A stretch of 64,000 nt of DNA from contig NZ_AP024563.1 in the NCBI RefSeq assembly GCF_018409545.1, forward strand, positions 1,194,755-1,258,754, in the 5' to 3' direction. How positions within the stretch are numbered: the first letter of the stretch is position 1; every line of letters starts with the position of its first letter. This stretch comes from Allochromatium tepidum (lineage in GTDB: Bacteria > Pseudomonadota > Gammaproteobacteria > Chromatiales > Chromatiaceae). Of the stretch, positions 1 through 64,000 are shown one piece after another. The notes beneath the pieces were generated by a model. The model made no database searches. It had not been told where the DNA came from and worked only from the letters and a program-made list of their open reading frames with translations. A program made the translations under genes and the position numbers.

Positions 1-326
1 TTGACCAGGGCTTTGAGTCGGGCCACCGCCAGCGGTTGATCGCGCAGTCCGAGATGGGCGTCGCGGATGACGATGACATGGTCGTTGAGGGCGTCCCAGT
101 CGAGCAGGGTGTCGAGCGCCGTGGCCAGATCGCACCAGTCGGTCTGGGGTCGCTTGGTGGCGAAATCGACCAGGCCGCGCGCCATGTTCCATTCCAGGAT
201 CTTGCGATCCTCGGCCAGCTCGCGGATCAGCGCATCGGCCTCGGCTTCCTCGTAGGTGAGCAGATAGAGAATCGGGTAATGGGATTCGACGTGGGCGCGG
301 AGGCTGTCTTGGAGTGATTGGGTCAT
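1..326 (-). CDS. AAA-type ATPase, N-terminal part (runs off left edge)
   Basis: The reading frame starts with ATG at 326 and runs leftward out of the window, so only about 108 residues are visible. They begin MTQSLQDSLRAHVESHYPI and contain LYLLTYEEAEADALIREL and a later VIVIRDAHLGL stretch. This resembles the non-catalytic N-terminal region of Ycf46-like AAA ATPases, in which an exposed-strand segment precedes the P-loop domain. The Walker motifs would lie outside the window, so the ATPase call is inferred from that resemblance only. No neighbour to the left is visible. Confidence 0.5.
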   Translation of the reverse strand, partial: MTQSLQDSLRAHVESHYPILYLLTYEEAEADALIRELAEDRKILEWNMARGLVDFATKRPQTDWCDLATALDTLLDWDALNDHVIVIRDAHLGLRDQPLAVARLKALV

Positions 327-367
327 GGTGATTTATCTCAAAAAGATAATAATAAAAGCTTTTTGAA

Positions 368-1369
368 TTACAGTTTAAAATTACTCATTTTGCGGACTAA
401 GCGCATATAAATATACTCTTCATTGCCATCTTTCTTACTACAAAAACCACCAAATCTTCCACTATCGAAGCTGACTGCCGCTACAGCACGATCCGGATTG
501 TCGGCGTCGGACGAAGACGCCCAAAAAAAAGCATCAATCGGTGAATTTGGGAATGCTATTGGATCAATAGTTGGCTTAAGATAATCGCCTTGACAATCTT
601 CCCCCGTATCATTCCACATCTTAGGCTGACAGCTAGAGCAATATACAAGGGTTTTCAGCTCATCAATGGAAGGTAGCCGCCAGTCACGATGTCCAGCATA
701 GCCGCCCTGTCTGTTGAGTTCATCAGTCGCGCTATTTGCCTGATCCCAGTTGTATCTTTCCGCTTCTCCGGTACAAGAATTGTTCTCCCAGGCTTGTCCT
801 AATGAAAAGCGCATCCATTGCAAGTTAGTGTCAACATCCAATACCGTTCCATCACCCAAGTCTCCATAACGACCATTGATAAGATTAAGAATCTCGCACG
901 AATTAAAGATCAGTACACCATTTTTCGATTTTAATATCAATTCCGCGCCTTCCAAACTAGACGAATCGATAGCCAGGAAGCAATTCGTAAACAGTTTTCG
1001 CTCGCCAGGTTTAATCGGCAACACATCCGCAAGTTTGATAACTTTTTTGCCCTCTTCGCTTTGCTTAACTGCGTCGAAAATATTCAAATCGCATGTCGGC
1101 GTTGGGTTGTTAAGCACAGCCGCAATCACCGTATCATCGGCTTCGATGCCAAACACCGCGCACAACCCCTTGAGCAGCGCCGGATCTTTCGCGCCCTCCA
1201 GCGCCTTGACCGCCTCCAACTCATCCTGCAACTTCCGGGAAAACAGCCACTTCGCCAGCAGGCCGCTACGAAAATGATCGAGGATTTCAGGAGTGAAATG
1301 CTCACGCAATTCTTCGACGTTTTTGACTCTTACGCCATCAATAGGCAGATCGAACTTGATGAGTTTCAT
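368..1369 (-). CDS. DUF1566 (Lcl C-terminal) domain protein
   Basis: The 333-residue product has an unrecognised N-terminal half and a C-terminal DUF1566 domain. The hallmarks are the segments GTVLDVDTNLQWMRFSLG, YAGHRDWRLPSIDELKTL and FWASSSD, ending YMRLVRK. DUF1566 domains are found in surface or secreted proteins of unknown function, related to the Legionella collagen-like protein C-terminus. No signal peptide is visible at the chosen start (MKLIKFDLPIDG). The base composition is clearly more AT-rich than the surrounding genes, which suggests acquisition from elsewhere. The N-terminal half has an acidic, helical look (EELREHFTPEILDHF) and may be an adaptor segment; its role is unknown. 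Confidence 0.7.
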   Translation of the reverse strand: MKLIKFDLPIDGVRVKNVEELREHFTPEILDHFRSGLLAKWLFSRKLQDELEAVKALEGAKDPALLKGLCAVFGIEADDTVIAAVLNNPTPTCDLNIFDAVKQSEEGKKVIKLADVLPIKPGERKLFTNCFLAIDSSSLEGAELILKSKNGVLIFNSCEILNLINGRYGDLGDGTVLDVDTNLQWMRFSLGQAWENNSCTGEAERYNWDQANSATDELNRQGGYAGHRDWRLPSIDELKTLVYCSSCQPKMWNDTGEDCQGDYLKPTIDPIAFPNSPIDAFFWASSSDADNPDRAVAAVSFDSGRFGGFCSKKDGNEEYIYMRLVRKMSNFKL

Positions 1370-1480
1370 GAGTGAATCCCGTTAATCCCGTTAATTGTTG
1401 ATGCCTTGATCATAAAGATCGCGCACCATCTGCGGATGCGAGAACAGCAGTTTGTCGCCGGCATCGTGCGTGTTTATGGA

Positions 1481-3070
1481 CTATGCGAACAACTTCAATG
1501 GGTTCAGCTTGCTGAGCACGGCCGCGCCAGCCTCCTTGAGTCCGCCGGTCAGCGTCTTGAGCATGCTTGCTGCCGTTTTGGCCAGGACCTTCCCGCCGGC
1601 ATAGAGCGCATTGCCGATCGGGCTGCCGGCCATGCCCCCCGCCACGCCGCCGACAAAGCCCCCGACCAGCGCCCCCACAGGCCCGAACACCACGCCGATG
1701 GCCGCGCCCTTGGTCATCCCGAGTCCCGCGCCGACGAGTCCGCCCAACGCACTGCTGCTGACCGTGCCCATTGCATCCAGCGCTTCCGGCCCGGTCAACT
1801 CCCCCTTGCCGAGCTTGTACAGGATCTTCGCGTTCTCCAGACCAATGTAAACCGCACTGGTGATCCGGCCGGCCGGAGTGCCCTTGAGCACCGTCCCGAG
1901 CAACCCGTTCTTGGCCGCGACGACGACCGCCCCGGACACTGCGACCTGCACGCCGACATGCTTGCTGCTCTTGATGGAGCTCTGGAAAAACTCCTTCAGA
2001 TCCTCACTGGGCGGCGGATTCTCACGTCCCTGGAGCCGGTTCCAGACCCGCCGCCCGAGAATGCGCGCCCCTTGCAGCCCCGCCGCGACGGTCGCGCCGA
2101 TAAGCGCCTGCTTGCCGATGCCCTTGACGATGTTGATCCGGTTGACGTCGTTCCATTCGTACTGGCGCAGCTCCTGCTCTTTCTGCGCCTTGTAGCGCAT
2201 GGTCGCCAGCTCCTCACGGGTCGGCATCGCCACCTTGACGCCATCGACCTCCAGCGTGCTCGTCACCTTCAGATCCGGAAACTCGCTTTGCACCCGGGCG
2301 ACCTGATCCTCATGCACCAGCAGGGTCGTGCCTTTGGGATAGTCGTGCCGGCGCAGGTTCTGGATGAGATTGTCGGTGTTGGCGTAGGTCTTGACCTGGA
2401 CGTTGGGGATGACCTCGCCGCTCGCGTTGCGCAGGACCAGATCCGGCGAGTTGTAGCCGGTGCTCCCGACGACCTCGGCACGGACGCCGGAGTGGCTGGC
2501 CTGGGCGTTGAGATTGAAGCGGTTGGCGACCTCGGCCTCGGCCATGAAACCGTGCAGGGTCTCGCCTTGGCTGATGTGCCCCGCGCGTGTCGTCACCGCG
2601 TCGCGGAAGCGCTGATTGGCCTCGCCAAGCGCCTGGTCGATCCGCCCGGCATAGTCGCCGACCTGGGCCACACCCGCGATCCCGGCGCCTTCCTGGATGC
2701 GCCTGGCCAGCCAGCTCTCGCGGCTTTTGCCCCGGTCGAGATGTGCCTGGAGCGAAGCCCGAGCGGCATTGGACGCCTCCACCGTGGCGATGATATCGCG
2801 GGCGGTGGATTCGAGCTCGGCCTCGTCGCGCCACAGGGTCGGATACCGGCGAAACTCCGCCGTCAGCCACTCATCGAGCGCCTGCCGATCTTTGTTCTGC
2901 TCATAGGAAGTCACGAAGCGGGTGATGAGTGCGCCGGTCTGCTCGGCGTTGGCTTCGCCGCCGAACGCCTCCTCGGCGATCCGGTCGGCTTGTCGGTCGT
3001 CCTGGTCCTCCGGGGCGCGGAGATCCAGATCCTGAGGGTCGGACGCGGAATCGAGATGCGACTGGGTCAT
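1481..3070 (-). CDS. PD-(D/E)XK-like domain protein with glycine-zipper C-terminus
   Basis: The 529-residue product starts at the ATG at 3070, which has an AAAGGAC ribosome site. The first 170 residues are acidic and helical. The middle holds the segments NSPDLVLRNASGEV and VQVKTY, which fit the spaced Asp and (E/Q)-x-Lys of PD-(D/E)XK nucleases. The C-terminus has a long glycine-rich hydrophobic run (for example GAAIGVVFGPVGALVGGFVG), typical of glycine-zipper membrane-inserting segments. A nuclease-like domain joined to a membrane-inserting tail recalls polymorphic toxins or defence effectors, but that role is inference. No immunity gene is obvious. The gene lies between a DUF1566 gene and an IS91-type remnant, consistent with accessory DNA. 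Confidence 0.5.
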   Translation of the reverse strand: MTQSHLDSASDPQDLDLRAPEDQDDRQADRIAEEAFGGEANAEQTGALITRFVTSYEQNKDRQALDEWLTAEFRRYPTLWRDEAELESTARDIIATVEASNAARASLQAHLDRGKSRESWLARRIQEGAGIAGVAQVGDYAGRIDQALGEANQRFRDAVTTRAGHISQGETLHGFMAEAEVANRFNLNAQASHSGVRAEVVGSTGYNSPDLVLRNASGEVIPNVQVKTYANTDNLIQNLRRHDYPKGTTLLVHEDQVARVQSEFPDLKVTSTLEVDGVKVAMPTREELATMRYKAQKEQELRQYEWNDVNRINIVKGIGKQALIGATVAAGLQGARILGRRVWNRLQGRENPPPSEDLKEFFQSSIKSSKHVGVQVAVSGAVVVAAKNGLLGTVLKGTPAGRITSAVYIGLENAKILYKLGKGELTGPEALDAMGTVSSSALGGLVGAGLGMTKGAAIGVVFGPVGALVGGFVGGVAGGMAGSPIGNALYAGGKVLAKTAASMLKTLTGGLKEAGAAVLSKLNPLKLFA

Positions 3071-3284
3071 GGAATTTGTCCTTTCGTCATGATGGCGTGT
3101 CTGTCGTGGAGCGATACCGGCACGGATCGCGCATTGTATCGTCAACGAAATAAGCGGTGCGACCGGTCGCCAGGGGCGCTCGAACCACATCGGCAAGGAG
3201 TATCGCCCAGCGATGCGATAGTCTGTGTCGCGAAAGCGCCCTTGACTTATGGGCACCTCGCAAAATCCCCGTGGTAAAATCTTG

Positions 3285-3593
3285 GGCGTCAGACACCTTC
3301 GAGCTGACGCCAGAGGCCGTCGCCGCCATCGCTACCATGGCGTGCTCGCGCCAAACGCGCTGCTGCGTGCGGCCGCCATCGCCTTCGGGCCTGAGGTGGC
3401 GGACGCAACAGGCTCACCGACCGCAGTCAGGTCGCCGCCCCGGGCGCCGACCTCCAATGCCCGCTCGCCGGCGCGCGATCTCGCCCGCACGCGGACCGCC
3501 CGCCTGGGCGAGGCGCCCGAGCCGATGCCGGACTGGAGCCTCCTCCAGCAGCCCGAGCCCGACGTCGAATTTGATCAGCGCGTCTCCCGGTAG
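3285..3593 (+). mobile_element. IS91-family transposase remnant (C-terminal fragments)
   Basis: A plus-strand frame reads RRHRYHGVLAPNALLRAA at about 3330 and closes with DWSLLQQPEPDVEFDQRVSR before a TAG at 3591. These are the conserved YHGV-APN block and the C-terminal tail seen in IS91/ISCR-type (Y2) transposases. The segment between them is far shorter than in an intact enzyme and no Y2 motif is present, so this is a dead fragment with an internal deletion. ELTPEA at about 3300 is in another frame, indicating a frameshift. The rest of 3071-3833 holds no gene that I can support. Confidence 0.6.
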
Positions 3594-3833
3594 CCGCCTT
3601 CCTCTGCCACAGAGGGTGCCGCCCCCTGATCTCACGCCTGCCCGCTGCGCCTCAAATCTCCTCCCAAACCCCGCCGAAGCGCGTTCCGACACCTTCGAGA
3701 TGCCCGCACCGTTCTCGGTTGCGCCTTGACCGGCCCTCTGGCCCTCGCTCGCCTCTCGCCCTGACGCCGCCTTGGGCGTGCAGAGGCGCTTGAATTTCCT
3801 ATCCGCGCGGCTTGACGGGAAACAAGATGCGAA

Positions 3834-4410
3834 TCAATGGACACATGGATGGTCACTGGTGAAACGTAAAGCATGGAGATCAATCGCCGCCAGAACGCCC
3901 ATGGCGATGCGGCCCGGTCGCTCGCCGATGCCGGTGACCTCGGCCAGATCGCCGCGCGGATCGACCTCGACGATCTTGGTGCCACGCGCCACCATGACCC
4001 GGTCATGCGTCAAGCCGCGCAGGCACCCGTTGAGCGGGGCGCGCAGCACGCTCGCACCGATATGGGCGACGACCTCTCCGCGCTCAACCGGAGCGCCGAT
4101 GGCGCGATCAGTCTCGAAGAGACCAGCGACCGGAGCGTAAAGATAGCGATCACGGGCATGTCCAGCGATGGGTCGCGGCTCCCCGGCGAGGTCGCGTGTC
4201 GGTCCTTGCTCAAATGAGTCGTCCGAGATCCTCGCCCCAAGCGGTCTCCACTGCCAGGTGCACCTGGCCACCCGCGATGAAGCCCGGCCCGAGACCGATG
4301 GTCAGCGGGGCCGGATGCCGTTGATCCTCGGGAACCTGGCGCTTGCGCATACGCGCATCGACCAGGATCGCGGGCCTGAGTCGCACGAGCACCAGGGGTC
4401 GATTCGCCAT
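3834..4410 (-). pseudogene. YqeB-like (EF2563 family) molybdenum hydroxylase accessory gene, truncated and frameshifted
   Basis: The upstream part starts at 4410 and reads PAILVDARMRKRQ, PLTIGLGPGFIAGG and ETAWGEDLGRLI, then hits a stop at 4210. The sequence resumes in another frame with YLYAPVAGLFETD, NGCLRGLTHDRVMV and GTKIVEVDPRGD. These are the middle and C-terminal blocks of the YqeB/EF2563 family, which accompanies selenium-dependent molybdenum hydroxylases. Removing one T from the TTT near 4212 joins both parts cleanly (RLI-EQGPTRDL). The family's N-terminal nucleotide-binding region is absent because modC begins immediately upstream. The gene therefore has both an N-terminal truncation and a single-base frameshift. 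It sits at the end of the mod operon. Confidence 0.75.
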
Positions 4411-4415
4411 GGATT

Positions 4416-5495
4416 TCAGTCCATCAAAGCTACCGTCTTCACCTGTGCGAAGACCGACAGCCCGACCTGCAGGCCCAGGCGGTTAGCCGAGAGGCGGGTG
4501 ATGCGGGCCAGCAGGGTGGTGTCCTGGGCCTCGCCGAGCGCGAGCTTGACCAGCACCTGGGCCGGCTCGATCTCCCGCAGTTCCTGAATACGCGCGGGCA
4601 GGATGTTGAGAATGGTCGAGCTGGTGGGCTCGACGAGGGCGAGACTGACATCGCGGGCATGGATGCGCACCCGTACCCGCGCCCCCAGCGGACGTTGCAG
4701 ACGGCCGAGCCACAGGTGTCCGCCGGCAAAGGTGACACGGGTCAGGGCATCCTCGTCGTCGTGGCCGGCGACGGTGCATTCGATGAGGGTACTGGCCCCC
4801 TGGTCCTGGGCGAGCGCCAGATCCAGCCGGCTGAACACCTCCGTCACCGTGCCCTGGGCACGCACCCGGCCCTGCTCCAGCAGCACCACGGTATCGGCCA
4901 GGCGGGCGACCTCGTCGGGCGCGTGGCTGACATAGAGCACCGGAATGTCGAGCGCGTCGTGCAGCCGCTCCAGATAGGGCAGGATCTCCTGCTTGCGCTT
5001 GAGATCGAGCGCGGCGAGCGGCTCGTCCATCAGCAGCAGCTTGGGATGCAGCGCCAGCGCACGGGCAATGGCGACCCGCTGACGCTCGCCGCCGGAGAGC
5101 TGATGCGGGCGACGGTCGAGCAGATGGGCGATGCCGAGCAGCTCGACCGCCTGCTCCAGCGCCTGCCGGTCCATCGCGTTACCGACCCGCTTCATTCCAT
5201 AGGCTAGATTGCCGCGTGCGGTCAGATGGGGAAAGAGGCTCGCCTCCTGAAACACATAGCCCAAGGGGCGCTGGTGGGTGGGCCGAAAGGTCTCGCCCTC
5301 CTGCCAGACCTCGCCATTGACCGTCAGATGGCCATCGCGGACCTGGATCAGCCCGGCGATCAGCCGCAGCAGCGTGGTCTTGCCCGAACCGGAGTGACCG
5401 AACAGGGCGGTGACCCCGCGCCCCGGCAGGTCGAGTTCCACGGCAAGCGAGAACTCCGGATAGTCGAGCTGGAAACGCGCCTGGATACGGCTCAT
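4416..5495 (-). CDS. modC: Molybdate ABC transporter ATP-binding protein ModC
   Basis: This is the ATPase of the molybdate importer (359 residues), acting on the cytoplasmic face with ModB. The Walker A motif is GHSGSGKTT (about residues 34-42), the signature is LSGGERQRVAIARAL and Walker B is LLLMDEPLAALD. The C-terminus has a Mop-like molybdate-binding fold (NILPARIQELREIEPAQVLVKL), which is specific to ModC. The start at 5495 (MSRIQARFQLDYPEF) is preferred because it lies next to the modB stop; an upstream in-frame ATG at 5531 would overlap modB by 35 bases. It is the last intact gene of the modA-tauE-modB-modC run. Confidence 0.95.
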   Translation of the reverse strand: MSRIQARFQLDYPEFSLAVELDLPGRGVTALFGHSGSGKTTLLRLIAGLIQVRDGHLTVNGEVWQEGETFRPTHQRPLGYVFQEASLFPHLTARGNLAYGMKRVGNAMDRQALEQAVELLGIAHLLDRRPHQLSGGERQRVAIARALALHPKLLLMDEPLAALDLKRKQEILPYLERLHDALDIPVLYVSHAPDEVARLADTVVLLEQGRVRAQGTVTEVFSRLDLALAQDQGASTLIECTVAGHDDEDALTRVTFAGGHLWLGRLQRPLGARVRVRIHARDVSLALVEPTSSTILNILPARIQELREIEPAQVLVKLALGEAQDTTLLARITRLSANRLGLQVGLSVFAQVKTVALMD

Positions 5496-5496
5496 G

Positions 5497-6177
5497 TCAG
5501 GACCATTTCTTGGTATTGGGTCGCCAGGCATAGAGCGCCAGCAGCACCAGGAAGGAGAAGATCAGCATCACCGCCGCGAGCCGGTGGGCGGCGGCATATT
5601 CCAGGGCCTCGACGTGATCGTAGATCTGCACCGAGGCGACGCGCGTCTCGCCCGGCAGGTTGCCGCCGATCATGAGCACCACGCCGAACTCGCCGACGGT
5701 GTGGGCGAAGGTGAGGATGGCGGCGGTCAGGAAGCCCGGCAGGGCCAGCGGCACCACCACCGTGAAGAAGGCATCGAGCGGCGAGGCGCGCAGCGTGGCC
5801 GCGACCTCCAGCGGTCGCTCGCCGATCGACTCGAAGGCGTTTTGCAGCGGCTGCACCATGAAGGGCAGCGAGTAGAACGCCGAGGCCACCACCAGCCCCC
5901 AGAAGGTAAAGGGCAAGAGACCGATGCCAAGCGCCTGGGTCAGGTGCCCGACCGGACCCTGCGGCCCCATCGCCAGGAGCAGATAGAAGCCCAGCACCGA
6001 GGGCGGCAGCACCAGCGGCAGGGCCACTACGGCGCCGAGCGGTCCCTTCGACCAGTGACGGGTACGCGCCAGCCACCAGGCGATGGGCGTGCCCACCACC
6101 AGCAGGATCAGCGTCACGATGCCGGCCAACCGGACGGTCAGTCCGATGGCTTGCAGATCGCTGTCGGTCAACAACAT
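5497..6177 (-). CDS. modB: Molybdate ABC transporter permease ModB
   Basis: The 226-residue permease starts at ATG 6177 ([19 protein letters not shown]). It has five or so membrane segments and the EAA-type loop for ModC contact ([23 protein letters not shown]), plus the typical [15 protein letters not shown] signature of ModB. It is directly followed by modC and preceded by a TauE/SafE permease gene only 14 bases away. The family moves molybdate or tungstate handed over by a periplasmic ModA. Confidence 0.95.
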
Positions 6178-6191
6178 GGCATCCTCTCGAA

Positions 6192-7010
6192 TCAGTGGTT
6201 GTGCTGAAAGGTCTTGAAGGCGGAGATCAGCAGGATCGCGCCAAGCAGGGTCGTGAGCAGATGCGCCGGCACCCAGCCGAGCAGCAGTCCGCCGAGCAGC
6301 GCGCCGAGGACCGACCCCGCCGCCATGGTGCCGAACAGGGTCCGCTCGCGTCCCAGGACGGCGAAGGCGTCCGCACGGCTGTAGCGGGCGAAGCCGACGA
6401 GCATGGTCGGCAGACTGACGGCCAGCGAGAGGCTGCCGGCGAGTTTGATGTCCAGCCCGTAGAGCAGCACGATGGTCGGGATCAGCAGCTCGCCACCCGC
6501 CACACCCAGCAGGGCGGCCACCATGCCGATGCCGAATCCGGCGGCAAGCCCCAGGAGCAGGCGCAGCCAGCCCGCCTCGACCAGTACCGCCGCGCCGTCG
6601 CCGAGTCCGAGCCAGGCCTCGGAGAGCAGCAGCAGGGCGAGTCCCACCAGCAGCACCAGGACGACGCGATCGAGCCAGCGGCGCGACATCGTCATCGCAT
6701 GACCCGCCGCCCACCAGGCGCCGATCAGGCTGCCGGCCAGTAGGTTGATGGCCACCCCGGCATGGGTCAGCATCTGCCCGACCGGGATGCTGTCCAGGCG
6801 TGCGACCAAGGCGACGGCTACCACCACCAGGCTCATCGCCTTGTTGAAGATGATGGCCTCCAGGGTCGGGAGCCCGAACCATCCCACCAGGACGGGCAGT
6901 CGAAACTCGGCTCCGCCCAGACCGATGAGCCCGCCGAGGGTGCCGATGAGTCCGCCGGCCAGGAAGCCCTGGCCGGTGCGGATCGGTTGACTGGAGGCGG
7001 CAGCCATCAA
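6192..7010 (-). CDS. TauE/SafE family permease inside the mod operon
   Basis: This 272-residue polytopic protein has the repeated half-motif of the TauE/SafE family: [19 protein letters not shown] near the N-terminus and [19 protein letters not shown] in the second half. The family includes proteins thought to export sulfite, sulfoacetate or other organosulfur anions. It overlaps the stop of the upstream modA by 4 bases and precedes modB, so it is translated as part of the molybdate operon. Placement between ModA and ModB is unusual and suggests a linked sulfur-oxyanion function, for example discharge of sulfate or sulfite that competes with molybdate. That role is inference. Confidence 0.8.
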
Positions 7011-7777
7011 GGCGCGATGGTCTCGCCGGGCAGCACGAACCCGTAATGGGTCATGATCCGGCGCGACTCGGGACCGCTCATGTAGTCGGCGAACGACTTG
7101 GCGAGCGCGTTATTGGCCGCCCGCTCGGTGATGATGAAGCCCTGCTCCAGCGGCTCATGCAAATCGTCCGGAATCAACCAGTAACCGCCCTTGTCGGCCG
7201 GCTCCGGGTTGAGCGCCAGCGAGAGCGCGATGATGCCGACCTGGGCATTGCCGGTCTGCACGAACTGGGCGGTGTGGGCGATGTTCTCGCCGTAGACCAG
7301 CTTGGGCTCGATCTTGTCCCAGAGCCCGGCGGAGCGCAGCGCCTCTTCGGCGCGCTTGCCGTAAGGGGCGTGCTTGGGATTGGCGATGGCGACGCGGGTG
7401 ATGGCGGGATCGGTCAGGCTCTCCAGCGTCATCTGGCCGGCGTCCAGACTGGGGCTCCAGAGCACGATGCGACCGACGGCGTAGGGCTTGACCTCGGAGG
7501 CGGCGTGACCCTGCTCGGCCAGCGCGCGCGGAAAGGCAATATCGGCCGAGAAATAGAGATCGTAAGGTGCGCCCTGCTGGATCTGGGTGTGGAACTTGCC
7601 GGACGAGCCGTAGATGACGTCGATCTGGTCAGCGGGATGATCCTGTTTGAAGGCGGTGACGATCTCGTCCATGGCGAACTTGAGATCGGCGGCGGCCGCG
7701 ATGGTGAGCTTCTCGGCCTGGGCGGAGAGCGAGAACAGCAGGGCAGTGGCAAGCAGGAGTGTCTTGGTTAGGCGCAT
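7007..7777 (-). CDS. modA: Molybdate-binding periplasmic protein ModA (copy 1)
   Basis: The 256-residue product begins with a signal peptide ([21 protein letters not shown]) followed by [17 protein letters not shown], the usual ModA N-terminus. [18 protein letters not shown] and [15 protein letters not shown] are the ligand-binding Ser/Gly loop and a conserved C-lobe block. It captures molybdate or tungstate and delivers it to ModB. It lies directly downstream of a second modA (7800-8552), with only about 20 bases between them. Confidence 0.93.
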
Positions 7778-7799
7778 GACGGTTTCTCTTTGCTGGGGG

Positions 7800-8552
7800 T
7801 TAGAGTGCGTAGCCGTGCGCGAGGATGACCGCGCGGGCCTGGTCGCCTTTGATGAACTCCATCAATGCCCGGGCGGCCGGGTTGTCCTTCCCGCGCTTCA
7901 GGATCACGGCGTCCTGCTTGAGCGGGGCATGCAGCTCGGCCGGCACGATCCAGTGCGAGCCGGCGGCATACTCGCCATCCTGAAAGATCTGCGACAGCGC
8001 GACGAAGCCGAGCTCGGCATTGCCGGTGGTGACAAACTGATGGGCCTGGTTGATGTTCTCGGCGGTGACGATGCGCGGCTGAAGCCTGTCATAGAGACCC
8101 AGCTTGTTCAGCACCTCGACGGCGGCGGCACCGTAGACGGCGACCTTGGGATTGGCGATCGCCAGATGGCGGAAGCCGTCGCCCTTGAGCACTGCCCCCT
8201 GGTCGTCGATGAGTCCGGGCTTGGTGCTCCAGAGCACCAGGGTGCCGCTGGCGTAGGTGAATTGGCTGTCGGCGACCGCCAGCCCCTCGTCTGCCAGGCG
8301 CTGGGGCGTCGCCTGATCGGTCGCGATCAGGATATCGAAGGGCGCCCCGTTCTTGATCTGGGCGTAAAACTTGCCGGTCGAACCATAGGCGACAACCGCC
8401 TGGTGCCCGGTCGCCTGCGCGAAGGCGGGGGCGATCTTTTCCATCGGGCCGGTGAAGTTGGCCGCGACCGCGACCTTGACCTCGTCGGCGAGCGTGGTGA
8501 AGGTGCTCGCGCTCAGCGCTAAGGCGCCAAGCGCCATCGTCAGTGTTTTCAT
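7800..8552 (-). CDS. modA: Molybdate-binding periplasmic protein ModA (copy 2)
   Basis: The 250-residue product has a signal peptide (MKTLTMALGALALSASTFTTLA) and mature start EVKVAVAANFTGPMEKIAP. GSTGKFYAQIKNGAPFDI and VTTGNAELGFVALSQI match the same blocks as the neighbouring ModA, from which it clearly differs in detail. It is the first gene of the operon and lies just downstream of a palindromic site. Two adjacent binding proteins serving one ModBC suggest different oxyanion preferences, for example molybdate and tungstate. Which copy binds which ion cannot be read from the sequence. Confidence 0.92.
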   Translation of the reverse strand: MKTLTMALGALALSASTFTTLADEVKVAVAANFTGPMEKIAPAFAQATGHQAVVAYGSTGKFYAQIKNGAPFDILIATDQATPQRLADEGLAVADSQFTYASGTLVLWSTKPGLIDDQGAVLKGDGFRHLAIANPKVAVYGAAAVEVLNKLGLYDRLQPRIVTAENINQAHQFVTTGNAELGFVALSQIFQDGEYAAGSHWIVPAELHAPLKQDAVILKRGKDNPAARALMEFIKGDQARAVILAHGYAL

Positions 8553-8598
8553 GTTGGCCTCGATGCAGGTGGTGATCGAATTGTCGGGGATCCGACAG

Positions 8599-8622
8599 CG
8601 TTAGGTCAATAATAGCCTAACG
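8599..8622. promoter_or_regulatory. Palindromic operator upstream of modA, likely ModE-type
   Basis: The arms CGTTAGG (8599-8605) and CCTAACG (8616-8622) form a perfect 7-bp inverted repeat with a 10-bp AT-rich spacer. It sits 47 bases upstream of the first modA and 61 bases downstream of the modE-like gene's end. Size, CG-T-A start and position fit a ModE-type repressor site, though it is not the exact E. coli consensus. Confidence 0.5.
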
Positions 8623-8683
8623 AAGATCCTAAGGCAAAAGCGAGGCCAAACCCAATGACGCCGCGTGCGCGGCCCCCGAAAGA

Positions 8684-9088
8684 TCAGTCGGACAGGGCGC
8701 GCACCGCCTCGATTTCGGCGCTGACAGACGCATTGATACGCGCTTCGAGCGCGTCGTAGCGGAGGATCAAGGCTTCGCCCAAGGGAGTCAGGATCGCGCC
8801 GCCCCCGCCCTTGCCGCCTGTCGCGGTTGCGACAACCGGGCGGCCAAAGCCGACATTGAGCGTTTCGATCAGGAAGCGGGCGCGTTTGTAGGGCATCTTC
8901 AGCGCACGCGCGGCGGCGGAAATCGACCGGGTCTCGCCGATCAGGCGCAGGAGATCGATCTTCCCAGGCCCGATCGAGAGCGCCTCGCCGATGTAGATGC
9001 GCGGACGCACCAGGATGACGGCCGGATTGGCCGCCGTTGATCGCGACGCTCGCACATCGCTTCGCCCATCCGTCGTTGTTCGACTCAT
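8684..9088 (-). CDS. modE: ModE-like molybdate-responsive regulator, DNA-binding domain only
   Basis: The 134-residue product is a winged-helix protein with the ModE N-terminal pattern: IDLLRLIGETRSISAAARAL followed by MPYKRARFLIETLN and GGKGGGGAILTPLGEALI. Full ModE proteins (about 260 residues) add two Mop molybdate-binding domains, which are absent here, so ligand sensing may be lost or supplied otherwise. The ATG at 9088 is preferred over a GTG at 9097 because GAGG lies 10 bases upstream. It is co-directional with the two modA genes, which it probably controls. Confidence 0.85.
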   Translation of the reverse strand: MSRTTTDGRSDVRASRSTAANPAVILVRPRIYIGEALSIGPGKIDLLRLIGETRSISAAARALKMPYKRARFLIETLNVGFGRPVVATATGGKGGGGAILTPLGEALILRYDALEARINASVSAEIEAVRALSD

Positions 9089-9189
9089 TGCCGCCACGCC
9101 TCAAGGTCAGTCAAGGTCAGCGCGGCGCGCTGGGCCTCTCGGATGGCCTGACCCAGACGCGGCGCCGGTTCGACCCCGATGATAGCGAG

Positions 9190-9342
9190 TTACGCGCGGT
9201 TGGTTCCATCCCGATACAGGGCGAGTACCGGCAGACGCGCGGGCGATCGTCCCGGTAACGTTCCGATACGGTAGAGCAACGCCAAGCCGGCCAGTCTGCA
9301 CGTCGTGGTTTCCGGGTTGCGCCGGCGCTTGGGGCGGATCAT
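9190..9342 (-). CDS. Possible small protein (50 residues)
   Basis: A frame from ATG 9342 to TAA 9190 encodes MIRPKRRRNPETTTC and then a hydrophobic and basic tail (RLAGLALLYRIGTLPGRS). It starts six bases after the stop of the upstream rhodanese gene, which suggests it is the last gene of that operon. No family is recognised. It could equally be untranslated tail sequence. Confidence 0.25.
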   Translation of the reverse strand: MIRPKRRRNPETTTCRLAGLALLYRIGTLPGRSPARLPVLALYRDGTNRA

Positions 9343-9347
9343 GGCGT

Positions 9348-9749
9348 TCAAGTGCCTCGTCCTGGGTCAGCGCGATCGAGACAGATGTCTTGCGCCCCGA
9401 CCCCTTTGAGGCGGTCGACCAGCCCGAGCAAGCCGCCTTGCAGATACTTGGCGTTGAAGCCCCGGGCGACGAGGTAACTGCGCGCCATGTTGGAGCGGTC
9501 GGTGTGCGGACAGGCGATCACCAGCAGCTTGTCCTTCGGCAGCTCGTCGAGCCGTGCCGGTAGCTCGGGGGCGGGGATCCGCAGGCCGATGTTGACCTGC
9601 CAGACCGCCGTTTCTTCCGCGACACGGATATCGATCAGTTCGGCCTCGCCCTGGTTATAGGCCGCGATGAAGGCATCGATGGCTATCTTGGCCTGGCCCA
9701 TCCGCGCCGGGTCGATGCCGGCGGCGAGATCGTCGAGTGGATCGTTCAT
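9348..9749 (-). CDS. Rhodanese-like domain protein
   Basis: The 133-residue single-domain rhodanese has ELIDIRVAEETAVW at the front and the active loop CPHTDRSNMARSYL, with the catalytic Cys and an Arg in place. Such proteins carry sulfane sulfur as a Cys persulfide. There is no signal peptide, so it is probably cytoplasmic. It lies 15 bases after a second rhodanese gene and downstream of dsbB, suggesting a small sulfur and thiol module within the molybdenum cluster. Confidence 0.85.
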   Translation of the reverse strand: MNDPLDDLAAGIDPARMGQAKIAIDAFIAAYNQGEAELIDIRVAEETAVWQVNIGLRIPAPELPARLDELPKDKLLVIACPHTDRSNMARSYLVARGFNAKYLQGGLLGLVDRLKGVGAQDICLDRADPGRGT

Positions 9750-9764
9750 GGTTCGATTCCTGAG

Positions 9765-10175
9765 TCAGTCGGTGTTGGTGTCGGTGGCGATGCGTTCCAT
9801 GTAGTCGCGTGCCCGGTCCCCGCGCAGATGGTCGGCGAGACCGAGCATCCCGTCAGTGAGATAGCGTGCTTTATAGCCCTTGAGGGTCAGGAACAAGCGG
9901 GCGATCTCGGCACGGTCGTAGTGCGGGCACATGGTGACGATGGTCTTGCTCGGATCGAGCTCGTCGAGCCGGTCCGGCAGCTCATTGAGCGGGATGTGTC
10001 GGCCGATGCCGAGGCGCCAGGCCGCGTATTCCTCGTTGAAGCGGATGTCGATCAGTTGCACCTGACCCTCGGCGTAGAGCTTCAGCAGCTCGGGGAGCCG
10101 GATCTTCATCGCGACGCGCTCGTCGTAGTCGAAGCGGCGCAGATAATCGGCAAAGGGGATGTCGTTCATGGACAT
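9765..10175 (-). CDS. Rhodanese-like domain protein, possibly exported if an upstream frameshift is bridged
   Basis: From the ATG at 10175 (MSMNDIPFADYLRRFDYDE) this encodes a 136-residue rhodanese with LIDIRFNEEYAAWRLGIG and the active loop CPHYDRAEIARLFL. Upstream, the same frame is open and encodes RPFVVRLLTGTLVAPTLAG, which looks like a signal peptide but has no start codon. An ATG with a GAGAG ribosome site lies at 10297 one base out of frame. Adding one A to the A5 run at 10287-10291 would give MLKKRPFVVRLL and a normal exported protein. Either the gene has a frameshift or slippage occurs. Paired with the rhodanese at 9348-9749. Confidence 0.75.
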   Translation of the reverse strand: MSMNDIPFADYLRRFDYDERVAMKIRLPELLKLYAEGQVQLIDIRFNEEYAAWRLGIGRHIPLNELPDRLDELDPSKTIVTMCPHYDRAEIARLFLTLKGYKARYLTDGMLGLADHLRGDRARDYMERIATDTNTD

Positions 10176-10312
10176 GGACCTCGGTGGAGTGGTGGTGTCG
10201 GGGGACTCGGCGCGGGTCTGGCCGCTAACGCCGGCCAGGGTCGGCGCGACCAAGGTTCCGGTGAGCAGCCGGACGACGAAGGGGCGTTTTTGAGCATCGG
10301 CGTTGTCTCTCG

Positions 10313-10831
10313 TTATGAATGGATTGGATGTCGGCTCCGCCACAGCGCCCAGGCGCCCGCCGCCAGCACGCCGATGAAGACCAGGAAGGCCCAGTTGGCG
10401 AGCGACAGCCCCAGGATCACCAACTGTTTGTCCTCGCAGAATCCGCTGGCCATGAACAGCACGGGCGACTGCTGGCCGAGCCACTCGACCAGGCGCTCGA
10501 TCGGACCGGGCTGGCCGCCGATACGGGAGACCTCATCCAGCGGCTGCCATTGCAGCCAGCTTTGATAGGCCGCCACGCCGCTGCCGAAGACGGCGAGTCC
10601 GAGGAAGATGAACGCGGTCAGCCGTGCGCCGAGCCGCCGCCAATCCGGATACGACAGCGCGGCGGTCAGTGCCGCCAGCAGCGCCATCAACATGAACAGC
10701 GTGCGCTGGAAGATGCACAGATGGCAGGGTTCCAGCTCCAGCCAGGGTGTGAGCACCAGACTGGCGAGCGCGACAGCCGCCGTGACCAGGGCCAGGAGCG
10801 CCCAGAGCGGACGTGGGGCCGGGTTCAGCAT
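10313..10831 (-). CDS. dsbB: Disulfide bond formation protein DsbB
   Basis: The 172-residue membrane protein has four predicted helices and the two Cys pairs of DsbB: the first as EPCHLCIFQR in the first periplasmic loop. The second loop shows a single Cys in MASGFCEDK, so one expected partner Cys (normally upstream in that loop) is not evident. The family reoxidises DsbA using quinone. It overlaps the CDF gene by 7 bases and precedes two rhodaneses. Confidence 0.85.
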   Translation of the reverse strand: MLNPAPRPLWALLALVTAAVALASLVLTPWLELEPCHLCIFQRTLFMLMALLAALTAALSYPDWRRLGARLTAFIFLGLAVFGSGVAAYQSWLQWQPLDEVSRIGGQPGPIERLVEWLGQQSPVLFMASGFCEDKQLVILGLSLANWAFLVFIGVLAAGAWALWRSRHPIHS

Positions 10832-11772
10832 GCGGAGGCGTCCTTGTTTTCAGGTCGATGTGACCGCTGATTAGAGACAGGCAATCGGTCGCGCCACTGC
10901 ACCCGGCGCGTCATGGGTTCGGGTTGCAGGGTGGTATGGGTAATACCGAAGTCATGCTTCAACAGCGCATGGCTCCGCTCCAGGATTTCCTCCCAGGCGA
11001 CCAGATCAGAGACCACCAGATGGGCCGTCAGCACCGGCAGATCGGAACGCACCGCCCAGATGTGCAGGTCATGGACCGAAGCGACACCCGGTACGGCGGC
11101 CAGGGCCTGACCGACGCGCGCCAGATCGAGATGCGGCGGGACGCCTTCCATCAGGCCATGAATGGATTCGCGTAACAGGCGCAGACTGGAGACCAGGATG
11201 AGCGCGCCGATGGCCAGCGACAGCAATGGATCGATGGGGGTCCAACCGCTGACGGCAATGATGAGGCCGGATACGAGTGCGGCGACCGAGCCGAGCAGAT
11301 CGCCCAGAACATGCAGCAGGGCCGCGCGGGTATTGAGCGTCTTCTCACCGCGCGCCAGCATCCAGGCCACCACCAGATTGAGCGCCAGACCCAGTGCGGC
11401 GGTCAGGGAAACCGCCACGCCCTCCACCGCTTGCGGCGTGTGCAGCCGCGTGATCGCCGAGATCACCAGCCAGGCGACCAGCGCCAACAGTGCGGCGCTA
11501 TTGATCAGGGCGGCGAGGAACTCGACGCGTCCCAAACCATAGCTGTGTCGCGCCGAAGCGCCGCGCCGCGCCAGCCAGGCCGCGCCCGCCGCGAGTGCCA
11601 GCGCGGCGGCGTCATTGACCATGTGCCCGGCGTCCGCCACCAGGGCGAGCGATCCGGCCCACAGCCCCACAGTGGCCTCGACGCCGGCAAAGCCCAGCGT
11701 CAAGGCGGTCGCCAGCATCAGGGTCTTGCCGCTATCGGCGGCGGGATGGGCGTGGTGATGGTCATGTGTCAT
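10825..11772 (-). CDS. Cation diffusion facilitator (Zn/Co/Cd-type efflux)
   Basis: The 315-residue product starts MTHDHHHAHPA, a His-rich metal-binding N-terminus. It has six membrane segments, with the transport-site motif ADAGHMVNDAAAL (HxxxD) in one of them, and a C-terminal cytoplasmic domain (VHDLHIWAVRSDLPVLTAHL). This matches the CzcD/ZitB subfamily that expels zinc and related divalent ions. It lies between dsbB and a TauE/SafE gene in a co-directional run. Confidence 0.9.
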   Translation of the reverse strand: MTHDHHHAHPAADSGKTLMLATALTLGFAGVEATVGLWAGSLALVADAGHMVNDAAALALAAGAAWLARRGASARHSYGLGRVEFLAALINSAALLALVAWLVISAITRLHTPQAVEGVAVSLTAALGLALNLVVAWMLARGEKTLNTRAALLHVLGDLLGSVAALVSGLIIAVSGWTPIDPLLSLAIGALILVSSLRLLRESIHGLMEGVPPHLDLARVGQALAAVPGVASVHDLHIWAVRSDLPVLTAHLVVSDLVAWEEILERSHALLKHDFGITHTTLQPEPMTRRVQWRDRLPVSNQRSHRPENKDASAC

Positions 11773-11783
11773 GAAAGCGCCCG

Positions 11784-12530
11784 TCACAGCAGACTCCAGG
11801 CCGTCTTGGCCGCGACGGCGAGCAAGACGAGGGCGATGGCGCGTTTCAACTGGGTGCCCGACAGACGCTCGGTTGCCAGCCAGGCGCCGAGCGCCGCCCC
11901 GGCCAGGGTCGCTACGGCTGTGACGCCGAGCAGAGCCGGATCGATGTGCGCGACCTGGACATGCGCCAGGAAGCCGCTGAGCGAGGCGAAGATCACCACG
12001 AAGGACGCGCTGGCCGCCGCGCGCTTGGGTTCCAAGCCGGAGGCCACCAGCGCGGGCACGATGATGTTGCCGCCACCCACGCCGAGCAGCCCGCCGATGA
12101 AGCCCGCCGCGCCGCCGACCGGCAGCCCGAGCGCCAGTGTCGCCGCCGTGGAGGCGCGGGCCGAACGCGGTCTGGGTTGGTAGAACAGCATCATGCCGGC
12201 GGCGAAGACCAGAAAGGCCACGAACAGCCACAGCAACGGCGTCCGGTCGAGCCCGTGAGCGGCCCAGACGCCCACCGGCGACAGACCGACCGCCAGTACC
12301 AGCATGGGCGCGACCAGCCGCCATTCCACCAAGCCCTTGCGTATGAAGGTGGCAGAGGCAACCGTCATCCCGAGCGCATTGAGCAGCAGCGCAGTGGCCA
12401 TGGCCGTGTGCAGCTCGATGCCGAAGGCGAGGAAGATCGGGATCAGGATCAGCGCCGCGCCCACCCCGGCCAGGCTGAACAGCGTGGTCAGAGCCAGGGT
12501 GATCAGGGCGGTGAGGATGAGCAGGGTCAT
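11784..12530 (-). CDS. TauE/SafE family permease (second copy)
   Basis: The 248-residue polytopic protein shows the family's repeated elements TLFSLAGVGAALILIPIFL and FIGGLLGVGGGNIIVPALV. It overlaps the stop of the FmdE-like gene by 4 bases and precedes the CDF gene. It is a different sequence from the TauE/SafE protein at 6192-7010, so the molybdenum cluster carries two such permeases. The exported anion is not known. Confidence 0.85.
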   Translation of the reverse strand: MTLLILTALITLALTTLFSLAGVGAALILIPIFLAFGIELHTAMATALLLNALGMTVASATFIRKGLVEWRLVAPMLVLAVGLSPVGVWAAHGLDRTPLLWLFVAFLVFAAGMMLFYQPRPRSARASTAATLALGLPVGGAAGFIGGLLGVGGGNIIVPALVASGLEPKRAAASASFVVIFASLSGFLAHVQVAHIDPALLGVTAVATLAGAALGAWLATERLSGTQLKRAIALVLLAVAAKTAWSLL

Positions 12531-13162
12531 GGCGCCAACCGAGGCTCGCGGATTCCGGTGATCCGCTCATGACAGGGGATGCAGACCCGTTGCTCGCCGG
12601 CCAGTCGTGCATAGCCCTCGACCACCATCTCGCCGCAGGCCTCGCACACCAGTCCGGCGAAGGAATGCGGATGGCGTTCGACCGGATGTTCGAAGATCGG
12701 ACCAACCGAGAGCAGTTGCTCGGCGGGGGCGTTCATGACGCGATCCACCAGGGGTTGGACGACTTCCAGCGGCACCTGCGAGGCGGGAATGCCTTTCTCC
12801 CGGTAGTCCTTGAAGAAGGCAGTCTGCTTGTTGGCGAGCATCGCCTCAGCCTTCGGCGTCACCCGCACCGCCCGCCCGGTGGCGACTTCGATCAGGGTGA
12901 CGCCCCATTTGCCATAGTGCAGTTTTTTGATATTGCCCTTGCCGAAGGTGCAGCCGGTGATCATCTGCACCCCGTCGGCGAAGCAGGTGGCGCAGTGCTC
13001 CTCGCCGAGTTCCACTAGGGCCAGAAGTTGACCGTCGGCGGCTCGCTCGACACCGAGTGCATTGAGCGCCGCCGCGCCGACGCGCAGTCCCATCGGCATC
13101 GCCGGGCATTTGTGGCCGTGCAGGGCAAGGCCGTGTTCATAGAAATCGTTGGCTTTGATCAT
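12527..13162 (-). CDS. FmdE family protein with C-terminal zinc ribbon
   Basis: The 211-residue product begins with FYEHGLALHGHKCPAMPMG and EHCATCFADGVQMITGCTFG, the Cys/His-rich core of the FmdE family, named for a subunit gene in formylmethanofuran dehydrogenase operons. A C-terminal zinc ribbon follows (LVCEACGEMV and RVCIPCHERI). FmdE-like proteins are repeatedly found near molybdenum or tungsten enzymes, with no settled biochemical role. The start at 13162 (MIKANDFYEHG) removes an unlikely N-terminal extension. Confidence 0.85.
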   Translation of the reverse strand: MIKANDFYEHGLALHGHKCPAMPMGLRVGAAALNALGVERAADGQLLALVELGEEHCATCFADGVQMITGCTFGKGNIKKLHYGKWGVTLIEVATGRAVRVTPKAEAMLANKQTAFFKDYREKGIPASQVPLEVVQPLVDRVMNAPAEQLLSVGPIFEHPVERHPHSFAGLVCEACGEMVVEGYARLAGEQRVCIPCHERITGIREPRLAP

Positions 13163-13271
13163 GTACTGGGATCCTGGTGTCGTGTCAATGAAAGAGGCCA
13201 GATGCCCCGACATACAGGAAGACGCAGGCGACGGCAAAAGGATGCACCTCCTCGCCATCACCGTCAGTCGG

Positions 13272-13671
13272 TCAGCCGCCGGTCATCGACATGAAGCGCA
13301 CCACCTGCCCGGGGTACTCGTTGAACTCATGGCGCTCGGGCTTCAGGGCGATCGCCTGACTCGGATGCGCCTGGAGTTCGGACCCGTCGATCCCGGCACG
13401 CAACAGGTCGCGTAGCGGATAGCTGTGATCCTAGCTCAGACAGAGATGCAGTCTGACCGCCGGTCAGACGCACCCGACGCACGCCCAGCGCCGTGAAGGT
13501 CGCGACCACACGCTCGATCTCCTCGAAGGTCAGCCAGTGCGCCGGCTCCTCGAAACCCTTGAAGCCCTTGGGCAGACAGTAGCCGCAGCGTAGATCGCAA
13601 CGGTCGGTGACCGAGAGACGCAGATAGTCGATGCGGCGACCGAAGGGGTCGGTCAATGGGGCTTGACTCAT
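13272..13671 (-). pseudogene. moaA: moaA with internal deletion (GTP 3',8-cyclase for molybdopterin synthesis)
   Basis: The N-terminus from ATG 13671 is a perfect MoaA start: DPFGRRIDYLRLSVTDRC, radical-SAM motif CDLRCGYC, and RVRLTGG at about 13450. It then breaks off. From about 13420 to the stop at 13272 another frame gives the MoaA C-terminus: YPLRDLLRAGIDG, ALKPERHEFNEYPG and the terminal MTGG. Roughly 190 central residues, including the second cluster, are missing and the frames do not match, so no active enzyme can be made. A functional moaA is presumably elsewhere in the genome. Confidence 0.9.
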
Positions 13672-13688
13672 CCTCGGGTGTCCTCTTT

Positions 13689-14249
13689 TTATGATTTTGA
13701 CTGTCGCTCGGTGGCGCGTGGCGTGAAACAGCAGACGCGACCCTGTTCGTCGAAACGGACCTGACAGGCTTCGACCAGCCGCCGCTGCAAGCGCGTCCGG
13801 GCACGCTGGAGGCGCGACTTGGCGCCAGGCAGCGACAGGCCCAGTCGGTCGGCGAGTACCTGCTGGGGTTGGCCCTCGATGTCGCAGAGCGTCAGCGCCA
13901 GCCGATCGGCCTCGGACAGCTCGGCGAGCACGCGCGGCAGACATTCCGCGAGTCGATCCAACGGCGACGGGGGCGTGTCGGCCGGCGCGGGGAGATCCTC
14001 GCTGAGCGGGAGGTGTTCGCGTTGCGCGCGCAGACGGTCGGTCAGGGTGTTGCGTGCGACCTGGAACAGCCAGGCGCGCGGATTGCGGACCGCGCAGAAT
14101 CCCCGGCCCTGGCGCAGCGCCTTGATGAAAGCGTCCTGGAGCAGATCCGCCGCTTCATCGGCATCGCCCAGACGATGATCGAGGTAGTGTTTCAGCTCGG
14201 GCGCATGACTCGACCAAGCGTTCAGAAGACAGGGGGGCGTGTGGTGCAT
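13689..14249 (-). CDS. ECF-type RNA polymerase sigma factor
   Basis: The 186-residue protein has sigma region 2 (DEAADLLQDAFIKALRQG and NPRAWLFQVARNTLTDRLR) and region 4 (DRLALTLCDIEGQPQQVLAD with LSLPGAKSRLQRARTRLQRR). A Cys-containing tail (CQVRFDEQGRVCCFT) resembles SigZ-type or zinc-linked ECF factors. No anti-sigma gene is adjacent. It is divergent from the PstS-like gene at 14393 and lies 17 bases upstream of the broken moaA. Confidence 0.88.
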   Translation of the reverse strand: MHHTPPCLLNAWSSHAPELKHYLDHRLGDADEAADLLQDAFIKALRQGRGFCAVRNPRAWLFQVARNTLTDRLRAQREHLPLSEDLPAPADTPPSPLDRLAECLPRVLAELSEADRLALTLCDIEGQPQQVLADRLGLSLPGAKSRLQRARTRLQRRLVEACQVRFDEQGRVCCFTPRATERQSKS

Positions 14250-14285
14250 GTTAAAATCCGGTTGTCCGAGAGTGCGTGCTTGGAG

Positions 14286-14296
14286 CGACTTATAAT
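14286..14296 (+). promoter_or_regulatory. Possible -10 element for the PstS-like gene
   Basis: CTTATAAT occurs in the 143-bp gap between the divergent ECF sigma gene and the PstS-like gene. It is a good match to a sigma-70 -10 box in the plus direction, but no convincing -35 is seen at the normal spacing. Confidence 0.25.
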
Positions 14297-14392
14297 CCAG
14301 GGTCAGCCGACAACGCCAACCCGATTATTGTTGGGGTTTTGGGCTCGGCCAAACCCGACTGTCCGACCACCAAATGAGCACACAATAACGAC

Positions 14393-15232
14393 ATGCCCCT
14401 CTTCAAGCGATTTCCCCGGTACCTGACCGGCGGTGCGCTCGCGCTGAGCCTGGCCAGTCCGGGGCTGGCGGCCCTGGATATCTCGGGCTCGAGCACGGTC
14501 CTGCCCGTGGTCGAGCGACTGGTTCCCGTTTTTACCGAACAGACTGAAGAGCCGGTTCGCCTGGCCGGCGGCGGCAGCGGCGCCGGAATCAAGGACGCCC
14601 TCAGCGGGGTGAGCCAGATCGGCATGGTCTCGCGCGATCTCAAGTCCGAGGAACGGGCCGAGCTGAGCCATACCACCATCGGTCTCGATGCCCTGGCGAT
14701 CATCGTCAACCGCGACAATCCGCTCGACCGGATCACCAAGTCCCAGCTCGTCGAACTCTATAGCGGCCGGATCGACAACTGGCGCGCACTCGGCGGCCCG
14801 GATCTCGCCGTGGTGAGGGTGAGCAAGGAAGTCGGACGCAGTACCCTGGAACTCTTCGAGCATTACACCGGACTGCAAAGCCCGGATCGCCCGCCGAGCG
14901 ACACCCCGCGCATCAGTCAAAAAGCCTATGTCATCGGCTCGAACCTGGAGGCCCTGACCCTGGTCGGCGGTCTGCCCGGCGCTATCGGCTATGTCTCGGT
15001 GGGCACGGCGCAGGCCATGGCTGAGGCCGGTCTGCCGGTCAAGGTGCTGGTGCTCGACGGTGTGGAGCCATCCAACGCCGCCATCGCCGACGGGCGCTAT
15101 CCGATCGTGCGTCCGCTCAATCTCGTCTACCGTGAACCGACGCCGAGCGTCTCAGCGTTCCTGGCGCTGGCCCTGAGTCCGCGCGGACAGGACGTGGTGA
15201 AATCACTCGGCTTTTTGAGCGTCGACCGCTAG
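14393..15232 (+). CDS. PstS-like periplasmic substrate-binding protein
   Basis: The 279-residue protein has a signal peptide (YLTGGALALSLASPGLAA) and the phosphate-binding-type start LDISGSSTVLPVVERLVP. GGGSGAGIKDALSGVSQIG and GRIDNWRALGG are typical of the PstS-like superfamily. No ABC transporter genes follow; the next gene, 10 bases downstream, is a chemoreceptor. The protein is therefore more likely a ligand sensor feeding that receptor than a transport component. The ligand, probably an oxyanion, is not known. Confidence 0.85.
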   Translation: MPLFKRFPRYLTGGALALSLASPGLAALDISGSSTVLPVVERLVPVFTEQTEEPVRLAGGGSGAGIKDALSGVSQIGMVSRDLKSEERAELSHTTIGLDALAIIVNRDNPLDRITKSQLVELYSGRIDNWRALGGPDLAVVRVSKEVGRSTLELFEHYTGLQSPDRPPSDTPRISQKAYVIGSNLEALTLVGGLPGAIGYVSVGTAQAMAEAGLPVKVLVLDGVEPSNAAIADGRYPIVRPLNLVYREPTPSVSAFLALALSPRGQDVVKSLGFLSVDR

Positions 15233-15242
15233 GGGAATCCGG

Positions 15243-17291
15243 ATGCGCCTGACATTGACCACCAAGATCATCGCCCCCTACGGACTGCTGGGCGGACTGG
15301 TACTGGCCCTGCTGTCGGTCCTGTTCGTCTTCGATCTGCAACGCCAGTCGGTGGCCGCGCATGAGCGTGCGCTGCTCGGCATCGGTTCGGCGGTGCGTGA
15401 GATCGCCGCGCGGGTGCAGACCGGCATCCTGACCCGTCAGGAATCGCTGGCGATCGAAATCGCCCAGGTCGCGCGCCGCACCGATGGTCTGATCGGCGAC
15501 CTGGGCGCTTCGGGCGCCGATCTGCGCGCGCCCTTCCAGGACTATTTCGCCGCCATGGTCGCCATCAACTCGGTCTATCTGGAGAACCGCACCGAGGAGG
15601 GCGCGCGCCGGCTCAATCAGCTGCGCGAACAGGAGCGGCGCATCGACGCCACCATCGCCCAGCGCCTGGGCGCGGCTGAGCAGGAACGCGACCACATGGC
15701 CGCACTGGCCTGGGTGGTGCAGGGCGTGGTCCTGGTCGCCATCCTCGTCATCCTGGTGGGGCTGGCGATGCTGGTGGTGCGCACGGTCGCGCGGCCCATC
15801 GGTCGTGCCGCCCAGGTGGCCGAGGCGATCGCGGCCGGCGATCTGTCCGGGACCATCCAGGTCAGCGGCAACGACGAGATCGCCGATCTGCTGCGCGCGC
15901 TTCAGACCATGCGCGAGGCCCTGCGTCTCCTGCTGACCGGGATCAAGGATATCGTCGGCCAGGCCACGCAAGGTCGCTTCGACGAACGTCTCGACAGCGA
16001 CCAATTGCAGGGCGTGGCGCGCGAACTCGCCGAGCTGATCAACCGGATGACCGGCATCACCCGCGCCGGGCTGCACGACGTGATGCGGGTGACGGCGGCG
16101 CTGGCCGAGGGCGATCTGAGCCAGCGTATCGAGGGCGAGTATCCGGGCATCTTTGGCGAGACCCAGCGCGGCGTCAACACCACGATCGAGACCCTGCGCG
16201 AAACCGTCGAGGAGATCCGCGCCGTGGTCGAGGCCGCCGCCCAGGGTCGGTTCGAGCAGCGGCTCCAGACTCAGGGCAAGCAGGGTGTCTTCCTCCAGAT
16301 CGCCGAAGGACTCAATCAGCTTTCCGGGCTGGTCTCGGCCGGACTCGAAGACGTGGCGCGCGTGCTCCAGGCGATGGCCGAGCGTGATCTGACCCGGCGC
16401 ATCACTACCGATCATGGCGGCGTCTTCGGTCGGCTGCGCGACGATACCCATGCCACGCTGGAGGCCACGCACGAGGTGGTGCAGCGTATCCAGGACTCCA
16501 CGCTGTCGATCCATGCTGCTGCGCGCGAACTCTCGGTCGGCAATCTCGATCTCTCGCGGCGCACCGAGCAGCAGGCCGGCAGTCTGGAGCAGATCGCCGC
16601 GCGCATGGACGAGCTGAACGACACCGTCCGCCAGACCGCCGACAACGCCCGTCAGTGTCAAATGCTCAGTCAGGGGGCCAATGCCGCCGCGCAGCGCTGC
16701 GGCGAGTTGGTCCGGCGCACCGTCGCCACCATGGGCGAGATCCAGTCCGGATCGAGCCGCATCGCCGACATCACCGAGGTCATCGACTCCATCGCCTTCC
16801 AGACCAACATCCTGGCGCTCAATGCCGCCGTCGAGGCGGCGCGGGCCGGTGAGCAGGGCAAGGGTTTCGCCGTGGTCGCCGCCGAGGTGCGCGCGCTCGC
16901 CCAGCGTAGCGCTACCGCCGCGCGCGAGATCAAGACCCTGATTGCCGAGTCGGTCGAGCGGATCGGCGGCGGGGAACAGTTGGTTCAGCAGGCCGGAGCG
17001 GCGATGGACGAGGTGGTGACGAGCTTCCAGCGCGTCAGCGGACTGGTCGGCGAGATCGCGCAGGTCAGCGGCACGCAGAACGCCGATGTCGAGGAGGTGG
17101 CGCGGGCGCTTGCCGGTCTGGATGCCATCACCCAGCAGAATGCCGCGCTGGTCGAGCAGTCGGCGGCCGCCGCCGAGAGTCTGGAGCAGCAGGCCGGGGA
17201 GCTGGAGACGGTGGTCGGGCAGTTCCGGTTGGGGAGTGCTCAGACCGCGCTGACCGCGCCGCCCAGGGTGCCGAGGCTTGGAGTTCTGTGA
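15243..17291 (+). CDS. Methyl-accepting chemotaxis protein with several HAMP units
   Basis: The 682-residue receptor has TM1 near residues 10-28, a short periplasmic domain of about 115 residues and TM2 (VVQGVVLVAILVILVGLAML). It then has a HAMP domain and at least two more HAMP-like repeats (LHDVMRVTAALAEGDLSQRI and LEDVARVLQAMAERDLTRRI). The signalling hairpin tip (IAFQTNILALNAAVEAARAG) and EQGKGFAVVAAEVRALAQRS are intact. There is no C-terminal CheR-docking pentapeptide. Its small sensor domain and the adjacent PstS-like gene suggest it reads a ligand-loaded binding protein. Confidence 0.93.
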   Translation: MRLTLTTKIIAPYGLLGGLVLALLSVLFVFDLQRQSVAAHERALLGIGSAVREIAARVQTGILTRQESLAIEIAQVARRTDGLIGDLGASGADLRAPFQDYFAAMVAINSVYLENRTEEGARRLNQLREQERRIDATIAQRLGAAEQERDHMAALAWVVQGVVLVAILVILVGLAMLVVRTVARPIGRAAQVAEAIAAGDLSGTIQVSGNDEIADLLRALQTMREALRLLLTGIKDIVGQATQGRFDERLDSDQLQGVARELAELINRMTGITRAGLHDVMRVTAALAEGDLSQRIEGEYPGIFGETQRGVNTTIETLRETVEEIRAVVEAAAQGRFEQRLQTQGKQGVFLQIAEGLNQLSGLVSAGLEDVARVLQAMAERDLTRRITTDHGGVFGRLRDDTHATLEATHEVVQRIQDSTLSIHAAARELSVGNLDLSRRTEQQAGSLEQIAARMDELNDTVRQTADNARQCQMLSQGANAAAQRCGELVRRTVATMGEIQSGSSRIADITEVIDSIAFQTNILALNAAVEAARAGEQGKGFAVVAAEVRALAQRSATAAREIKTLIAESVERIGGGEQLVQQAGAAMDEVVTSFQRVSGLVGEIAQVSGTQNADVEEVARALAGLDAITQQNAALVEQSAAAAESLEQQAGELETVVGQFRLGSAQTALTAPPRVPRLGVL

Positions 17292-17379
17292 ACCGGGCCT
17301 GGGCGGAATCGAGCGCGCCGACACTTGGACGGCGCACCGCCAAAGTCCGTTGCCCGCATCCGGCTTGAGCGAGGTTGAG

Positions 17380-17399
17380 GCGTTACGCTTGGGTAACGT
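17380..17399. promoter_or_regulatory. Upstream palindrome 1 (candidate activator site)
   Basis: The arms CGTTAC (17381-17386) and GTAACG (17393-17398) are an inverted repeat with a 6-bp spacer. The same core recurs about 90 bases downstream. It lies about 200 bases upstream of the sigma-54-like promoter, a normal distance for an enhancer bound by an NtrC-type activator such as the one encoded at 32955-34274. Confidence 0.55.
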
Positions 17400-17421
17400 T
17401 TGGCCGGATGTTGTTACCTCG

Positions 17422-17439
17422 AATTCAAGTTTTTGAATT
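17422..17439. promoter_or_regulatory. AT-rich inverted repeat between the two candidate activator sites
   Basis: AATTCAA (17422-17428) and TTGAATT (17433-17439) form a perfect 7-bp inverted repeat around GTTT. It lies in an AT-rich tract (17420-17462) quite unlike the surrounding DNA, of the kind often bent by IHF in sigma-54 promoters. Function is inferred only from its position. Confidence 0.3.
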
Positions 17440-17467
17440 TCATATAAATCTCAATATTTCTCCGATT

Positions 17468-17493
17468 CAGGCGTTACGTTCTTGTAACGCCTG
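17468..17493. promoter_or_regulatory. Upstream palindrome 2 (candidate activator site)
   Basis: CAGGCGTTAC (17468-17477) and GTAACGCCTG (17484-17493) form a perfect 10-bp inverted repeat with a 6-bp spacer. It shares its core with the palindrome at 17380-17399 and lies about 97 bases upstream of the -24 element. No U-tract follows, so it is not a typical terminator for the preceding chemoreceptor gene. Confidence 0.6.
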
Positions 17494-17587
17494 CCGTGCC
17501 GGACGCCCGGATCGCCTCCCAACGCCATCCCGCTCGCATTGATAATTGTCAATCCAATCAATCCCCTATTCTTCGTATCGAAATAGT

Positions 17588-17605
17588 CGGGTATGCACCC
17601 TGCTT
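17588..17605 (+). promoter_or_regulatory. Sigma-54-type -24/-12 promoter for the molybdoenzyme operon
   Basis: GG at 17590-17591 and GC at 17602-17603 are separated by exactly 10 bases, the invariant spacing of sigma-54 promoters. The context GGGTATGCACCCTGCTT keeps the TGC-T of the -12 box. The expected start is near 17615, about 70 bases before the first gene. Support comes from the two upstream palindromes and the NtrC-type activator at the end of the operon. Confidence 0.5.
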
Positions 17606-17685
17606 ATTCGATCCGAACAAGAGGGTCGCCATGACGGCCCGGTTTATCGGCCCCTCATGGGGCTCACCGGAGGAGGGGAGACATC

Positions 17686-18408
17686 ATGCCAGTCGGGTTA
17701 CAAGCCCAACCATCGCTCGGGGTGCCGGGCAAGAAGCGCTGGGCGATGGTCATCGACCTGCGCCGCTGCATCGGCTGCATGGCCTGCGTCTGCGCGGACA
17801 AGGCCGAGTACGACGTGCCGCTCGGGGTGTGGCGCACCATCGTCAAGGTCAAGGACACCGGGAGCTATCCCAACACCAAGCGCCACTTCATGCCGCGGTT
17901 GTGCAATCATTGCGACAACCCGCCGTGCGTGCGCAACTGTCCGACCGAGGCGACCTATAAGCACGAAGAAGGCTTCGTGCTCCAGCGCTACGAGCGCTGC
18001 ATCGCCTGCCGCACCTGTATCGCGGCCTGTCCCTACAACGCCCGGCATGTACTGCCGAAGAACCGCGACCGGGTGAAGATCGGCGGGGTGATCGACAAGT
18101 GCACCTTCTGTCATCACCGGGTGGCCGCCGATCTGGTACCGGCCTGTGTGCAGACCTGTCTGGGGCGCTCGCGCATCTTCGGCGATCTGAACGACCCCAA
18201 CAGCGAGGTCGCGCGCCTGGTCGCCCGCCACAGCGTGGTCACACTCAAGCCCGAGAAGGGCACCGCCCCGCAGGTCTATTACATCAAGCCCGACCGCGTC
18301 CACACCGAGCAGGTTCTGAGCCGGCCGGTGTCGCACGCGGCCCGCGCCGACGCGGAGGCCTTCTACCGCCACAACCGTGGCACCCAGTTCTTCTCCGGCG
18401 TGCTCTGA
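17686..18408 (+). CDS. Molybdoenzyme iron-sulfur electron-transfer subunit (B subunit)
   Basis: The 240-residue protein has four Cys-cluster sets like the PsrB/TtrB/SoeB family: RRCIGCMACVCADK, LCNHCDNPPCVRNCP, RCIACRTCIAACPYNA and KCTFCHHR. It would pass electrons between the catalytic subunit and the membrane subunit. In the first set the fourth ligand position (residue 38) is Asp, while an extra Cys stands at residue 36, an unusual arrangement. There is a strong ribosome site (GGAGGAGGGGAG). No Tat signal is present, so it would be carried by the partner subunit. It is the first gene of the operon. Confidence 0.9.
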   Translation: MPVGLQAQPSLGVPGKKRWAMVIDLRRCIGCMACVCADKAEYDVPLGVWRTIVKVKDTGSYPNTKRHFMPRLCNHCDNPPCVRNCPTEATYKHEEGFVLQRYERCIACRTCIAACPYNARHVLPKNRDRVKIGGVIDKCTFCHHRVAADLVPACVQTCLGRSRIFGDLNDPNSEVARLVARHSVVTLKPEKGTAPQVYYIKPDRVHTEQVLSRPVSHAARADAEAFYRHNRGTQFFSGVL

Positions 18409-18421
18409 GGGGGATGCAGCC

Positions 18422-19309
18422 ATGTTCGAGTACTTTGAATTCAACATCGCCCCCTGGGGTTGGGAGATCACGGTCTACTTCTTCCTGATCGGCACGGCGG
18501 CCATGACCTATGTCTACGCGGCGGCCCCAGCGGTCTTCGGCGATGTCTTCGGCGGCATCGCGCGTTCCATGGAGCCCTTCCAGAAAACCGGCATGCTGGC
18601 GGCGCTGGTGCTGCTGCTGATCTCCGGGCCGCTGCTGATCGTCGATCTGGGGGTGCCGGAGCGCTTCCTCTATCCGATCCTGCATTTCCATTGGACTTCA
18701 CCGCTGTCCTGGGGCGCGCTCTTTCTGCCGCTGTTCGGGCTGTGCATCGTCGGTTTTCTGGCCGCCCTCTGGTTCAACCGGCCCCAGCTGCTCAAGCCGA
18801 TCGGTATCCTCGGCATGCTGCTGAGTCTCTCCATGCCGCTCTATACCGGTCTGGATCTGATGGTGCACCAGACCCGCGAGCTCTGGAGCAACCCCACCAT
18901 TCCGGTGCTGTTCGTCATCCTCTCCGTCAGCTCGGGCACCGCCCTGGTCAGCGTCATTCATCTCGCGCGCGGTCAGTTCGACGCGCGCACCTTCGAGTTC
19001 CTGCACTGGTTTCTCTACGTCGCGCTGGGAACCACCCTGGCACTGTTCCTCGGCGAGCTGGTGACGCTGCTCTACGGCAGCGCGGAGCTGCAACAGGCCT
19101 GGACACTGATCAATGAGCGCTTCTGGGTGCAATTCTGGGTGATGACCTTTGGACTCGGCATCCTGACGCCCTTCCTGCTGATGATCGTCACCCATTACTG
19201 GAAGAGTGCCCGGGTACTGACCCTGGCCGCCGTGCTGGCGGCGGTCGGCGCCTTTTTCTTTCGTAGCGTGCTGATCTACGCCGGTCAGCTCACTCAGATC
19301 TATTACTGA
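18422..19309 (+). CDS. NrfD-like membrane subunit (C subunit), quinone-interacting anchor
   Basis: The 295-residue protein starts at ATG 18422 (MFEYFEFNIAPWGWEI), 13 bases after the B subunit. It shows about eight or nine membrane segments and the family pattern of NrfD/PsrC/SoeC anchors: ITVYFFLIGTAAMTYVY, LIVDLGVPERFLYPILHF and FLGELVTLLYGS. Proteins of this family exchange electrons with the quinone pool. No heme ligands are expected. Order B-C-A is as in tetrathionate reductase (ttrBCA), not psrABC. Confidence 0.92.
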   Translation: MFEYFEFNIAPWGWEITVYFFLIGTAAMTYVYAAAPAVFGDVFGGIARSMEPFQKTGMLAALVLLLISGPLLIVDLGVPERFLYPILHFHWTSPLSWGALFLPLFGLCIVGFLAALWFNRPQLLKPIGILGMLLSLSMPLYTGLDLMVHQTRELWSNPTIPVLFVILSVSSGTALVSVIHLARGQFDARTFEFLHWFLYVALGTTLALFLGELVTLLYGSAELQQAWTLINERFWVQFWVMTFGLGILTPFLLMIVTHYWKSARVLTLAAVLAAVGAFFFRSVLIYAGQLTQIYY

Positions 19310-19327
19310 TCCCGGAGTCTCGACATC

Positions 19328-22024
19328 ATGAGCGATCTCGCAACCCGAAACACCGAGGGCGATATCGGGCGCCTGAGCCGCCGCGACTTCATCAAGCTCG
19401 GCACCGCCGTCGGCGCCGCCGCCGGTACCCTGTCACTCGGCAGCCGCCGGCTGATGGCCATGGAGCAGGAGCTGGGGGGCGACGACATCTCCGCCGTCAC
19501 CGGCGCCCAGCGCCAGTCCGTGCCCTATACCTGTCTGGTCTGCAACATCGAGGACGGCGGCGTGGCCTTCGTCGAGAACGGACGCATCGTCAAGCTGGAA
19601 GGCAACATGGACCACCCCAACACCCGCGGCAAGCTGTGCGCCAAGGGCAACTCGGGGTTCCTGCACGTCTACGACCCCGACCGCATCATGACCCCGCTAC
19701 TGCGCACCGGAAAGCGCGGCGAGGGCAAGTGGAAACGGCTCTCCTACGACGAGGCGACCAGTCTGCTCGCCAAGAAGCTGCGTGAAGTGATCGACCGCGC
19801 GCAGTCCGAGGGCGACGAGGCCATCCTCAATGAGATCGTCTTCAAATGGGGCCGCAACCGCACCGGCGGGGCCGTGCATCGCTTTATGCACGCGCTCGGC
19901 TCCAACGCCATGATCAATCACACCAACATCTGCGAGTCCTCGAAGAAGGTCGGGCTGGAACCCTCCTGGGGACCGGACATCGAGTCCTGTGACTGGGCCA
20001 ACACCAAGTACATCATCAACTTCGGCTCCAATGTGCTGGAGACGGCCTATTTCATGAACCCCAACGCCCAGCGCCTGGTCGACGGCGTGGTGGGCAACAA
20101 GGCCAAGCTGGTCTCCTTCGATGTGCGCCTGTCCAACACCTCGGGCTTTGCCGATGAGGCCTATTTCCCCTATCCGGGGACCGATGGGGCCATTGCGCTC
20201 GCCATGGCCCACGTCATCATGAACGAGGGACTGTACGATGCCGCCTTCATCCGCGACTGGACCAATGTCACGGCCGAGCAGCTCATCGCGCATCTGAAGC
20301 CCTACACGCCGGAGTTCGCCGAGCAGGAGTCGACCGTCCCGGCCCGCGACATCCGCCGCATCGCCCGCGAGTTCGCCACCACCAAGCCGGCCACCACCTT
20401 CTCCTATCGCGGCCCGGCCAAGCATGTCTACGGCGCCTATCAGGAGGCCGCCATCCACATGCTCAATGTCATCACCGGCAATGTCGAGAAGAAGGGCGGT
20501 TACTGTCTGCCGCGCGGCATGGACTGGCCTCAGCCCCAGCCCGAGCCGCCCAAGGGCAAGACGGCGAGCCTGCTGGCCGCGCCGCCGCTCTATCCGCTGG
20601 CCTCGCACCACGTCTCGACCCATGTGCCCTACATGATCATGAAAGGCGAGGCCAGGGTGTCGGTGTGGATGCATCTCTACGACAACCCGGTCTACACCTA
20701 TCCGTCCAGCCACGTCTGGGCGCATCTGCTGAAGGACGAGACGCTGCTGCCGTTCGTGGTCTCCTTCAGCCCCTATATGTCCGAGACCACGGAGCTGGCC
20801 GATCTCATCATCCCCGACGTCACCTATCTGGAACGCCACGATCCCGAGTCCATGCCGAGCGGACTCTATCCCTGTCTGTCCATCCGCCAGCCGGTGGTCA
20901 AGCCCTTGGGCGGCACCCAGGAGTTCCGCCAGACCCTGATCGATGTGATCAAGAAGGTCGATCCCGACGGCTCGCTGGGGATCCGGCAGTACTTTGCCTT
21001 CGACACGGTCGAGGACTGGATGCGCGCCCACTTCGACGCCATCCCCGGACTCAAGGACGAAGGCGGTTGGGATTTCATGAAGCGCAAGGGCGTTTGGCCC
21101 ATTTATGGACAGGTCGACAAGACCACCGCCAAGATCGTCGACAAGAACGGCAATGAGGTCGAGCCGGAGTACGAACTCTACAAGAAGCCGGTACCCGCCG
21201 CCGATCTGGAGGGGGCGGAGGTCGGCGAGGACGGCACCATCCGCAAGAACGGCAAGGCGATCGGCGTGCGTATCGGGGATCAGAGCTATGTCGGCTTCGG
21301 CACCCCGTCGCGCCGCATCGAGCTCTACAAGCAGAGCTTCAAGGACTATGGCTTCAACCCGCTGCCGGTCTACAAGCGGTTGCCCTCGCGCGACAAGCGC
21401 TCCGACGAGCTGGTGCTGACCACCTTCAAGGTCAACGTCCACACCCAAAGCCGCACGGCCTCGATCAAGTACCTGGCCGAGCTGTATCACAAGAATCCGG
21501 TCTGGATCAATCCCAAGACCGCCGCTGCGCGCGGCATCGCCGACGGCGATCTGATCCGCGTGACCTCGGATGTCGGTCACATCGTCACCCGCGCCCATGT
21601 CACCGAGGGTATCCATCCCGATGTCGTCGCGGTCTCCACCGCCTGCGGCCACTCGGCCTATGGTCGTCTGGCCCAGCTCAAACAGAAAGAAGCCGCCGCC
21701 GAGTGGGCGCAGGGCGGCGATCCGGACATCACCCACAACGTCTGGTGGGACGACAAGGGCGTGCATCCCAATCCGATTATCCGACTGGCTGTCGATCCCA
21801 TCGGCGGCTCCCAGGGTTGGTATGACACTCTGGTGCGGGTGAGCAAGGCCGAGCCCGGCGATCACTATGGCGACGTTGAGGCCAGTGTCGAAGTCTCCAT
21901 CAAGGACTACGAGCAGACCCTGCGGTTGGCCTACACCGGCGATCTGCACCGGATCAATCACAAGGAAGTGGACATCGACTGGGATCATCTGCCGGAACCG
22001 GCACTGCACGTCGGCGGGCATTGA
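19328..22024 (+). CDS. Tat-exported molybdopterin oxidoreductase catalytic subunit (A subunit)
   Basis: The 898-residue protein has a Tat motif SRRDFIKLG (residues 17-25), placing it in the periplasm. The N-terminal cluster site is C69-x2-C72-x3-Asp76...C104 (YTCLVCNIEDGG, GKLCAKGNSG), so the third Cys of the usual 4Fe-4S motif is Asp. The Mo/W ligand is probably Cys202 (NICESSKKVG). NFGSNVLE, GPAKHVYGAYQ and TACGHSAYG are bis-MGD-binding blocks of the DMSO reductase superfamily, including the C-terminal domain at about 700-850. The substrate is not assignable. Gene order suggests a tetrathionate-, selenate- or polysulfide-type reductase, or a sulfite- or arsenite-type oxidase. Confidence 0.9.
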   Translation: MSDLATRNTEGDIGRLSRRDFIKLGTAVGAAAGTLSLGSRRLMAMEQELGGDDISAVTGAQRQSVPYTCLVCNIEDGGVAFVENGRIVKLEGNMDHPNTRGKLCAKGNSGFLHVYDPDRIMTPLLRTGKRGEGKWKRLSYDEATSLLAKKLREVIDRAQSEGDEAILNEIVFKWGRNRTGGAVHRFMHALGSNAMINHTNICESSKKVGLEPSWGPDIESCDWANTKYIINFGSNVLETAYFMNPNAQRLVDGVVGNKAKLVSFDVRLSNTSGFADEAYFPYPGTDGAIALAMAHVIMNEGLYDAAFIRDWTNVTAEQLIAHLKPYTPEFAEQESTVPARDIRRIAREFATTKPATTFSYRGPAKHVYGAYQEAAIHMLNVITGNVEKKGGYCLPRGMDWPQPQPEPPKGKTASLLAAPPLYPLASHHVSTHVPYMIMKGEARVSVWMHLYDNPVYTYPSSHVWAHLLKDETLLPFVVSFSPYMSETTELADLIIPDVTYLERHDPESMPSGLYPCLSIRQPVVKPLGGTQEFRQTLIDVIKKVDPDGSLGIRQYFAFDTVEDWMRAHFDAIPGLKDEGGWDFMKRKGVWPIYGQVDKTTAKIVDKNGNEVEPEYELYKKPVPAADLEGAEVGEDGTIRKNGKAIGVRIGDQSYVGFGTPSRRIELYKQSFKDYGFNPLPVYKRLPSRDKRSDELVLTTFKVNVHTQSRTASIKYLAELYHKNPVWINPKTAAARGIADGDLIRVTSDVGHIVTRAHVTEGIHPDVVAVSTACGHSAYGRLAQLKQKEAAAEWAQGGDPDITHNVWWDDKGVHPNPIIRLAVDPIGGSQGWYDTLVRVSKAEPGDHYGDVEASVEVSIKDYEQTLRLAYTGDLHRINHKEVDIDWDHLPEPALHVGGH

Positions 22025-22100
22025 TCCATCGGATGGGTGGAGCGCCGCGAAACCCATCCTCCAGTCGCCCAGACCGCCAAACAACCGAGGACTTCGACGA

Positions 22101-22850
22101 ATGCAGACACATCACCAGGTCGCGGCCCAGTCATCCAGGCCGGTCGCGGCGGATGAAGCCATTGAGGAGCGCGCCGCTCTGGCGGGCCTCTATCACCTGG
22201 TCGCGCGCTGTCTCGAAGAGGAGCTGGACCGCGAGACACTGCGCCTGCTGCGCGGCGCACTGCGCGAGCCGTTGAGCGCCGCGGGCTGGACACTCGATGC
22301 CGACTTCTTCGCAACCGCCGAGGACACCCTGCTCGAAGTCCTGGCCGAGGAGTACACCGGACTCCTGGTCGCCCCCGGCTGCATCAATCCTCACGCCTCG
22401 GTGTTCGAGACCGGGGCGCTCTTCCGCGAGCCCTGCGACCGCGCGGCAGCCGCTTACCGCGAGGCCGGCTTCGACTACCGGCGGCGTCTGAGCGGGGAGT
22501 TCCCGGACCACATCGGCACCCTGCTGGGCTTCCTCGGCCATCTCGCCGAGGCCGAGGCGGACGCCTTGCGCCTGGGTGACACCGAGGCGGCCGAGCAGGC
22601 CAGACAGCGCCATGACCGCTTTCTACTGGAGCAGCTCGGACCCTGGGCGCCCGGCTGGTGCCGGCGCGCCGCGCACGCGGCGCTGCACCCCTTCTACCGT
22701 CAGATGCTCCAGTTCACCGAGCAGCTCCTGTGGCTGGCGCTGGCCGAGATCACCGACCGGCGCGGACTCAAGGAACTGATGGCCCAGAACCGGCGCGAGC
22801 CCAAGAAGCTCGACTACAACGCCGATTTCCGCAAGGCATCGGGTCTCTAG
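22101..22850 (+). CDS. TorD/DmsD-type chaperone for the molybdoenzyme
   Basis: The 249-residue helical protein starts at ATG 22101, 76 bases after the catalytic subunit. It carries the TorD-family signature around EEYTGLLVAPGCINPHASVF and FPDHIGTLLGFLGHLAEAE, followed by HPFYRQMLQF. Such chaperones bind the Tat signal of the partner and hold it back until the cofactor is inserted. An unusual tail (QNRREPKKLDYNADFRKASG) extends past the normal core. Its place right after the A subunit supports a dedicated pairing. Confidence 0.88.
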   Translation: MQTHHQVAAQSSRPVAADEAIEERAALAGLYHLVARCLEEELDRETLRLLRGALREPLSAAGWTLDADFFATAEDTLLEVLAEEYTGLLVAPGCINPHASVFETGALFREPCDRAAAAYREAGFDYRRRLSGEFPDHIGTLLGFLGHLAEAEADALRLGDTEAAEQARQRHDRFLLEQLGPWAPGWCRRAAHAALHPFYRQMLQFTEQLLWLALAEITDRRGLKELMAQNRREPKKLDYNADFRKASGL

Positions 22851-22874
22851 GCGGATGATGGAGGTGAGCCACTC

Positions 22875-24008
22875 ATGCGCATCCTGATCGTCGAGGGCTC
22901 GGGCCGCGGGTTTCTCTGTCATTACAGCCACGCCCTGGCCTCGGGTCTGCACCAGGCCGGCGAAGCCGTGCGGCTCCTGACCGGCGCGCGTGACGAGCTG
23001 GCCGATTGGTCGGTGCCCTTCGACAAGCGGGCCTGTCTTGCCGATGGGCTGGCCGGCTGGTTGTGTCTGCGCCGCGAGGTGCGTGAATACCGACCGGACG
23101 TGGTGCATCTGCAATGGATCAATCGCCCGCTGGCAGCGCTGGCCTTCCTGCACTGGGCCAGGGCACGCGGTATCGCGGTGATCTACACCCCGCACAACAT
23201 CCTGCCGCACGAGCGGCGCTGGCTGAGCCTACCGCTGTTTCGCGCCCTCTACCGGCGCGTCGATCGCGTGGTCGCGCGCGACAAGCACATGGGCTGGGCG
23301 CTGGAAGAGCTGCTCGACACGCCCCAGGAGCGGCTTGCTCATCTACCCGGCAGCCCCAACCCCATGGCGCTCGATAGCTTCCCGACGCGGCCCTGTCCGG
23401 AGCTGGCCACGGCCCGGGACGAAGAGTTGCGGCTGCTGTTCTTCGGGCATGGCTCGGCCCGCAAGGGGCTGGACGTGCTGCTCGGCGTGCTGGCCGCCCG
23501 ACCCTGGCCGGCGTACCTGCATCTGGTGGTCGCGGGGGAGGGCGTCCTGACCGGGATCGATCCTCACCTGCTCGCTGCGGCTCGCGCGCGGCTGCGGATC
23601 ACAGTGATCGACCGCTATCTGCGACCGTCCGAGGTCAAGTATCTGTTCTCGACCGGCGATCTCCTGGTCATGCCCTACCGTAAGCGCTGCAAGAGTCCGC
23701 TCACCGATCTGGCGGCGGCCTTCGGCGTGCCGGTGCTGCGCTCCGACCGGGTGCAGGGAACCGGCTTCCGCGAGGGTTGGCAGGGACAGACCTATCCGCA
23801 CGATCAGCCCGAGCTGTTGGCGGAACGACTGCTCGGGCTGGTCGCGGACCGAGCGGCGCTCGCTGCCCAACGCGGACCCTGCGAGCCGGTCCGTGTCGCC
23901 ATGACCCGACTCGCCGAGGGGCACCGTCTGTTGTATCTGGAGGTCCGCGCGGGGAGCCGATCGATTCCGGCCGCGACGGTGAGCCGGCCGCTCGCTGGAG
24001 GACTCTGA
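22875..24008 (+). CDS. GT4-type glycosyltransferase
   Basis: The 377-residue protein has a Rossmann-like N-terminus (MRILIVEGSGRGFLCHYSHA) and the C-terminal GT4 pattern: LRLLFFGHGSARKGLDVLL, RLRITVIDRYLRPSEVKYLF and a GDLLVMPYRK stretch ending the donor site. Such enzymes transfer sugars from nucleotide donors to lipids or glycans. It starts 25 bases after the chaperone and its stop overlaps the next start (TGATG), so it is co-translated with redox genes. A sugar transferase is unexpected here. Its acceptor is unknown. Confidence 0.8.
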   Translation: MRILIVEGSGRGFLCHYSHALASGLHQAGEAVRLLTGARDELADWSVPFDKRACLADGLAGWLCLRREVREYRPDVVHLQWINRPLAALAFLHWARARGIAVIYTPHNILPHERRWLSLPLFRALYRRVDRVVARDKHMGWALEELLDTPQERLAHLPGSPNPMALDSFPTRPCPELATARDEELRLLFFGHGSARKGLDVLLGVLAARPWPAYLHLVVAGEGVLTGIDPHLLAAARARLRITVIDRYLRPSEVKYLFSTGDLLVMPYRKRCKSPLTDLAAAFGVPVLRSDRVQGTGFREGWQGQTYPHDQPELLAERLLGLVADRAALAAQRGPCEPVRVAMTRLAEGHRLLYLEVRAGSRSIPAATVSRPLAGGL

Positions 24009-24451
24009 TGTCCGGTGCCGGCAAGACCCTGATCCTGATCGCCCACACCGCCCGTCTGCCGGACCTGGTGAAGCTGGTGCGCAAGCGCCGGGCGGTGTTC
24101 GCGGACTATCGCCTGCTCGCCACGCTGGAGACCGGCGCGGCCATTGAGGCCGAAACCGGGCTGGAGGTCACGTCGCTGTTCTCTGGGCGCCGGGGCGGGG
24201 AAATCCAGCTCTGCGGGCTGATCTGTACCAATAGCATCCGCGCCGTCTATTTCCTCCGCGACCTGGAGACGAATCGCTTGGACGAGCCAGACATCACGCC
24301 CTTCTATCGCGCTTGCGACCTCAACAACGTCCCGCTTGCCACCAACATGGTCAGCGCGGTTGCGCTGACGCATTGGCTGGGGCGGCGCCTGGAGTCAGGG
24401 CGGGCGGGCCGCGTGGAGTCCGACGCCGGCGAGGGCGTCCTGCCATGCTGA
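24008..24451 (+). CDS. Methylglyoxal synthase-like protein with altered catalytic residues
   Basis: The 147-residue protein follows the MgsA fold: LILIAHTARLPDLVKLV, LLATLETG, SGRRGGEIQLCGLI and NVPLATNMVSAVAL. MgsA converts dihydroxyacetone phosphate to methylglyoxal. By alignment from memory with the E. coli enzyme, His19 is kept (His13), Asp71 becomes Glu65, His98 becomes Asp92 and Asp101 is kept (Asp95). Normal MgsA activity is therefore doubtful, and a ligand-sensing or other lyase role is possible. Start and stop both overlap neighbours (TGATG and ATGCTGA), placing it firmly within the operon. Confidence 0.75.
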   Translation: MSGAGKTLILIAHTARLPDLVKLVRKRRAVFADYRLLATLETGAAIEAETGLEVTSLFSGRRGGEIQLCGLICTNSIRAVYFLRDLETNRLDEPDITPFYRACDLNNVPLATNMVSAVALTHWLGRRLESGRAGRVESDAGEGVLPC

Positions 24452-25617
24452 ACGCGATGCCGACCCCATCGAACCGTGGCGCGGCGCTGGCCCTATTGGA
24501 GGGCCGCGAGCTGCTGGAGGAGGAAACCCTCTGTCTCAATCTGCGCGGACGTGGCGAGCACTGCCGCCGCTGTGCCGCCGCCTGTCAGGCCGATGCCCTC
24601 TCATTGTCGCCTGATGCCCTGGAGGTCGACCGCGCGCGCTGTACTGGCTGCGGCGGCTGCGTGCCTGTTTGCCCGGCCGGGGCGCTGCGTCTGAGCGGTT
24701 TCTCACCGGCGCGGTTCCTGGCCGCGCTCGATGGCGCGCCCGAAGTGCATCTCCATTGCGGGGAGAGCCGGGATGGCGGCGGCGGGGTGGTGATCCCCTG
24801 CTTCAAGGTGCTCGACGAGCGGTTGCTGGCCGCCGCGCGCGCCGACGGGGTCGAGACGCTGCATTTGCACGGTCTGGAGCAGTGCACCGACTGTCGGCAC
24901 GGCGGCGCGCTGGAGTGGCTCGCGCGCGTCGGCCGCCGCCTGACGCGGCGTCTCGGCGATTCCGCACCCCGGTTGCAACAGGCCACCTCGGGTGAATCCG
25001 CCGATGCAGGGCCGCGCGAGCGCCAGGATCAGCCCCAGCTCAGCCGCCGCGCCTTCCTGCGCTTCGCCGGGGCGCGCGCCTCGCTAGAGGCCGCGCGCTG
25101 GCTGGTGCCGGTCGAGGAGGACGACGAGGCGGGCGCGGATCTGCCCTTCTTCCAGAGTGACATCACTGAGGTCCGCCGGCCGCATTCCTATCAGATGCCG
25201 CTGGCGGCGAGGGTCGAGCAGGCGCCCTGGGCAGCTAGACGACCGCTGCCCTGGCGGCTGCGCACCCTCGATGCACATTGCACCGGCTGTCTGGTGTGCG
25301 GACAGCGCTGTCCGACCGGCGCCCTGCTCGCGCACGAGGAGGGACGCACTGCCCTGGCCATCTCCTTCGAGCCGGCGCTCTGCACCGACTGTGGTCTCTG
25401 CAACGCGCTCTGTCCGGTCGACGCCATCACGATCCAGCCGGCGCGGCGAGCGAGCCAGGTGGCCGCGCCGCGTGCGACCCTAATGATGCGTCGGCTCACA
25501 GTCTGCGCGCGCTGCGGCGATGGTTTCGAGCCGGAGACGCCGGACGCGAAGCACTGTCCCATCTGCGCCAAGGAGGACGCACTGGATGAGGACTGGCTGA
25601 ACCTATTGGGTGCTTGA
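24445..25617 (+). CDS. Multi-cluster ferredoxin-type protein with C-terminal zinc ribbon
   Basis: The 390-residue protein has an N-terminal pair of clusters (HCRRCAAACQADAL, RCTGCGGCVPVCPAGAL). A middle domain follows with lone Cys residues (VIPCFKVLD, QCTDCRHGGAL) and an internal RRAFLRFAGARA stretch that resembles but is not a Tat signal. Then come two more clusters (CTGCLVCGQRCPTGA, CTDCGLCNALCPVDAI) and a final zinc ribbon (CARCGDGFE, KHCPICAKE). The first set has three visible Cys. It may be an electron hub linking the molybdoenzyme to other redox proteins of the operon. It starts at ATG 24445, inside the previous stop. Confidence 0.8.
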   Translation: MLNAMPTPSNRGAALALLEGRELLEEETLCLNLRGRGEHCRRCAAACQADALSLSPDALEVDRARCTGCGGCVPVCPAGALRLSGFSPARFLAALDGAPEVHLHCGESRDGGGGVVIPCFKVLDERLLAAARADGVETLHLHGLEQCTDCRHGGALEWLARVGRRLTRRLGDSAPRLQQATSGESADAGPRERQDQPQLSRRAFLRFAGARASLEAARWLVPVEEDDEAGADLPFFQSDITEVRRPHSYQMPLAARVEQAPWAARRPLPWRLRTLDAHCTGCLVCGQRCPTGALLAHEEGRTALAISFEPALCTDCGLCNALCPVDAITIQPARRASQVAAPRATLMMRRLTVCARCGDGFEPETPDAKHCPICAKEDALDEDWLNLLGA

Positions 25618-25620
25618 GGG

Positions 25621-25917
25621 TTGGCTGGGCGCGTGCCGCCGTGGCTGATCCGCACCCTGCTCAGTCTCGGCCTGCTTGGAGCGCTCTTTGGCGGCTATCT
25701 GTGGTTGAGTCGCCCGCGCACGCCCGAGGCGCTGTTCAAGACCCGCTGTGCCGCCTGCCACGAGCTGCGCGTTGAGCGTCTATGCGAGTTCGCGCCCCGG
25801 CAGCGCCCGGCCATCGTCGACACCATGCGGCGTCTGCACGAGGCCGATCAGGTCATCGATGAAGAAGAGGCGGTCATCATCCGCCGCTATTTGGAGGAGT
25901 CTCTCATATGCCCTTGA
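25621..25917 (+). CDS. Small membrane-anchored monoheme cytochrome c
   Basis: The roughly 94-98 residue protein has one hydrophobic anchor near its N-terminus (LIRTLLSLGLLGALFGGYLW) and one heme motif CAACH soon after. There is no ATG: TTG 25621 and GTG 25633 are the in-frame options, and GAGGG at 25616-25620 favours GTG 25633. The stop overlaps the ATG of the Mrp gene. It probably carries one electron at the outer face of the membrane. The C-terminal half (MRRLHEADQVIDEEEA) is helical, as in single-domain cytochromes c. Confidence 0.7.
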   Translation: MAGRVPPWLIRTLLSLGLLGALFGGYLWLSRPRTPEALFKTRCAACHELRVERLCEFAPRQRPAIVDTMRRLHEADQVIDEEEAVIIRRYLEESLICP

Positions 25918-28055
25918 GCCAGATCGCTGCACCGGAACGGTCGCGGAACGATCCGGACGCGGATGCGCGCCTGGAGCAGCACCTGCTAACGGTCCTAAGT
26001 CAGATCCAGGACGCCACGCGCGGTCTGGATGTGGTGACGGACGGCCAGGTCTATGCCGTGGTCGCCACGGGCGGCGCGGTGCGGGTGCTGCTCGATCCCG
26101 AGCGCTTCCCAAGCGAGGCGGCCCAGTCCGCCCTGGCCGAGACCATCCAGACGCTGCTCGCGGACGAGTCGGGCGTCGAGCGCCTGGTGGTCAAGCCGCG
26201 TCCGCGCTCGATCTGCCTGCGTTCCGAGCTGCCGGGCGTTCGCCGTGTGATCGGCGTGCACAGCGGCAAGGGCGGGGTGGGCAAATCCACGGTCGCGGTC
26301 AACCTGGCCCTGGCACTGGCCGCGCGCGGACTCCAGGTCGGCCTGCTGGATGCCGATGTCCACGGCCCCTCGGCGCCGACCCTGCTCGGGCTCTCGGGCC
26401 GGATGGAGACCACACCCGATGGTATGCGGGTGCGCCCGCTGGAGCGGCACGGGCTCAAGGTCGTCTCGCTCGGCTTCCTGCTGCCGGAGACCAAGGCCCT
26501 GATCTGGCGCGGCCCGCTGGTCGAGCGCGGGTTGGCGCAGTTGTTCACCGAGGTCGATTGGGGCGAACTGGACCTGTTGCTTGTCGATCTGCCGCCCGGT
26601 ACCTCCGACGTGCATCTGGAGGTCGCGCGCCAGGCGCCGCTGGCCGGTATCCTCACCGTCACCGCGCCGGGACAGGTCGCGGTGGACGACGTGCGGCGCG
26701 GGATGGAGATGTTCGCGGATCTGACGGTGCCCTGTCTGGGGATCGTCGAGAACTTCGCCGGTCTGGTCTGCGGTCGCTGCGGAACCGAGAGCGCCTTGTT
26801 CGGCGCGGGCGGCGGCGCGGAGCTGGCGACGCTGACCGGCCTGCCGCTGCTGGCGCGGCTGCCCTTCGATGCGGCGCTTGCCGAGGCGTCCGATGCCGGA
26901 CGTCCGCCGCTGGTGGCGAGTCCGGAGACGGCGGCGAGTGCCTGGTTCCAGGCGCTGGCTGGGCGAGTCGCCGGCAGGCTGGGTCTCGATCAGGCGGACC
27001 AACCAGAAGGGTATGCCATGCGTGCCCGACGCACTGTGTCGGCGGAAGCCGTGCCAGTGCAGTCCCCCGAGGAGACCGGGCCGATGGACTGTCGCGCGGA
27101 CACCATGCGCCGGACCGAGCCGCCGATCCCCATCCCGGTTCGCTCCGGCACCAGTCAAGCCCCCATCAACCCGGAGCCCGATACGGCCCCGGGCTATGCC
27201 GAGCCCGGCGAGCCCATCCCCGGTGTGCGCGATGTCGTCCTGGTCGCCGGCGGCAAGGGTGGGGTCGGCAAGTCCACGGTGACGGTGAATCTGGCCTGCG
27301 CCCTGCGCGTCCAGGGTCTGCGCGTCGGCGTGCTGGACGCGGATCTCTACGGCCCCTCCATCGCGCGGATGCTCGGCACCGACACCGAACTGGAGCAGGA
27401 CGCGGCAGGGCGCGCCATCCCCGCCGTCGGCCACGGCGTTCACAGCCTCTCGATCGCCCAGCGCATCCCGCCCGAGGCGGCCCTGGTGTGGAAGGGACCG
27501 CTGGTGACTCAGACCCTGATGGACATGGTCTATGGCGTCGCCTGGCCGGATCTGGATGTGCTGCTGGTCGATCTGCCGCCCGGCACCGGCGACGTCCAGC
27601 TCAGTCTGCTGGAGCGTCTGCCGGTCAGCGGGGCGGTGCTGGTAACCACGCCGCAGCGGCTCGCCCAGGTGGACGCCGAGCGCGGCATCGCACTCTTCCA
27701 CGAGTTGGACATCCCGGTGCTCGGGGTGATCGAGAACATGAGCCATCCGGTCTGTCCGAGCTGCGGCGAGCCCATGCCGCTGTTCCCGGATGCGGACGTG
27801 CGCGCGCTCGCCCGCCGCCGTCACGTCCCCTATCTGGGCCGCCTGCCGCTCGATCCCGCCGGACAGGTGCTCGCCGACACCGGCCGTCCCCTGGTCGAGG
27901 CGCTGCCCGAGAGCGCCGCCGCCCGGACCTTCCAGGAGTTCGCGCATCAACTCCGCGCCGCGCTGGAGCGGGAGGCCGAGGCCGCCTTGCGCAATGCCGA
28001 CCCCAACACCCGTGCCGCACACGCGGCCTTCTGGGAACGTCTGATCGAGGATTGA
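25908..28055 (+). CDS. Double Mrp/NBP35-type iron-sulfur carrier ATPase (tandem fusion)
   Basis: The 715-residue protein holds two complete Mrp domains. A short MIP18-like N-terminal region (LEQHLLTVLSQIQDATRGLD) precedes the first P-loop, HSGKGGVGKSTVAVNL (about residue 119), with LLDADVHGPSAPTLLG, VDLPPGTSD and CGRC. The second domain has GGKGGVGKSTVTVNL (about 447), LDADLYGPSIARMLG, VDLPPGTGD and CPSC. Both keep the Cys pair that holds the transferred Fe-S cluster. A Pro/Glu-rich linker (about 365-440) joins them. Mrp proteins dimerise, so this fusion is a covalent dimer. It may load clusters into the operon's enzymes. Confidence 0.92.
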   Translation: MPLSQIAAPERSRNDPDADARLEQHLLTVLSQIQDATRGLDVVTDGQVYAVVATGGAVRVLLDPERFPSEAAQSALAETIQTLLADESGVERLVVKPRPRSICLRSELPGVRRVIGVHSGKGGVGKSTVAVNLALALAARGLQVGLLDADVHGPSAPTLLGLSGRMETTPDGMRVRPLERHGLKVVSLGFLLPETKALIWRGPLVERGLAQLFTEVDWGELDLLLVDLPPGTSDVHLEVARQAPLAGILTVTAPGQVAVDDVRRGMEMFADLTVPCLGIVENFAGLVCGRCGTESALFGAGGGAELATLTGLPLLARLPFDAALAEASDAGRPPLVASPETAASAWFQALAGRVAGRLGLDQADQPEGYAMRARRTVSAEAVPVQSPEETGPMDCRADTMRRTEPPIPIPVRSGTSQAPINPEPDTAPGYAEPGEPIPGVRDVVLVAGGKGGVGKSTVTVNLACALRVQGLRVGVLDADLYGPSIARMLGTDTELEQDAAGRAIPAVGHGVHSLSIAQRIPPEAALVWKGPLVTQTLMDMVYGVAWPDLDVLLVDLPPGTGDVQLSLLERLPVSGAVLVTTPQRLAQVDAERGIALFHELDIPVLGVIENMSHPVCPSCGEPMPLFPDADVRALARRRHVPYLGRLPLDPAGQVLADTGRPLVEALPESAAARTFQEFAHQLRAALEREAEAALRNADPNTRAAHAAFWERLIED

Positions 28056-28056
28056 G

Positions 28057-28444
28057 GGTCAACTACCCCGCCCTGAAGGGCGGAGCTTGTGAGAGCAAGC
28101 TGGGTTGACCAGCCTCAGCCCGCCTGACCGGGACGGTCGAAAGGGGCTCCGTGTGCAACAGGTCGTCAAGACTCACCGGCGGATGCTTCCTCAGTCCGCC
28201 GCTCTGAAAGGCCCGGACCATGCTGACGAAAGGTAAAGCGTCGAAGGTTCGGGTCGCCGCCGTCAGGCGGGAGCCGGTGGCACACATTGGCGAGGGGAGC
28301 GTGTCGCGTCGTGAGACGCCGCACCGTCACCAGGCCCTTACGGGCAGAGCCTCACGGCCCGGCAGGTGGAAAGCCTGCATCCGTTTCCGGCGGCTGCACG
28401 GTCGTAGCCGCTCTCCCTCCCCGCCCTGAAGGACGGGGTTTCTC
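28057..28444 (+). mobile_element. IS200/IS605-like non-autonomous element (no transposase or nuclease ORF)
   Basis: The left end is a compound foldback: GGTCAAC (28057-28063) pairs with GTTGACC (28104-28110) around two hairpins, CCGCCCTGAAGGGCGG (28068-28083) and GCTTG/CAAGC (28085-28100). The right end carries a matching hairpin, CCCCGCCCTGAAGGACGGGG (28419-28438). Near-identical subterminal palindromes at both ends are typical of IS605-type elements mobilised by a Y1 transposase. No ORF lies between. It sits just after the Mrp stop and ends at the ribosome site of the next gene. Confidence 0.65.
28111..28418 (+). ncRNA. Candidate structured RNA (omega/HEARO-like) inside the IS605-like element
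   Basis: The interior is packed with hairpins of which the arms can be read directly: CGGCGGA with TCCGCCG (enclosing an 11-nt loop, about 28161-28185), CCGCC/GGCGG, GCGTC-GTGA-GACGC, GCCC-TTAC-GGGC, GCAGG/CCTGC and GCGGCT/AGCCGC. Such density without an ORF suggests a structured RNA rather than decay. Position after the left end fits the HEARO/omega RNA of IscB elements, which may occur without their nuclease gene. The strand assignment is tentative. Confidence 0.45.
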
Positions 28445-28456
28445 GCGGAGGAACTG

Positions 28457-29188
28457 ATGACCGAACTCTACTTGTACCTGAATCGGCCCCTGCCCGAGGG
28501 GCTGGATCCGCAACGGCTCTCCGGACTCGCCGGGCTGGTGGTCGAGGCCGGCTGTCTCAGCGCGCGCGAGGCCGGCACCCTGCCTGCCCCAGTCGCCGCG
28601 CTCTGCATTCCGAGTGCGGATGCGCAAGCGGACTGGGACGCGAACGCCGCCCCGGCGTGTGTGGTCGACGCCGGACTGGACGCCTGCGCCGCCCTGCGCG
28701 ACGCCCAGCCGGAGCGCAACTGGCTGCCGCGCCTGACCGTCTATCCGCAGGAGGTCAGCTACCGCATGGCCAATTACAGCGGCGAAGGCTTCAAGTTCTT
28801 CACACCGGACGCGGCCACCATCCACGGCTATCGGGTCACGGATGGCGACCGTCTGCTGATTCCGACCCTCCGGCGTGCCCGTGACCTGGGCTTCGAGCAG
28901 ATCTGGCTGCACGCCCGCGAGGCCGAGCGACGCGGTCGGGGGTTGGATCTGGATCTTCTGGAGCGAGCGCGGGCCGAGTATCCCGAGGGGCTCTGGCTCT
29001 CCGGCGGAGCCGCCGAAGCGCGCCATCTTGAGAACCTCACCCGCGAGGGCGGGGCGGATGGGGTGGTGATCGGGTTCGACCTGCTTCAAGCCGTCGGTGT
29101 GGAGGCACTGCTGGCGGCCCTGGCCCCACCGCGTCCGCCCGAGGTGTCCGTCGCTCTGATGCCTCGTTCGGGTCATGCAGCCGTCTGA
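28457..29188 (+). CDS. Protein of unknown function in the molybdoenzyme operon
   Basis: The 243-residue soluble protein has no signal peptide. The C-terminal half (SGGAAEARHLENLTREGGAD then GVVIGFDLLQAVGVEALLAA) resembles the last strands of a TIM-barrel phosphate-binding site. A motif-like central stretch YPQEVSYRMANYSGEGFKFF is not recognised. The ribosome site GGAGG is the final sequence of the IS605-like element just upstream. It overlaps the start of the following rhodanese-like gene by 14 bases. I would not assign a function. Confidence 0.75.
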   Translation: MTELYLYLNRPLPEGLDPQRLSGLAGLVVEAGCLSAREAGTLPAPVAALCIPSADAQADWDANAAPACVVDAGLDACAALRDAQPERNWLPRLTVYPQEVSYRMANYSGEGFKFFTPDAATIHGYRVTDGDRLLIPTLRRARDLGFEQIWLHAREAERRGRGLDLDLLERARAEYPEGLWLSGGAAEARHLENLTREGGADGVVIGFDLLQAVGVEALLAALAPPRPPEVSVALMPRSGHAAV

Positions 29189-29690
29189 GTCGCGCGGCCG
29201 GGGGCGCTCGCCGTGGCGACAGTGGCGGCTGATGGTCGCGGTCGCCGCGCTCGTCCATGTGATCGTCGGCACGGCAGGTGAGGACCGTGGGCCGCCCACG
29301 CCGACCCTGAACCCCGAGACGCTGTCGAGCCGGCTCGTCCGGGACGAACCGCCGCTGGTGCTCGACACCCGTGGCCGCGCGGCCTACCTCACAGGCACCA
29401 TCCCCGGCGCGCTGGACGCCGGAACCGACCCTGCCGGCTATCTGCCCGACAGCCGTGGCGGAAACGCGGTGCTGATCGTCGAACCCGGCACCGACCCGGC
29501 GCCCTGGATGAACCGGCTCCTGGGCTTCGGTTATCGAGTCGAGGTACTGGCCGGCGGTTTGCCTGCCTGGCGCGCCGCCGGCCTGCCGGTCGTGAATCCA
29601 CAGGCCGGCTTCGCCATACCCGGCAGCCGCCCCTTCGTCATCCCACGCGGACTGTGCGAGATGAACACCCCGGCCGATCGCTTCCATTGA
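29175..29690 (+). CDS. Membrane-anchored or exported rhodanese-fold protein lacking the catalytic Cys
   Basis: The 171-residue protein has a basic N-terminus and one hydrophobic segment (LMVAVAALVHVIVGTAG), suggesting export. PPLVLDTRGRAAYLTGTIPGA and VEVLAGGLPAWRAAGLPVVN are rhodanese hallmarks. Where the catalytic CxxGxR loop should be, it reads VEPGTDPAPWM, so there is no active Cys. It could bind sulfur anions or act structurally. The start overlaps the preceding gene. Confidence 0.8.
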   Translation: MQPSESRGRGRSPWRQWRLMVAVAALVHVIVGTAGEDRGPPTPTLNPETLSSRLVRDEPPLVLDTRGRAAYLTGTIPGALDAGTDPAGYLPDSRGGNAVLIVEPGTDPAPWMNRLLGFGYRVEVLAGGLPAWRAAGLPVVNPQAGFAIPGSRPFVIPRGLCEMNTPADRFH

Positions 29691-29698
29691 ACATCAGA

Positions 29699-30604
29699 AT
29701 GCTCGTGAATCCCCTGGTCGATGGAATCGAGCCGCTTCAGCCGATCCTATGGCTGCTGGCCGTCTTGTCTCCTGGCGTGACCGCTTCAGACGTGACGGAT
29801 CGCGAGTCGCGCCCCTGCGCCGACTGTCACGCGGCGATCGTGCAGACCTTCGCCGTGACCCGGATGGCGCAGGGAGCGGAGGGCGAGGTCTTCCGCCGGG
29901 AATGGATGGAGCAAGGCACGCCTGAGGGCTGTCTCGTCTGCCACGCGCCCTCCGGCGGCGCCGGCCTGAGCTGCAACGACTGTCATGGCCGGGCAGGGCA
30001 CCCTTATCCCCGGCTCCAGGTACCCGACATCTGCGCCCGCTGTCATGATGCTCCCGGCGAGAGTACCGTTCGCCGCTTTCGCGAGCACCCAGCCGCGCTT
30101 CAGGGGAAGGATTGTCTGGATTGCCACCTGCCGCCGGGTGGAGCCAAGGCTGGGCATGGCTTTATCGGCCCTTCGGTCGCCGGCTTCCTGGACGACGTTG
30201 CCCGGCTGAGGCTGTCGCTCCGCCATACCCCGAATGACGGCGCCCTCGTCCTGATCCGGGTCAGCCACCGCGCCGGCCATGCCCTGCCGGGTGGAACCAC
30301 GGGGCGCGCGGTTTGGCTGACGGTCAGCGGGCTGGATGCCGAGGGCATCACCGTCTGGCGCGAAACGGTGCGCTACGGCTGGGAGCGGCACGGCGAGAAC
30401 GAATGGCAAGACCGCACCCTGCCCCCCGGCCCGCCGACGTCGGTCGAGATCGCGCTTTCCACCCACAGGACGATGACCCGTCTGCGCGCCGAACTCTGGT
30501 ACCGCTTCAGAGCCGGAGACCTGGACACGCCGGATCCGCGCGCCCGGCTGCTGGATGCGGTCGAGCTGGATCTGCCGTCCCCGGCTCCGGCGGATCGGCG
30601 ATAA
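29699..30604 (+). CDS. Pentaheme periplasmic cytochrome c
   Basis: The 301-residue protein starts at ATG 29699 with an export signal (LQPILWLLAVLSPGVTA). Five heme motifs are clustered in the N-terminal half: CADCH, CLVCH, CNDCH, CARCH and CLDCH. The C-terminal half (TPNDGALVLIRVSHRAGHAL, RAVWLTVSGLDAEG) looks like a beta-sandwich. The pattern resembles cytochrome c554-like multiheme proteins that shuttle electrons to or from a periplasmic enzyme. It is the likely outer electron partner of the molybdoenzyme. Confidence 0.9.
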   Translation: MLVNPLVDGIEPLQPILWLLAVLSPGVTASDVTDRESRPCADCHAAIVQTFAVTRMAQGAEGEVFRREWMEQGTPEGCLVCHAPSGGAGLSCNDCHGRAGHPYPRLQVPDICARCHDAPGESTVRRFREHPAALQGKDCLDCHLPPGGAKAGHGFIGPSVAGFLDDVARLRLSLRHTPNDGALVLIRVSHRAGHALPGGTTGRAVWLTVSGLDAEGITVWRETVRYGWERHGENEWQDRTLPPGPPTSVEIALSTHRTMTRLRAELWYRFRAGDLDTPDPRARLLDAVELDLPSPAPADRR

Positions 30605-30653
30605 TCCATTGCCACGCGCCTTCATGGATCCGCCACCGAATCGACAACCCTTG

Positions 30654-31505
30654 ATGACACTGAATCGCCGCCGTTTCATCCGCCACCTGGTCGCCACGAC
30701 GCTCGGCGCGGCCTGGCCCGTGTTGGGGGCTTCGCCGGTACGCTTTGGCGTCACCGCCGTGATGCTCGATGATCGCGTCGGCTTTCTCAACGATTGGGCG
30801 GCCTGGCTGGGTGTAAGGCTCGGGCGGCCGGTGGTCTTCGTGCAGCGCGCACGCTATCGCGAGATCCTCGATCTACTGCTGGGCGGTCAGCTCGATCTGG
30901 CCTGGATCTGCGGCTATCCCTATGTTCGGCATCAGGACGCGCTGGAACTGATCGCGGTGCCGTCCTTCCAGGGGCAGCCGCTCTACCGCGCCTATGTCAT
31001 CGCCGCCGCCGAGGGCGGCGTCCAATCCTTCGAGGAACTCGCGGGCCGACTCTTCGCCTGGGCCGATCCCGACTCCAACTCTGGCTATCTCTACCCGAGG
31101 TCGTATCTGGCCGGCCTCGGGCGCGATCCGGATCACTTCTTTCGACGAACGTTTTTCACCTGGGGACACCCGCGCAGCGTGGTCGCGGTCGCCGAGGGGT
31201 TGGCCGACGGCGCGGCGGTCGATGGCTATGTCTGGGAGACCCTGGCGCGTCGCGATCCGGCGCTGACCGGGCAGACGCGGATCATCCTGCGCTCGCCCCT
31301 GTTCGGTTTTCCGCCGATCGTGGCCGCGCGTGACCTGCCGGCGGCGGATCGCACCCGGTTGCGCGAAATCCTGATCGGGCAGGCGGGAGACGCCGCCGGC
31401 CGCGCGCTGCTGGCGGAACTCAACCTCGACGGCTTCGTCACCGCCAAGCCGGCCCTGTTCGCGGATATCGCGGTGATGGCACGCCAATTGGGGCGAAGCG
31501 GGTGA
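30654..31505 (+). CDS. PhnD-like periplasmic binding protein, sensor component
   Basis: The roughly 283-residue protein begins MTLNRRRFIRHLVATTLGAA, a Tat-like signal (RRRFIR); an upstream ATG at 30624 is also possible. VRFGVTAVMLDDRVGFLNDW, LAWICGYPYVRHQDALELIA and FAWADPDSNSGYLYPR are hallmarks of PhnD-type binding proteins. No transporter genes adjoin it. It is directly followed, with 4-base overlap, by a histidine kinase and an activator. By analogy with the PhnD-like domain of TtrS, and as I recall ArxX, it probably presents an oxyanion to the kinase. Confidence 0.85.
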   Translation: MTLNRRRFIRHLVATTLGAAWPVLGASPVRFGVTAVMLDDRVGFLNDWAAWLGVRLGRPVVFVQRARYREILDLLLGGQLDLAWICGYPYVRHQDALELIAVPSFQGQPLYRAYVIAAAEGGVQSFEELAGRLFAWADPDSNSGYLYPRSYLAGLGRDPDHFFRRTFFTWGHPRSVVAVAEGLADGAAVDGYVWETLARRDPALTGQTRIILRSPLFGFPPIVAARDLPAADRTRLREILIGQAGDAAGRALLAELNLDGFVTAKPALFADIAVMARQLGRSG

Positions 31506-32941
31506 ACATAAGCCGCTTTTGGGCGAGCTATCGCGTCCGCCTGCCGCTGAGTCTGAGCGTCTCGGCGATCCTGACCGCGTTCTGTCTGGCGCTCGCACTC
31601 GGCGGACAGACCCTGGTCAATCTGCGCGAGGATCAGGGGCGCAACGCATCAATGTTGGCCCATGCCTGGGCCGAGATGCTGATCCAGGCGCTGCGCAACG
31701 AGGATGTCTGGCTGGCCTATGCGCTGCTGCGCGGTCCCGAAGGCGCTGAAGCCGGGGAAGCCGTATGGATCCTGGTCGATGCCGCCGGGCGCGTCTTCGC
31801 CAGCAACCGGCCGCGTCGCTATCGGCTCGATCAGCCGGTAAACGAGGCGCTGCCCTGGCTGCCGGCGACCGTTGAGCCGGATCGCATCGAACCGCTTGCA
31901 CGGGCGAACGGGGTCGATCAGGCCGAGGCCCAGCGTCTGCTGCGCCTGCCGCTGTTCAGCGACGGCACACTGGTCGGCGAACTGATCGCCCTGCTGTCCG
32001 ATACGCCCTATCTGCCGCGCTTTCGCGAGATCCTGGTCGGCGGCGTGCTGGTGACGGTCGGCGTGCTCGCCCTGCTGGTGCCGCTCGGCTGGCTGTGGGG
32101 ACGGCGCCTGGTGGCACCCCTGACCCGGCTCAGCGGCTGCATGAGCCGGGTCGGCAAGGAAGATCCGCGTCGGCTGTACTGCACACTGCCCGGCGATGAC
32201 AGTGAGATCGGTCAGCTTGGACGCCAGTTCGCCGCCATGGTTGCGGCCCTGGCCGAACAGGAGGCGCTGAAGGATCAGATGCTCCAGTCCGAGCGGCTGG
32301 CCGCAGTCGGGCGGGTTGCCGCCGGAGTCGCACATGAGGTGAACAACCCACTCGGCGGTATGCTGATGGCGATCGACGCCTATCGTTGCGCCCAACCTCC
32401 GGACGCGCGCACGGCCCGCCTGCTCGATCTGCTGGAGCGCGCACTGCGTCAGATCCAGGACTCGGTCTCGGCGCTGCTGGTCGAGGCGCGCGCCGATCCG
32501 CGTCCGCTGACGGCGCGCGATCTGGACGATGTGCGCACCCTGGCCCAACCGCGATTGGCCAAGTCCGGCGTGCGGCTGATCTGGCACAATGCCTTCGATG
32601 TGGCGACCACACTACCGGCGGCGCCGGTGCGCCAGTTACTGCTGAACCTGTTGCTCAACGCCATCGAGGCCGCACGCGACGGCGGGGCGGTGCGGGTGCG
32701 GCTGCTGAGCGAGGGCGACCGCCTGCGGCTGTGGGTGCGCAATCGCGGCCGGCCGATCCCGCCCGATCAGCTCGCCCATCTGTTCGAACCCTATCCGGCG
32801 GTTCGACCCCATGCGCGCGGACTGGGGCTATGGATCTGCTATCAGATCGTCTCCCAGCTCGGCGGCGTCATCGAAGTTGATTCCGAGGGCGAATTGACGA
32901 CCTTCCGGGTCAGTCTGCCGCTGGGTCGACCGGTTGCATAA
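31502..32941 (+). CDS. Membrane histidine kinase of the molybdoenzyme operon
   Basis: The 479-residue kinase has TM1 (about residues 17-36), a periplasmic domain of about 130 residues and TM2 (ILVGGVLVTVGVLALLVPLG). A HAMP-like segment leads into HisKA with the phospho-acceptor motif AAGVAHEVNNPLGGML and an ATP-binding domain (LLLNAIEAARDGGA, RGLGLWICYQIV). It belongs to the NtrB-like class that works with NtrC-type regulators. The overlap with the PhnD-like gene argues for a three-part sensor. Confidence 0.93.
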   Translation: MNISRFWASYRVRLPLSLSVSAILTAFCLALALGGQTLVNLREDQGRNASMLAHAWAEMLIQALRNEDVWLAYALLRGPEGAEAGEAVWILVDAAGRVFASNRPRRYRLDQPVNEALPWLPATVEPDRIEPLARANGVDQAEAQRLLRLPLFSDGTLVGELIALLSDTPYLPRFREILVGGVLVTVGVLALLVPLGWLWGRRLVAPLTRLSGCMSRVGKEDPRRLYCTLPGDDSEIGQLGRQFAAMVAALAEQEALKDQMLQSERLAAVGRVAAGVAHEVNNPLGGMLMAIDAYRCAQPPDARTARLLDLLERALRQIQDSVSALLVEARADPRPLTARDLDDVRTLAQPRLAKSGVRLIWHNAFDVATTLPAAPVRQLLLNLLLNAIEAARDGGAVRVRLLSEGDRLRLWVRNRGRPIPPDQLAHLFEPYPAVRPHARGLGLWICYQIVSQLGGVIEVDSEGELTTFRVSLPLGRPVA

Positions 32942-32954
32942 GAGAGTGCGTGAT

Positions 32955-34274
32955 ATGACACGGGTCTGTCTGATCGAGGACGATGCCATCATGGGTGAGG
33001 CGTTGGTGGAGCGTCTGACCCTGGAGGGATTCGAGGTGGACTGGCAGTGCACGGGGCGCGCCGGTCTGGCGGCGCTGCGCCAGACCGAGGCGGCGTTGGC
33101 GGTCATCGACGTGAATCTGCCCGACCTGTCCGGGATCGCCCTGTTCGAGCGGCTGATCGAGTCGCGTATCGCGCGGCCGCCCACGCTCTTCATCACCGGC
33201 TACGGCACCATCGAGGACGCGGTGCGTCTGCTCAAGCTCGGCGCGGCCGACTATCTGACCAAGCCGCTCGATCCGGGCGCGCTCATCGACAAGCTGCGTG
33301 CGCTCGCCGCCACGAGTGCGCCTTGCCGCGACGCGCGCCGGGAGGCCGGTGAGAACGAACGCCTGGGGATTTCGCCTTCGATGTGCCGCCTCGAATCCGA
33401 ACTCGACCGTCTGGCGCGCCATCCGCAGACGCCGGTTCTCATCAGCGGCGAATCGGGCGTGGGCAAGGAGGTCGTGGCCCGCGCCCTGCATCGGCGTCAG
33501 TGTCCGCAGGCGCCCTTCGTCGCGGTCAACTGTGCCGCGCTGCCCGAGACCCTGATCGAGGCCGAACTCTTCGGCCACGAGCGCGGGGCCTTCACCGGGG
33601 CCGAGCGCCGTCGTCCCGGTGTCTTCGAGCAGGCCGGCGATGGGGTGCTCTTTCTCGATGAGATCGGCGACATGCCGCTGGCCTTGCAATCGCGTCTGCT
33701 GCGGGTGGTGCAGTCGCGCCAACTGACCCGCATCGGCGGCGTCGAGCCGGTCGCGGTCGCCGCGCGTCTGGTGTGCGCCACCCATCGCGATCTGGCCGCC
33801 CTGGTGCGCGCCGGGCACTTTCGCGAGGATCTCTACTACCGGGTACGGGTGCTGGAGATCGCGATCCCGCCGCTGCGCGAGCGGCCCGAGGACATCCTGT
33901 GGCTGGCCGAACGCTTCCTGGCCGAGCATGGCGCACGCTTCCCGGATGAGCGCCGCCGGCTCGGGGCGGCGGATCGTCAGTGGTTGCTGAATCAATCCTG
34001 GCCGGGCAATGTGCGCGAGTTGCAGCATACCCTGGAGCGCGCCTGCATCCTCGGGCAGGGCGAGCGATTGCGCTTGGAATCTTCCGACGCCACACCCGCC
34101 GAGACCGGTCTCAGACAGCAGACCGAAGCCGGCGAACGGGCCGCGATCCTGGCCGCGCTCGTCGAACAGGACTACCACATGACCCAGACCGCCGCCCGGC
34201 TCGGCATCAGCCGCAAGACGCTGTGGCAGAAGATGAAACGGTATGGGCTGTCACGACATGATGATGTAGGTTGA
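32955..34274 (+). CDS. NtrC-type sigma-54-dependent response regulator
   Basis: The 439-residue protein has a receiver domain (VIDVNLPDLSG, phosphorylated Asp; TKPLDPGAL), an AAA+ domain with Walker A GESGVGKEVVARAL, the sigma-54 contact motif GAFTGAERRRPG, and Walker B LFLDEIGDMP. The C-terminal Fis-type helix-turn-helix is MTQTAARLGISRKTLWQKMK. It therefore activates sigma-54 promoters. The start at 32955 (MTRVCLIEDDAIMGE) follows GAGAG. The likely target is the promoter near 17590 with its two upstream palindromes. Confidence 0.95.
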   Translation: MTRVCLIEDDAIMGEALVERLTLEGFEVDWQCTGRAGLAALRQTEAALAVIDVNLPDLSGIALFERLIESRIARPPTLFITGYGTIEDAVRLLKLGAADYLTKPLDPGALIDKLRALAATSAPCRDARREAGENERLGISPSMCRLESELDRLARHPQTPVLISGESGVGKEVVARALHRRQCPQAPFVAVNCAALPETLIEAELFGHERGAFTGAERRRPGVFEQAGDGVLFLDEIGDMPLALQSRLLRVVQSRQLTRIGGVEPVAVAARLVCATHRDLAALVRAGHFREDLYYRVRVLEIAIPPLRERPEDILWLAERFLAEHGARFPDERRRLGAADRQWLLNQSWPGNVRELQHTLERACILGQGERLRLESSDATPAETGLRQQTEAGERAAILAALVEQDYHMTQTAARLGISRKTLWQKMKRYGLSRHDDVG

Positions 34275-34284
34275 GCTGAAAATG

Positions 34285-34309
34285 GTACGGCATTCTGTTG
34301 ACGCCGTAC
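34285..34309. terminator. Hairpin after the regulator gene, possible terminator
   Basis: GTACGGC (34285-34291) and GCCGTAC (34303-34309) make a perfect 7-bp stem 11 bases after the response-regulator stop. No U-run follows, so intrinsic termination is uncertain. The rest of the gap to 34504 holds nothing further that I recognise. Confidence 0.35.
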
Positions 34310-34504
34310 TGATGTCTGATGCCGCCAGATTCGCGCCTGGCCTAGCGCATCACCACCGCTCGATTCGCCACTCAGACGTTCAGTGGGAAAGGGGCCAGAC
34401 GCTACGGCGGACGCTGGAATCCAAAAGGCTGTTGTTCTCGACTTTGGCCATTTTTGGACTCCCACAGGCAGCTAAGTGCTTGAAACTCCGTAGGGGTAAA
34501 AAAG

Positions 34505-35317
34505 TTAGACGCACTTTTCATGCGAGATCCGATTGGCCAGTACGTTGATGGCTCGCGCCGCCGCGAACAGCCCCAGGCCGGCCGTGACCGTCACCACGGA
34601 ACCGAAACCCGCGCAGTTGAGCCCGGTCGGTCCCGGACGGCTCGGGTCGCAGACTGTCGCGGCGGGTGGAGTGCGTACAGGTTCGATGGTATACACCGCC
34701 TCGATGCCAAAGCGCTTGTTCGGCTCGCGGGTAAAGCCGTGCGACTTGCGCAGCTGAGCCCGCACCCGAGACAGCAATGGATCCTGGATGGTGCGTGCAA
34801 GGTCGTCGACCCGGATGCGGGTCGGATCGGTCTTGCCGCCCGCCGCGCCACAGGTCACGAGCGGGATGCCGGCTCGATGGCAGACGGCGATCATGGCCAC
34901 CTTGGCACGTACCGAGTCGATGGCATCGACTACATGATCGAAACCGGCGCCGACCAGTTCGGCGGCATTCTCAGGAGTCAGGAAATCCTCGATCAGGGTC
35001 AGGTCGCAGTCCGGGGCATAGCCGGCGATGCGCGCGCGCATGGCCTCGATCTTGGCCTGACCGAGTGTGGGATCGGCGGCCTGGATCTGGCGGTTGATGT
35101 TGGATTCGGCGACATGATCCAGGTCGATCAGGGTCAGACGGCCGACGCCGCTGCGCGCCAGTGCTTCAGCCGCCCAGGAACCCACGCCGCCGAGGCCCAC
35201 GACACAGACATGCGCCGCCGCGAGCCGGGCCTGTCCGTCCTCGCCATAGAGTCGTGCCAAGCCGCTGAAACGGCGGCGGTCGTCGATTGTGTGTTCGGGG
35301 AGCGGCTGATTCGACAT
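34505..35317 (-). CDS. tcdA: tRNA threonylcarbamoyladenosine dehydratase TcdA
   Basis: The 270-residue protein is an E1-like (ThiF/MoeB fold) enzyme. VCVVGLGGVGSWAAEALARS is the nucleotide loop, with TLIDLDHVAESNINRQIQA and AAGGKTDPTRIRVDDLART. TcdA uses ATP to cyclise the t6A37 modification of tRNA to the ct6A hydantoin. C-terminal segments (LNCAGFGSVVTVTAGLGLFAA) include a membrane-associating helix typical of CsdL/YgdL. It is a single gene divergent from the island. Confidence 0.93.
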   Translation of the reverse strand: MSNQPLPEHTIDDRRRFSGLARLYGEDGQARLAAAHVCVVGLGGVGSWAAEALARSGVGRLTLIDLDHVAESNINRQIQAADPTLGQAKIEAMRARIAGYAPDCDLTLIEDFLTPENAAELVGAGFDHVVDAIDSVRAKVAMIAVCHRAGIPLVTCGAAGGKTDPTRIRVDDLARTIQDPLLSRVRAQLRKSHGFTREPNKRFGIEAVYTIEPVRTPPAATVCDPSRPGPTGLNCAGFGSVVTVTAGLGLFAAARAINVLANRISHEKCV

Positions 35318-35437
35318 GGGTCAAGAAACGGATGAGCGCGAGCGGAGCTCGCTCAGGGCCAAGAGAATTGCGCCAATGATGCCGTATCAGGCCGTTCCCG
35401 GTCCAAGGTTCGATGGCCCCAAAAGAGAACCTGATTA

Positions 35438-35578
35438 TTAACATAGCTCAGCCGGTTTGAGGAGGCGGTGCGGCATGGGTGGGGTGTGCAGCGCCGCCTT
35501 GCCCAGCCGAGGAAGCCTGGCGGCCAAGTCGAAGCGGCGATTGAAGCGATAGCAGAACTCGCCGAGGTTTTGTGCTCA
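35438..35578 (-). mobile_element. IS1595-type transposase C-terminal remnant
   Basis: A minus-strand frame ending at TAA 35438 reads LGEFCYRFNRRFDLAARLPR and closes with a MPHRLLKPAELC tail. The EFCYRFNRR block is the conserved C-terminus of IS1595-type transposases. It is interrupted by a TGA just upstream (35576-35578), so only about 45 codons are left and the DDE region is absent. The rest of the 35318-35752 stretch contains no gene that I can support. Confidence 0.65.
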
Positions 35579-35752
35579 ACCCGCCAGGCCGTCAGACAGG
35601 AGACCCCGAGATGGCGTTTTGAGCTCCGGCGCCGAGATCCCATTTTTCTGCCGCCTCAGCGGAAACATCGCCGGCAACCAAGTCGTCAGCGGCAGCTTGG
35701 TCGCCTCGAAGATCGTTCCGGCGATCAGTGAGGCTTGATGTGGCGACAGCCG

Positions 35753-36298
35753 CTAGGCTAAAGCCTGACGCATGGCGATCAAGCCGGCGTACCAGGCCGG
35801 ATAGTCCCAGGGAAATCGCCCCGGATGCCGATCCTGGATCGGGTCCATGAGGCATCGCAGGGTCAATCCGGCGAGTCCGAGGATCACATGGACGCCGACC
35901 GCGAGGATGGAGCCGCCGGTCTGTCCCAGGTTCGGCCAGGACTCGCGTAGGCCCGCCAGGATCAGCGGCGCGCTCTCATGCGCCAGCCCGAAGGCGGCCG
36001 CCGCCGTGAGTCCGCCGAGCAAGTGGGACTCCAGCGCCCGGCGGTCGAGTTGGCGGCGCAGGATCGGCAGCAACACCAGGATCCAGAGGCTGAGATAGGC
36101 CGACTCGGGACCGGCCAGCGGCGAGGTTTCATGGCCCTGGAGCGCCCGTGCCACCGTCCGCCAGAGATCCGAGACGAGCAGGGTCGTCAGGGTCAGACCC
36201 AAGGCCAACCGGCGTACCCAAGGCCCGGTACACGGGGGACACCAACCGGCCGCCCCGATCAACAGTATCCAGCCACAGAGCACGATCGCCGTGCTCAT
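35753..36298 (-). CDS. Integral membrane protein of unknown function (envelope operon)
   Basis: The 181-residue protein has about four to five hydrophobic segments (for example IVLCGWILLIGAAGWCPPC and ILAVGVHVILGLAGLTL). A tandem-Cys motif WCPPC is near the N-terminus, reminiscent of but not equal to thioredoxin CxxC. It overlaps the preceding gene by 4 bases and is the last gene of a nine-gene operon. No family is recognised. Confidence 0.75.
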   Translation of the reverse strand: MSTAIVLCGWILLIGAAGWCPPCTGPWVRRLALGLTLTTLLVSDLWRTVARALQGHETSPLAGPESAYLSLWILVLLPILRRQLDRRALESHLLGGLTAAAAFGLAHESAPLILAGLRESWPNLGQTGGSILAVGVHVILGLAGLTLRCLMDPIQDRHPGRFPWDYPAWYAGLIAMRQALA

Positions 36299-37368
36299 GG
36301 TCGTTGCTCCGGCATCGCGGGGCGCTCCGAGGGGCTCGTGCCTGCAATCGTGTCTGGCCGATTCGACCGGGCGCCGGGGGGCGATGCCGAGTCACTGGTG
36401 GTCGAAGCGACCAAATCCCTGATCCGCGCCAGGATCAGGCGCTCGCAAGCCTCCGGCAGCCGTCCACGCAACGGATCGGCGTGCTCCAGCGTGATCCGCG
36501 CGCGCTCCACATCGCCCGACCAGTGATAGCCCAGACCCGCGACCAGGGCGAGGGCGACATTGGTCGGCGCGCCCTGGACCGCGAAACGGTCGGCGAGATC
36601 GCGAAACTGCGTCTGATCCTCGGCCAGGGCGGGTAGGGCGCCGAGATCCTGGATCAAGCGCCGTGTGCGATCGAGACAGACGGCCCCGCGCTGACGCGGC
36701 TCCGCGAGCCGGCGCGCCAGCACTTCGAGCCGCAGTCGGCGGGCGTCCCAGAATCCGGGGTCATCCGCGACGGCGGCATTCAACGCCGTCTCGGCCTCGT
36801 CGAGCCGATCCTGCTCCCAGGCGCTGTCGGCCAGGACGAACCAAGCGTCGGAGTGTAGCCGTTCGGGCAGATCCGGCACCTCCAGGGCCGCGCGCGCCGC
36901 GACCTGCGCCGACTCGAAGTCATGCCGGCGCCGCTGGAGGCGTGCCAGTTCGAGGTGAGCGCGGAAGCGGATCAACGGCTCTTCAGTCTGCGTCAAGGGT
37001 TCGATCAAAGCCAGCTTGCGCGCGGGATCGCCACTGAGCGCGGCGAGCTGAAAGGCCAGACGCGCCTCGTCGTCGATCCGACCCCAGAGATTGCGATAGC
37101 GCATGAAGACCGTGTCGCCCGCCGCGCGGCGCGAGGAGTCGCTCGTCGTGGGACTCAGGGCCGCGACGCCACGCTCGGCGAGGTCCGACCAGAGTGTTTC
37201 CCACGCCTCGACGGCCTGACGCGCCTCGGCCGAATCACCCAGTCCGCCCGTCTCGGCGGATCGATCCGGAGCGCGCGCCAGTCCCCAGAGCACGCCGCTC
37301 AATACCATCAACAGCCCCAGCGTGGTCAGGCGCGGCATGAGCTGTGAGTCAGGGCGTCGCGGGAGCAT
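36295..37368 (-). CDS. Membrane-anchored helical-repeat (TPR-like) protein
   Basis: The 357-residue protein starts at ATG 37368, four bases after the upstream stop, with an N-terminal hydrophobic signal or anchor (LGLLMVLSGVLWGLARAP). Repeated helical stretches such as RFRAHLELARLQRRRHDFES and DSAWEQDRLDEAETALNAAV follow, resembling TPR or Sel1-type arrays. These would form a periplasmic scaffold. It belongs to the ExbB/ExbD-TerD operon. Confidence 0.7.
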   Translation of the reverse strand: MLPRRPDSQLMPRLTTLGLLMVLSGVLWGLARAPDRSAETGGLGDSAEARQAVEAWETLWSDLAERGVAALSPTTSDSSRRAAGDTVFMRYRNLWGRIDDEARLAFQLAALSGDPARKLALIEPLTQTEEPLIRFRAHLELARLQRRRHDFESAQVAARAALEVPDLPERLHSDAWFVLADSAWEQDRLDEAETALNAAVADDPGFWDARRLRLEVLARRLAEPRQRGAVCLDRTRRLIQDLGALPALAEDQTQFRDLADRFAVQGAPTNVALALVAGLGYHWSGDVERARITLEHADPLRGRLPEACERLILARIRDLVASTTSDSASPPGARSNRPDTIAGTSPSERPAMPEQRP

Positions 37369-37372
37369 CGGG

Positions 37373-38011
37373 CTACCAATAGAGGCCATAATGCGTGAAC
37401 TGGGCGACATGACGGCCGATCAGCACGGGTTCGTCCGGCCGCTGGGTGAACCAGCGAAACCGCTGACCTGTGGCCTGTAGCCGTTCGTAGAGCGGCACAA
37501 AGGTCTCCAGGCCGTCGGGATGGACGATGAAGACGGGCGCGATCCGATCGCGTGCCGCGTCCTGGGCCAGTTCATCGACCAGTCGCTCGGTCTGCTCGGC
37601 GCTCCAGGGCGGCGACCGGCTCAGGATCGCCTCGCGATCGAGCCGGAACTCCAACTGAAAGGTATCGATGTCGCGCGTCACCAGCGGCTCGGGCCGCCAG
37701 ACGAAACGCCCCTGCCAGGTGGCGCCCGAGCGCGTGTCGGGCGCGGCGGCGAGCACGTCGACCACGGCTTCCTGATCCCAGACCGCCACCCGATCGGCGA
37801 GCACGAAATAGAAGCGCGAGAAGGGCGGAAAGCGTTCGCGCTGCGGCTCGACGAAGCGCGGCCCGGCGCTCGGACGGGCCGGGATCTGGCTGGCCCCTTC
37901 GGTGAACTGACGCGGCGCGGCCAGGGCGAAGAGCGTCACGATCAGCAGGATCGCCAGCAGATTGGTGGCGATGTCGAGAAAGGCGCTCGGGGTCGGTCCG
38001 TCAGTCTCCAT
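37373..38011 (-). CDS. ExbD-like protein with one N-terminal membrane segment (copy 1)
   Basis: The 212-residue protein has one membrane helix (LDIATNLLAILLIVTLFALA) preceded by a short cytosolic stretch with Asp, the layout of ExbD/TolR-type proteins. The periplasmic part (about 170 residues) is longer than in ExbD and lacks a recognised peptidoglycan domain. It overlaps the other ExbD-like gene by 11 bases. It probably pairs with the MotA/ExbB protein at 38477-39283. Confidence 0.65.
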   Translation of the reverse strand: METDGPTPSAFLDIATNLLAILLIVTLFALAAPRQFTEGASQIPARPSAGPRFVEPQRERFPPFSRFYFVLADRVAVWDQEAVVDVLAAAPDTRSGATWQGRFVWRPEPLVTRDIDTFQLEFRLDREAILSRSPPWSAEQTERLVDELAQDAARDRIAPVFIVHPDGLETFVPLYERLQATGQRFRWFTQRPDEPVLIGRHVAQFTHYGLYW

Positions 38012-38477
38012 GTCCGCGCCACTCGGTCAGCAGACGGGGTAGAGTCTCGGGCACCGTCGACAGCGGACGGAAGCTCAGCCGGAACGCCCGGCGCGTTTCG
38101 GCGCGCGGATCGAGCCGGCTGGTGAAGCGGCTGAAGGCGTCCTCGAAGGCGCGACGGGTGCCGAAACAGTCCCGGGTGAGCGCGAAGACCAGATTGCGAA
38201 CGCCGTCACCCTGAGCCGCGAGTCGTGCCAGCAGCGCATCGAGTTCGGTCTCGCGATAGACGATCGGCTCGGCCTCGGGTCCGGCATAGAGTGTCACCAC
38301 GCCATCGGCCTGGCAGACGATCAGATCGTCGATCGCCGGCGGACGCCCGGTCTCGGGCCGGTTGCGGGCTTGCAAGGCGAAGACGACGATCAGGATGCCG
38401 ACGAAGGCCAGCACCAGATCGAGAAAGGGCAGCAGATTCGGCTCCGGCATCAGCGGTATCGATGGACGGTGACGCAT
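38001..38477 (-). CDS. ExbD-like protein with one N-terminal membrane segment (copy 2)
   Basis: The 158-residue protein has PEPNLLPFLDLVLAFVGILI at the N-terminus. An acidic residue (Asp) in the first turn of the single membrane helix fits the proton-path residue of ExbD/TolR. The remainder is periplasmic (DDLIVCQADGVVTLYAG). It is placed directly after the MotA/ExbB-like gene, with one base overlap. Confidence 0.7.
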   Translation of the reverse strand: MRHRPSIPLMPEPNLLPFLDLVLAFVGILIVVFALQARNRPETGRPPAIDDLIVCQADGVVTLYAGPEAEPIVYRETELDALLARLAAQGDGVRNLVFALTRDCFGTRRAFEDAFSRFTSRLDPRAETRRAFRLSFRPLSTVPETLPRLLTEWRGHGD

Positions 38478-39283
38478 CAGTCGGCCGCGTCCGGGTCCGC
38501 AGAGGTGTCCGGGAACAGCCGGTCGAGCAGCCGCCGGTAATAGAGCATGTCGAGCGTCTGTGCCCGCGCGCGCAACACCAGCAGGGCCAGCATCAGCGGG
38601 ATCACCAGCACCAGCCCGACGAAGGTGGTGTCGAAGGCGAACTGGAGTCCGCCGAGCACCCCACCGAGTCCACCCCCATCGACGGCCGTGACCGCGACGC
38701 TGTCGGCCAGTCCGCCGATGGCCTGGGTGATGCCGAGCACGGTGCCGATGAAGCCGAGCATGGGCAGCACCCAGATGGCGAAACCGATGGGGGCGAAGTT
38801 GTGCTGATGCTGCCGGCCGCGCACCAGGAGCACATAGTCGCTCAGATGGACCGAGTCCTCGCGGGCGTGGGTCCGGTCGTGCCAGCGTCGCAGCGCGACC
38901 GGAACCCGCGCGGCGTCGGCCTGTTCGCGTCCGGAGAGAAAGTCGATCCAGTCCTGGAGACGAGAGCGGACGGACTGGCGACCGTCCTGGTCCGGCGTAT
39001 CTCGCCCGATCAAGGCGCGGCGTTCGCTCTGGAGCCCCAGATATTGCAGGACGGCATAGAGTGCGCCGGCGACGAACAACGCCAGCATGAAACGGCAGTA
39101 GCCATTGCCCAGATAGCGCCCGATCCAGTCGGGCAGGGCGTCCGGCTCCAGAAAATGCATCAGGGTCGGATAGAGCGCCAGTGTGATGAGCAGGGCGACG
39201 ATCAGCGGCCGGGCGATCTGTCGCTCGGAGAACAGCCCGGCGGCCTGATCGAGATCGAGCGATGGCTGAGCGGGTGGAGACAT
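38477..39283 (-). CDS. MotA/TolQ/ExbB-type proton channel protein
   Basis: The 268-residue protein has two N-terminal membrane segments and the diagnostic family helix pair: GFAIWVLPMLGFIGTVLGIT and AFDTTFVGLVLVIPLMLALL. It has the GTxxG pattern of stator proteins. ExbB/MotA proteins conduct protons and turn a partner (ExbD or MotB). Both ExbD-like genes follow it, so this cluster probably makes a proton-driven complex. It starts one base before the end of the upstream coiled-coil gene. Confidence 0.88.
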   Translation of the reverse strand: MSPPAQPSLDLDQAAGLFSERQIARPLIVALLITLALYPTLMHFLEPDALPDWIGRYLGNGYCRFMLALFVAGALYAVLQYLGLQSERRALIGRDTPDQDGRQSVRSRLQDWIDFLSGREQADAARVPVALRRWHDRTHAREDSVHLSDYVLLVRGRQHQHNFAPIGFAIWVLPMLGFIGTVLGITQAIGGLADSVAVTAVDGGGLGGVLGGLQFAFDTTFVGLVLVIPLMLALLVLRARAQTLDMLYYRRLLDRLFPDTSADPDAAD

Positions 39284-39709
39284 CTATCGATCCGGTTGGG
39301 GCGCGGCAGAGTCATCCAGGGTCTGTTCAAGCACCTGGAGTTGATGCGCGATGTCGCGTCGCGTGGTCCGCAGTTCCGCGATCCGGGCGCCGATCTCGCC
39401 GTAGAGGCGTTCCTGGCGCGCGCGTTCGTCGTGGTTCTGAGCGGCGTCGGCGCGGTCGAGCGCCTGCTGGGCCTGGGCGATGAGTTGGGTCTCCAAGTCA
39501 TCGAGCCGGGTCAGCAGACGCTGGATGTCGTCGAGCCGGGCCTGGAGCGCCGCGCGGTCCGAGCCGATGTCGATGGCCGGCGGCGTTGTCGACGCCGAGG
39601 CCGCCGGCTCAGGCGGCGCGGCTCCTGAGTCGGCGGCCAACATCAGGCCCAGGCAGGACAGCAGGAGCCGGAACCGCGCGTGCGGACCGGTAATGCCGGT
39701 CGGCTTCAT
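39284..39709 (-). CDS. Secreted short coiled-coil protein
   Basis: The 141-residue protein has an N-terminal signal peptide (RLLLSCLGLMLAADSGAA) followed by a mainly coiled-coil domain (LDDIQRLLTRLDDLETQLIA, LRTTRRDIAHQLQVLEQTLD). It overlaps the next coiled-coil gene by 4 bases. No family is recognised. Its place next to the stator gene suggests a periplasmic partner. Confidence 0.7.
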   Translation of the reverse strand: MKPTGITGPHARFRLLLSCLGLMLAADSGAAPPEPAASASTTPPAIDIGSDRAALQARLDDIQRLLTRLDDLETQLIAQAQQALDRADAAQNHDERARQERLYGEIGARIAELRTTRRDIAHQLQVLEQTLDDSAAPQPDR

Positions 39710-40329
39710 GGCGCGATCGGCACCTGCTGCGCATCGTTGGCGGTCTTGACGATGGCCTGCATGTTCTCGTTGAGGCTCGTCAGATTGGCGCCGACCTTCT
39801 GGAGACTCTCGATCGCCTTGTCGGCCTGACCCAGCTCATAGTAAGCCAGCACGATGTCGCGGTCGGACTCGATGGCACGCATCAGCGCCAGCGAATTGGC
39901 GCGCTCGGTGCTGATCTGGTTGCGCAGTTCGCGCCCCTTGTCGAGCCGGCTCTGCCAGGCCTGCGCGATCGGCAGGAAGGCCGGATTGGATTCGGACTTG
40001 GTCAGCGTCTCCTGACGGCGCTGCTCCCAGAGTTCGAGCAGGGCGTCGAGTTCGGTCCAGATCTCGCTGTTCTCGTCCATGCTCGCGTTGACGCGCTTGA
40101 CCGATTCGAGCATGGCGTCGAGCACCTCGCCGCCCTTCTCGATGGAGTCACGGCTGGCCTGGATGTCGGCCTCCAGCCCGCTCAGATTCTCCTGGAGCTG
40201 GGCGGCCACGGCGTTGACCTTGTTGAACAGCCGGCCCATGTCGGGCTGATCGGCCGTTTGGGCGAGACCGGCGGTGCTACCGAGCGTCAGGAGTCCGGCG
40301 AGCAGCAGGGCGGATGTCTTCTTCATCAT
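39706..40329 (-). CDS. Secreted coiled-coil protein, paralogue of the next gene
   Basis: The 207-residue protein starts MMKKTSALLLAGLLTLGSTA with a signal peptide. Its body is helical and rich in Glu, Gln and Lys (NAVAAQLQENLSGLEADIQA). The C-terminus (NDAQQVPIAP) parallels that of the 232-residue neighbour (SLQASVPIAN), suggesting a duplication. No known family is recognised. Confidence 0.7.
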   Translation of the reverse strand: MMKKTSALLLAGLLTLGSTAGLAQTADQPDMGRLFNKVNAVAAQLQENLSGLEADIQASRDSIEKGGEVLDAMLESVKRVNASMDENSEIWTELDALLELWEQRRQETLTKSESNPAFLPIAQAWQSRLDKGRELRNQISTERANSLALMRAIESDRDIVLAYYELGQADKAIESLQKVGANLTSLNENMQAIVKTANDAQQVPIAP

Positions 40330-40341
40330 GGGCAGTTCCTC

Positions 40342-41040
40342 TCAATTGGCGATGGGGACCGAGGCTTGCAGACTCTGCTGGGTCTTCTGTTCGACGACCG
40401 TCATGGCCTGGGTGATGTCGTTCAGGCCCTCGACCACCGAACGCGCGGCGGCGATGGCCTCCAGCACCTTGCCGATCTTCATCTCCTGGAGGATCACCCG
40501 GTGCTGGCGCATGATGGTCGAGAGCTTCTCCTGAGCCAGGGTGCGGCTCTGGTTCAGACGCTCGTCGACGATGTCGTATTCCTGGATGGCGCGCTCGAGC
40601 TGAGCGATGCTCTGCTCACGGTTGGGATAGTCGGGCGGCTGGCGCTCGAACCAGCTCTTGAGCACGATGGTGCCCTCCTTGGCGCGGTTGAGCGCATCGG
40701 CGAAGTCGCTGTTGAGATCGAGCTTGTTGAGCACCCCATAGACCTCGTCGCGCAGGGTGAAGAACAGGCTGTCGACCTGAGCCTCCTTCTCCTGCTCCGA
40801 GGTCAGGCGCGCGACCTCTTCGAGCTTTTCCATCGCCGTCTGGATGCGCGCGCCGAGCTGGGCGCTGGAGGCGCGGATGTTGGACATCTCGGCTTCGAGG
40901 ATGACGGTCGGATTGCTGCGGTTGGGGTTGCGGGCGCTGTACTGGCCCTCCTGCGCCCAGAGCGGTGCGCTCAGAAGCAGGGCGCACAGCAGCAGCCCGG
41001 GCCGGAGTCGAAGGCGCGTTGGAATGGAACGATCGGGCAT
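40342..41040 (-). CDS. Secreted coiled-coil protein
   Basis: The 232-residue protein has a signal peptide (GLLLCALLLSAPLWAQ) and long helical segments (SSAQLGARIQTAMEKLEEVA, VDERLNQSRTLAQEKLSTIM). It begins 13 bases upstream of its paralogue and 46 bases after the TerD-domain gene. Its function is unknown. It would face the periplasm, near the TerD protein's outer domain. Confidence 0.7.
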   Translation of the reverse strand: MPDRSIPTRLRLRPGLLLCALLLSAPLWAQEGQYSARNPNRSNPTVILEAEMSNIRASSAQLGARIQTAMEKLEEVARLTSEQEKEAQVDSLFFTLRDEVYGVLNKLDLNSDFADALNRAKEGTIVLKSWFERQPPDYPNREQSIAQLERAIQEYDIVDERLNQSRTLAQEKLSTIMRQHRVILQEMKIGKVLEAIAAARSVVEGLNDITQAMTVVEQKTQQSLQASVPIAN

Positions 41041-41086
41041 CTGGAGTCCTCGTGGTTGGTCGTCGGTCTCGCGGCGTCGGCGAGGC

Positions 41087-42394
41087 TCAGTGGCCGCAGG
41101 CTTCGATGTTCTCCTGGAAGCCGTCGAGCAGACGCGCGGTCTTGTTGCGCAGATAGGCCAGGTCGCGCGCGATGTCGGTCAGATCCGATTCGAGATTGCG
41201 CGCGCGGTCGGCCTCACGCACCAGGCGTTGGAGGATGATGGGTCTGGACTCCTGGTTCAACTCCTTGTCGAGACGCTTGATCAGGAGTCCGGCGCAGTTG
41301 TTGAGCTTGATCGACTCATCCATCCAGGCGGCGATCGGTAGCTGGCCCAGTTGCTCGGCCTCCTGGCGATTGCCGTCGATGAAGGGCGCGGCGCACCCCG
41401 AGGTCATTTGACGCAGTTCGTTGCGCCACTTGCCCAGGAGCTTGTTGCTGCGCTCGACCCGCTGCAGGATGCGGACATAGTTGTCGCCGAGCGCGTGATA
41501 ACGCTCGAAGACCTGAGCATCCTCCCAGGGGCAGGTCGGCGCCTGATAGAGGGTCGGGAGGCGGCGCCAGGCCGTTACGCCGTCGTCGCGCTCGGCCGTC
41601 GCGGGCGGTGGCTGAGGGGGATCGAGCGTGGCGCCCGTGCTCGGATCGGGGCTGAAACGCTCGCGTGCCTCGGCCCAGAGTTCGGCCGGTCGTTCGAGCC
41701 AGTCGGGCGCGAACATCCGGATCGCGCCGGTCGCGGTGGCGAGCAGGATCAGCAGAGCCAGACTCCAGGCCAGCCGGCCGGGGCGCGCGCGTCGCCGGTG
41801 TCGTTCGGACGCTGGCGACGGAGCGGATTCGAGCGGAATCGGCATCGGTGGTGCCGGATCGCTCGGTGGCGTCCCGGCTGACGCCTCCTCGGCGACAGCC
41901 ACGCCGAAATGCTCGGCCAGCGGCTGGAGTCCGCCGCGAAAGCCCTGGCCGACGGCACGCAGCTTCCAGCCGGCGCCGTGGCGATAGAGTTCGGCGAAGA
42001 TGAGTGCCTGCTCGTCTCCGGCCTCGGTCAGTTCGAAGGCGAGCGGCTCACCCGTGGCAGGCGTGGCCGTGAGCCGGGCGCCGATCAGGTCGCGAAACGC
42101 GCCGTGCGACAGGGCGGCGGCGATGACGAGACGATCGACAGCGGCCGGAAGACGTTCCGGTTGCACCCGAATCTCGGCGCGACCGGCGGCGGGCGTCGAC
42201 AGCACCACGACCCCGCCGGGCGCCTGGAGCTGGTTGTAGAACACGAACCAGTCGTCGCTCGGAATCCGCCCATCGGCACCGACGGCGAAGCACACGACAT
42301 CCAAGGTATCCCGGCCCGGCGGCCGGCGCAGTTCGATGTGCACTGTGCCTGCACTCGACAGCGGCGCGTTCGCGCCCTTCGGCAGTGTCTTCAT
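41087..42394 (-). CDS. TerD-domain protein with a membrane anchor and periplasmic helical domain
   Basis: The 435-residue protein has an N-terminal TerD-type domain of about 185 residues: LPKGANAPLS, TLDVVCFAVGADGRIPSDDW, FVFYNQLQAPGGVVVL, ALIFAELYRHGAGWKLRAVG. Then come a Pro-rich stretch, one membrane helix (LAWSLALLILLATATGAIRM) and a periplasmic helical region. TerD proteins bind calcium and belong to tellurite/Ter stress systems and are normally soluble. A membrane-spanning version at the head of an ExbB/ExbD operon is unusual. The start is set at 42394 (MKTLPKG). Confidence 0.85.
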   Translation of the reverse strand: MKTLPKGANAPLSSAGTVHIELRRPPGRDTLDVVCFAVGADGRIPSDDWFVFYNQLQAPGGVVVLSTPAAGRAEIRVQPERLPAAVDRLVIAAALSHGAFRDLIGARLTATPATGEPLAFELTEAGDEQALIFAELYRHGAGWKLRAVGQGFRGGLQPLAEHFGVAVAEEASAGTPPSDPAPPMPIPLESAPSPASERHRRRARPGRLAWSLALLILLATATGAIRMFAPDWLERPAELWAEARERFSPDPSTGATLDPPQPPPATAERDDGVTAWRRLPTLYQAPTCPWEDAQVFERYHALGDNYVRILQRVERSNKLLGKWRNELRQMTSGCAAPFIDGNRQEAEQLGQLPIAAWMDESIKLNNCAGLLIKRLDKELNQESRPIILQRLVREADRARNLESDLTDIARDLAYLRNKTARLLDGFQENIEACGH

Positions 42395-42509
42395 CTCGGC
42401 GCCTCGCGCGGCAGAGAGTCCATGCCCCTTCCTCGATAGTGTGTCGATCGACGGTCGCAAATCGGAGTCGCCATGCTGCCGCAAGCCGTTCGGATACGCA
42501 ACACGGTGC

Positions 42510-42821
42510 CTACTCCCACATGACGTTCTCGCCCTCGCGCGCGGCGGCGTCCAGCAGTTCGATCAGGGGCAGGGCGCGATGGGCGAGGCTGACGTTCGGT
42601 GATTCGTCGCCTCGGCGCGGGTGCGGCGTGGCCGGGTCGAGGGTCGCGTCCGGGTGCTCGGCGACGGCGGTCTTCAGGCGCTCCAGAGCAGCAGGTACGT
42701 CTTCGGCCAGCAGTGCGCCGGGCACCGCGCCGCTGTGTCCCATCAGCTTGATGAGGGTGACGGCTACGTCGCCGAACATGGTGATGGTGGCATAGGCCGG
42801 GGTCTCGAAGCGAATCAGCAT
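42510..42821 (-). CDS. DUF1840 family protein
   Basis: The 103-residue protein matches the small DUF1840 family: MLIRFETPAYATITMFGDVA, LIKLMGHSGAVPGAL and ALERLKTAVAEHPD. The family is found in beta- and gammaproteobacteria and has no known role. It is not obviously part of the operon that follows it. Confidence 0.85.
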   Translation of the reverse strand: MLIRFETPAYATITMFGDVAVTLIKLMGHSGAVPGALLAEDVPAALERLKTAVAEHPDATLDPATPHPRRGDESPNVSLAHRALPLIELLDAAAREGENVMWE

Positions 42822-42897
42822 GGGCGATGTCCTCGGTGGCTGAGGTTGGCGTGCGGGCGATCATGTCACTGTTGCCCGGATCGGGCGCGGCACCGCT

Positions 42898-43851
42898 TCA
42901 GTCGGACGTTCGATCCGGCTCGATGCCCGCTTGCTTCAGTAGGGCCAGCAATCGCTCGTTTCTTTCGCGCTCGCGCGCGGCCTCGGCTTGGGCCTGCTCG
43001 GCCTGAGTCCGGACCTGCTCAATTTGAGCCTGGATTTGCTCGACTTGCGCCCGGGCCTGCTCGGCCTGTTGCCGCAACCACTCCTGGGCGCGTTCGTGCT
43101 CCCGGAGTTCATCGAGGATTTCATCCTCCAGTTCCATGACTTCGGCAATCTCGCGCTCGGCATACGCCAGCTGCAGGCGTCGGATCAAGGGCCGATAGGC
43201 GGGCGGCACCTCGGCTTCGTCGAGTTCGAGCACATGCTTGTCGTCGATGACCCGACCCTGATCGAAGATTTGCAGCATTTGCTCGACTTCGGTGCGCCGC
43301 TCGCGGTGCAGTTCGGGGATCTGAATGATGTAGCTGTCGTGGGTCAGTCCTTCGATGAAGGGTTCTTTCTCGGTGAGCGGCTCGCCGGTAGTGAGATCGA
43401 CGATGTCGCGACGCACCCGGATGATCGGGGCGGTGCTGTGCTCCAGCCGGTGGCCGAGAAAATAGATCGTCAGCAACGGCAGGCCCTGGCGTACCTGGCG
43501 GTTTTTGGCTTCATCAAGATTGACGAGGCGCGTGTTGTCCGGGTCGCGGTACTGGCTGCCGAGGTAGCGGCGAAAGCGCATGATGTCGGTGGGGAACTTG
43601 GCCTTTTGCAGCTCGATCAGCACCTGACGCTCTTCGCCCTGGGCGTTGCGGATGCGCGCGGCGAAGTCCATCCGGTACACCGTCAGGAAGCGCTCGCCGC
43701 CGGCGTCGACCCGGTGGCTGCGTTCCTGGGGACGAAACTCCAGCTCGAGGATTTCTTCGCCGATGATGGTGCCGATCAACAGTTTGGCGGCGATCTGGTC
43801 TTCGAGCAGAAACTTGAAAACCACGTCGTACATGGGGTTGGCGATCAACAT
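42898..43851 (-). CDS. PD-(D/E)XK nuclease family transposase (Rpn-like)
   Basis: The 317-residue protein has the front block NPMYDVVFKFLLEDQIAAKL and the catalytic pattern MDFAARI with VLIELQKAK. This fits the Rpn/PDDEXK transposase-like nuclease family. A long coiled-coil tail follows (RAQVEQIQAQIEQVRTQAEQ). The start is at 43851 (MLIANPMYD) because the family's N-terminus aligns there. Such genes are common as multiple copies in sulfur bacteria and cyanobacteria. Confidence 0.85.
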   Translation of the reverse strand: MLIANPMYDVVFKFLLEDQIAAKLLIGTIIGEEILELEFRPQERSHRVDAGGERFLTVYRMDFAARIRNAQGEERQVLIELQKAKFPTDIMRFRRYLGSQYRDPDNTRLVNLDEAKNRQVRQGLPLLTIYFLGHRLEHSTAPIIRVRRDIVDLTTGEPLTEKEPFIEGLTHDSYIIQIPELHRERRTEVEQMLQIFDQGRVIDDKHVLELDEAEVPPAYRPLIRRLQLAYAEREIAEVMELEDEILDELREHERAQEWLRQQAEQARAQVEQIQAQIEQVRTQAEQAQAEAARERERNERLLALLKQAGIEPDRTSD

Positions 43852-44057
43852 AGCGGACAGCTCCGTGATGTGAAAGGGCGCCTCAGTGGTGTGCGGCCAT
43901 GATTGGGAATCATACGGCCAATGGATGCTGTAACGGATCATTTTCCGGTAGACAGGCCGCGATCTTCAGCCTGAACACCCGGCGAAAACCATACAGTGGA
44001 TGGCGGGCAACGGGTAAAATACGTCGATCATCGTTCAATCCAGCCCGCCGAGACATC

Positions 44058-45731
44058 ATGACCGACGCCGCCGAGTCGCCACGCACCCATTTCATCCGCC
44101 AGATCGCCGAGGCGGATCTCGCCTCCGGTACGCATGACCGGATCGTCACCCGCTTTCCGCCCGAGCCGAACGGCTATCTGCACATCGGGCACGCCAAGTC
44201 GATCGTGCTCAACTTCGGTCTGGCCGAGTCGCTGGGCGGGATCTGCAATCTGCGCTTCGACGACACCAATCCGCACAAGGAGAACGTCGAATTCGTCGAG
44301 GCCATCCAGGCCGACGTGCGCTGGCTCGGGTTCGACTGGGGCGACCGCCTCTATTTCGCCTCGGATTATTTCGAGCAGCTCTATGGCTTCGCGGTCGAGC
44401 TGATCGAGAAGGGTCTGGCCTATGTCTGCGATCTGTCGGCCGAAGAGATGCGCGAATATCGCGGCACGCTTACCGAGCCGGGTCGCGACAGTCCCTGGCG
44501 TGGGCGTTCGGTGGCCGAGAACCTGGACCTGTTCGCGCGGATGCGGGCCGGCGAGTTCCCGGACGGCTCGCGGACCCTGCGCGCCAAGATCGACATGGGC
44601 TCGCCCAACATCAATCTGCGCGATCCGGTGCTCTACCGGATCAAGCATGGCGTGGTGCATCACCAGACCGGCACCGCCTGGTGTCTGTATCCGACCTACG
44701 ACTATACGCACCCGATCTCGGACGCGCTGGAAGGCATCACGCACTCGCTCTGCACCCTGGAGTTCGAGGACCATCGTCCGCTCTACGACTGGGTGATCGC
44801 CAACGTCTCGGTACCGAGCCGTCCGCGCCAGATCGAGTTCAGCCGGCTCAATCTCGAATACACCGTGATGAGCAAGCGCCGCCTGACCGATCTGGTCGGC
44901 GAGGGGCATGTCGACGGCTGGGACGATCCGCGTATGCCCACGCTCGCCGGACTGCGTCGGCGCGGTTATACCCCGGCGGCGATCCGCGTCTTCTGCGAGC
45001 GCATCGGCATCACCAAGTCCGACAATCGCGTCGAGATGGCGATGCTGGAGAACGCCATCCGCGAGGATCTGGATGCCCATGCTCCGCGCCGGCTGGCGGT
45101 CCTGAATCCGCTCAAGGTTGTGCTCACCAACTATCCGGAGGATCGGACCGAGAGCATCGAGCTGGCCAATCATCCCAAGGATCCCGAGCTGGGCACGCGC
45201 ACGCTGCCCTTCGCGCGTGAGGTCTATATCGACCGTGCCGACTTCGAGGAAACCCCGCCCAAGGGCTTCAAGCGGCTGATTCCGGGCGGCGAGGTGCGGT
45301 TGCGCGGGGCCTATGTGATCCGCTGTGACGAGGTGGTCAAGAACGCGGACGGCGAGATCGTCGAGCTGCATTGCTGGGCCGATCTCGACACCCTGGGCAA
45401 GAATCCGGAGGGGCGCAAGGTCAAGGGCGTGATCCATTGGGTGGCGGCTGAACAGGCGGTGGCCGCCGAGGTGCGGCTCTATGACCGGCTGTTCAACGTG
45501 CCCATGCCGGGGGCGGGCGGGAGCGACTATCGGGCCGATCTCAACCCCGAGTCGCGGCAGGTGCTGACCGGCGCGATGCTGGAGCCGAATCTGCGCGGCG
45601 TGCTGCCGGGCGAGCGTTTCCAGTTCGAGCGCGAGGGCTATTTCGTCGCCGATCCCGATTCGACGTCCGAGCGACCGGTGTTCAACCTCACCGTCGGTTT
45701 GCGCGACACCTGGGGCAAGAGCAATCACTGA
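44058..45731 (+). CDS. glnS: Glutamine--tRNA ligase
   Basis: The 557-residue enzyme shows the class I synthetase signatures [17 protein letters not shown] (HIGH motif) and [11 protein letters not shown] (KMSKS-like). [18 protein letters not shown] and the C-terminal anticodon-binding beta-barrels are as in E. coli GlnS (554 residues). It starts at ATG 44058 ([20 protein letters not shown]). It charges tRNA-Gln in the cytoplasm. An AT-rich stretch containing TAAAAT at about 44014-44020 may be its -10 box. Confidence 0.97.
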
Positions 45732-45788
45732 TCCTGATGGATGGTATTTGGGCCGATAGGGAACGCTAAAAACCGAGGTGTAGGCGGA

Positions 45789-47141
45789 ATGAGTCTGATC
45801 GCAGAACTGGCCGGGGCCAAATCGGAAGAGGACGTCAAGGACGCCTATATCAAGGCGCTCGGTCTCAAGAAATACACCAAGGGCCTGATCGACATTCGGA
45901 CCGAGGAAATCTGGTTCGAGTCCAAGGATGCGCCCACGCCGCCGGTGCTGATGTTCGCCCAATCTGGGCCATCTATCACCGTCCGCCCGAGGAGGAGCAC
46001 CGCGCCTATCTGCTGGAGCGGCGCGACAGTCTGCTGCCGCTCGACGAGCGCAGTTTCAAGGGCGCGTTCTACACGCCGCTGCATATCGTCGACAAAGCGT
46101 ATGAATTGCTCGGCGCGGTCCTAGGCCGCCACTGGCAGAAGAACTACCTCGTTTGGGATATGTGTTGCGGCGTGGGCAATCTGGAGGTCAAGCACTCCAA
46201 CCACCGCAATGCGCATCCAGCGCGAGCTGCCGGGCGCGACGATCGCCATGTTCAGTACGCTCAAGTACGTCAATGCGCCCAATTTCGCACCCTTCCGCGC
46301 CCAGTGGCAGGCCCGCTATCTCGGCGGCTTCGTGGTGCACAGCCGCGCCTTCGATGGTCTCAAGGGCGATTTTCCGATCGGCTTTCTGGTCTGGGATACC
46401 GCGAAAGCGATGCCGCTTCAGGAGATCCGGACCACGGTCCTCGACAAGGATGGCACGGCAATCGGCGAGAAGTGCTTTGTTCCCGAACCGGATCGGGCGC
46501 CGCTTTCGAAGTGGATCGTGCGCCCACGTTCCAATCAGCAAGACGCCTTGCCGCTGAAAAACGCCCTCACGCCCACTACCAGCACCAAGGATGTGCGCGG
46601 CGACAAATGGGCCGATGGGGCGATCGGGAGCATGATCTGCTTCGGCAACGACTTGCAACATGCCGCGACCGGAACGGCTTTGCTGTCCTCCGGCTACGGG
46701 AACGCCGGAGCCTTTTTCGTCACCCCGGACAACCTGGAAAAAGCGGCCATCATCTTCGCCGTGCGTCGGCTCATCAAACCGACCTGGCTCAATGATCGCG
46801 ACCAGTTCCTGCAACCCAGCGTCAAGCTCACGCCCGCCTTCAAGTCCGATTGCCTGATCTGGATGCTGTTCAACGGCTCCAACCTGTCAGCCGGCGCCGA
46901 CGGACTGGAGTGGAACGGGCGGACCTGGTCGCTGGTCAACCACTTCATCCCCTTCAGCGAGGACGAAGTCGGCGCGTCCGGGCGGTTCGAGTCCGATTTC
47001 ATGGTCGGCTATCTGCGCCGACTCAAGCTGTCCAAGGACGCCAAGGCCGTCATGGACGCCGGGCGCGCACTCTGGACGCGCTATCATGCCACCCGCTTCG
47101 AGAAGAAGATCCGCGACGAATTCGCGAGGCGTTCCGCGTGA
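45789..47141 (+). pseudogene. N6-adenine DNA methylase (restriction-type) with internal deletions
   Basis: The gene starts at ATG 45789 with a normal N-terminus (MSLIAELAGAKSEEDVKDAY). At about 45958 MFAQ jumps, with frame change, to IWAIYHRPPEEEHRAYL, and later to VWDMCCGVGNLEVKHSN at about 46180. It jumps again at about 46205 into another frame (MRIQRELPGATIAMFSTLKY) that runs to the stop at 47141. DxCCGVGNLEVKHS is the SAM-binding block of this family, but the DPPY-type motif region and a large N-terminal part are missing. The C-terminal frame, about 310 residues, is intact, so a fragment could still be made. Confidence 0.85.
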
Positions 47142-47311
47142 TCGCCGGCCAATACCCGATCATCATCCAGACGCGGTTCGATCATCACCCGCTTGCCCAC
47201 CAGGTCATGGATGCCCTGGGTGCCCGGTGTGGCGAGATCCTGACGCGCCACCAGCACCAGCGGCGAATGCTGGAACACCACCGCCAGCACCACGACCGGT
47301 TTCCCCGCGGC
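47140..47311 (-). pseudogene. NMT1/THI5-like substrate-binding protein fragment
   Basis: On the minus strand a frame reads GKPVVVLAVVFQHSPLVLVA and HDLVGKRVMIEPRLDDDRV. This is an internal block of NMT1/THI5-like periplasmic binding proteins, which also occur fused to GGDEF or kinase regions. Both ends are missing. It overlaps the end of the methylase remnant by a couple of bases. Confidence 0.6.
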
Positions 47312-47384
47312 ACGCCAACATGCGTGCTGTCCTCAGTGACCAATGGGAACACCGGGGCCTGTTTCGCCGCCCCTCCCGCACCAC

Positions 47385-47936
47385 TCAGCTCGTGCCGAGC
47401 AGGGCATCCAGATCCAGTTCGATGGCCTCGAAGGGCGGGATGCGGGCGCGTCCGCTGCCTTCGAGCGTTGCGATCTCAAGCCAGTCGCCGTCGATCAGCC
47501 GGTAGGCGGTCAACCGTCGCTCCTCGGGCCAGATCAGCCAGTAATCGGGCACGCGATGCCGCTTGAGCAGCAGCGGCAGAACCAGAGTGTCTTTCTTCTC
47601 ATGTCCGGGCGAGACGATCTCGCAGACCCAATCCGGCGGCAGATCGATGACGCCGCCGGGTAGCCGGGGCAGACGCTCCCGACGCCAGCCGGCCAGATCA
47701 TGCGATGGGCACTCGTGGACCTCGTAGGCGACGCTGACCTCGGTAGCGAACCACCAGCCGCCGCCGGTTCCATCGCCTTCGTCGAAAGGCCCGAGCGCGA
47801 GCGCCGTGCGGTTCTGTGCACGACCGTGGGCAAACCGCGCCATTGGCCGACGCACGATGTCTCCGCCGATCAATTCCACCCGCTCTTCCGGGCACAGGAG
47901 CAGATCGTCGATCGTGTTGAGTTTCAGTGCTTCCAT
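47385..47936 (-). CDS. Uma2 family (DUF820) endonuclease-like protein
   Basis: The 183-residue protein shows the DUF820/Uma2 pattern: VELIGGDIVRRPMARFAHGR near the N-terminus and PPDWVCEIVSPGHEKKDTLV, where D and E-V-S-P align with the PD-(D/E)XK-like core, then YWLIWPEERRLTAYRL. The family is very common in Chromatiaceae and cyanobacteria, with no clear role. It starts at ATG 47936. Confidence 0.85.
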   Translation of the reverse strand: MEALKLNTIDDLLLCPEERVELIGGDIVRRPMARFAHGRAQNRTALALGPFDEGDGTGGGWWFATEVSVAYEVHECPSHDLAGWRRERLPRLPGGVIDLPPDWVCEIVSPGHEKKDTLVLPLLLKRHRVPDYWLIWPEERRLTAYRLIDGDWLEIATLEGSGRARIPPFEAIELDLDALLGTS

Positions 47937-48132
47937 GGGATGCCTCCGGCAATGGATCGAAACGTGGGTATATTCGCGCAACCGGCCCACCGACTCCAGC
48001 ACCCCGGTCGGTCCACCGGCGGAACGCGATAGCGATTTCGTCGGGCAGCGCCCAAAATAACGGCCCAAACGCCCGTACTCCAGACGCGGGAGCAACCTGA
48101 ACGAATCTCACGCGAGACGCCCAAGCATTACG

Positions 48133-48807
48133 ATGACCACCGGATTGCCGAACACGACGATTGAACGCGACACGCGCCAAGCCGCGCTGCTCGCCCTGCA
48201 CGCCGAATTGGAGACCTGCCGCCGCTGCCCCAAGATGTACGGACCGGCGGTCCACAGCGAATCCGTGCTCTCGCCCGTGATGCTGATCGGCCAGGCACCC
48301 GGTACGCGCGAGATCGAGCAGCTCAAGCCCTTCTGCTGGACCGCCGGCAAGACGCTGTTCAACTGGTTCGCCCCGCTCGGACTCGAAGAGACCGCCTTTC
48401 GCGCCCGCATCCTGATGAGCGCGGTCTGTCGCTGCTTTCCGGGCAAGAATCCCAAGGGCGGCGACCGGGTGCCGGATCGTGACGAGGTCGAGCGCTGCGA
48501 ACGCTGGTGGCGCGGCGAGCTGGAACTGTTGCGCCCGCGTCTGCTGCTGCCGGTCGGCAAGCTCGCCATTGCCCAGCTCATGCCGGTGCCGCGCCTGAAC
48601 GACGTCATCGGCCACCAGTGGACCTATCGCTCACCCGATGGTTGGGAGGCCGACGTCATCCCGCTGCCGCATCCGTCCGGCGCCTCGACCTGGTTCAAGA
48701 TGGAGCCGGGGCGCACGCTATTGGCCCAGGCGCTCGACCTGATCGCCGCGCATCCGGCTTGGTGTGCCGTGTTGGAGTCCGAACCGGGCCAAACCGCACA
48801 CGCTTGA
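48133..48807 (+). CDS. Uracil-DNA glycosylase family protein (Fe-S type)
   Basis: The 224-residue protein has motif 1 LIGQAPGTREI and motif 2 LPHPSGASTW, with FCWTAGKTLFNWF. Cys residues TCRRC at about residue 35 and CRCFPGKNP further on fit the 4Fe-4S cluster of family 4/5 uracil-DNA glycosylases. It removes uracil from DNA. Its 3' end overlaps the antisense tail of pgl by about 184 bases. Confidence 0.85.
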   Translation: MTTGLPNTTIERDTRQAALLALHAELETCRRCPKMYGPAVHSESVLSPVMLIGQAPGTREIEQLKPFCWTAGKTLFNWFAPLGLEETAFRARILMSAVCRCFPGKNPKGGDRVPDRDEVERCERWWRGELELLRPRLLLPVGKLAIAQLMPVPRLNDVIGHQWTYRSPDGWEADVIPLPHPSGASTWFKMEPGRTLLAQALDLIAAHPAWCAVLESEPGQTAHA

Positions 48808-49532
48808 ACGTTCGGATATGCCTTGACCGCATGGCAGCAACCGCCCGCCGCCTCGGCATCCATCAAGACCTCCAGACGACCGGACGTGACGATCCTGGAG
48901 ACCGGAAGATCCGCCCCGGCCCGCCAGCGCGCCAGCGCCTCGCGCTTGCCTCGACCCGTGACCAGGATCAAAATGGCCCGACTCGATCCCAGTGCCAGGG
49001 GCGTCAGGGATACACGCTCGGGCGGTGGTTTTGGCGCGTCCCGAACGGGGATCACCAGAGCTTCGTCCTGGATCGGATGACCTGGAAAGAGGCTGGCGGT
49101 ATGCCCATCCTCGCCGAGTCCCAGCAGGACCAGATCGAAGGGAAGCCGATCGCGGATCGACTCGGCATAGTGCGCGGCGGCCGGCTCGGCCCCCAGCTCG
49201 GCGCGGATCGGGTGGATGTTGTCCGGCGGGATCGGCACCCGGTCGAGCCAGACCTCACGCACGGTCAGACTGTTGCGCTCCGGATCGTCCGCCGGCAGAC
49301 AGCGCTCGTCGCCGAAGAAGAGGTGCCAGCGCGCCCAGTCCGCCGGCTGATCGGCGAGTCGACGGTAGACCGCCAGCGGGGTGCGCCCCCCGGCAAGGAC
49401 GAGCTGAAAGCGTCCATGCTCGGCAATGGCGCGCGCGGCCGAGTCGAGTAGACGCTCGGTCGCTGCCGCTGCGACCTGCTCGGATGAATCGAGACACTGG
49501 AAGTCGAGGCTGTTATCGGTCATGGTAGACAT
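48624..49532 (-). CDS. pgl: 6-phosphogluconolactonase
   Basis: The 302-residue frame has the Pgl signatures RFQLVLAGGRTPLAVYRRLA, FFGDERCLPADDPERNS and DLVLLGLGEDGHTASLFPG. It hydrolyses 6-phosphogluconolactone in the pentose phosphate pathway. Pgl normally ends near LEVLMDAEA, but here the frame runs on for about 65 residues, antisense to the uracil-DNA glycosylase gene. The extra tail probably reflects loss of the original stop codon. The start is ATG 49532 or 49523. Confidence 0.92.
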   Translation of the reverse strand: MSTMTDNSLDFQCLDSSEQVAAAATERLLDSAARAIAEHGRFQLVLAGGRTPLAVYRRLADQPADWARWHLFFGDERCLPADDPERNSLTVREVWLDRVPIPPDNIHPIRAELGAEPAAAHYAESIRDRLPFDLVLLGLGEDGHTASLFPGHPIQDEALVIPVRDAPKPPPERVSLTPLALGSSRAILILVTGRGKREALARWRAGADLPVSRIVTSGRLEVLMDAEAAGGCCHAVKAYPNVQACAVWPGSDSNTAHQAGCAAIRSSAWANSVRPGSILNQVEAPDGCGSGMTSASQPSGER

Positions 49533-49644
49533 CCAAATTACGCGCTAGGCAGGGTTTGACTCAGCGACGAAGCTGTGATCAGTCCATTTCGAGGGACTGA
49601 TCTCGCGTCAACCGTTCATCATGATCATGGGAAGTGATGGCCCG

Positions 49645-50685
49645 ATGAAGATACTCCTGGTCGACGACTCCAAATCGGCGCGTTACGCGCTCAGGCTCCA
49701 ACTCCAGAAACAGGGCGCCGAGGTCGAGATGGCCGAGTCGGCCGAGGCGGCCTTCGAGAAGCTCAAGGGCGAGCTGCCGGATGCCATCCTCATGGACCAC
49801 ATGATGCCGGGACTCAACGGCTTCGAGGCCCTGGAGGTCATCCGCGAGGATCCGCGTACGGCGGCGATTCCGATCATCATTTGCACCTCGCACGAGGAGC
49901 CCGAGTTCGTCGCCACGGCGCAGAAGAAGGGCGTCTTCGGCATCCTGCCCAAGTCGGCCGCGCCCGAGTTGCTGCCCCAGATGATGGCCCGCCTGCAAGC
50001 CGAACTCGGCGCCGCCGTCACTACACCCAGGCCGACTCCTGCACCCGCGCCGTCCGCCGAAAAAACCGCTGCTCCTCCTCCAGTGGCACCACCCGCCGCC
50101 CCGCCCGGTCTGTCGGAAGACGCCGTCATCAAGCTGTTCGAATCGCGTCTGGAAGAGCGTCTGCCGCGCTTGCTCTCGCCAATGGTGGACGAACTCAGAC
50201 GCGATCTGAGCGAGGTGATTCTCAGCGAAACCAAGCGCCTGATCGAGGAGCGTCACACCGCCGAGCAATCGACCAGACAAGCGGCGTCGCCCCAGCCGAC
50301 CATGGCCGATCTCCAGGCCATCTCGACGCGCCTGGCCACCGAGACCCTGCCCGATCTCATCAAGCGCGCCCTTCAGACCGAGCGTACCCATCTCCAGGAA
50401 TGGGTCGACAGGCGTGTCGGCGAGGCACTGACTCAGTCCGCTGCGAGTGAGGATCAGGAGCGCGCCGACGCCGACGAGATCGCGCGCAAAGCCGTGGCCA
50501 TGGCGCGGCGCGAGTCCAAGGAGGCCGTGGACGCGGCGCTGGCGACCGCGCAGCAGTCCATCCAGTCGCTGGAGCAGCGGCTCCCGTCGCTGGGGCCGGT
50601 CTATGCGCTCATCGTGCTGGCGATCGTGCTTGGCGTAGGCGCGGCGGGCGCGGTCTACTATCTGCTCGGCTCGGGATCGGTTTGA
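49645..50685 (+). CDS. Receiver-domain protein with C-terminal membrane anchor
   Basis: The 346-residue protein has an N-terminal receiver domain (MKILLVDDSKSARYALRLQL, phospho-Asp in ILMDHMMPG, KSAAPE). A Pro-rich linker (PTPAPAPSAEKTAAPPPVAP), long helical segments and a hydrophobic C-terminal helix (YALIVLAIVLGVGAAGAVYY) follow. There is no DNA-binding or enzymatic output domain. Receivers anchored by a C-terminal membrane helix are unusual and may act as phosphate sinks or localised regulators. A start at 49621 is also possible. Confidence 0.85.
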   Translation: MKILLVDDSKSARYALRLQLQKQGAEVEMAESAEAAFEKLKGELPDAILMDHMMPGLNGFEALEVIREDPRTAAIPIIICTSHEEPEFVATAQKKGVFGILPKSAAPELLPQMMARLQAELGAAVTTPRPTPAPAPSAEKTAAPPPVAPPAAPPGLSEDAVIKLFESRLEERLPRLLSPMVDELRRDLSEVILSETKRLIEERHTAEQSTRQAASPQPTMADLQAISTRLATETLPDLIKRALQTERTHLQEWVDRRVGEALTQSAASEDQERADADEIARKAVAMARRESKEAVDAALATAQQSIQSLEQRLPSLGPVYALIVLAIVLGVGAAGAVYYLLGSGSV

Positions 50686-50710
50686 GTCGCGATCATCCGG
50701 GGCGAGACAC

Positions 50711-51196
50711 ATGAGCGATTCCGGACCCGCTTCATCGACGTCGATCCTGGGCTGGCGCGAGTGGCTCGCTCTGCCCGAGCTGGGTCTGCCCGCGATCAAG
50801 GCCAAGGTCGACACGGGCGCACGTACCTCGACCCTGCATGCCTTCTATGTCGATACCTTCCGGCGTGGCGGACGACTGTACGCGCGCTTCGGCGTGCATC
50901 CGGTCCAGCAATGCGCCGATCTCGTCGTGCATGTTGAAGCGCCGGTGATCGACCGGCGGCAGGTCTCGGATTCGGGCGGACATCGCGAGGAGCGCTATGT
51001 CATCGAGACTCGGCTCGCCCTGGCCGGCCAGGCGTGGCCGATCGAGCTGACCCTGACCAATCGCGAGACCATGCTGTTTCGGATGCTCCTGGGGCGAACC
51101 GCCATCAAGGGGCGCGCCCTGGTCGATCCCGAGAAATCTTTCCTGACCGGCCGGGTGCGGCGGCCCTGGGAGTCCTATGGAGTGTATGCTCGATGA
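50711..51196 (+). CDS. RimB/ATP-dependent zinc protease-type protein
   Basis: The 161-residue protein has the retropepsin-like motif KAKVDTGARTSTLHAF and MLLGRTAIKGRALVDPEKSF. These match the RimB-type family (DUF785), which sits next to glutamate ligase genes. No rimK is visible here. It overlaps the start of the following ATP-grasp pseudogene by 4 bases (ATGA). Confidence 0.85.
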   Translation: MSDSGPASSTSILGWREWLALPELGLPAIKAKVDTGARTSTLHAFYVDTFRRGGRLYARFGVHPVQQCADLVVHVEAPVIDRRQVSDSGGHREERYVIETRLALAGQAWPIELTLTNRETMLFRMLLGRTAIKGRALVDPEKSFLTGRVRRPWESYGVYAR

Positions 51197-52104
51197 GCAT
51201 CGACTGGAACGACTATTCATGTGAAGGTTTTTATGACGAGCTGGTCGCGCGTCGGGAAGCGGCGGACGTCGCCATCAAGGAGATGGGCATCACCTTCACC
51301 GTCTATTCGGAGGAGGGCCGGGCGATCGACCGCACCTGGCCGTTCGACATCATCCCGCGCATCATCCCCCAGTCGGAGTGGATGCGGGTCGAGGCGGGGG
51401 CTGCGTCAGCGGGTCCAGGCGCTCAATCTGTTCATCGACGATCTCTACCACGATCAGCGCATCATCGCCGACGGCGTCTTTCCGGCGGACGTGCCGGCCA
51501 AGTCGGTCAACTTCCGTCCGCAGTGCATCGGTGTGAAGCCGCCGCTCGGGGTCTGGGCGCACATCTGCGGCTCGGATCTGGTGCGCGACGGCGACGGCAC
51601 CCTCTATGTGCTGGAAGACAATCTGCGCGTGCCCTCGGGCGTGTCCTACATGCTCGAAAACCGGCTGGTGGCCAAGCGCGTCTTCCCCGAGCTGTTCGAG
51701 CATTACGCGCCGCTGCCGGTCGACGACTATCCCTCGCAACTGTTCGACACCCTGGCCGCGCTCTCGTCGCGTCCGGCCGACTATCCCGAGGTCGTGGTCC
51801 TGACGCCGGGGATCTACAACTCGGCCTATTTCGAGCACGCCTATCCGGCCCAGCAGATGGGCTGCGAGCTGGTCGAGGGGCGCGATCTGTTCGTCGATGA
51901 TGACGACTGCGTCTATATGCGCACCTTCGTGCCGCCCTCGACGAGTTCCAGATCGGCATCGGCGAGCTGCATGGCGAGATCGCCCGCACCTGGTTCCCGC
52001 CGGTGCCTGAGTCGGAACCCCAGTCTCACGCGCAATCCCAGTCGCAATCACAACTACAAACGACCGCGAACAAGGTCGACGATAGAGAGGAGAAAAGAGG
52101 ATGA
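51193..52104 (+). pseudogene. Circularly permuted ATP-grasp protein, frameshifted and fused to a downstream remnant
   Basis: The gene begins MSIDWNDYSCEGFYDELVAR, then shifts frame at the G5 run at about 51397-51401. It continues with LNLFIDDLYHDQRIIADGVF and YVLEDNLRVPSGVSYMLENR, the DUF404/DUF407 ATP-grasp pattern. After VDDDDCVYMRT, at about 51925, this pattern stops. Another frame (EFQIGIGELHGEIARTWFP), possibly the end of an alpha-E/DUF403 gene, runs to the TGA at 52102-52104, which overlaps the next ATG. A deletion apparently removed the rest of both genes. Confidence 0.8.
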
Positions 52105-52391
52105 ATGTCGCTTCACTGCCCGCGATCCTGCTGACCCTGGCCGGCTGGGTGCTGACCGCCCTGAGCGCGGCGGCCATGCTCTCCGGCCCCTATGATGGAC
52201 GGACCTGCCGGACCGAGTGTGTCCAGACGCTGTTCTTCTCCGGCATGGCGGCCGGCATCCTGGGGCTGATCCTGGGCATCGTCGGTCTGCGCTTCGTCGT
52301 CGGGCGCCGGCTCAGTCAGGTCTCGCTGTGGCTGGCCGGGCCGCTGTGCGCCATCTTCGCCGCGCTCTTTCTGATCGGCAATCTGGCCTGA
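52101..52391 (+). CDS. Small membrane protein, two to three helices
   Basis: The 96-residue protein has hydrophobic helices (PAILLTLAGWVLTALSAAAM, MAAGILGLILGIVGLRFVVG, LWLAGPLCAIFAALFLIGNL). It overlaps the preceding remnant by 4 bases (ATGA), so it was once co-translated with the ATP-grasp operon. No family is recognised. Confidence 0.65.
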   Translation: MNVASLPAILLTLAGWVLTALSAAAMLSGPYDGRTCRTECVQTLFFSGMAAGILGLILGIVGLRFVVGRRLSQVSLWLAGPLCAIFAALFLIGNLA

Positions 52392-52392
52392 G

Positions 52393-53352
52393 TCAATCCG
52401 CCGCCAGTTCGGGTGAATCGAGCAGCTCGGGATGCTGCTTGTAGAAGGCGATGCTGCTGCCGACGAGCAGGATCAGCCAGCCGAGATAGATCCAGATCAT
52501 CAGCAGGATCAGGATCGCCAGACCCGAATAGATGGCGGTGTACTGGGTCGATCCGGCCATGAAGTGCGCGAACAGCGCCCCGATCGACTGCCACAGCAGG
52601 CCCGCGCCCAGACCGCCGATCAGCGCCGAGACAAGCCGCACCCGGGTGTTGGGCACGAAGCGGTAGATGAAAGCGAAGGTGGCCGAGATCATCAGATAGG
52701 GCGCGACCAGCCGCGCCAGCTCCATCAGCCAGCTCACCGGCTCGTAGTCCATCACCGAGCGCATCCGCGGATTGCCGCCGAGCGAGGCCGAGACGCCGAC
52801 CGCCGAGAAGAACAGCACCGGCCCGATGGTCAGCACGCTCAGATACCGGGTGAAGCGCTGGGCGAACGGGCGGACCTCGTCGACGCGCCAGACATGGTTG
52901 AACGATTGCTCGATCTTCTGGATCAGCGAGACGACGGTATAGAACGGCATCCCCACGCCCAGCGCCCCGAGCACCCCAACCTGCATCCGGTCGACGAAGC
53001 CGATGAGCTGCTGTGTGATCTCCACGCCCGATTCGCCGAGCGGTTCGAGCGCGTTGGCCGGCAGCGGCTCGATCTGGTTGTGCACGCCGAAGCCCTTGAG
53101 CACCGAGAAGCTGACCGCCAGGAGCGGCACCAGCGAGAGCAGCGTGGTGTAGACCAGGCTCATGGCATAGAGCGTCAGGTTCCCCTGCGTCAGATCGCGC
53201 GCCACGGCATGGACGAGCCGTCCGAGCCGGATGGCCAGTGCCTGCCAGCGCGGCAGTTGGTGCGGATCCTGTCCCCAGAGCAGGGTTTCCAGACGGGTCT
53301 GGAGGCTTGGGTTGGACGTTATTGTGTCCGGACCTCCTTGGCGTGTCGGCAA
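52393..53352 (-). CDS. YihY/virulence factor BrkB family protein
   Basis: The 319-residue membrane protein has six or so membrane segments and the family blocks GNLTLYAMSLVYTTLLSLVP, LIQKIEQSFNHVWRVDEVRP and LLMIWIYLGWLILLVGSSIA. Members are inner-membrane proteins of uncertain role, once called ribonuclease BN. It lies adjacent to the VapC gene, with a 3-bp gap, but is probably unrelated to it. Confidence 0.88.
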   Translation of the reverse strand: MPTRQGGPDTITSNPSLQTRLETLLWGQDPHQLPRWQALAIRLGRLVHAVARDLTQGNLTLYAMSLVYTTLLSLVPLLAVSFSVLKGFGVHNQIEPLPANALEPLGESGVEITQQLIGFVDRMQVGVLGALGVGMPFYTVVSLIQKIEQSFNHVWRVDEVRPFAQRFTRYLSVLTIGPVLFFSAVGVSASLGGNPRMRSVMDYEPVSWLMELARLVAPYLMISATFAFIYRFVPNTRVRLVSALIGGLGAGLLWQSIGALFAHFMAGSTQYTAIYSGLAILILLMIWIYLGWLILLVGSSIAFYKQHPELLDSPELAAD

Positions 53353-53355
53353 GTC

Positions 53356-53742
53356 TCAGATCAGGCGCACCGGGCCGGGATAGCGCGCCAGGATCGGATC
53401 GGCCGTCAGCAGAACGATCCCCTCGACACTCGCCTGAGCCAGGAGCAGACGGTCGAAGGGATCTTTGTGAATGGGCGGAAGCAGCTCGACGGCCAGGGCG
53501 TGTCGGCTGGTGATCGGCAGTTCGAGATAGCCGTTGTCCAGCAGACCACGACGCAGTACGCGCCCGTCGACCTGGAAGTCGTCGCGTCCGAGCGCGCGCT
53601 TGATGGTGATCTCCCACAGATTCGCGGCACTGAACAGCAATTCGCTCTCAGGGGCTTCGAGCAGGGTCCGGGCCTCGGCCGACAGGTGCTCGGGCCGGCC
53701 GGCCGCCCACAGCAGCAGATGGGTGTCGAGCAGCCACTTCAT
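53356..53742 (-). CDS. PIN-domain toxin (VapC type)
   Basis: The 128-residue PIN-domain protein has the acidic residues of the family: MKWLLDTHLLLWAAG, NLWEITIKRALGR and KDPFDRLLLAQASVEG. Such toxins cleave tRNA or other RNAs. It overlaps its antitoxin gene by 4 bases. Confidence 0.85.
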   Translation of the reverse strand: MKWLLDTHLLLWAAGRPEHLSAEARTLLEAPESELLFSAANLWEITIKRALGRDDFQVDGRVLRRGLLDNGYLELPITSRHALAVELLPPIHKDPFDRLLLAQASVEGIVLLTADPILARYPGPVRLI

Positions 53743-53990
53743 GCGTCGTCATCCGTGCCGAACAGGCGTGCGATCTCGGACTCGCCCATGCGGTCGAAGT
53801 CCTCGGGGACCGCGACCTGACCGGCCATGAAGCCGAGCCGGCGTCGCTGGTTGGGCTCGGGTGTCGGGAGCGGCACCACCATGACCAGCGGCTTGCCGGA
53901 CTTGGCGATGACGAAGGGTTCACCCTGCGCGGCCTGATCGACCAGGCGCGAGAGATGGGTCTTGGCTTCGTGGATATTGACGGTCTGCAT
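53739..53990 (-). CDS. Phd/YefM family antitoxin
   Basis: The 83-residue protein starts MQTVNIHEAKTHLSRLVDQA, followed by GEPFVIAKSGKPLVMVVPL, a typical Phd/YefM N-terminus. It is upstream of, and overlaps, the VapC-type toxin gene, making a standard type II module. It probably represses its own promoter, in the 53991-54269 gap ahead of dnaE. Confidence 0.87.
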   Translation of the reverse strand: MQTVNIHEAKTHLSRLVDQAAQGEPFVIAKSGKPLVMVVPLPTPEPNQRRRLGFMAGQVAVPEDFDRMGESEIARLFGTDDDA

Positions 53991-54269
53991 GACACACCCC
54001 GATCGAACTAAGTCCAGTGAGTCTAGTCCGAGCTTGGGCGGGTTTCAAAGGCCGAAATCGTGCAGGCTACCGATGCTCTCTGCCGTCACTCGGAGCCGAT
54101 CCGACCCAAGTCGCGGATCTCTCGCGACTTTTCCCGTTCCACTGCCGGGCGCCTATCCCGAACCCATTTTTGATGGATTTTTCCGTTTCGGACAGACCTC
54201 GGACCGGCCGTTAGACTAGCGTCCCCCGCTCGGGGTCGCCCCCCTTCTCAGCCGCCGCACAGGACTCCC

Positions 54270-57200
54270 GTGGACCCAACCTTCGTACATCTGCATCTGC
54301 ATTCCGAGTATTCGCTGGTCGATGGCCTGGTGCGCATCAAGCCGCTGGTCAAGGCGGTCGCGGCGGCCGGGATGCCGGCGGTCGCCGTCACCGATCAGGG
54401 CAACCTGTTCTCGCTGGTGCGCTTCTACAAGGCGGCCGTGGGCGCCGGGGTCAAGCCGATCGCGGGGGCGGATCTCTGGGTGCGGAATCCGGAGGACGCC
54501 AATCAGCCGCATCGTCTGGTGCTGCTGGCTCAGGACGAGCCGGGCTATCGCAATCTGACGCGGCTGATCTCGCGCGGCTTCGTCGAGGGCCAGCATCTGG
54601 GGGTGGCGCAGGTCGAGCGTGATTGGGTGCTGGAGGCGCATCAGGGGTTGATCGCGCTCTCGGGCGGGCCGCGCGGCGACGTGGCCGAGGCGCTGCTCAA
54701 GGGCCGACCTGAGATTGCGGGTCAGCGGCTCGATGTCTGGCTGTCGGTGTTCGGGGATCGCTATTACCTGGAGCTGATGCGCACCGGACGTCCCCAGGAG
54801 GGCGAGCTGGTCGAGGCGAGCGTAGATCTGGCGATCCGGCGCGGCGTGCCTGTGGTCGCGACCAATGACGTGCGGTTCCTGGCGGCCGGCGACTTCGAGG
54901 CCCATGAGGTGCGCGTCTGCATCCATCAGGGCCGCACGCTCGACGACCCGCGCCGTCCGCGCGACTACAGCGAGGAGCAGTATCTGCGCACCCCGGCGGA
55001 GATGGCCGAACTCTTCGCCGATCTGCCCGAGGCGCTGGAGAACACGGTCGAGATCGCCAAGCGCTGCAACCTGGAACTCAAGCTCGGCAAGAACTATCTG
55101 CCGGTGTTCCCGGTGCCCGAGGGCATGACCACCGACAGCTTCTTCGCCGAGCAGTCGCGCCGGGGGTTGGAATGGCGGTTGGAGCGGATTCTCGACCGTG
55201 ACGCGCCGGATTATGTCGAGCGGCGCCGGGTCTACGAGGAGCGGCTGGAAACCGAACTCGCGGTCATCATCCAGATGGGCTTCCCCGGCTATTTCCTGAT
55301 CGTGGCCGACTTCATCCAGTGGGCCAAGGACAACGGCATCCCGGTCGGGCCGGGGCGCGGCTCGGGTGCCGGCTCGCTGGTCGCCTATGCGCTCAAGATC
55401 ACGGATCTCGACCCGATCCAGCATGAGCTGCTGTTCGAGCGTTTTCTGAACCCCGAGCGCGTGTCCATGCCCGACTTCGATATCGACTTCTGCATGGAAG
55501 GGCGCGATCGGGTCATCGACTATGTGGCGCGCAAATACGGGCGCGAGGCGGTGTCGCAGATCATCACCTTCGGCACCATGGCGGCCAAGGCGGTGGTGCG
55601 CGATGTCGGGCGCGTCATGGGGCATCCGTACGGCTTCGTCGACAAGATCGCCAAGATGGTGCCCTTCGAGTTGGGGATGACGCTCGATAAGGCGCTCAAG
55701 GAGAGCGAGGATCTCAAACGCGCCTATGACCAGGACGAGGAGGTGCGGGCCATCCTCGACATGGCGCGCAAGCTGGAGGGGCTGACCCGCAATGCGGGCA
55801 AGCACGCTGGCGGCGTGGTGATCGCGCCGACGGTGCTGACCGATTTCGCGCCGCTCTATTGCGAACCGGGCGGGGTGAATCTGGTCACGCAGTTCGACAA
55901 GGACGACGTGGAGCAGGTCGGTCTGGTCAAGTTCGACTTCCTGGGGCTGCGTACCCTGACCATCATCGACTGGGCGCTCAAGACCATCAATGCCGGGCGT
56001 GCGGCCAAGGGCGAGCCGCCGCTCGACATCGAGCGCATCGATCCGCGCGACCGGGAGGCGTTCGATCTGCTCAAGCGTTGCGAGACGACGGCGGTGTTCC
56101 AGCTCGAATCGCGCGGCATGAAGGAGCTGATCAAGAAGCTCCAGCCCGATTGCTTCGACGAGATCACGGCACTGGTGGCGCTGTTCCGGCCAGGGCCGCT
56201 GCAATCGGGCATGGTCGACGACTTCATCGAGCGCAAGCATGGACGCGCCGAGGTCGCCTATCCGCATCCGGATCTGGAGCCGATCCTCAAGCCCACCTAC
56301 GGCATCATTCTGTATCAGGAGCAGGTGATGCAGATTGCGCAGGTGTTGGCGGGGTATTCGCTCGGTGGGGCGGACATTCTGCGTCGCTGTCTGGCCGGCT
56401 CGACCGAAGTGGTCGATGCCGCGACCGGACGGCGGGTGACGCTGACCGAGATCGCCGCCGCGCCCGAGGTTTGGATCGGACGCGAGGTGTTCGCGCTCGA
56501 CCTGAAGACCCAGAAGATCGTGCGCCGGCCGATCGACGCCGTCTATCACAATGGCGTGCAGGAGGTATTCGAGGTCACGACCCGCACCGGACGCCGGATT
56601 CAGGCGACGGCGACGCATCTGTTCTATACGCTCGTGGGCTGGAAGCCGCTGGGGGCCTTTGTCGAGGGCGAGACGATCGGACTGGCGGCACGGTTGCCGC
56701 TGGAGAGCGATGAACCTCAGTCAAGGATTGGCGTCGAGTCGGATGTCTTGTGGGATTTAATCGAGTCGATCCGCCCGCTAGGTGATATGGAGGTCTTCGA
56801 TCTCACTATTCCCAAGCATCACAACTTCATCGCCAACGATTTTATTGCCCACAATTGCATGGGCAAGAAGAAGCCCGAGGAGATGGCCAAGCAGCGCGAA
56901 ACCTTTGAGCAGGGTGCGCTAGCACGAGGAATTGATGGTCAGCTCGCCTCGCATGTATTTGATTTAATGGAATATTTTTCTGGTTATGGATTTAATAGGA
57001 GTCACAGTGCCGCCTACGCCCTGGTCAGTTACCAAACCCTCTGGCTCAAGGCCCACTATCCGGCCGCCTTCATGGCCGCCGTGCTCTCGGCGGACATGGA
57101 CAACACCGACAAGGTCGTCACCCTGATCGACGAATGCCGGACGATGAAGCTCAGGGTCGAGCCGCCGGCGATCAATCGCTCCGACTATCACTTCACCATC

Positions 57201-58328
57201 GCCGACGACAAGACCGTCGTCTATGGTCTGGGCGCGGTCAAGGGCGTGGGTGAGTCGGCGATCGAGGCCATGCTGGAGGCGCGTCGTGCCGGCGGTCCTT
57301 TCCGCGATCTCTGGGACTTCTGCGGACGTATCGACCTGCAGCGGGTCAACCGCCGTGTGCTGGAGTCGCTGATCCGCGCCGGTGCGCTCGACGAACTCGG
57401 CCCCAACCGCGCTACGCTCATGGCCCAGCTGCCGCCGGCGCTCAAGGCCGCCGAGCAGTATCACAGCACCCGCGCGGCCGGTCAGGTCGATCTGTTCGGC
57501 GCGCTCGCACCCAGCGGGCCGCCCACACCGGACCCGCAACTCGCCCGCGAGACACTCGCCGACTGGGAGGACGAACAGCGTCTCCAGGGCGAAAAGGAGA
57601 CGCTCGGACTCTATCTCACCGGACATCCGATCGATCGCTACGAGGACGAACTCAAGGCGATGGGTGGGGCGCGTATCGCCCGCTTGCTGGAGACCGACCG
57701 CGAACTCGGACGCCGCGACCGACGCGACCGCGAAAAACGCACCGTCGTCGGGTTGGTGGTCGGCGTGCGGCATGGCAAGACTCAGCGCGGACGCATGGGC
57801 TCGGTGGTGCTCGACGACCGCACCGGGCGCATCGAGGCCACGGTCTTCTCCGAGCTCTATGAACAGGTGCGTCATCTGCTGGTCGCCGACCGGATCCTGA
57901 GCATCACCGGTGCGCTCAACTTCGATGAGTTCCGCGACGCCTGGTCATTGCGCGCCGACAGTGTGCGGATCTTCGAAGAGGCACGCGCGACTGCCGCCGA
58001 TCATCTGCTCCTGACGCTGGATCTGTCCGATCCGGTCGCCCATGCGCGCGGACTGGAGCGGGTCGAGGAACTGCGCGCGGTGCTGCTCGCCCATCGCGAT
58101 ACGGCGCGCGAGTCCAGTCTGCCGATCCGGTTGATCTACCGTCGTCCCGGTGCGGTCGGTGAACTGATGCTGGGGAGTGCCTGGCGCGTTCGTCCCGCCG
58201 ATGCCCTGCTCAAGCAGTTGCGCCACTTGTTGGGCACCGAGAGCGTCCGTGTGTCCTATGAGCGCCCGGTCCAGCAGGCGCCCATGCCCGAGTTGCAGTC
58301 AGCGCCGCGATTGCGGGCGGTGTCCTGA
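54270..58328 (+). CDS. dnaE: DNA polymerase III alpha subunit with an in-frame mini-intein
   Basis: The 1352-residue frame is a full DnaE: the PHP domain (FVHLHLHSEYSLVDGLVRIK), the catalytic core (PDFDIDFCMEGRDRVIDYVA, GPGRGSGAGSLVAYAL), LRTLTIIDWALKTIN and a C-terminal OB region. At residues 707-862 a mini-intein interrupts ADILRR and CMGKKKPEEM, where the uninterrupted protein normally reads LRRAMGKKKPEEM. After removal the alpha subunit is about 1196 residues, close to the usual length. It is the replicative polymerase and must be spliced to work. It starts at ATG 54283 or GTG 54270. Confidence 0.96.
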   Translation: MDPTFVHLHLHSEYSLVDGLVRIKPLVKAVAAAGMPAVAVTDQGNLFSLVRFYKAAVGAGVKPIAGADLWVRNPEDANQPHRLVLLAQDEPGYRNLTRLISRGFVEGQHLGVAQVERDWVLEAHQGLIALSGGPRGDVAEALLKGRPEIAGQRLDVWLSVFGDRYYLELMRTGRPQEGELVEASVDLAIRRGVPVVATNDVRFLAAGDFEAHEVRVCIHQGRTLDDPRRPRDYSEEQYLRTPAEMAELFADLPEALENTVEIAKRCNLELKLGKNYLPVFPVPEGMTTDSFFAEQSRRGLEWRLERILDRDAPDYVERRRVYEERLETELAVIIQMGFPGYFLIVADFIQWAKDNGIPVGPGRGSGAGSLVAYALKITDLDPIQHELLFERFLNPERVSMPDFDIDFCMEGRDRVIDYVARKYGREAVSQIITFGTMAAKAVVRDVGRVMGHPYGFVDKIAKMVPFELGMTLDKALKESEDLKRAYDQDEEVRAILDMARKLEGLTRNAGKHAGGVVIAPTVLTDFAPLYCEPGGVNLVTQFDKDDVEQVGLVKFDFLGLRTLTIIDWALKTINAGRAAKGEPPLDIERIDPRDREAFDLLKRCETTAVFQLESRGMKELIKKLQPDCFDEITALVALFRPGPLQSGMVDDFIERKHGRAEVAYPHPDLEPILKPTYGIILYQEQVMQIAQVLAGYSLGGADILRRCLAGSTEVVDAATGRRVTLTEIAAAPEVWIGREVFALDLKTQKIVRRPIDAVYHNGVQEVFEVTTRTGRRIQATATHLFYTLVGWKPLGAFVEGETIGLAARLPLESDEPQSRIGVESDVLWDLIESIRPLGDMEVFDLTIPKHHNFIANDFIAHNCMGKKKPEEMAKQRETFEQGALARGIDGQLASHVFDLMEYFSGYGFNRSHSAAYALVSYQTLWLKAHYPAAFMAAVLSADMDNTDKVVTLIDECRTMKLRVEPPAINRSDYHFTIADDKTVVYGLGAVKGVGESAIEAMLEARRAGGPFRDLWDFCGRIDLQRVNRRVLESLIRAGALDELGPNRATLMAQLPPALKAAEQYHSTRAAGQVDLFGALAPSGPPTPDPQLARETLADWEDEQRLQGEKETLGLYLTGHPIDRYEDELKAMGGARIARLLETDRELGRRDRRDREKRTVVGLVVGVRHGKTQRGRMGSVVLDDRTGRIEATVFSELYEQVRHLLVADRILSITGALNFDEFRDAWSLRADSVRIFEEARATAADHLLLTLDLSDPVAHARGLERVEELRAVLLAHRDTARESSLPIRLIYRRPGAVGELMLGSAWRVRPADALLKQLRHLLGTESVRVSYERPVQQAPMPELQSAPRLRAVS
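56388..56855 (+). other. Mini-intein in dnaE (156 residues, no homing endonuclease)
   Basis: The insert starts CLAGSTEVVDAATG (block A, Cys1) and contains ATATHLFYT (block B, TxxH). It ends HNFIANDFIAHN (block G, terminal His-Asn), followed by Cys as the first extein residue. There is no LAGLIDADG or HNH domain. These ends meet the requirements for self-splicing. The insertion site differs from the cyanobacterial split DnaE intein site, which lies before FNRSH further downstream. Position 56388 is Cys707 of the frame. Confidence 0.93.
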
Positions 58329-58339
58329 CAGACATGAAA

Positions 58340-58723
58340 TCAAATAACGCCTTCAATGTCGGTTCTAGAAAAATCTCGCCCAACAAACAGCAAGCGGCAT
58401 TCATACTGCTTGGCGACCGCGTAAGCAAAGCAGTCGCCGTAATTCAAAGACGCAGGATGATTTCCCTTGCCCCAGCACTCATACGCAAGCGCGACGCGCC
58501 GAGCAGCGTTTGCCGTGACCGGGACGACTTCGAAACCCAGCCCATCGATCAGTTCAGCCATGGCCCTGCCGACATGACGACGTCCCGCCACAATCAATGC
58601 CTCGGCAACAGTACCGGCGCAAATCAGCAATTCATCCTCGGTTTCGAGCGCCGTCATACAGGCTTCCGCTTCCGGCTCATTGAGCAGAATCGACATCAGG
58701 GCCGAGGTATCGACAACGATCAT
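58340..58723 (-). CDS. PIN-domain toxin (VapC type)
   Basis: The 127-residue protein starts MIVVDTSALMSILLNEPEAE, the canonical VapC opening with Asp and the serine-turn, and carries NYGDCFAYAVAKQYECRLLF near the C-terminus. It ends 12 bases after dnaE on the opposite strand. The antitoxin gene lies just upstream with 4-base overlap. Confidence 0.88.
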   Translation of the reverse strand: MIVVDTSALMSILLNEPEAEACMTALETEDELLICAGTVAEALIVAGRRHVGRAMAELIDGLGFEVVPVTANAARRVALAYECWGKGNHPASLNYGDCFAYAVAKQYECRLLFVGRDFSRTDIEGVI

Positions 58724-58971
58724 TCGGGCAAACCATCCTCACCGTAGAGGAAGTCCTGACTATGCGCGGCGCTCGGCCCTTCTGTCGGGGCCGCAGACGC
58801 ACGCAGACGCTCCATCAGTGCTCTTCGGCTCCCGGCATCCGGTGTGGATTTGATCGGAACCAGGCGCACTGTGGCCTGACCGTAGCGGGTCAGGATCACA
58901 TCGTCTCCAGCCTCGGCGCGACGCACCAGCTCTGTCAGTTGTCCCTTGGCTTCGGTCACTGAAATCTGCAT
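58720..58971 (-). CDS. Phd/YefM family antitoxin
   Basis: The 83-residue protein starts MQISVTEAKGQLTELVRRAE, then GDDVILTRYGQATVRLVPI, the Phd-type pattern. With the VapC gene it makes a second type II module next to dnaE. Its sequence differs from the Phd protein at 53739-53990, so it is not a recent copy. Confidence 0.88.
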   Translation of the reverse strand: MQISVTEAKGQLTELVRRAEAGDDVILTRYGQATVRLVPIKSTPDAGSRRALMERLRASAAPTEGPSAAHSQDFLYGEDGLPE

Positions 58972-59228
58972 CAGAGGCTCCTGAAGGGGTAGTGCTCAGA
59001 TTGAGTTGGGTGTGATCCTAGACCATCCAATGGTCCGTTACAATGCTCTGAGTCAGCCGTTTCTACTAGCCCGAGTTGCGGCAGGGCCGATGAGCGGGCG
59101 GCATCGAAGCGCAGTTGCACGGCGCTCGCAACCTTGTTGACGTTCTGACCGCCGGGTCCGGGCGCGCGGATGAAGCGCTCGGACAATTCGGCATCGGGGA
59201 TGAACACTGTGGGCGTGATCTGGAGCAT
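58971..59228 (-). pseudogene. arfB: Truncated ArfB (ribosome-rescue factor YaeJ)
   Basis: The N-terminus from ATG 59228 reads PDAELSERFIRAPGPGGQNV then NKVASAVQLRFD, the GGQ peptidyl-hydrolase domain of ArfB. After SSALPQLG, at about 59070, the homology stops and the frame runs on through unrelated sequence to the stop at 58971. The basic C-terminal tail needed for the ribosome entry tunnel is missing, so the protein should not work. Confidence 0.75.
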
Positions 59229-59379
59229 GGTATGGATTGTGACGGGCACAGGCGAAGCGCGACAGGGTGTCGTGAATCGGCGGGTTATACTTTATCCTCA
59301 GAGCCGGCCTGAGCCGCCGCTACTCAAGGCCGTGAAGCCGTAAAGTTCCACTTCCGTCGCTTCGAGCACAAGAACCGAC

Positions 59380-59770
59380 ATGACCATCAAGCAAGTCATC
59401 ACCGACGGCGACAAGCCGATCAAGGTCCGGACCGACGAACTGGATGCGCTCTCGCACGAGCAGTTGGTCAACCTCTCCAGGTTGCCGTTCATCCATCGTC
59501 ATATCGCCGCCATGCCGGATATCCATGCCGGCCTGGGTGACGCGCAAGGGCGCGATCCGGGCGCGTGAAGGCGAGCTGGGGATCGTACTGGGCAGCATGG
59601 GCGCACGCAGCTACATCGTGCGCGGCAAGGGGAATCCCGAGAGCTTCTGTTCCAGCGCCCACGGCGCCGGGCGGCGCATGAGCCGCACCGCCGCCGAAAA
59701 GCAGTTCACAGCGGTTGATCTGGTCGAAGTCGTGCATACCCTCAAACAACTGGTCTGCATCAAGGGGTGA
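59380..59770 (+). pseudogene. rtcB: RtcB RNA ligase gene with two internal deletions
   Basis: The start (ATG 59380, MTIKQVITDGDKPIKVRTDE) and LPFIHRHIAAMPDIHAGLGD are the RtcB N-terminus. At about 59540 the sequence jumps, out of frame, to REGELGIVLGSMGARSYIVR and ESFCSSAHGAGRRMSRTAAE. It then jumps at about 59711 from QFTAV to DLVEVVHTLKQLVCIKG, the C-terminus of RtcB. Most of the catalytic core, including the metal-binding Cys and His sites, is missing. It lies divergent from the truncated arfB. Confidence 0.88.
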
Positions 59771-59778
59771 GGTCGCCA

Positions 59779-60285
59779 ATGCCGATCATCTGGATTTTAT
59801 CCGTGTGTTGGTTAGGCCTGAGCCTGCCGACCCAGGCCGACGACTGGAACGCCCGGCTGTCGGACGGCTCCGGCGTCGAGGTCGAGGCTTCCACGCATCG
59901 CGCCTGGCGCTTGGAGGACGGCCGACGCACCCCACTTTGGGATGGTGTGCATCGCCTGGAGGACGGCTCGGTCGTCATCGTGCGCGACGGCGTGGCGGTA
60001 CCGAATCCAGCGATGCTGGAGACCTGGAACGAGGCGCCGCCGCGCCGACCGGGCATGACGGAACGCGAGTCCGAGACCTGCCGCGAACTGGTCCGGCGCG
60101 TCTGTGGCGAAGGCGAGGCTGAGAACGCGGCCTGTGCCGCCGGCGAGTCATGCCGACTGGCGCGCGAGCTGCTGGAGATGTCCGCCGAATCCCTGCCTCT
60201 GGAGGCCGAGATCCAGGCCGAATCGTCCGTCGGCACTCAGTGTCGCGAGGCGCTGACCAACGCCTTCTTCGCGCCCTGCCGCTGA
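59779..60285 (+). CDS. Secreted Cys-rich hypothetical protein
   Basis: The 168-residue protein has a short signal peptide (MPIIWILSVCWLGLSLPTQA). Repeated motif-like segments (RAWRLEDGRRTPLWDG, HRLEDGSVVIVRDG) are followed by a Cys-containing C-terminus (CRELVRRVCGEGEAENAACA and others), which may form disulfides. No family is recognised. It starts 9 bases after the rtcB remnant. Confidence 0.65.
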   Translation: MPIIWILSVCWLGLSLPTQADDWNARLSDGSGVEVEASTHRAWRLEDGRRTPLWDGVHRLEDGSVVIVRDGVAVPNPAMLETWNEAPPRRPGMTERESETCRELVRRVCGEGEAENAACAAGESCRLARELLEMSAESLPLEAEIQAESSVGTQCREALTNAFFAPCR

Positions 60286-60329
60286 GCCGCCGAACCCTCG
60301 CAACGCTCTACTCATATCGGAATCGATCC

Positions 60330-60884
60330 ATGGCATTACGCATCAAGAGTCACTGGAAGGACGACGAGCGCGAACGCTCGCTGCCCGAGATCGCCGGCGC
60401 CCTGGCTTACATCGCCTGGCGCATCGCACTCGACAAGGCGATCAATCTGCACTGCGAGCGCTTCGTCTATCGCGACGACGCCCAGCGTCTGGCCGTGATC
60501 CGGGAGTATCTGGTGTTCCTGGTCCAGATCGCCGACCGTCTGGCACACGCCGATCTGGACGAGGACGACCGGCGCACCCTGATCGTCGAGTTTGCCAAGA
60601 AGCTCTTCGGCCATGTCCAGGACAACAGCCAGGATCTGCTCGGACCGGGCGACTACGGCGGTCCCTTCATCGCCCTGCTCGACACCCGCTCCGGCGAGTA
60701 CGCCGAGTTCCAGTTCGCCGATGACGGTCCCAGCTACGCCTTCCTGCGCCATCTCGGCCATGAGATCCAGTCCATCATGGGCGAGTCCGAGGAGAACCGC
60801 TGGGTGATCGATCAGGTCATGGACAAGGACGGCTGGGACGCCTACAAGCACTTCGCGCGCGCCTATCGCAACCTCTTCGAGTGA
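60330..60884 (+). CDS. Hypothetical cytoplasmic protein
   Basis: The 184-residue soluble protein starts at ATG 60330 (MALRIKSHWKDDERE). It has well-spaced helices and strands (CERFVYRDDAQRLAVIREYL, DTRSGEYAEFQFADDGPSYA) and no membrane segment. It looks like a normal, conserved gene of gammaproteobacteria, but I cannot name the family. It is co-directional with the HPF-like gene downstream. Confidence 0.7.
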   Translation: MALRIKSHWKDDERERSLPEIAGALAYIAWRIALDKAINLHCERFVYRDDAQRLAVIREYLVFLVQIADRLAHADLDEDDRRTLIVEFAKKLFGHVQDNSQDLLGPGDYGGPFIALLDTRSGEYAEFQFADDGPSYAFLRHLGHEIQSIMGESEENRWVIDQVMDKDGWDAYKHFARAYRNLFE

Positions 60885-61080
60885 TTCGCTCTTGCATTTC
60901 GCGCGCTCGGGCGCCATGATCCGCCTGCCGTCGCGCGTCTCATGCCGTGCTCCCCTTGCGGCCTCCAGAGCCACTTCTGCGACGTGTTCAATCGACGAGG
61001 CACCTGCCCTCGGAGTCAATCTGCTCGACCCCCGTCATCGCGATCACACGCGCCCGGACCGGCGGTCGAGTCCACGGAGA

Positions 61081-61458
61081 ATGTCATCTATGGTCTTAAA
61101 GATAGGCGGCGATATGCTGGCGCTGGACGCCGCTATCCGTCGTCAGATCGAAGCGGAAGCCCGTAAACTCACGGACCGCTTCCCCGGTGAGCCGATCGAG
61201 GCTCAGGTCAATGTCCAGGAAGAGTTCGATCAGTTGCACGGTCATCGCGTGCGCTGCGAACTGAGCGCCAAGCTCGGCGCCGGTCGTCAGGTGGTGGTGC
61301 GCGAGGCACGCAAGGTGGCCTCCGAGGCCATCAGTGAAGTCTTCACCGCCGCCCGCCGCAACGTGCGCCGTCTGCGCCGCCGGAGCGTCCTCGATCTCGC
61401 GCCCGCACCCAAGACGGTCGCGGCGCGTCCCGCCGGTGCTCAAGTCGCGACCCATTGA
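61081..61458 (+). CDS. HPF/RaiA-like ribosome-associated protein
   Basis: The 125-residue protein has the HPF-type beta-alpha core: SMVLKIGGDMLALDAAIRRQ, EEFDQLHGHRVRCELSAKL and VVVREARKVASEAISEVF. Such proteins bind the 30S decoding site under stress. It is short and divergent, lacking a long C-terminal dimerisation domain. It starts at ATG 61081 after GGAGA. Confidence 0.7.
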   Translation: MSSMVLKIGGDMLALDAAIRRQIEAEARKLTDRFPGEPIEAQVNVQEEFDQLHGHRVRCELSAKLGAGRQVVVREARKVASEAISEVFTAARRNVRRLRRRSVLDLAPAPKTVAARPAGAQVATH

Positions 61459-61588
61459 CGCCCGCGAAGCCAACCTTGAGCGCGAGGTCTCCGCACCCAT
61501 CTAGTGGGCATTCGGCCATGCGTGGTCCGGCGCCTGTCCATCCATTCGACGCCGGCACGGACTGGATTCAAACAGAGGAGAGCCTCCA

Positions 61589-62518
61589 ATGAAGGTTGCG
61601 ATCATCGGCGGGACCGGCTTCGTCGGTCTGTACATCACTCGTCATCTGCTGGCGGCCGGCCATGTGCCGCGACTGCTGGTGCGTCCGGGCAGCGAGTCCA
61701 AGGTCGAGCGCCCCGAGTCGTGCGAGATCGTCCACGGCAACGTGAGCGATCTGCCGTCGCTGGTGGAGTGCGTGCGCGGCTGTGACGCGGTCATCTATCT
61801 GATCGGCATCCTGCGCGAGTTTCCGGCGCAGGGCATCACCTTCGAGGCGCTCCAGTATCAGGGCGTGGTCGACACCATCGCCGCCGCGCAGGAGAACTGT
61901 GTCGGGCGCTTCATCCTGATGAGCGCCAACGGCATCCGTCCCGACGGCACCGCCTATCAGCGCACCAAGTACCAGGCCGAGCAGGCGCTCAAGGAGTCGG
62001 GTCTGCGCTGGACGATCTTCCGCCCGTCGGTGATCTTCGGCGATGCCGAGGGGCGGATGGAGTTTTGTTCGCAGATCAAGAAGGACATCATCGACAGTCC
62101 GCTGCCGGCGCCGCTGTTCCATGCCGGCCTGCTGCCGACCAAGGCCGGACTCTTCGAGCTGGCGCCGGTCAGTATCAAAGACGTCGCCGCGGCCTTCGTG
62201 CTGGCGCTCAGCGAGTCGCGCACCGAGTCCCAGACCTATTCGCTGTGCGGTCCCGAGCGGCTGAGCTGGAAGGCGATCCTCAGCACGATCGCCGCCGCTT
62301 CGGGGCGCACCAAGCTGATGGTTCCGGCGCCGGCGCCGGTGATCAAGGCGGCGGCGGGGCTGTTGGACCGCTTCCCCTGGTTCCCCATCTCGCGTGATCA
62401 GATCCAGATGCTGATGGAAGGCAATGTCTGCACCGAGAACGACGGCTTCGCGCGTCTCGGGTTGACGCCAACCCACTTCGGCGTCGACCAGCTCGGCTAT
62501 CTGGCGCGCGGCGACTGA
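61589..62518 (+). CDS. NAD(P)-binding protein, complex I NDUFA9 subunit type
   Basis: The 309-residue protein is an atypical short-chain dehydrogenase: MKVAIIGGTGFVGLYITRHL (Rossmann motif GGTGFVG), VIYLIGILREFPAQGITFEA, YQRTKYQAEQALKESGLRWT and ALYG-less C-terminal region. It matches the NDUFA9-type family found in gammaproteobacteria. It is preceded by GAGAG. Its exact substrate is unknown. Confidence 0.88.
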   Translation: MKVAIIGGTGFVGLYITRHLLAAGHVPRLLVRPGSESKVERPESCEIVHGNVSDLPSLVECVRGCDAVIYLIGILREFPAQGITFEALQYQGVVDTIAAAQENCVGRFILMSANGIRPDGTAYQRTKYQAEQALKESGLRWTIFRPSVIFGDAEGRMEFCSQIKKDIIDSPLPAPLFHAGLLPTKAGLFELAPVSIKDVAAAFVLALSESRTESQTYSLCGPERLSWKAILSTIAAASGRTKLMVPAPAPVIKAAAGLLDRFPWFPISRDQIQMLMEGNVCTENDGFARLGLTPTHFGVDQLGYLARGD

Positions 62519-62536
62519 GCCAGTCTGGTCATCGGT

Positions 62537-63793
62537 TCAGAGCGCGGGCGGTGCCTTGTAGCCGAGGATCAGATCCATGACGTTGGTTCCGGTCGGCCCG
62601 GTGCGGATGAGATCCCCGCTCGCCTCCAGGAAGCGCCCGGAGTCGGCTCGTGCCAGACAGGTGCGGGCATCGAGTTCGATCCCACCGAGTTCGGCCCGCT
62701 CCAGGGTGCCGCCATCGACCAGGGCACCGGCGTCCTCGGTCGGCCCGTCGCTGCCATCGGTGCCGGCGCTCAGCAGCCGGACATCATCGCATCCAGCCAG
62801 CTCGATCGCGGCGGCCAGCGCCAGATGCTGATTGCGACCGCCGCGTCCAGGATGCTCGGGAAGCCGGACGGTCGTCTCGCCGCCCCAGACATGCAGACCG
62901 GGCACGCCGTCGATGAGCGTCCGGGCGAGCGCGCGGCCCTGATCGGCGGCCTCGCCCTCGATGAGATCCGGATACAGCCGGACGTTCCACCCCCTGGACT
63001 CGGCGGCCTTCACGACCGCCGCCTTGGCCAGCGACAGTGTGGCGACCAGTTCCATCTCGGGACCGTGTTCCGGTAAGGCGCCGCGCTCGGCGAGTCCGCG
63101 CGCGACCCAGCCCGCCAACCAATCCGGTAGAACGAGTCGCCCGACCTGATCGGCCAGATCCGGCACGGGCACCAGCGGCCCCGAGCCGATGATGCCCGGC
63201 GTATCTCCCGGTACGTCCGAGATGGCCAGTTGCCGGACGGGACGCCCCCCGAGGTGCCTCAGCAACCCGCCCGCCTTGAGACGCGAAACCGACTGGCGCA
63301 CACAATTCATGGCGCCGATCGGTAGTCCGCTACCGAGCAACCAGGCATTGAGGGCGCGCAGTTCGGAGAGTCCCAGGCCGCTGACCGGTGCCTCGATCAG
63401 CGCCGAGGCGCCACCGGAGAGCAGGAACAGGACTTGTGTTTCGGCGGGTAGCCGGTCGAGGCTCGCCGGCAGACGTTCGCCGGCCGCGAGACTGCCGGCA
63501 TCCGGCAGCGGATGACCGCCGAAACGGACCTCGATCCCCAGCCCTCGCCAACGCCCCGGATCGGCGTGTCCAGGCTTGGTGACGAGCATCCCGCCCCGGC
63601 AGGCCTCGCCGAGCACCTCGAGTGCGCCCAGCGTCATGGACTCGGCCGCCTTGCCGATGGCCGCGATCCAGACCGGCCCCCTGATCGGGCGCGTACTGAG
63701 CGCACGTTGCACCGAACGCGCACCTGAGACGGCGTCGAGCGCGACGGCCAGCAGTTCGAGGAGTGTATGACGCGGGTCCGGTGTGGGCTGCAT
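62537..63793 (-). CDS. Glycerate 2-kinase (MOFRL type)
   Basis: The 418-residue protein has the GLXK-type N-terminal domain (VWIAAIGKAAESMTLGALEV, LFLLSGGASALIEAP, PIGAMNCVRQSVSRLKAGGL) and the MOFRL C-terminal domain (LHVWGGETTVRLPEHPGRGG, RNQHLALAAAIEL, LSAGTDGSDGPTEDAGALVD). It phosphorylates glycerate to 2-phosphoglycerate, as in TtuD. It is convergent with the NDUFA9-like gene. Confidence 0.92.
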   Translation of the reverse strand: MQPTPDPRHTLLELLAVALDAVSGARSVQRALSTRPIRGPVWIAAIGKAAESMTLGALEVLGEACRGGMLVTKPGHADPGRWRGLGIEVRFGGHPLPDAGSLAAGERLPASLDRLPAETQVLFLLSGGASALIEAPVSGLGLSELRALNAWLLGSGLPIGAMNCVRQSVSRLKAGGLLRHLGGRPVRQLAISDVPGDTPGIIGSGPLVPVPDLADQVGRLVLPDWLAGWVARGLAERGALPEHGPEMELVATLSLAKAAVVKAAESRGWNVRLYPDLIEGEAADQGRALARTLIDGVPGLHVWGGETTVRLPEHPGRGGRNQHLALAAAIELAGCDDVRLLSAGTDGSDGPTEDAGALVDGGTLERAELGGIELDARTCLARADSGRFLEASGDLIRTGPTGTNVMDLILGYKAPPAL

Positions 63794-63954
63794 CGATCGC
63801 CGTCAATTGACTGATTTCAATGTGTTCGCATCGATTCCGGGTGCAGACTGCCTGCTCCTGGGCGATCGGACGTCGCTCGTCTCGTCGCGCCGCACGTCCC
63901 GGTCATGGGAATGTCCGTGGCGGCCGACTGTTCGTCCAACGGAGCCGTAACCGG

Positions 63955-64000
63955 ATGAATCTCTGTCCCAAATGCGACCGTCCGCTCTGGCCGTTCGCCA
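63955..64000 (+). CDS. Zinc-ribbon protein, N-terminal fragment (runs off right edge)
   Basis: ATG 63955 starts a frame MNLCPKCDRPLWPFA before the window ends. The CxxC pair is a zinc-ribbon or zinc-finger hint. Nothing more can be said. The 161 bases before it contain no other gene. Confidence 0.4.
   Translation, partial: MNLCPKCDRPLWPFA

Follow-up and report, generated by a model that had tools for sequence, protein, structure and literature searches.

The intergenic region at 17380-17605 of the window, a stretch of 64,000 nucleotides from Allochromatium tepidum (contig NZ_AP024563.1), very probably serves as a sigma-54 enhancer control region. The operon that it would control has 13 genes, encodes a respiratory molybdoenzyme resembling PsrA/PhsA and would be activated by the response regulator R through two upstream dyads. 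Thirteen co-directional genes lie downstream of the region and the last three encode, in this order, a periplasmic binding protein (X), a sensor kinase (S) and R. The original prediction had described an enhancer-promoter layout of the sigma-54 type with an activator from its own operon, and every computational test applied to the sequence fits this layout. From the same tests we infer binding by R, dependence on sigma-54, transcription as a single unit and the kind of ligand that is sensed.

A sequence scan identified a perfect palindrome with 10-bp arms (CAGGCGTTAC-GTTCTT-GTAACGCCTG, 17468-17493). A partial repeat of it is found upstream (AGGCGTTAC-GCTTGG-GTAACG, about 17378-17398). Both had been predicted, the repeat at 17380-17399, and both are present. 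They have in common the core CGTTAC-N6-GTAACG (17381-17398 and 17472-17489, 91 bp from start to start), and the 16-bp dyad GTTAC-N6-GTAAC shared within it is referred to as UAS 1 and UAS 2 in its two copies (Table 1). In a genome-wide pattern search of the 3.38 Mb genome, the exact dyad was found at these two places only, and so was the longer core when up to one mismatch was allowed. Both copies lie upstream of the operon. Two copies per genome are unremarkable as a count, since a genome of this base composition should contain about one exact site. Two random sites would fall within 110 bp of each other with a probability of about 6.5e-5. Such genome-wide chance figures weigh far less for the dyads than their conservation in relatives.

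Other elements of the region carry less weight. The AT-rich inverted repeat predicted between the palindromes is present but is not a conserved part of the control region: it was rejected as a functional part on the ground that it is kept in the closest relatives only, and it is probably not essential. An IHF-like sequence is graded as weak: one-mismatch matches stand at a fixed position in a large number of relatives, but shuffled sequence matches equally well at a rate that varies between loci from 3% to 100%.

Table 1. Features of the control region and of the operon. Positions are those of the window.
Feature	Position	Strand	Remarks
UAS 1, distal predicted activator site	17382..17397 (with flanking C/G 17381-17398)		GTTACGCTTGGGTAAC; conserved in relatives
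Single GTTAC half-site	17413..17417	+	31 bp past UAS 1 start; kept in Allochromatium and Thiocystis
AT-rich inverted repeat AATTCAA-N4-TTGAATT	17422..17439		genus-level only
UAS 2, proximal predicted activator site	17473..17488 (extended palindrome 17468-17493)		GTTACGTTCTTGTAAC; conserved in relatives
IHF-like sequence AATCAATCCCCTA	17556..17568	+	one mismatch to WATCAANNNNTTR; 33 nt before -24 box; weak
-24/-12 (sigma-54) element GGGTATGCACCCTGCT	17589..17604	+	-12 GC 122 bp from UAS 2 centre
B, 4Fe-4S subunit	17686..18408	+	first gene of the operon
C, NrfD-type membrane subunit	18419..19309	+
A, molybdopterin catalytic subunit, Tat signal	19328..22024	+	nearest curated models PhsA/PsrA, below all equivalog cut-offs
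D, TorD-type chaperone	22077..22850	+
Glycosyltransferase-like gene	22875..24008	+	conserved in operon
Methylglyoxal-synthase-like (MGS) domain gene	24005..24451	+
F, ferredoxin-type 4Fe-4S protein	24445..25617	+
Double Mrp/NUBPL-type iron-sulphur P-loop NTPase	25908..28055	+
HisA-like protein	28457..29188	+
Multihaem cytochrome c7-like protein	29696..30604	+
X, AioX-like periplasmic binding protein (PF12974)	30651..31505	+	all seven AioX pocket residues including Cys106
S, sensor histidine kinase	31502..32941	+
R, NtrC-type response regulator	32955..34274	+	helix SRKTLWQKM; predicted binder of both UAS

The -24/-12 element, predicted at 17588-17605, is present and well placed, but weak on its own score: the GG-N10-GC spacing is exact and only 8 of the 12 consensus letters are matched. 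Such a score is frequent by chance, with 171 occurrences in the window on both strands, or about 0.6 per 450 bp per strand. The weight of the element comes from its position, which is fixed in relatives. There, the GG-N10-GC letters are kept at the same place, scores range from 9 to 12 of 12 in several relatives, and 11-12 of 12 are reached in loci L086, L090, L096 and L100. No sigma-70-like promoter was found in 17240-17700, nor a separate one for the XSR genes, and rpoN is present in the genome.

The operon shows the same order of genes, B-C-A-D-...-X-S-R, across genera. Relatives with the syntenic operon comprise Allochromatium humboldtianum, a Thiocystis MAG whose contig ends before XSR, several Sedimenticola, a Thiodiazotropha and alphaproteobacterial MAGs, among them Magnetospirillum sp. 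64-120. In nearly all orthologous loci the dyad pair and the -24/-12 element precede B. The spacing of the pair is mostly 89-91 bp in gammaproteobacteria and 76-123 bp in alphaproteobacteria, and the proximal dyad lies 107-122 bp from the -12 GC, while the control region outside dyads and promoter aligns poorly between genera. When 5-bp inverted repeats with gaps of 0-15 were counted, GTTAC at gap 6 was by far the commonest (17 of 20 upstream regions), and the runner-up (8 of 20) was a shifted reading of the same dyad. The core letters are kept in relatives and pairing beyond the GTTAC core is not, which argues for a protein site and against an RNA hairpin. Of note, a damaged operon in locus L066 (G073, 2056-6400) has kept both palindromes 91 bp apart; the A gene is cut off at about codon 700 by a deletion that reaches into the MGS/F genes, and the stretch read contains no XSR. 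In this locus the enhancers appear to have outlived their operon.

The enzyme and its operon were assigned with profile models. The catalytic subunit was rejected both as an Arx/Arr enzyme (172 bits against an ArrA cut-off of 1600) and as AioA (TIGR02693, 23 bits where 359 are required), and a genome-wide search at E 1e-200 found no AioA. The gene run is interrupted by gaps of 290-510 bp and by a HEARO element, which makes a single transcript through R less certain. The HEARO element is found in an insert of about 395 bp (28056-28450) between the Mrp and HisA genes, with a full-length match to HEARO (omega RNA) at 28058-28305 on the + strand (103.9 bits, gathering score 83). The insert, a predicted RNA-bearing mobile element within the operon, is absent from the same junction in A. 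humboldtianum.

X (PF12974), the histidine kinase S and the NtrC-type R are adjacent, as an AioXSR-type three-component system requires. The best structural match of X is AioX (PDB 6esk, 218 bits), and X keeps seven of seven residues of the AioX arsenite pocket as described in PMC5908839, namely Y88, C106, Y131, S161, S163, H192 and D210. Arsenite or another thiol-reactive oxyanion is therefore a plausible ligand, given the conserved Cys106; the ligand cannot be read from the sequence, because ArrX has the same pocket residues as AioX and yet binds arsenate (PMC5908839). R combines a receiver domain, a Sigma54_activat (AAA+) domain with a GAFTGA motif, read in its translation, and an HTH_8 domain (Fis-type HTH). 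The prediction that the matching activator is encoded by the same operon is thus borne out by its last gene.

The palindrome precedes the same operon in relatives but not exclusively, as it is also found before other molybdoenzymes accompanied by related XSR modules. In Sedimenticola selenatireducens, eight exact GTTAC dyads are present in 4.6 Mb and seven of them lie beside three XSR modules whose regulators are of the SRK type, named after the recognition helix of R. Three belong to the operon studied here, and four adjoin two further modules with the helices SRKNLW and SRKTLW, both oriented divergently from enzymes of the type II DMSO-reductase family (above the TIGR03479 cut-off, with 1332 bits). 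In two more gammaproteobacterial genomes, GTTAC dyads accompany SRK-type XSR modules next to molybdoenzymes, namely an ArrA-like one (432-449 bits, well short of the cut-off) and a 57% relative of the enzyme in the window. The palindrome is hence a hallmark of SRK-type XSR modules rather than of a single operon. In parallel, six ArrA/ArxA-like clusters obtained by profile search contained neither GTTAC dyads (0 of 6) nor XSR. Other members of the family also have single exact dyads whose surroundings, searched to 1.5 kb, showed no XSR gene; these are probably due to chance. Three loci of one genus (L038, L039, L040) contain GTTAC dyad pairs 31 bp apart, with an AioX-like gene within 1.5 kb in two of the three, and probably represent another XSR-controlled operon.

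The DNA word was found to vary with the recognition helix of R, which reads SRK[T/N/S]LW in the operon family and [S/G]RTT[L/M/F]W in AioR. In a hand-compiled table of all XSR loci with a readable R helix, exact GTTAC dyads adjoin 19 of 21 SRK-type regulators, the exceptions being L067 and L088, and 0 of 8 of the SRTT type. Conversely, exact GTTCG-N6-CGAAC dyads adjoin none of the 21 SRK-type regulators and four of the eight SRTT-type ones, the other four having no exact GTTCG dyad. A direct count over upstream regions, in which four loci labelled as SRK-type have their helix unread, agrees with this table. Fisher p-values for the link are too optimistic, because the SRTT regulators group in a single, strongly supported clade of the R protein tree, so that the link counts few independent events.

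The most telling case for the link is L091, a Rhodobacteraceae MAG with the same enzyme operon and an A subunit 78% identical. Its XSR genes are placed upstream, its R falls into the AioR clade and has the helix SRTTMW, and its control region has a GTTCG dyad, GTTCGGAAATCCGAAC, in place of GTTAC. Sensor module and binding site thus appear to have been swapped together. L100 also has an R of the AioR clade and no GTTAC dyad.

Control of the operon would be a variant of the AioXSR design with a DNA word and a helix of its own. As in the AioXSR/aioBA systems of Agrobacterium, Herminiimonas and Rhizobium NT-26, a periplasmic binding protein, a kinase and an NtrC-type sigma-54 activator are combined, X has every AioX pocket residue, and two GTT-N10-AAC dyads lie ahead of a -24/-12 promoter (PMC5335332, PMC3834237). 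AioR binds GTT-N10-AAC, the footprinted A. tumefaciens site being GTTCGGATTTCCGAAC (PMC5335332), and two palindromes with a -24/-12 box were reported for 12 of 12 aioBA operons with aioXSR (PMC3834237). In the aio loci fetched for comparison the word is GTTCG-N6-CGAAC. The inner letters of the dyad are thus AC here and CG in aio, and the helix is SRKTLW where AioR has SRTTLW. Moreover, the dyads are 91 bp apart instead of 33 bp in L114 (one aio locus, with two exact sites), XSR are the last genes of the operon, and the enzyme encoded is PsrA/PhsA-like. Having neither the GTTCG word, nor the SRTT helix, nor aioBA under its control, the system was not assigned to the AioR regulon. A likeness to ArxXSR, which serves the anaerobic arsenite oxidase operon arxB2ABCD, lies in the proximity of XSR to an enzyme of the DMSO-reductase family, and in Alkalilimnicola a putative ArxR site starting with gtaac has been described together with a putative RpoN promoter (PMC5908839). 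However, the A subunit is not ArxA/ArrA-like (172 against 1600 bits), and gene order and accessory genes differ. The paired upstream dyads, the -24/-12 element and the AAA+ activator with GAFTGA are those of sigma-54 enhancer promoters of the NtrC family, whereas dyad sequence and signal input are not those of NtrC itself but of the AioR group.

By analogy with these systems, X would bind an oxyanion, most likely one related to the substrate of the enzyme, and would signal via the kinase S, so that R becomes phosphorylated as in the AioXSR precedent. R dimers are expected to occupy both GTTAC-N6-GTAAC dyads, which lie some 134 and 225 bp above an expected start near 17615. A DNA loop would then bring the oligomerised R into contact with the sigma-54 RNA polymerase at 17589-17604, where R would drive ATP-dependent formation of the open complex. 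Since the R gene is the last of the same run, a positive feedback of the circuit is probable.

Other readings of the region were considered. The dyads could be operators of another DNA-binding protein, with the XSR genes at the end of the operon acting elsewhere, and the 15 kb that separate the R gene from the dyads would agree with this. It seems improbable, as most exact dyads of A. tepidum and Sedimenticola are close either to this operon or to a further XSR module, the word changes where the module changes (L091), and the ArrA-like clusters devoid of XSR are devoid of dyads as well. That the dyads are XSR sites while the B promoter is of another type, R repressing or activating in some other way, is more improbable still: the low score of the -24/-12 element taken alone would allow it, but R has a sigma-54 AAA+ domain with GAFTGA, no sigma-70-like promoter was detected in the interval searched, and position and GG-N10-GC letters of the element are kept in relatives, with matches of 11-12 of 12 in the four loci named above.

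It is very improbable that the palindromes are RNA hairpins, either as a terminator of the chemoreceptor (MCP) gene upstream or as a leader structure. The palindrome region comes after the stop codon of this gene and the RNA of UAS 2 and its extended arms has a favourable fold (z -4.1), but neither a T-tract, nor a terminator-like site, nor an Rfam match was found at the palindromes. Pairing outside the core is lost in relatives with the core letters kept, and the MCP gene was undetected in most of their loci. In addition, the dyads lie upstream of the predicted start and would therefore be absent from the RNA of the operon. An intrinsic terminator or RNA element was rejected, a GC-rich hairpin followed by a T-tract being missing. 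The reading of the region as a sigma-54 enhancer promoter activated by R is the one retained.

This reading ties a molybdoenzyme operon to a specific inducer system, so that the substrate may be sought via the ligand of X. It also suggests that the AioXSR design may serve many respiratory oxyanion enzymes. A literature search of incomplete coverage found no report of XSR outside arsenic. More tentatively, and with somewhat less than even confidence, SRK-type XSR modules could be widespread oxyanion-sensing sigma-54 switches beyond arsenic, in control of molybdoenzyme operons of several unrelated kinds (PsrA/PhsA-like, type II DMSO-reductase-like and ArrA-like). Their word would be set largely by one helix residue (K for GTTAC, T for GTTCG), letting operons exchange sensor modules together with sites. 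The K-or-T rule would provide a simple sequence-based predictor of the targets of this regulator family.

Two observations concern the genes on the other side of the control region. The chemoreceptor gene is found directly upstream (15243-17291) and reads towards the control region, hence the dyads lie downstream of it; an mcp gene adjoining aio is under AioR control in A. tumefaciens GW4 (PMC5335332). Further upstream, an ORF on the minus strand (13327-13944) contains a stretch that looks MoaA-like by eye and is then apparently lost. It is possibly a broken molybdenum-cofactor gene close to the molybdoenzyme operon.

Follow-up and report, generated by a model that had tools for sequence, protein, structure and literature searches.

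An ORF-less element between two operon genes

The window, which is the whole stretch of 64,000 nucleotides of Allochromatium tepidum DNA analysed here, contained an ORF-less IscB-type (IS200/IS605-like) element between two co-directional genes. The upstream gene (25908..28055, + strand) was assigned from its domain matches as a tandem fusion of Mrp/NUBPL-type P-loop ATPases. Its ORF encoded 715 aa, and a weak match to FeS_assembly_P (iron-sulfur assembly) was seen at the N-terminus. This gene was the likely source of read-through transcription over the element. The downstream gene (28457..29188, + strand) encoded 243 aa with a weak His_biosynth match (HisF-like/TIM-barrel), and its start was conserved beside the native leader in two congeners. 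A position amid an operon had been proposed by an earlier sequence-only reading and was borne out by these two genes.

The borders were set by alignment to the other copies in the genome. These aligned from 28058 to 28460 with the final four bases, ATGA, as the target, so the element itself covered 28058..28456 on the + strand (399 bases). It had previously been drawn at 28057-28444. The location was right, but the right end missed the last 12 bases (to 28456), which were those bearing a Shine-Dalgarno (SD) motif. The ATGA tetramer (28457..28460, + strand) was both the start codon of the downstream gene and the predicted target-adjacent motif. On the other side, the left flank (28042..28057, + strand) was host sequence that held the downstream gene's native ribosome-binding region, now displaced, and it was predicted to serve as the guide. 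In two congeners with an empty site, it directly abutted ATGA. IscB guides are about 16 nt long.

Two near-identical terminal hairpins and a gene-free interior had also been described, and both were found. The left-end hairpin (28067..28083, + strand), with CCCCGCCCTGAAGGGCGG near 28067, doubled as the omega RNA's first inner stem-loop, in which columns 11-16 paired with columns 21-26. The right end (28409..28456, + strand) consisted of the hairpin CCCCGCCCTGAAGGACGGGG near 28418-28437, followed by GTTTCTCGCG and then GAGGAACTG. Between the two hairpins no gene was encoded by an ORF. A concealed gene was rejected, since no iscB-type ORF was present and the longest ATG-started frame was below 90 aa in the 14 genome copies. 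An internal promoter or terminator was rejected as well, since a consensus scan of 27700-28700 gave no promoter- or terminator-like site.

Positions 28058-28305 (+ strand) matched the Rfam HEARO model RF02033 over its full length (model positions 1-211 complete) with 103.9 bits and E = 2.6e-20, above the gathering cut-off of 83 bits. It was the sole Rfam match in the window. HEARO RNAs and their role as IscB guides are known (PMC9755519; PMC9581776), and the region was assigned as an IscB omega RNA scaffold. The omega RNA region continued in a 3' extension (28306..28347, + strand), which was homologous by blastn to the stretch immediately preceding the iscB start codon of the iscB-bearing copies. 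The + strand folded with -205 kcal/mol (z = -3.3), better than 100/100 shuffles. A chance foldback was ruled out by the covariance match, the shuffle folding and the 14 genomic copies.

Copies in the genome and iscB-bearing relatives

The genome of the host, 3.38 Mb in two contigs, carried 14 full-length ORF-less copies on the main contig. They were 89-100% identical, and 0/14 had iscB. Degenerate copies were also present, mainly on the second contig. RRXRR matches were found at five places in the genome, four of which were full domains. Three loci (L013, L014 and L020) were 1.7-kb elements with a 449-aa frame carrying RRXRR and HNH domains (IscB), and L024 was a truncated iscB copy with a 113-aa remnant. 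The sequence-only reading, which had taken the element for a stand-alone omega/HEARO RNA copy of an IscB-type element and had proposed the covariance model and a genome search for full copies with iscB as checks, stood because the covariance match was strong and the genome held the 14 ORF-less copies and about four iscB-bearing relatives. Docking at start codons and the SD end went beyond that reading.

The two classes were compared by alignment. The foldback hairpins of both ends aligned to the iscB-bearing copies. Over element bases 1-290, identity to the iscB-bearing elements of the same genome was about 70%, and the right-end hairpin showed 92-97% identity (element bases 352-390). By blastn, bases 1-290 of the element aligned to bases 1-271 of the iscB-bearing elements, in which the iscB ATG was at 282. 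The iscB frame started just where the RNA part common to both classes stopped. This meant that the ORF-less class kept the omega RNA in full along with both ends and lacked the nuclease gene. The element is a non-autonomous derivative and no complete ISC member.

The closest iscB-linked omega RNAs were about 70% (own genome) to 78% identical, so the cognate pairing between the RNA and IscB was not certain. An iscB-bearing element as the direct parent of the ORF-less class was rejected, as the best omega RNA match was only 78% identical. ORF-less copies with the SD end were seen in congeners with iscB; none was seen in the three without iscB.

Insertion before ATGA and at start codons

ATGA directly followed 14/14 full-length copies. 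Congeners were searched with the joined flanks of each copy, and uninterrupted empty sites were found for 10/14. When these were aligned base by base, the left flank ran into ATGA without a duplicated or lost base at 10/10 aligned sites. The window's own site, which was empty in two congeners, was one of the 10. In the 2009 HEARO paper, integration was reportedly before ATGA or GTGA.

In at least 10/14 copies, the ATGA was the start codon of a gene. Nine docked genes were intact. They were those for FliL, an ABC permease and SurE, the window's own 243-aa gene, and those for a nitrate-reductase-gamma-like protein, a radical SAM protein, DUF2304, an acyl carrier protein and Hcp (prismane). The family models began at residue 3 (SurE, DUF2304, prismane) or residue 6 (acyl carrier protein). 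In the case of the tenth site, L016, the gene was frameshifted in this genome, and the intact 284-aa gene of a congener started at the same ATGA. L011 may be an eleventh start-codon site, with its frame also broken. No evident start codon was found at L010, L017 and L018, the last of which lay inside response-regulator-like sequence. L017 was located just past a tRNA gene. L024, the truncated iscB copy, docked at the start of a DUF29 gene (model from residue 3).

The number of start-codon sites was compared with two nulls. Start codons made up 25.6% of start plus intergenic ATGA sites according to crude gene calls. Under this null, 10/14 gave P = 4e-4 (crude) and 9/14 gave P = 0.003. Under a null counting every window gene as ATGA-started, the values were P = 8e-7 and 1e-5, respectively. 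The radical SAM (AmmeMemoRadiSam-like) site was filled both in L022 and in a congener (G103:C1:1736813-1737209), and it was the only shared insertion noticed.

A similar trend was observed outside this genome. About 90 right ends from other Chromatiaceae were read without requiring ATGA. Nearly all were followed by ATGA, which was very often a gene start, and the docked genes included SurE again, TusD, GrpE, YqgE, UbiG, UbiA, RNase PH, PheS and GlgB. Four Halomonadaceae IscB elements (L237, L238, L239 and L241) ended exactly before the ATGA start codons of genes for an ACP phosphodiesterase, GreB, an SDR reductase and a C45-family enzyme. These four had a different right end, GTATCCCGCGCAAAATCTG.

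The Shine-Dalgarno end and the micro-elements

The element carried the SD motif GGAGG at 28447..28451 (+ strand), 5 bases before the ATG. The ORF-less class (386-390 bases) ended in GCGGAGGAACTG, with the variants GAAGAACTG and GAGAAACTT, and GCGGAGGAACTG was an SD motif at the correct spacing from ATG. In contrast, the iscB-bearing copies ended in GCGCAAGACTG or GCGCAATGCTG without an SD motif. The pattern GA[GA][GA]A was present in 25/25 ORF-less SD-class copies examined and was missing from the iscB-bearing copies. A second ORF-less class, in genome G057, was also without the motif. In a sample of 369 genomes of the class, the SD-type right end was matched exactly once outside the family, in another family. 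The SD end may have arisen only once, since the SD-class copies descend from a common ancestor.

The predicted guides were examined for the native ribosome-binding sites. An SD-like motif at the correct distance was found in 17/25 SD-class copies, compared with 24% of control ATGA sites (P = 4e-6). Given these motifs in the left flanks and the SD end, the native ribosome-binding region seemed to have been moved upstream, where it would now be the guide, with the element offering a substitute. The end of the element thus appears to replace the ribosome-binding site of the gene.

Micro-elements of 46 bases were also identified, in which the left-end hairpin was fused to the right-end tail. They were found at five loci (L065:1493, L185:2577, L188:2580, L191:2560 on the - strand, and L194:2545), directly before the ATGA of an open frame. 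Two further ones were present in this genome, at G000:C1:2559007 and G000:C2:114916. They look as though they arose by recombination between the end hairpins, which are nearly the same in sequence, and would persist as scars in the leader.

Proposed mechanism

We considered it probable that a non-autonomous IscB-type element is mobilised in trans here, that a guide RNA made by read-through is directed against the element's empty site, and that translation of the host genes is preserved. That the element moves, guides and leaves docked genes translated is what we infer from sequence comparison. An IscB-type IS200/IS605-like element would have lost iscB and kept both ends and the complete omega RNA. 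A transposase presumably acting in trans would insert it exactly 5' of ATGA, and the exactness of insertion was seen directly at the empty sites. As ATGA frequently serves as a start codon, the majority of the surviving copies would lie between the native leader and the ATG of a gene. Since the element is oriented with transcription, read-through starting at the host promoter would yield an omega RNA with the host's own leader as its 5' guide. The guide of an IscB system precedes the omega RNA scaffold on its 5' side (PMC9755519). As expected from known IscB biology, an IscB encoded elsewhere in the genome could load this RNA and cut a sister allele without the element. Only the empty allele would be cut because the guide adjoins ATGA there, and the filled site reads guide-GTCA. 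An NTGA target-adjacent motif was measured for IsrB, a relative of IscB (PMC9581776), and the predicted ATGA motif of the element fits it.

The last bases of the element held an SD motif, which would be used for translation of the downstream gene. Insertion could therefore be nearly harmless even before essential genes, for example that of the acyl carrier protein, because the element brings this motif.

A further-reaching proposal is that these copies form a selfish, guide-RNA-only family adapted to translation starts. Such a family would bring its own SD motif, use the native site as guide, be retained through the nuclease of another element and leave 46-base scars. In an adapted family of this kind, recombination between the end hairpins would remove the element and leave a 46-base hairpin-plus-SD scar as the new leader of the gene. 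We hold this proposal only tentatively, at somewhat short of even chances.

Survivorship as an alternative

The same distribution might arise by survivorship alone. In this case, the target is ATGA, insertions within genes are purged, and the SD-like end is incidental. This is compatible with the other parts of the explanation by a guide-RNA element moving in trans. It was favored by the iscB-bearing copies, which were also mostly at start codons without an SD end, and by the four Halomonadaceae elements. However, start codons were more frequent than expected even when compared with intergenic ATGA sites (P = 4e-4, with crude gene calls), and the SD end was fixed in the ORF-less class. We judged survivorship alone to be rather unlikely.

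Conservation of the omega RNA

The omega RNAs of 17 ORF-less copies from several genomes were compared. Compensatory changes on both sides were found in 17/80 pairs, compared with a shuffled mean of 7.5. Standard pairs made up 98.4% of the pair cells, and slid structures never gave more than 2 compensatory pairs. Such changes support selection on the omega RNA of the ORF-less copies, as judged from sequence covariation, of which some may predate the loss of iscB.

This bears on a second alternative, a MITE-like parasite in which movement depends on the ends alone and the omega RNA, a mere passenger, has been in decay since the copies multiplied in a recent burst. Movement of IS200/IS605 elements needs only the ends, and the copies were young and similar. 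The 60-base stretch separating the omega RNA from the right end was conserved like the RNA core in the young copies of this genome (92.4% vs 91.9%). Because these non-RNA bases were as conserved as the core, much of the conservation is explained by recency. Micro-elements that had lost the RNA entirely were also found at start codons. However, the fold was kept by compensatory changes in ORF-less copies of several genera, and the HEARO scores of the ORF-less copies (100-108 bits) were as high as those of the iscB-linked ones (about 101-106). A decaying passenger was considered improbable on this evidence.

A domesticated 5' leader, through which the host regulates downstream genes by means of the RNA structure and the newly gained ribosome-binding site, was regarded as very improbable. 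In its favor, the element pointed the same way as the gene and stood directly before its start codon at the majority of sites, and a short CTC-GCG-GAG pairing in the predicted fold could cover the SD motif. Against it, the sites were mostly unshared between congeners (empty at 10/14), only the radical SAM site was filled in two genomes (L022 and G103), and no pathway common to the downstream genes was evident.

Relation to known elements

The explanation by a guide-RNA element moving in trans was compared with known systems. The element was like HEARO RF02033, or the IscB omega RNA, in its full-length match, its fold and its left-end position. However, no iscB followed the RNA, and about 100 bases and the right end were found instead. 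Stand-alone omega RNAs that are used by IscB in trans are known (cited in PMC9581776). They are likewise ORF-less, with IscB encoded elsewhere in the same genome. Unlike them, this was a complete and precisely inserted element with both ends, about 14 copies, start-codon docking and an SD end.

The Chromatiaceae and Halomonadaceae ISC elements with IscB have the same kind of ends and the ATGA target, often at start codons. They differ in encoding IscB (about 449 aa) and in ending in GCGCAAGACTG or similar without an SD motif. Non-autonomous IS200/IS605 derivatives (MITE-like, palindrome-associated) share the foldback ends, the lack of target duplication and the presumed movement in trans, but what set the element apart was its conserved guide RNA and its ribosome-binding site. 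The new part would be the docking at start codons with a self-supplied ribosome-binding site. A literature search for HEARO or IscB with ATGA or a start codon gave nothing relevant, but key papers were outside its reach, so the priority of this docking is uncertain.

With many copies, distinct natural guides and exact empty sites in relatives, the family could serve as a natural test of transposon guide RNAs in trans. Its own ribosome-binding site may be a way for a mobile element to make insertion at the starts of essential genes tolerable. Such insertions could rewrite 5' leaders, with 46-base scars left behind.

The genome contained six Y1_Tnp genes, none of which was clearly paired with the ends of the ORF-less element. 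A tnpA clearly of this element family was not found in the search, and the nearest candidates were L038 and L039. These two were divergent tnpA/tnpB-like IS605 elements with a similar right end, which was followed by GTAA and not by ATGA. The transposase acting in trans may come from these elements or be related to theirs.

Follow-up and report, generated by a model that had tools for sequence, protein, structure and literature searches.

A conserved nine-gene operon of purple sulfur bacteria joins a membrane-anchored TerD protein to putative components of a proton-driven envelope complex

The window (the whole stretch of 64,000 nucleotides that was analysed) contains nine contiguous genes, here designated A to I, that occupy positions 42394-35753 of the minus strand, with gaps of at most 46 bp and with most of the genes overlapping. 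The tight minus-strand run described in a first-pass annotation was recovered in full, all nine open reading frames being found where they had been placed. No promoter or terminator signals above chance were detected. The genes and their principal features are as follows:

41087..42394, minus strand: gene A, 435 aa, TerD domain, Pro-rich linker, TM helix and periplasmic helical domain
about 42388-41906, minus strand: cytoplasmic TerD domain of A, residues 3-163 (Pfam)
about 41764-41708, minus strand: TM helix of A, residues 211-229 (TM prediction)
about 41548-41090, minus strand: periplasmic helical domain of A with four invariant Cys
40342..41040, minus strand: gene B, 232 aa, secreted, probably helical
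39706..40329, minus strand: gene C, 207 aa, secreted, probably helical (alignment)
39284..39709, minus strand: gene D, 141 aa, secreted and probably a coiled coil, with the lowest conservation of the set
38477..39283, minus strand: gene E, 268 aa, MotA/TolQ/ExbB-type channel protein
38743-38741, minus strand: T181 of E, aligned to a TolQ threonine
38626-38624, minus strand: T220 of E, aligned to a TolQ threonine
38001..38477, minus strand: gene F, 158 aa, remote ExbD/TolR relative (profile comparison)
38420-38418, minus strand: invariant D20 of F, in the TM helix (alignment)
37373..38011, minus strand: gene G, 212 aa, N-terminal TM helix and alpha/beta periplasmic domain
37975-37973, minus strand: invariant D13 of G, in the TM helix (alignment)
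36295..37410, minus strand: gene H, TPR protein of at most 371 aa, either secreted or anchored in the membrane (Pfam)
35753..36298, minus strand: gene I, 181 aa, polytopic membrane protein of no known family (hydrophobic segments)

The nine genes occur in identical order in all 11 other TerD-type loci that were scanned with full flanks, which come from genera of the Chromatiaceae and one Competibacteraceae MAG, and a profile search identified the TerD-type operon in 14 of the 210 genomes of the order. The recurrence of the gene set as a unit, which had been proposed as a check, was thus established. The view that the nine genes are neighbors without a functional tie could draw on a gamma-glutamyltranspeptidase gene inserted between F and G in one locus (L021) and on lysyl-phosphatidylglycerol synthase-like and VirJ-like genes inserted between H and I in another (L018). 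However, the open reading frames overlap, the flanking genes vary while the order of the operon holds across genera, and the order is the same in a divergent type that lacks TerD. This conservation goes far past chance, and chance synteny, named in advance as a possible refutation, is extremely improbable: the nine-gene operon, conserved in purple sulfur bacteria, is real. Searches of class-wide gammaproteobacterial samples and of phylum samples with the C and E profiles matched only the source genome; these samples held few genomes per family, with few candidates scored per genome, and such sparse sampling leaves the absence of the operon elsewhere unproven. No description of the operon was found in the literature searched, where an unrelated expression study was the only work to mention TerD alongside ExbB/TolQ or MotA.

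The product of gene A is, as previously proposed, a membrane-anchored TerD protein that combines a Pfam TerD domain (PF02342, E-value 1.1e-28, 100.4 bits versus a gathering score of 25.3) with one TM segment (residues 211-229). It is predicted to be bitopic and to span the inner membrane, with the TerD domain inside and, outside, the domain that contains four cysteines (C288, C334, C367 and C433) invariant in the alignment. Such an arrangement would have the topology of a TonB/TolA/GltG-type transducer. Pfam detects no FHA or TonB domain in A, and the earlier statement that a TonB or OmpA partner is lacking holds by sequence, no such domain being found in the operon. The GDN-x-TG-x-G-x-GDDE acidic loop of soluble TerD proteins is missing from the A proteins, which we count against the explanation favored below. 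The same loop is also missing from two other local TerD paralogues.

Gene E encodes the one MotA/TolQ/ExbB-type channel protein that had been recognized in the operon (Pfam MotA_ExbB, PF01618, E-value 7.4e-10), with four or five hydrophobic segments. Comparison with TolQ structures (6e-4) aligns T181 and T220, both invariant among the E proteins, with the threonines of GTVWG and ATAIG; E is a TolQ/ExbB relative in which both channel threonines are kept. Two ExbD-like proteins had been claimed as well, and the claim holds for one of them, F. Neither protein matches PF02472 at the Pfam threshold, and neither model has a significant fold match in the PDB. In a comparison with the ExbD/TolR profile by hhalign, F yielded a probability of 93.8% and an E-value of 1.7e-7, with D20 aligned and with a score of 48.7, where 20 column shuffles reached no more than 16.3; its AlphaFold model (pLDDT 81.7) comprises a TM helix and an alpha/beta domain, and the profile alignment identifies F as a remote relative of ExbD/TolR. 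For G (model pLDDT 76.4), the score was 20.6 versus a shuffle maximum of 18.7 (E-value 0.019), and a fold search placed a TolR structure at rank 29 (E-value 1.5). Because G scores near the shuffles and neither its sequence nor its structure gave a significant match, it is ExbD-like in layout only, with one TM helix and the invariant Asp13. The lack of demonstrable ExbD kinship for G and of PDB matches for both proteins also counts against the favored explanation. Fold matches of F and G to NTPDase, RNase H-like and ribosomal S11-like structures (E-value > 0.001) were uninformative, and paralogy of F and G found no support in profile comparison.

Since TolQ is the nearest PDB match of E, F is ExbD/TolR-like and A has a TonB-like topology with Pro-rich linkers, the operon might be a Tol/Ton-like housekeeping or transport system for outer-membrane maintenance or uptake, in which A is the TonB/TolA analogue and TerD a passive anchor; the TerD-less version of the operon, moreover, retains the entire set. 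However, the operon encodes neither a receptor nor any TonB, TolA, TolB, Pal or OmpA domain, PF02472-positive ExbD/TolR genes are present at four other places in the same genome, apart from the operon, and TerD is found in 14 of 14 main-type operons, all of which makes this alternative rather unlikely.

Among the remaining members, B is the best conserved, with a mean pairwise identity of 72% versus 52-57% for A, E and F; searches of plasmids, phages and viral contigs gave no homologue of B. The B and C profiles match weakly (E-value about 0.002), and C is possibly a distant paralogue of B. In the earlier description of B, C and D as three secreted coiled-coil proteins, secretion agrees with their N-terminal signal-like segments, which are followed by no further TM segment, while the coiled coils correspond to sub-threshold matches only. 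The predicted repeat protein proved to be H, with TPR repeats (Pfam TPR_16, E-value 2.9e-11) and a hydrophobic segment at residues 27-45; its true start probably lies downstream of the annotated one. The position of I is conserved in the loci read. Small extra genes are present in L035 and L064, and L018 has an insert before I.

A complete Ter cluster lies directly upstream of the operon in one species only, Thiorhodococcus mannitoliphagus (L017/L067), where the operon directly follows genes for PRTase_2-TRSP, TerD, TerD, TerB, a HAD-like phosphatase, StiP-PELOTA and C-C_Bond_Lyase. In the window, no TerB, StiP, PRTase or C-C lyase partner is adjacent to the operon. At least four further TerD genes are present in each of the 14 genomes with the TerD-type operon, and G075, which has the TerD-less type, gave no TerD match. 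Since TerD genes are found in 44 of the 210 Chromatiales genomes, many of them without the operon, the link to Ter runs in one direction only and may stem from common ancestry.

The TerD-less version was found in two genomes and consists of a secreted A-type domain and homologues of B to I, after which the operon runs on into a vWA gene and the genes of an FtsX-type ABC pair, whose members are a LolD-like ATPase and an FtsX-like permease; no kinase gene was seen in these operons. L063 carries two copies of the A-type four-Cys domain, secreted and without TerD (37-38 bits), L020 an extra copy of the domain, also without TerD (202 bits), and the A' protein of L031 matches A only by position and four Cys (hmmsearch E-value 0.057). 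On the basis of the two genomes with TerD-less operons, TerD can be considered an optional module and the motor core a reusable one. The idea that the TerD type requires the vWA module was rejected, because four TerD-type genomes (G073, G140, G527 and G511) have no match at E 1e-20. The window genome contains a separate vWA-ABC-permease-FGE-lipoprotein cluster.

A Zorya-like defense role had been suggested; in such an anti-phage system, the proton motor would sense envelope penetration and signal through TerD. The motor homology of the operon fits this suggestion, as does the connection of Ter systems with phage inhibition in the literature. However, E has about 31-40 residues after its last TM segment and no long ZorA tail, the ZorA scores given by PADLOC are low (0.013) and shared by the MotA family, and Pfam and PADLOC detected no ZorB OmpA domain, ZorC, ZorD or ZorE in F, G or the neighbors. 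There is no defense island among the neighbors tested, and no copies of the operon were found in phages, plasmids or viral contigs. These searches gave no support to membership in Zorya or another defense system, and the suggestion, very unlikely in our estimate, was not sustained.

The explanation we prefer, with confidence balanced about evenly between acceptance and doubt, is a PMF-driven trans-envelope complex of the TolQR/ExbBD/MotAB superfamily that is coupled to the TerD/Ter stress system. The first-pass idea of an envelope complex that is driven by protons and associated with TerD gains support from the kept channel residues, the recurrence of the unit and the adjoining full Ter cluster in one species. 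In such a complex, E would form the ring channel, and F, probably paired with G, would be the Asp-bearing central subunit. The homology of E and F and the invariant channel residues bear out part of this motor model at the sequence level; we infer the stoichiometry, the F-G pair and the flow of protons, and the residues suggest that the complex is energized. Motion of F/G may act on B, C and D, on H with its TPR repeats and on the periplasmic part of A, a domain of the disulfide type. Through A, the motor could be tied to the cytoplasmic TerD domain by analogy with GltG and AglRQS. The likely job would be to detect damage in the periplasm or the outer membrane, or to mend it, and to couple this damage to the Ter stress system, the gene context pointing to a probable role in envelope stress. 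The TerD-less relatives lack this link to the cytoplasm, and their operon runs on instead into a vWA and FtsX-type ABC module in the style of TagST/PpkA. The operon yielded no component of the outer membrane and none that would bind peptidoglycan, which counts against the preferred explanation. A broader and more tentative proposal is that the operon represents an undescribed class of proton-driven envelope machines, whose motor and periplasmic core (the A domain and B to I) reports or repairs envelope damage through interchangeable TerD/Ter or vWA and FtsX-type ABC modules and possesses an asymmetric F-G axle. If F and G truly constitute one central unit, the ion-driven 5:2 motor would here exist in an asymmetric form. 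The molecular role of TerD is unsettled in the field, and a TerD-motor fusion across the membrane offers a concrete, testable link between Ter and the envelope.

The operon resembles canonical Ter clusters in the TerD domain and in the adjacency seen in T. mannitoliphagus, but its TerD differs in being membrane-anchored and devoid of the acidic GDN-TG-GDDE loop; we know of no motor proteins in known Ter clusters. Zorya (ZorAB) belongs to the same motor superfamily, whereas the operon has neither the long tail of ZorA, nor the peptidoglycan-binding domain of ZorB, nor the ZorC-E effectors. With Tol-Pal (TolQR) and Ton (ExbBD), the operon shares the homology of E and F, the ion-path Thr and Asp and the expected PMF-driven periplasmic work, but it lacks TolA/TonB, TolB and Pal, contains the additional G, B, C, D and A, and has a seemingly MotA-like E protein of at least four hydrophobic segments. 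An AglRQS-Glt-like surface-force machine, serving gliding, surface-associated movement or the placement of surface structures, is another alternative, which we consider improbable; to our knowledge, gliding is not known in the organisms that carry the operon. The vWA, LolD-like ATPase and FtsX-like permease genes of the TerD-less operons resemble, by analogy, the TagQRST-PpkA pathway of outer-membrane damage in P. aeruginosa (PMC11881912, PMC3224232), although the operon includes no kinase or T6SS gene and vWA was not found in some TerD-type genomes. The AglRQS motor and GltG, a protein with a cytoplasmic FHA domain, a TM segment and a periplasmic domain that is linked to this motor, belong to the focal-adhesion machine of Myxococcus xanthus and provide the AglR-GltG precedent (PMC3169522); homologues of the core have been reported in several Gammaproteobacteria (PMC3169522). 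The PF02472 matches of AglQ and AglS reach about 1e-15 or better, whereas F and G lack such matches, E and F being of the family type and G by layout only; the operon also lacks FHA, the TonB C-terminal domain, a GltH-type porin or other outer-membrane component and a link to gliding. The likeness, which comes from layout alone, consists in one MotA/TolQ/ExbB protein, two single-TM proteins in the ExbD position, a TPR protein and a bitopic protein with a cytoplasmic sensor, a TM segment and a periplasmic part, in which the operon has TerD where GltG has FHA.

The nine genes A to I of the 3.38-Mb Chromatiaceae genome were confirmed to form one tight minus-strand run, as the first-pass annotation had described:

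42394-35753, minus strand: operon in the order A (TerD), B, C, D, E (ExbB/MotA), F, G, H (TPR), I (membrane protein)

Gaps of 46 bp (A-B) and 12 bp (B-C) are present, and the remaining neighbours abut or overlap. Pfam searches identified TerD in A (1.1e-28), MotA_ExbB in E (7.4e-10) and a TPR match in H, with sub-threshold matches for B, C and D and none for F, G and I. NCBIfam and PADLOC gave no real assignment for the operon proteins. The previously suggested Zorya-like defence role is unsupported. Elsewhere in the window, dnaE (DNA polymerase III alpha, 54270-58328, plus strand) probably harbours an intein, judging from an Intein_splicing Pfam match to residues 721-862 (6.3e-18, about 56430-56855). 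A plus-strand row at 29654-34274, encoding a multihaem-type cytochrome, a phosphonate-binding-type periplasmic protein, a histidine kinase and a sigma-54 response regulator, has the appearance of a cluster that senses an electron acceptor.

Recurrence of the gene set, one of the checks proposed for the operon, was borne out across genera. E is 94% identical in Allochromatium humboldtianum and 90% in Allochromatium palmeri, and the locus is also present in sampled genome G103. Close relatives of E (at least 52% identity over most of the protein) occur in nine genomes of the family sample besides the window genome, along with a tenth, divergent match in genome G075 (58% over a short stretch). 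The same gene order, with all nine families, recurs in eleven loci: nine named loci from the contig scan (A. palmeri, A. humboldtianum, Thiocystis violacea, Thiocystis minor, an uncultured Thiocystis, Thiorhodococcus mannitoliphagus, Thiobaca trueperi, Rhabdochromatium marinum and a Competibacteraceae MAG) and loci L034 and L035. Profiles of C against 369 gammaproteobacterial genomes and of E against 398 genomes across the phylum retrieved the own genome only. The most conserved member is B (72% mean pairwise identity; A, 52%). The flanking genes vary between genera, and several loci carry inserts: a gamma-glutamyltranspeptidase (L021), DUF305 (L035 and L064) and, separating H from I in T. trueperi (L018, 12718-17184), genes resembling lysyl-phosphatidylglycerol synthase and VirJ.

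The MotA/ExbB channel claimed in the first-pass annotation held for E, and of the two ExbD-like proteins F was upheld by homology and G was not. The alignment of E with TolQ structures spans the last two channel helices, where T181 and T220, invariant in 10 sequences, align with the threonines of GTVWG and ATAIG in TolQ. F, which carries the motif NLLPFLD with an invariant D20, matched a profile made from E. coli ExbD and TolR together with 31 related sequences, at an hhalign probability of 93.8% (E 1.7e-7, score 48.7; 20 column shuffles scored 8.6-16.3, and A, B, C and E at most 14.3). G, with one TM helix and an invariant D13, gave no significant hhalign homology to this profile. AlphaFold models of F and G (pLDDT 81.7 and 76.4) each comprise a TM helix and an alpha/beta domain; neither matched a PDB entry significantly in Foldseek, and the element order in the F model appears ExbD/TolR-like, as judged by eye only. 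We infer that F pairs with G, and that the operon-encoded complex assembles as a ring and conducts protons. Another MotA/ExbB-type operon was observed beside a kinase-type protein gene (L032, G127:C325, 1892-11614), encoding a 592-aa E-like protein whose C-terminal part is long, along with a HEAT-repeat-like protein and two small proteins that each have a single TM segment.

A has a single TM segment (residues 211-229), and the Arg-rich stretch immediately preceding it predicts a cytoplasmic TerD and a periplasmic C-terminal domain, the latter with four Cys, all invariant. Unlike canonical soluble TerDs, the TerD domain of A has no acidic GDN-TG-GDDE loop. A gene on the second replicon of the window genome (L039, G000:C2:64000-83000, 8739-10028) encodes a loop-less TerD domain followed by an apparent vWA domain.

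TerD is a modular component of the operon. The TerD type was found in 14 of the 210 genomes of the order, and a TerD-less type in G515 and G075. In G515 (L063), the periplasmic domain of A is matched by two secreted proteins encoded in tandem (37 and 38 bits). B-I homologues come next (D and I weakly matched), and then a 227-aa protein without family, a vWA protein of 864 aa, an ABC ATPase and an FtsX-type permease. G075 (L031) resembles this layout; its secreted A-type protein (A') was identified solely from its position and its four Cys. The Competibacteraceae MAG has both TerD-bearing A and a secreted A'. At least four further TerDs occur in each of the 14 TerD-type genomes; G075 had no TerD match in its genome. 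The probability that the 14 TerD-type genomes and G515, 15 in all, would by chance all be among the 44 genomes with TerD is 7e-12, a value that is indicative only, because relatedness is uncorrected and TerD-type operons themselves bring TerD. The operon of T. mannitoliphagus (L017, L067) comes immediately after a run of genes for PRTase_2-TRSP, two TerDs, TerB, a HAD-like protein, StiP-PELOTA and C-C_Bond_Lyase. A role in stress may be inferred for the operon.

The vWA-ABC-permease set is widespread: a match to its vWA protein turned up in 22 of the 274 genomes searched in the class and in 119 of the 210 in the order. The module is not a requirement of the TerD-type operon. In the window genome the vWA match is at C1:1103821 (L075, G000:C1:1093500-1113000, 5256-13873), where the vWA protein, a LolD-like ATPase and an FtsX-type permease are followed by FGE-sulfatase-domain protein(s) and a glycine-zipper lipoprotein, with no kinase seen in the cluster. 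By gene content alone, it can be likened to TagQRST-PpkA, the P. aeruginosa system for sensing damage to the outer membrane (PMC11881912), whose PpkA has a vWA sensor domain (PMC3224232). SrfB and SrfC lie directly upstream of the module in G281 (L079, 3186-13834), a possible link with the SrfABC operon.

Among the open-access papers searched, a set with few subscription journals and without the main Ter survey, none ties TerD to such a motor, and the TerD-linked motor operon is apparently undescribed so far. The nearest described layout is AglRQS-GltG, which combines a single TolQ-type protein and a pair of ExbD-type proteins with the bitopic FHA-TM-periplasmic protein GltG, which binds AglR (PMC3169522). 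The window operon follows the same plan, with TerD where GltG has FHA, and A would act as the transducer.
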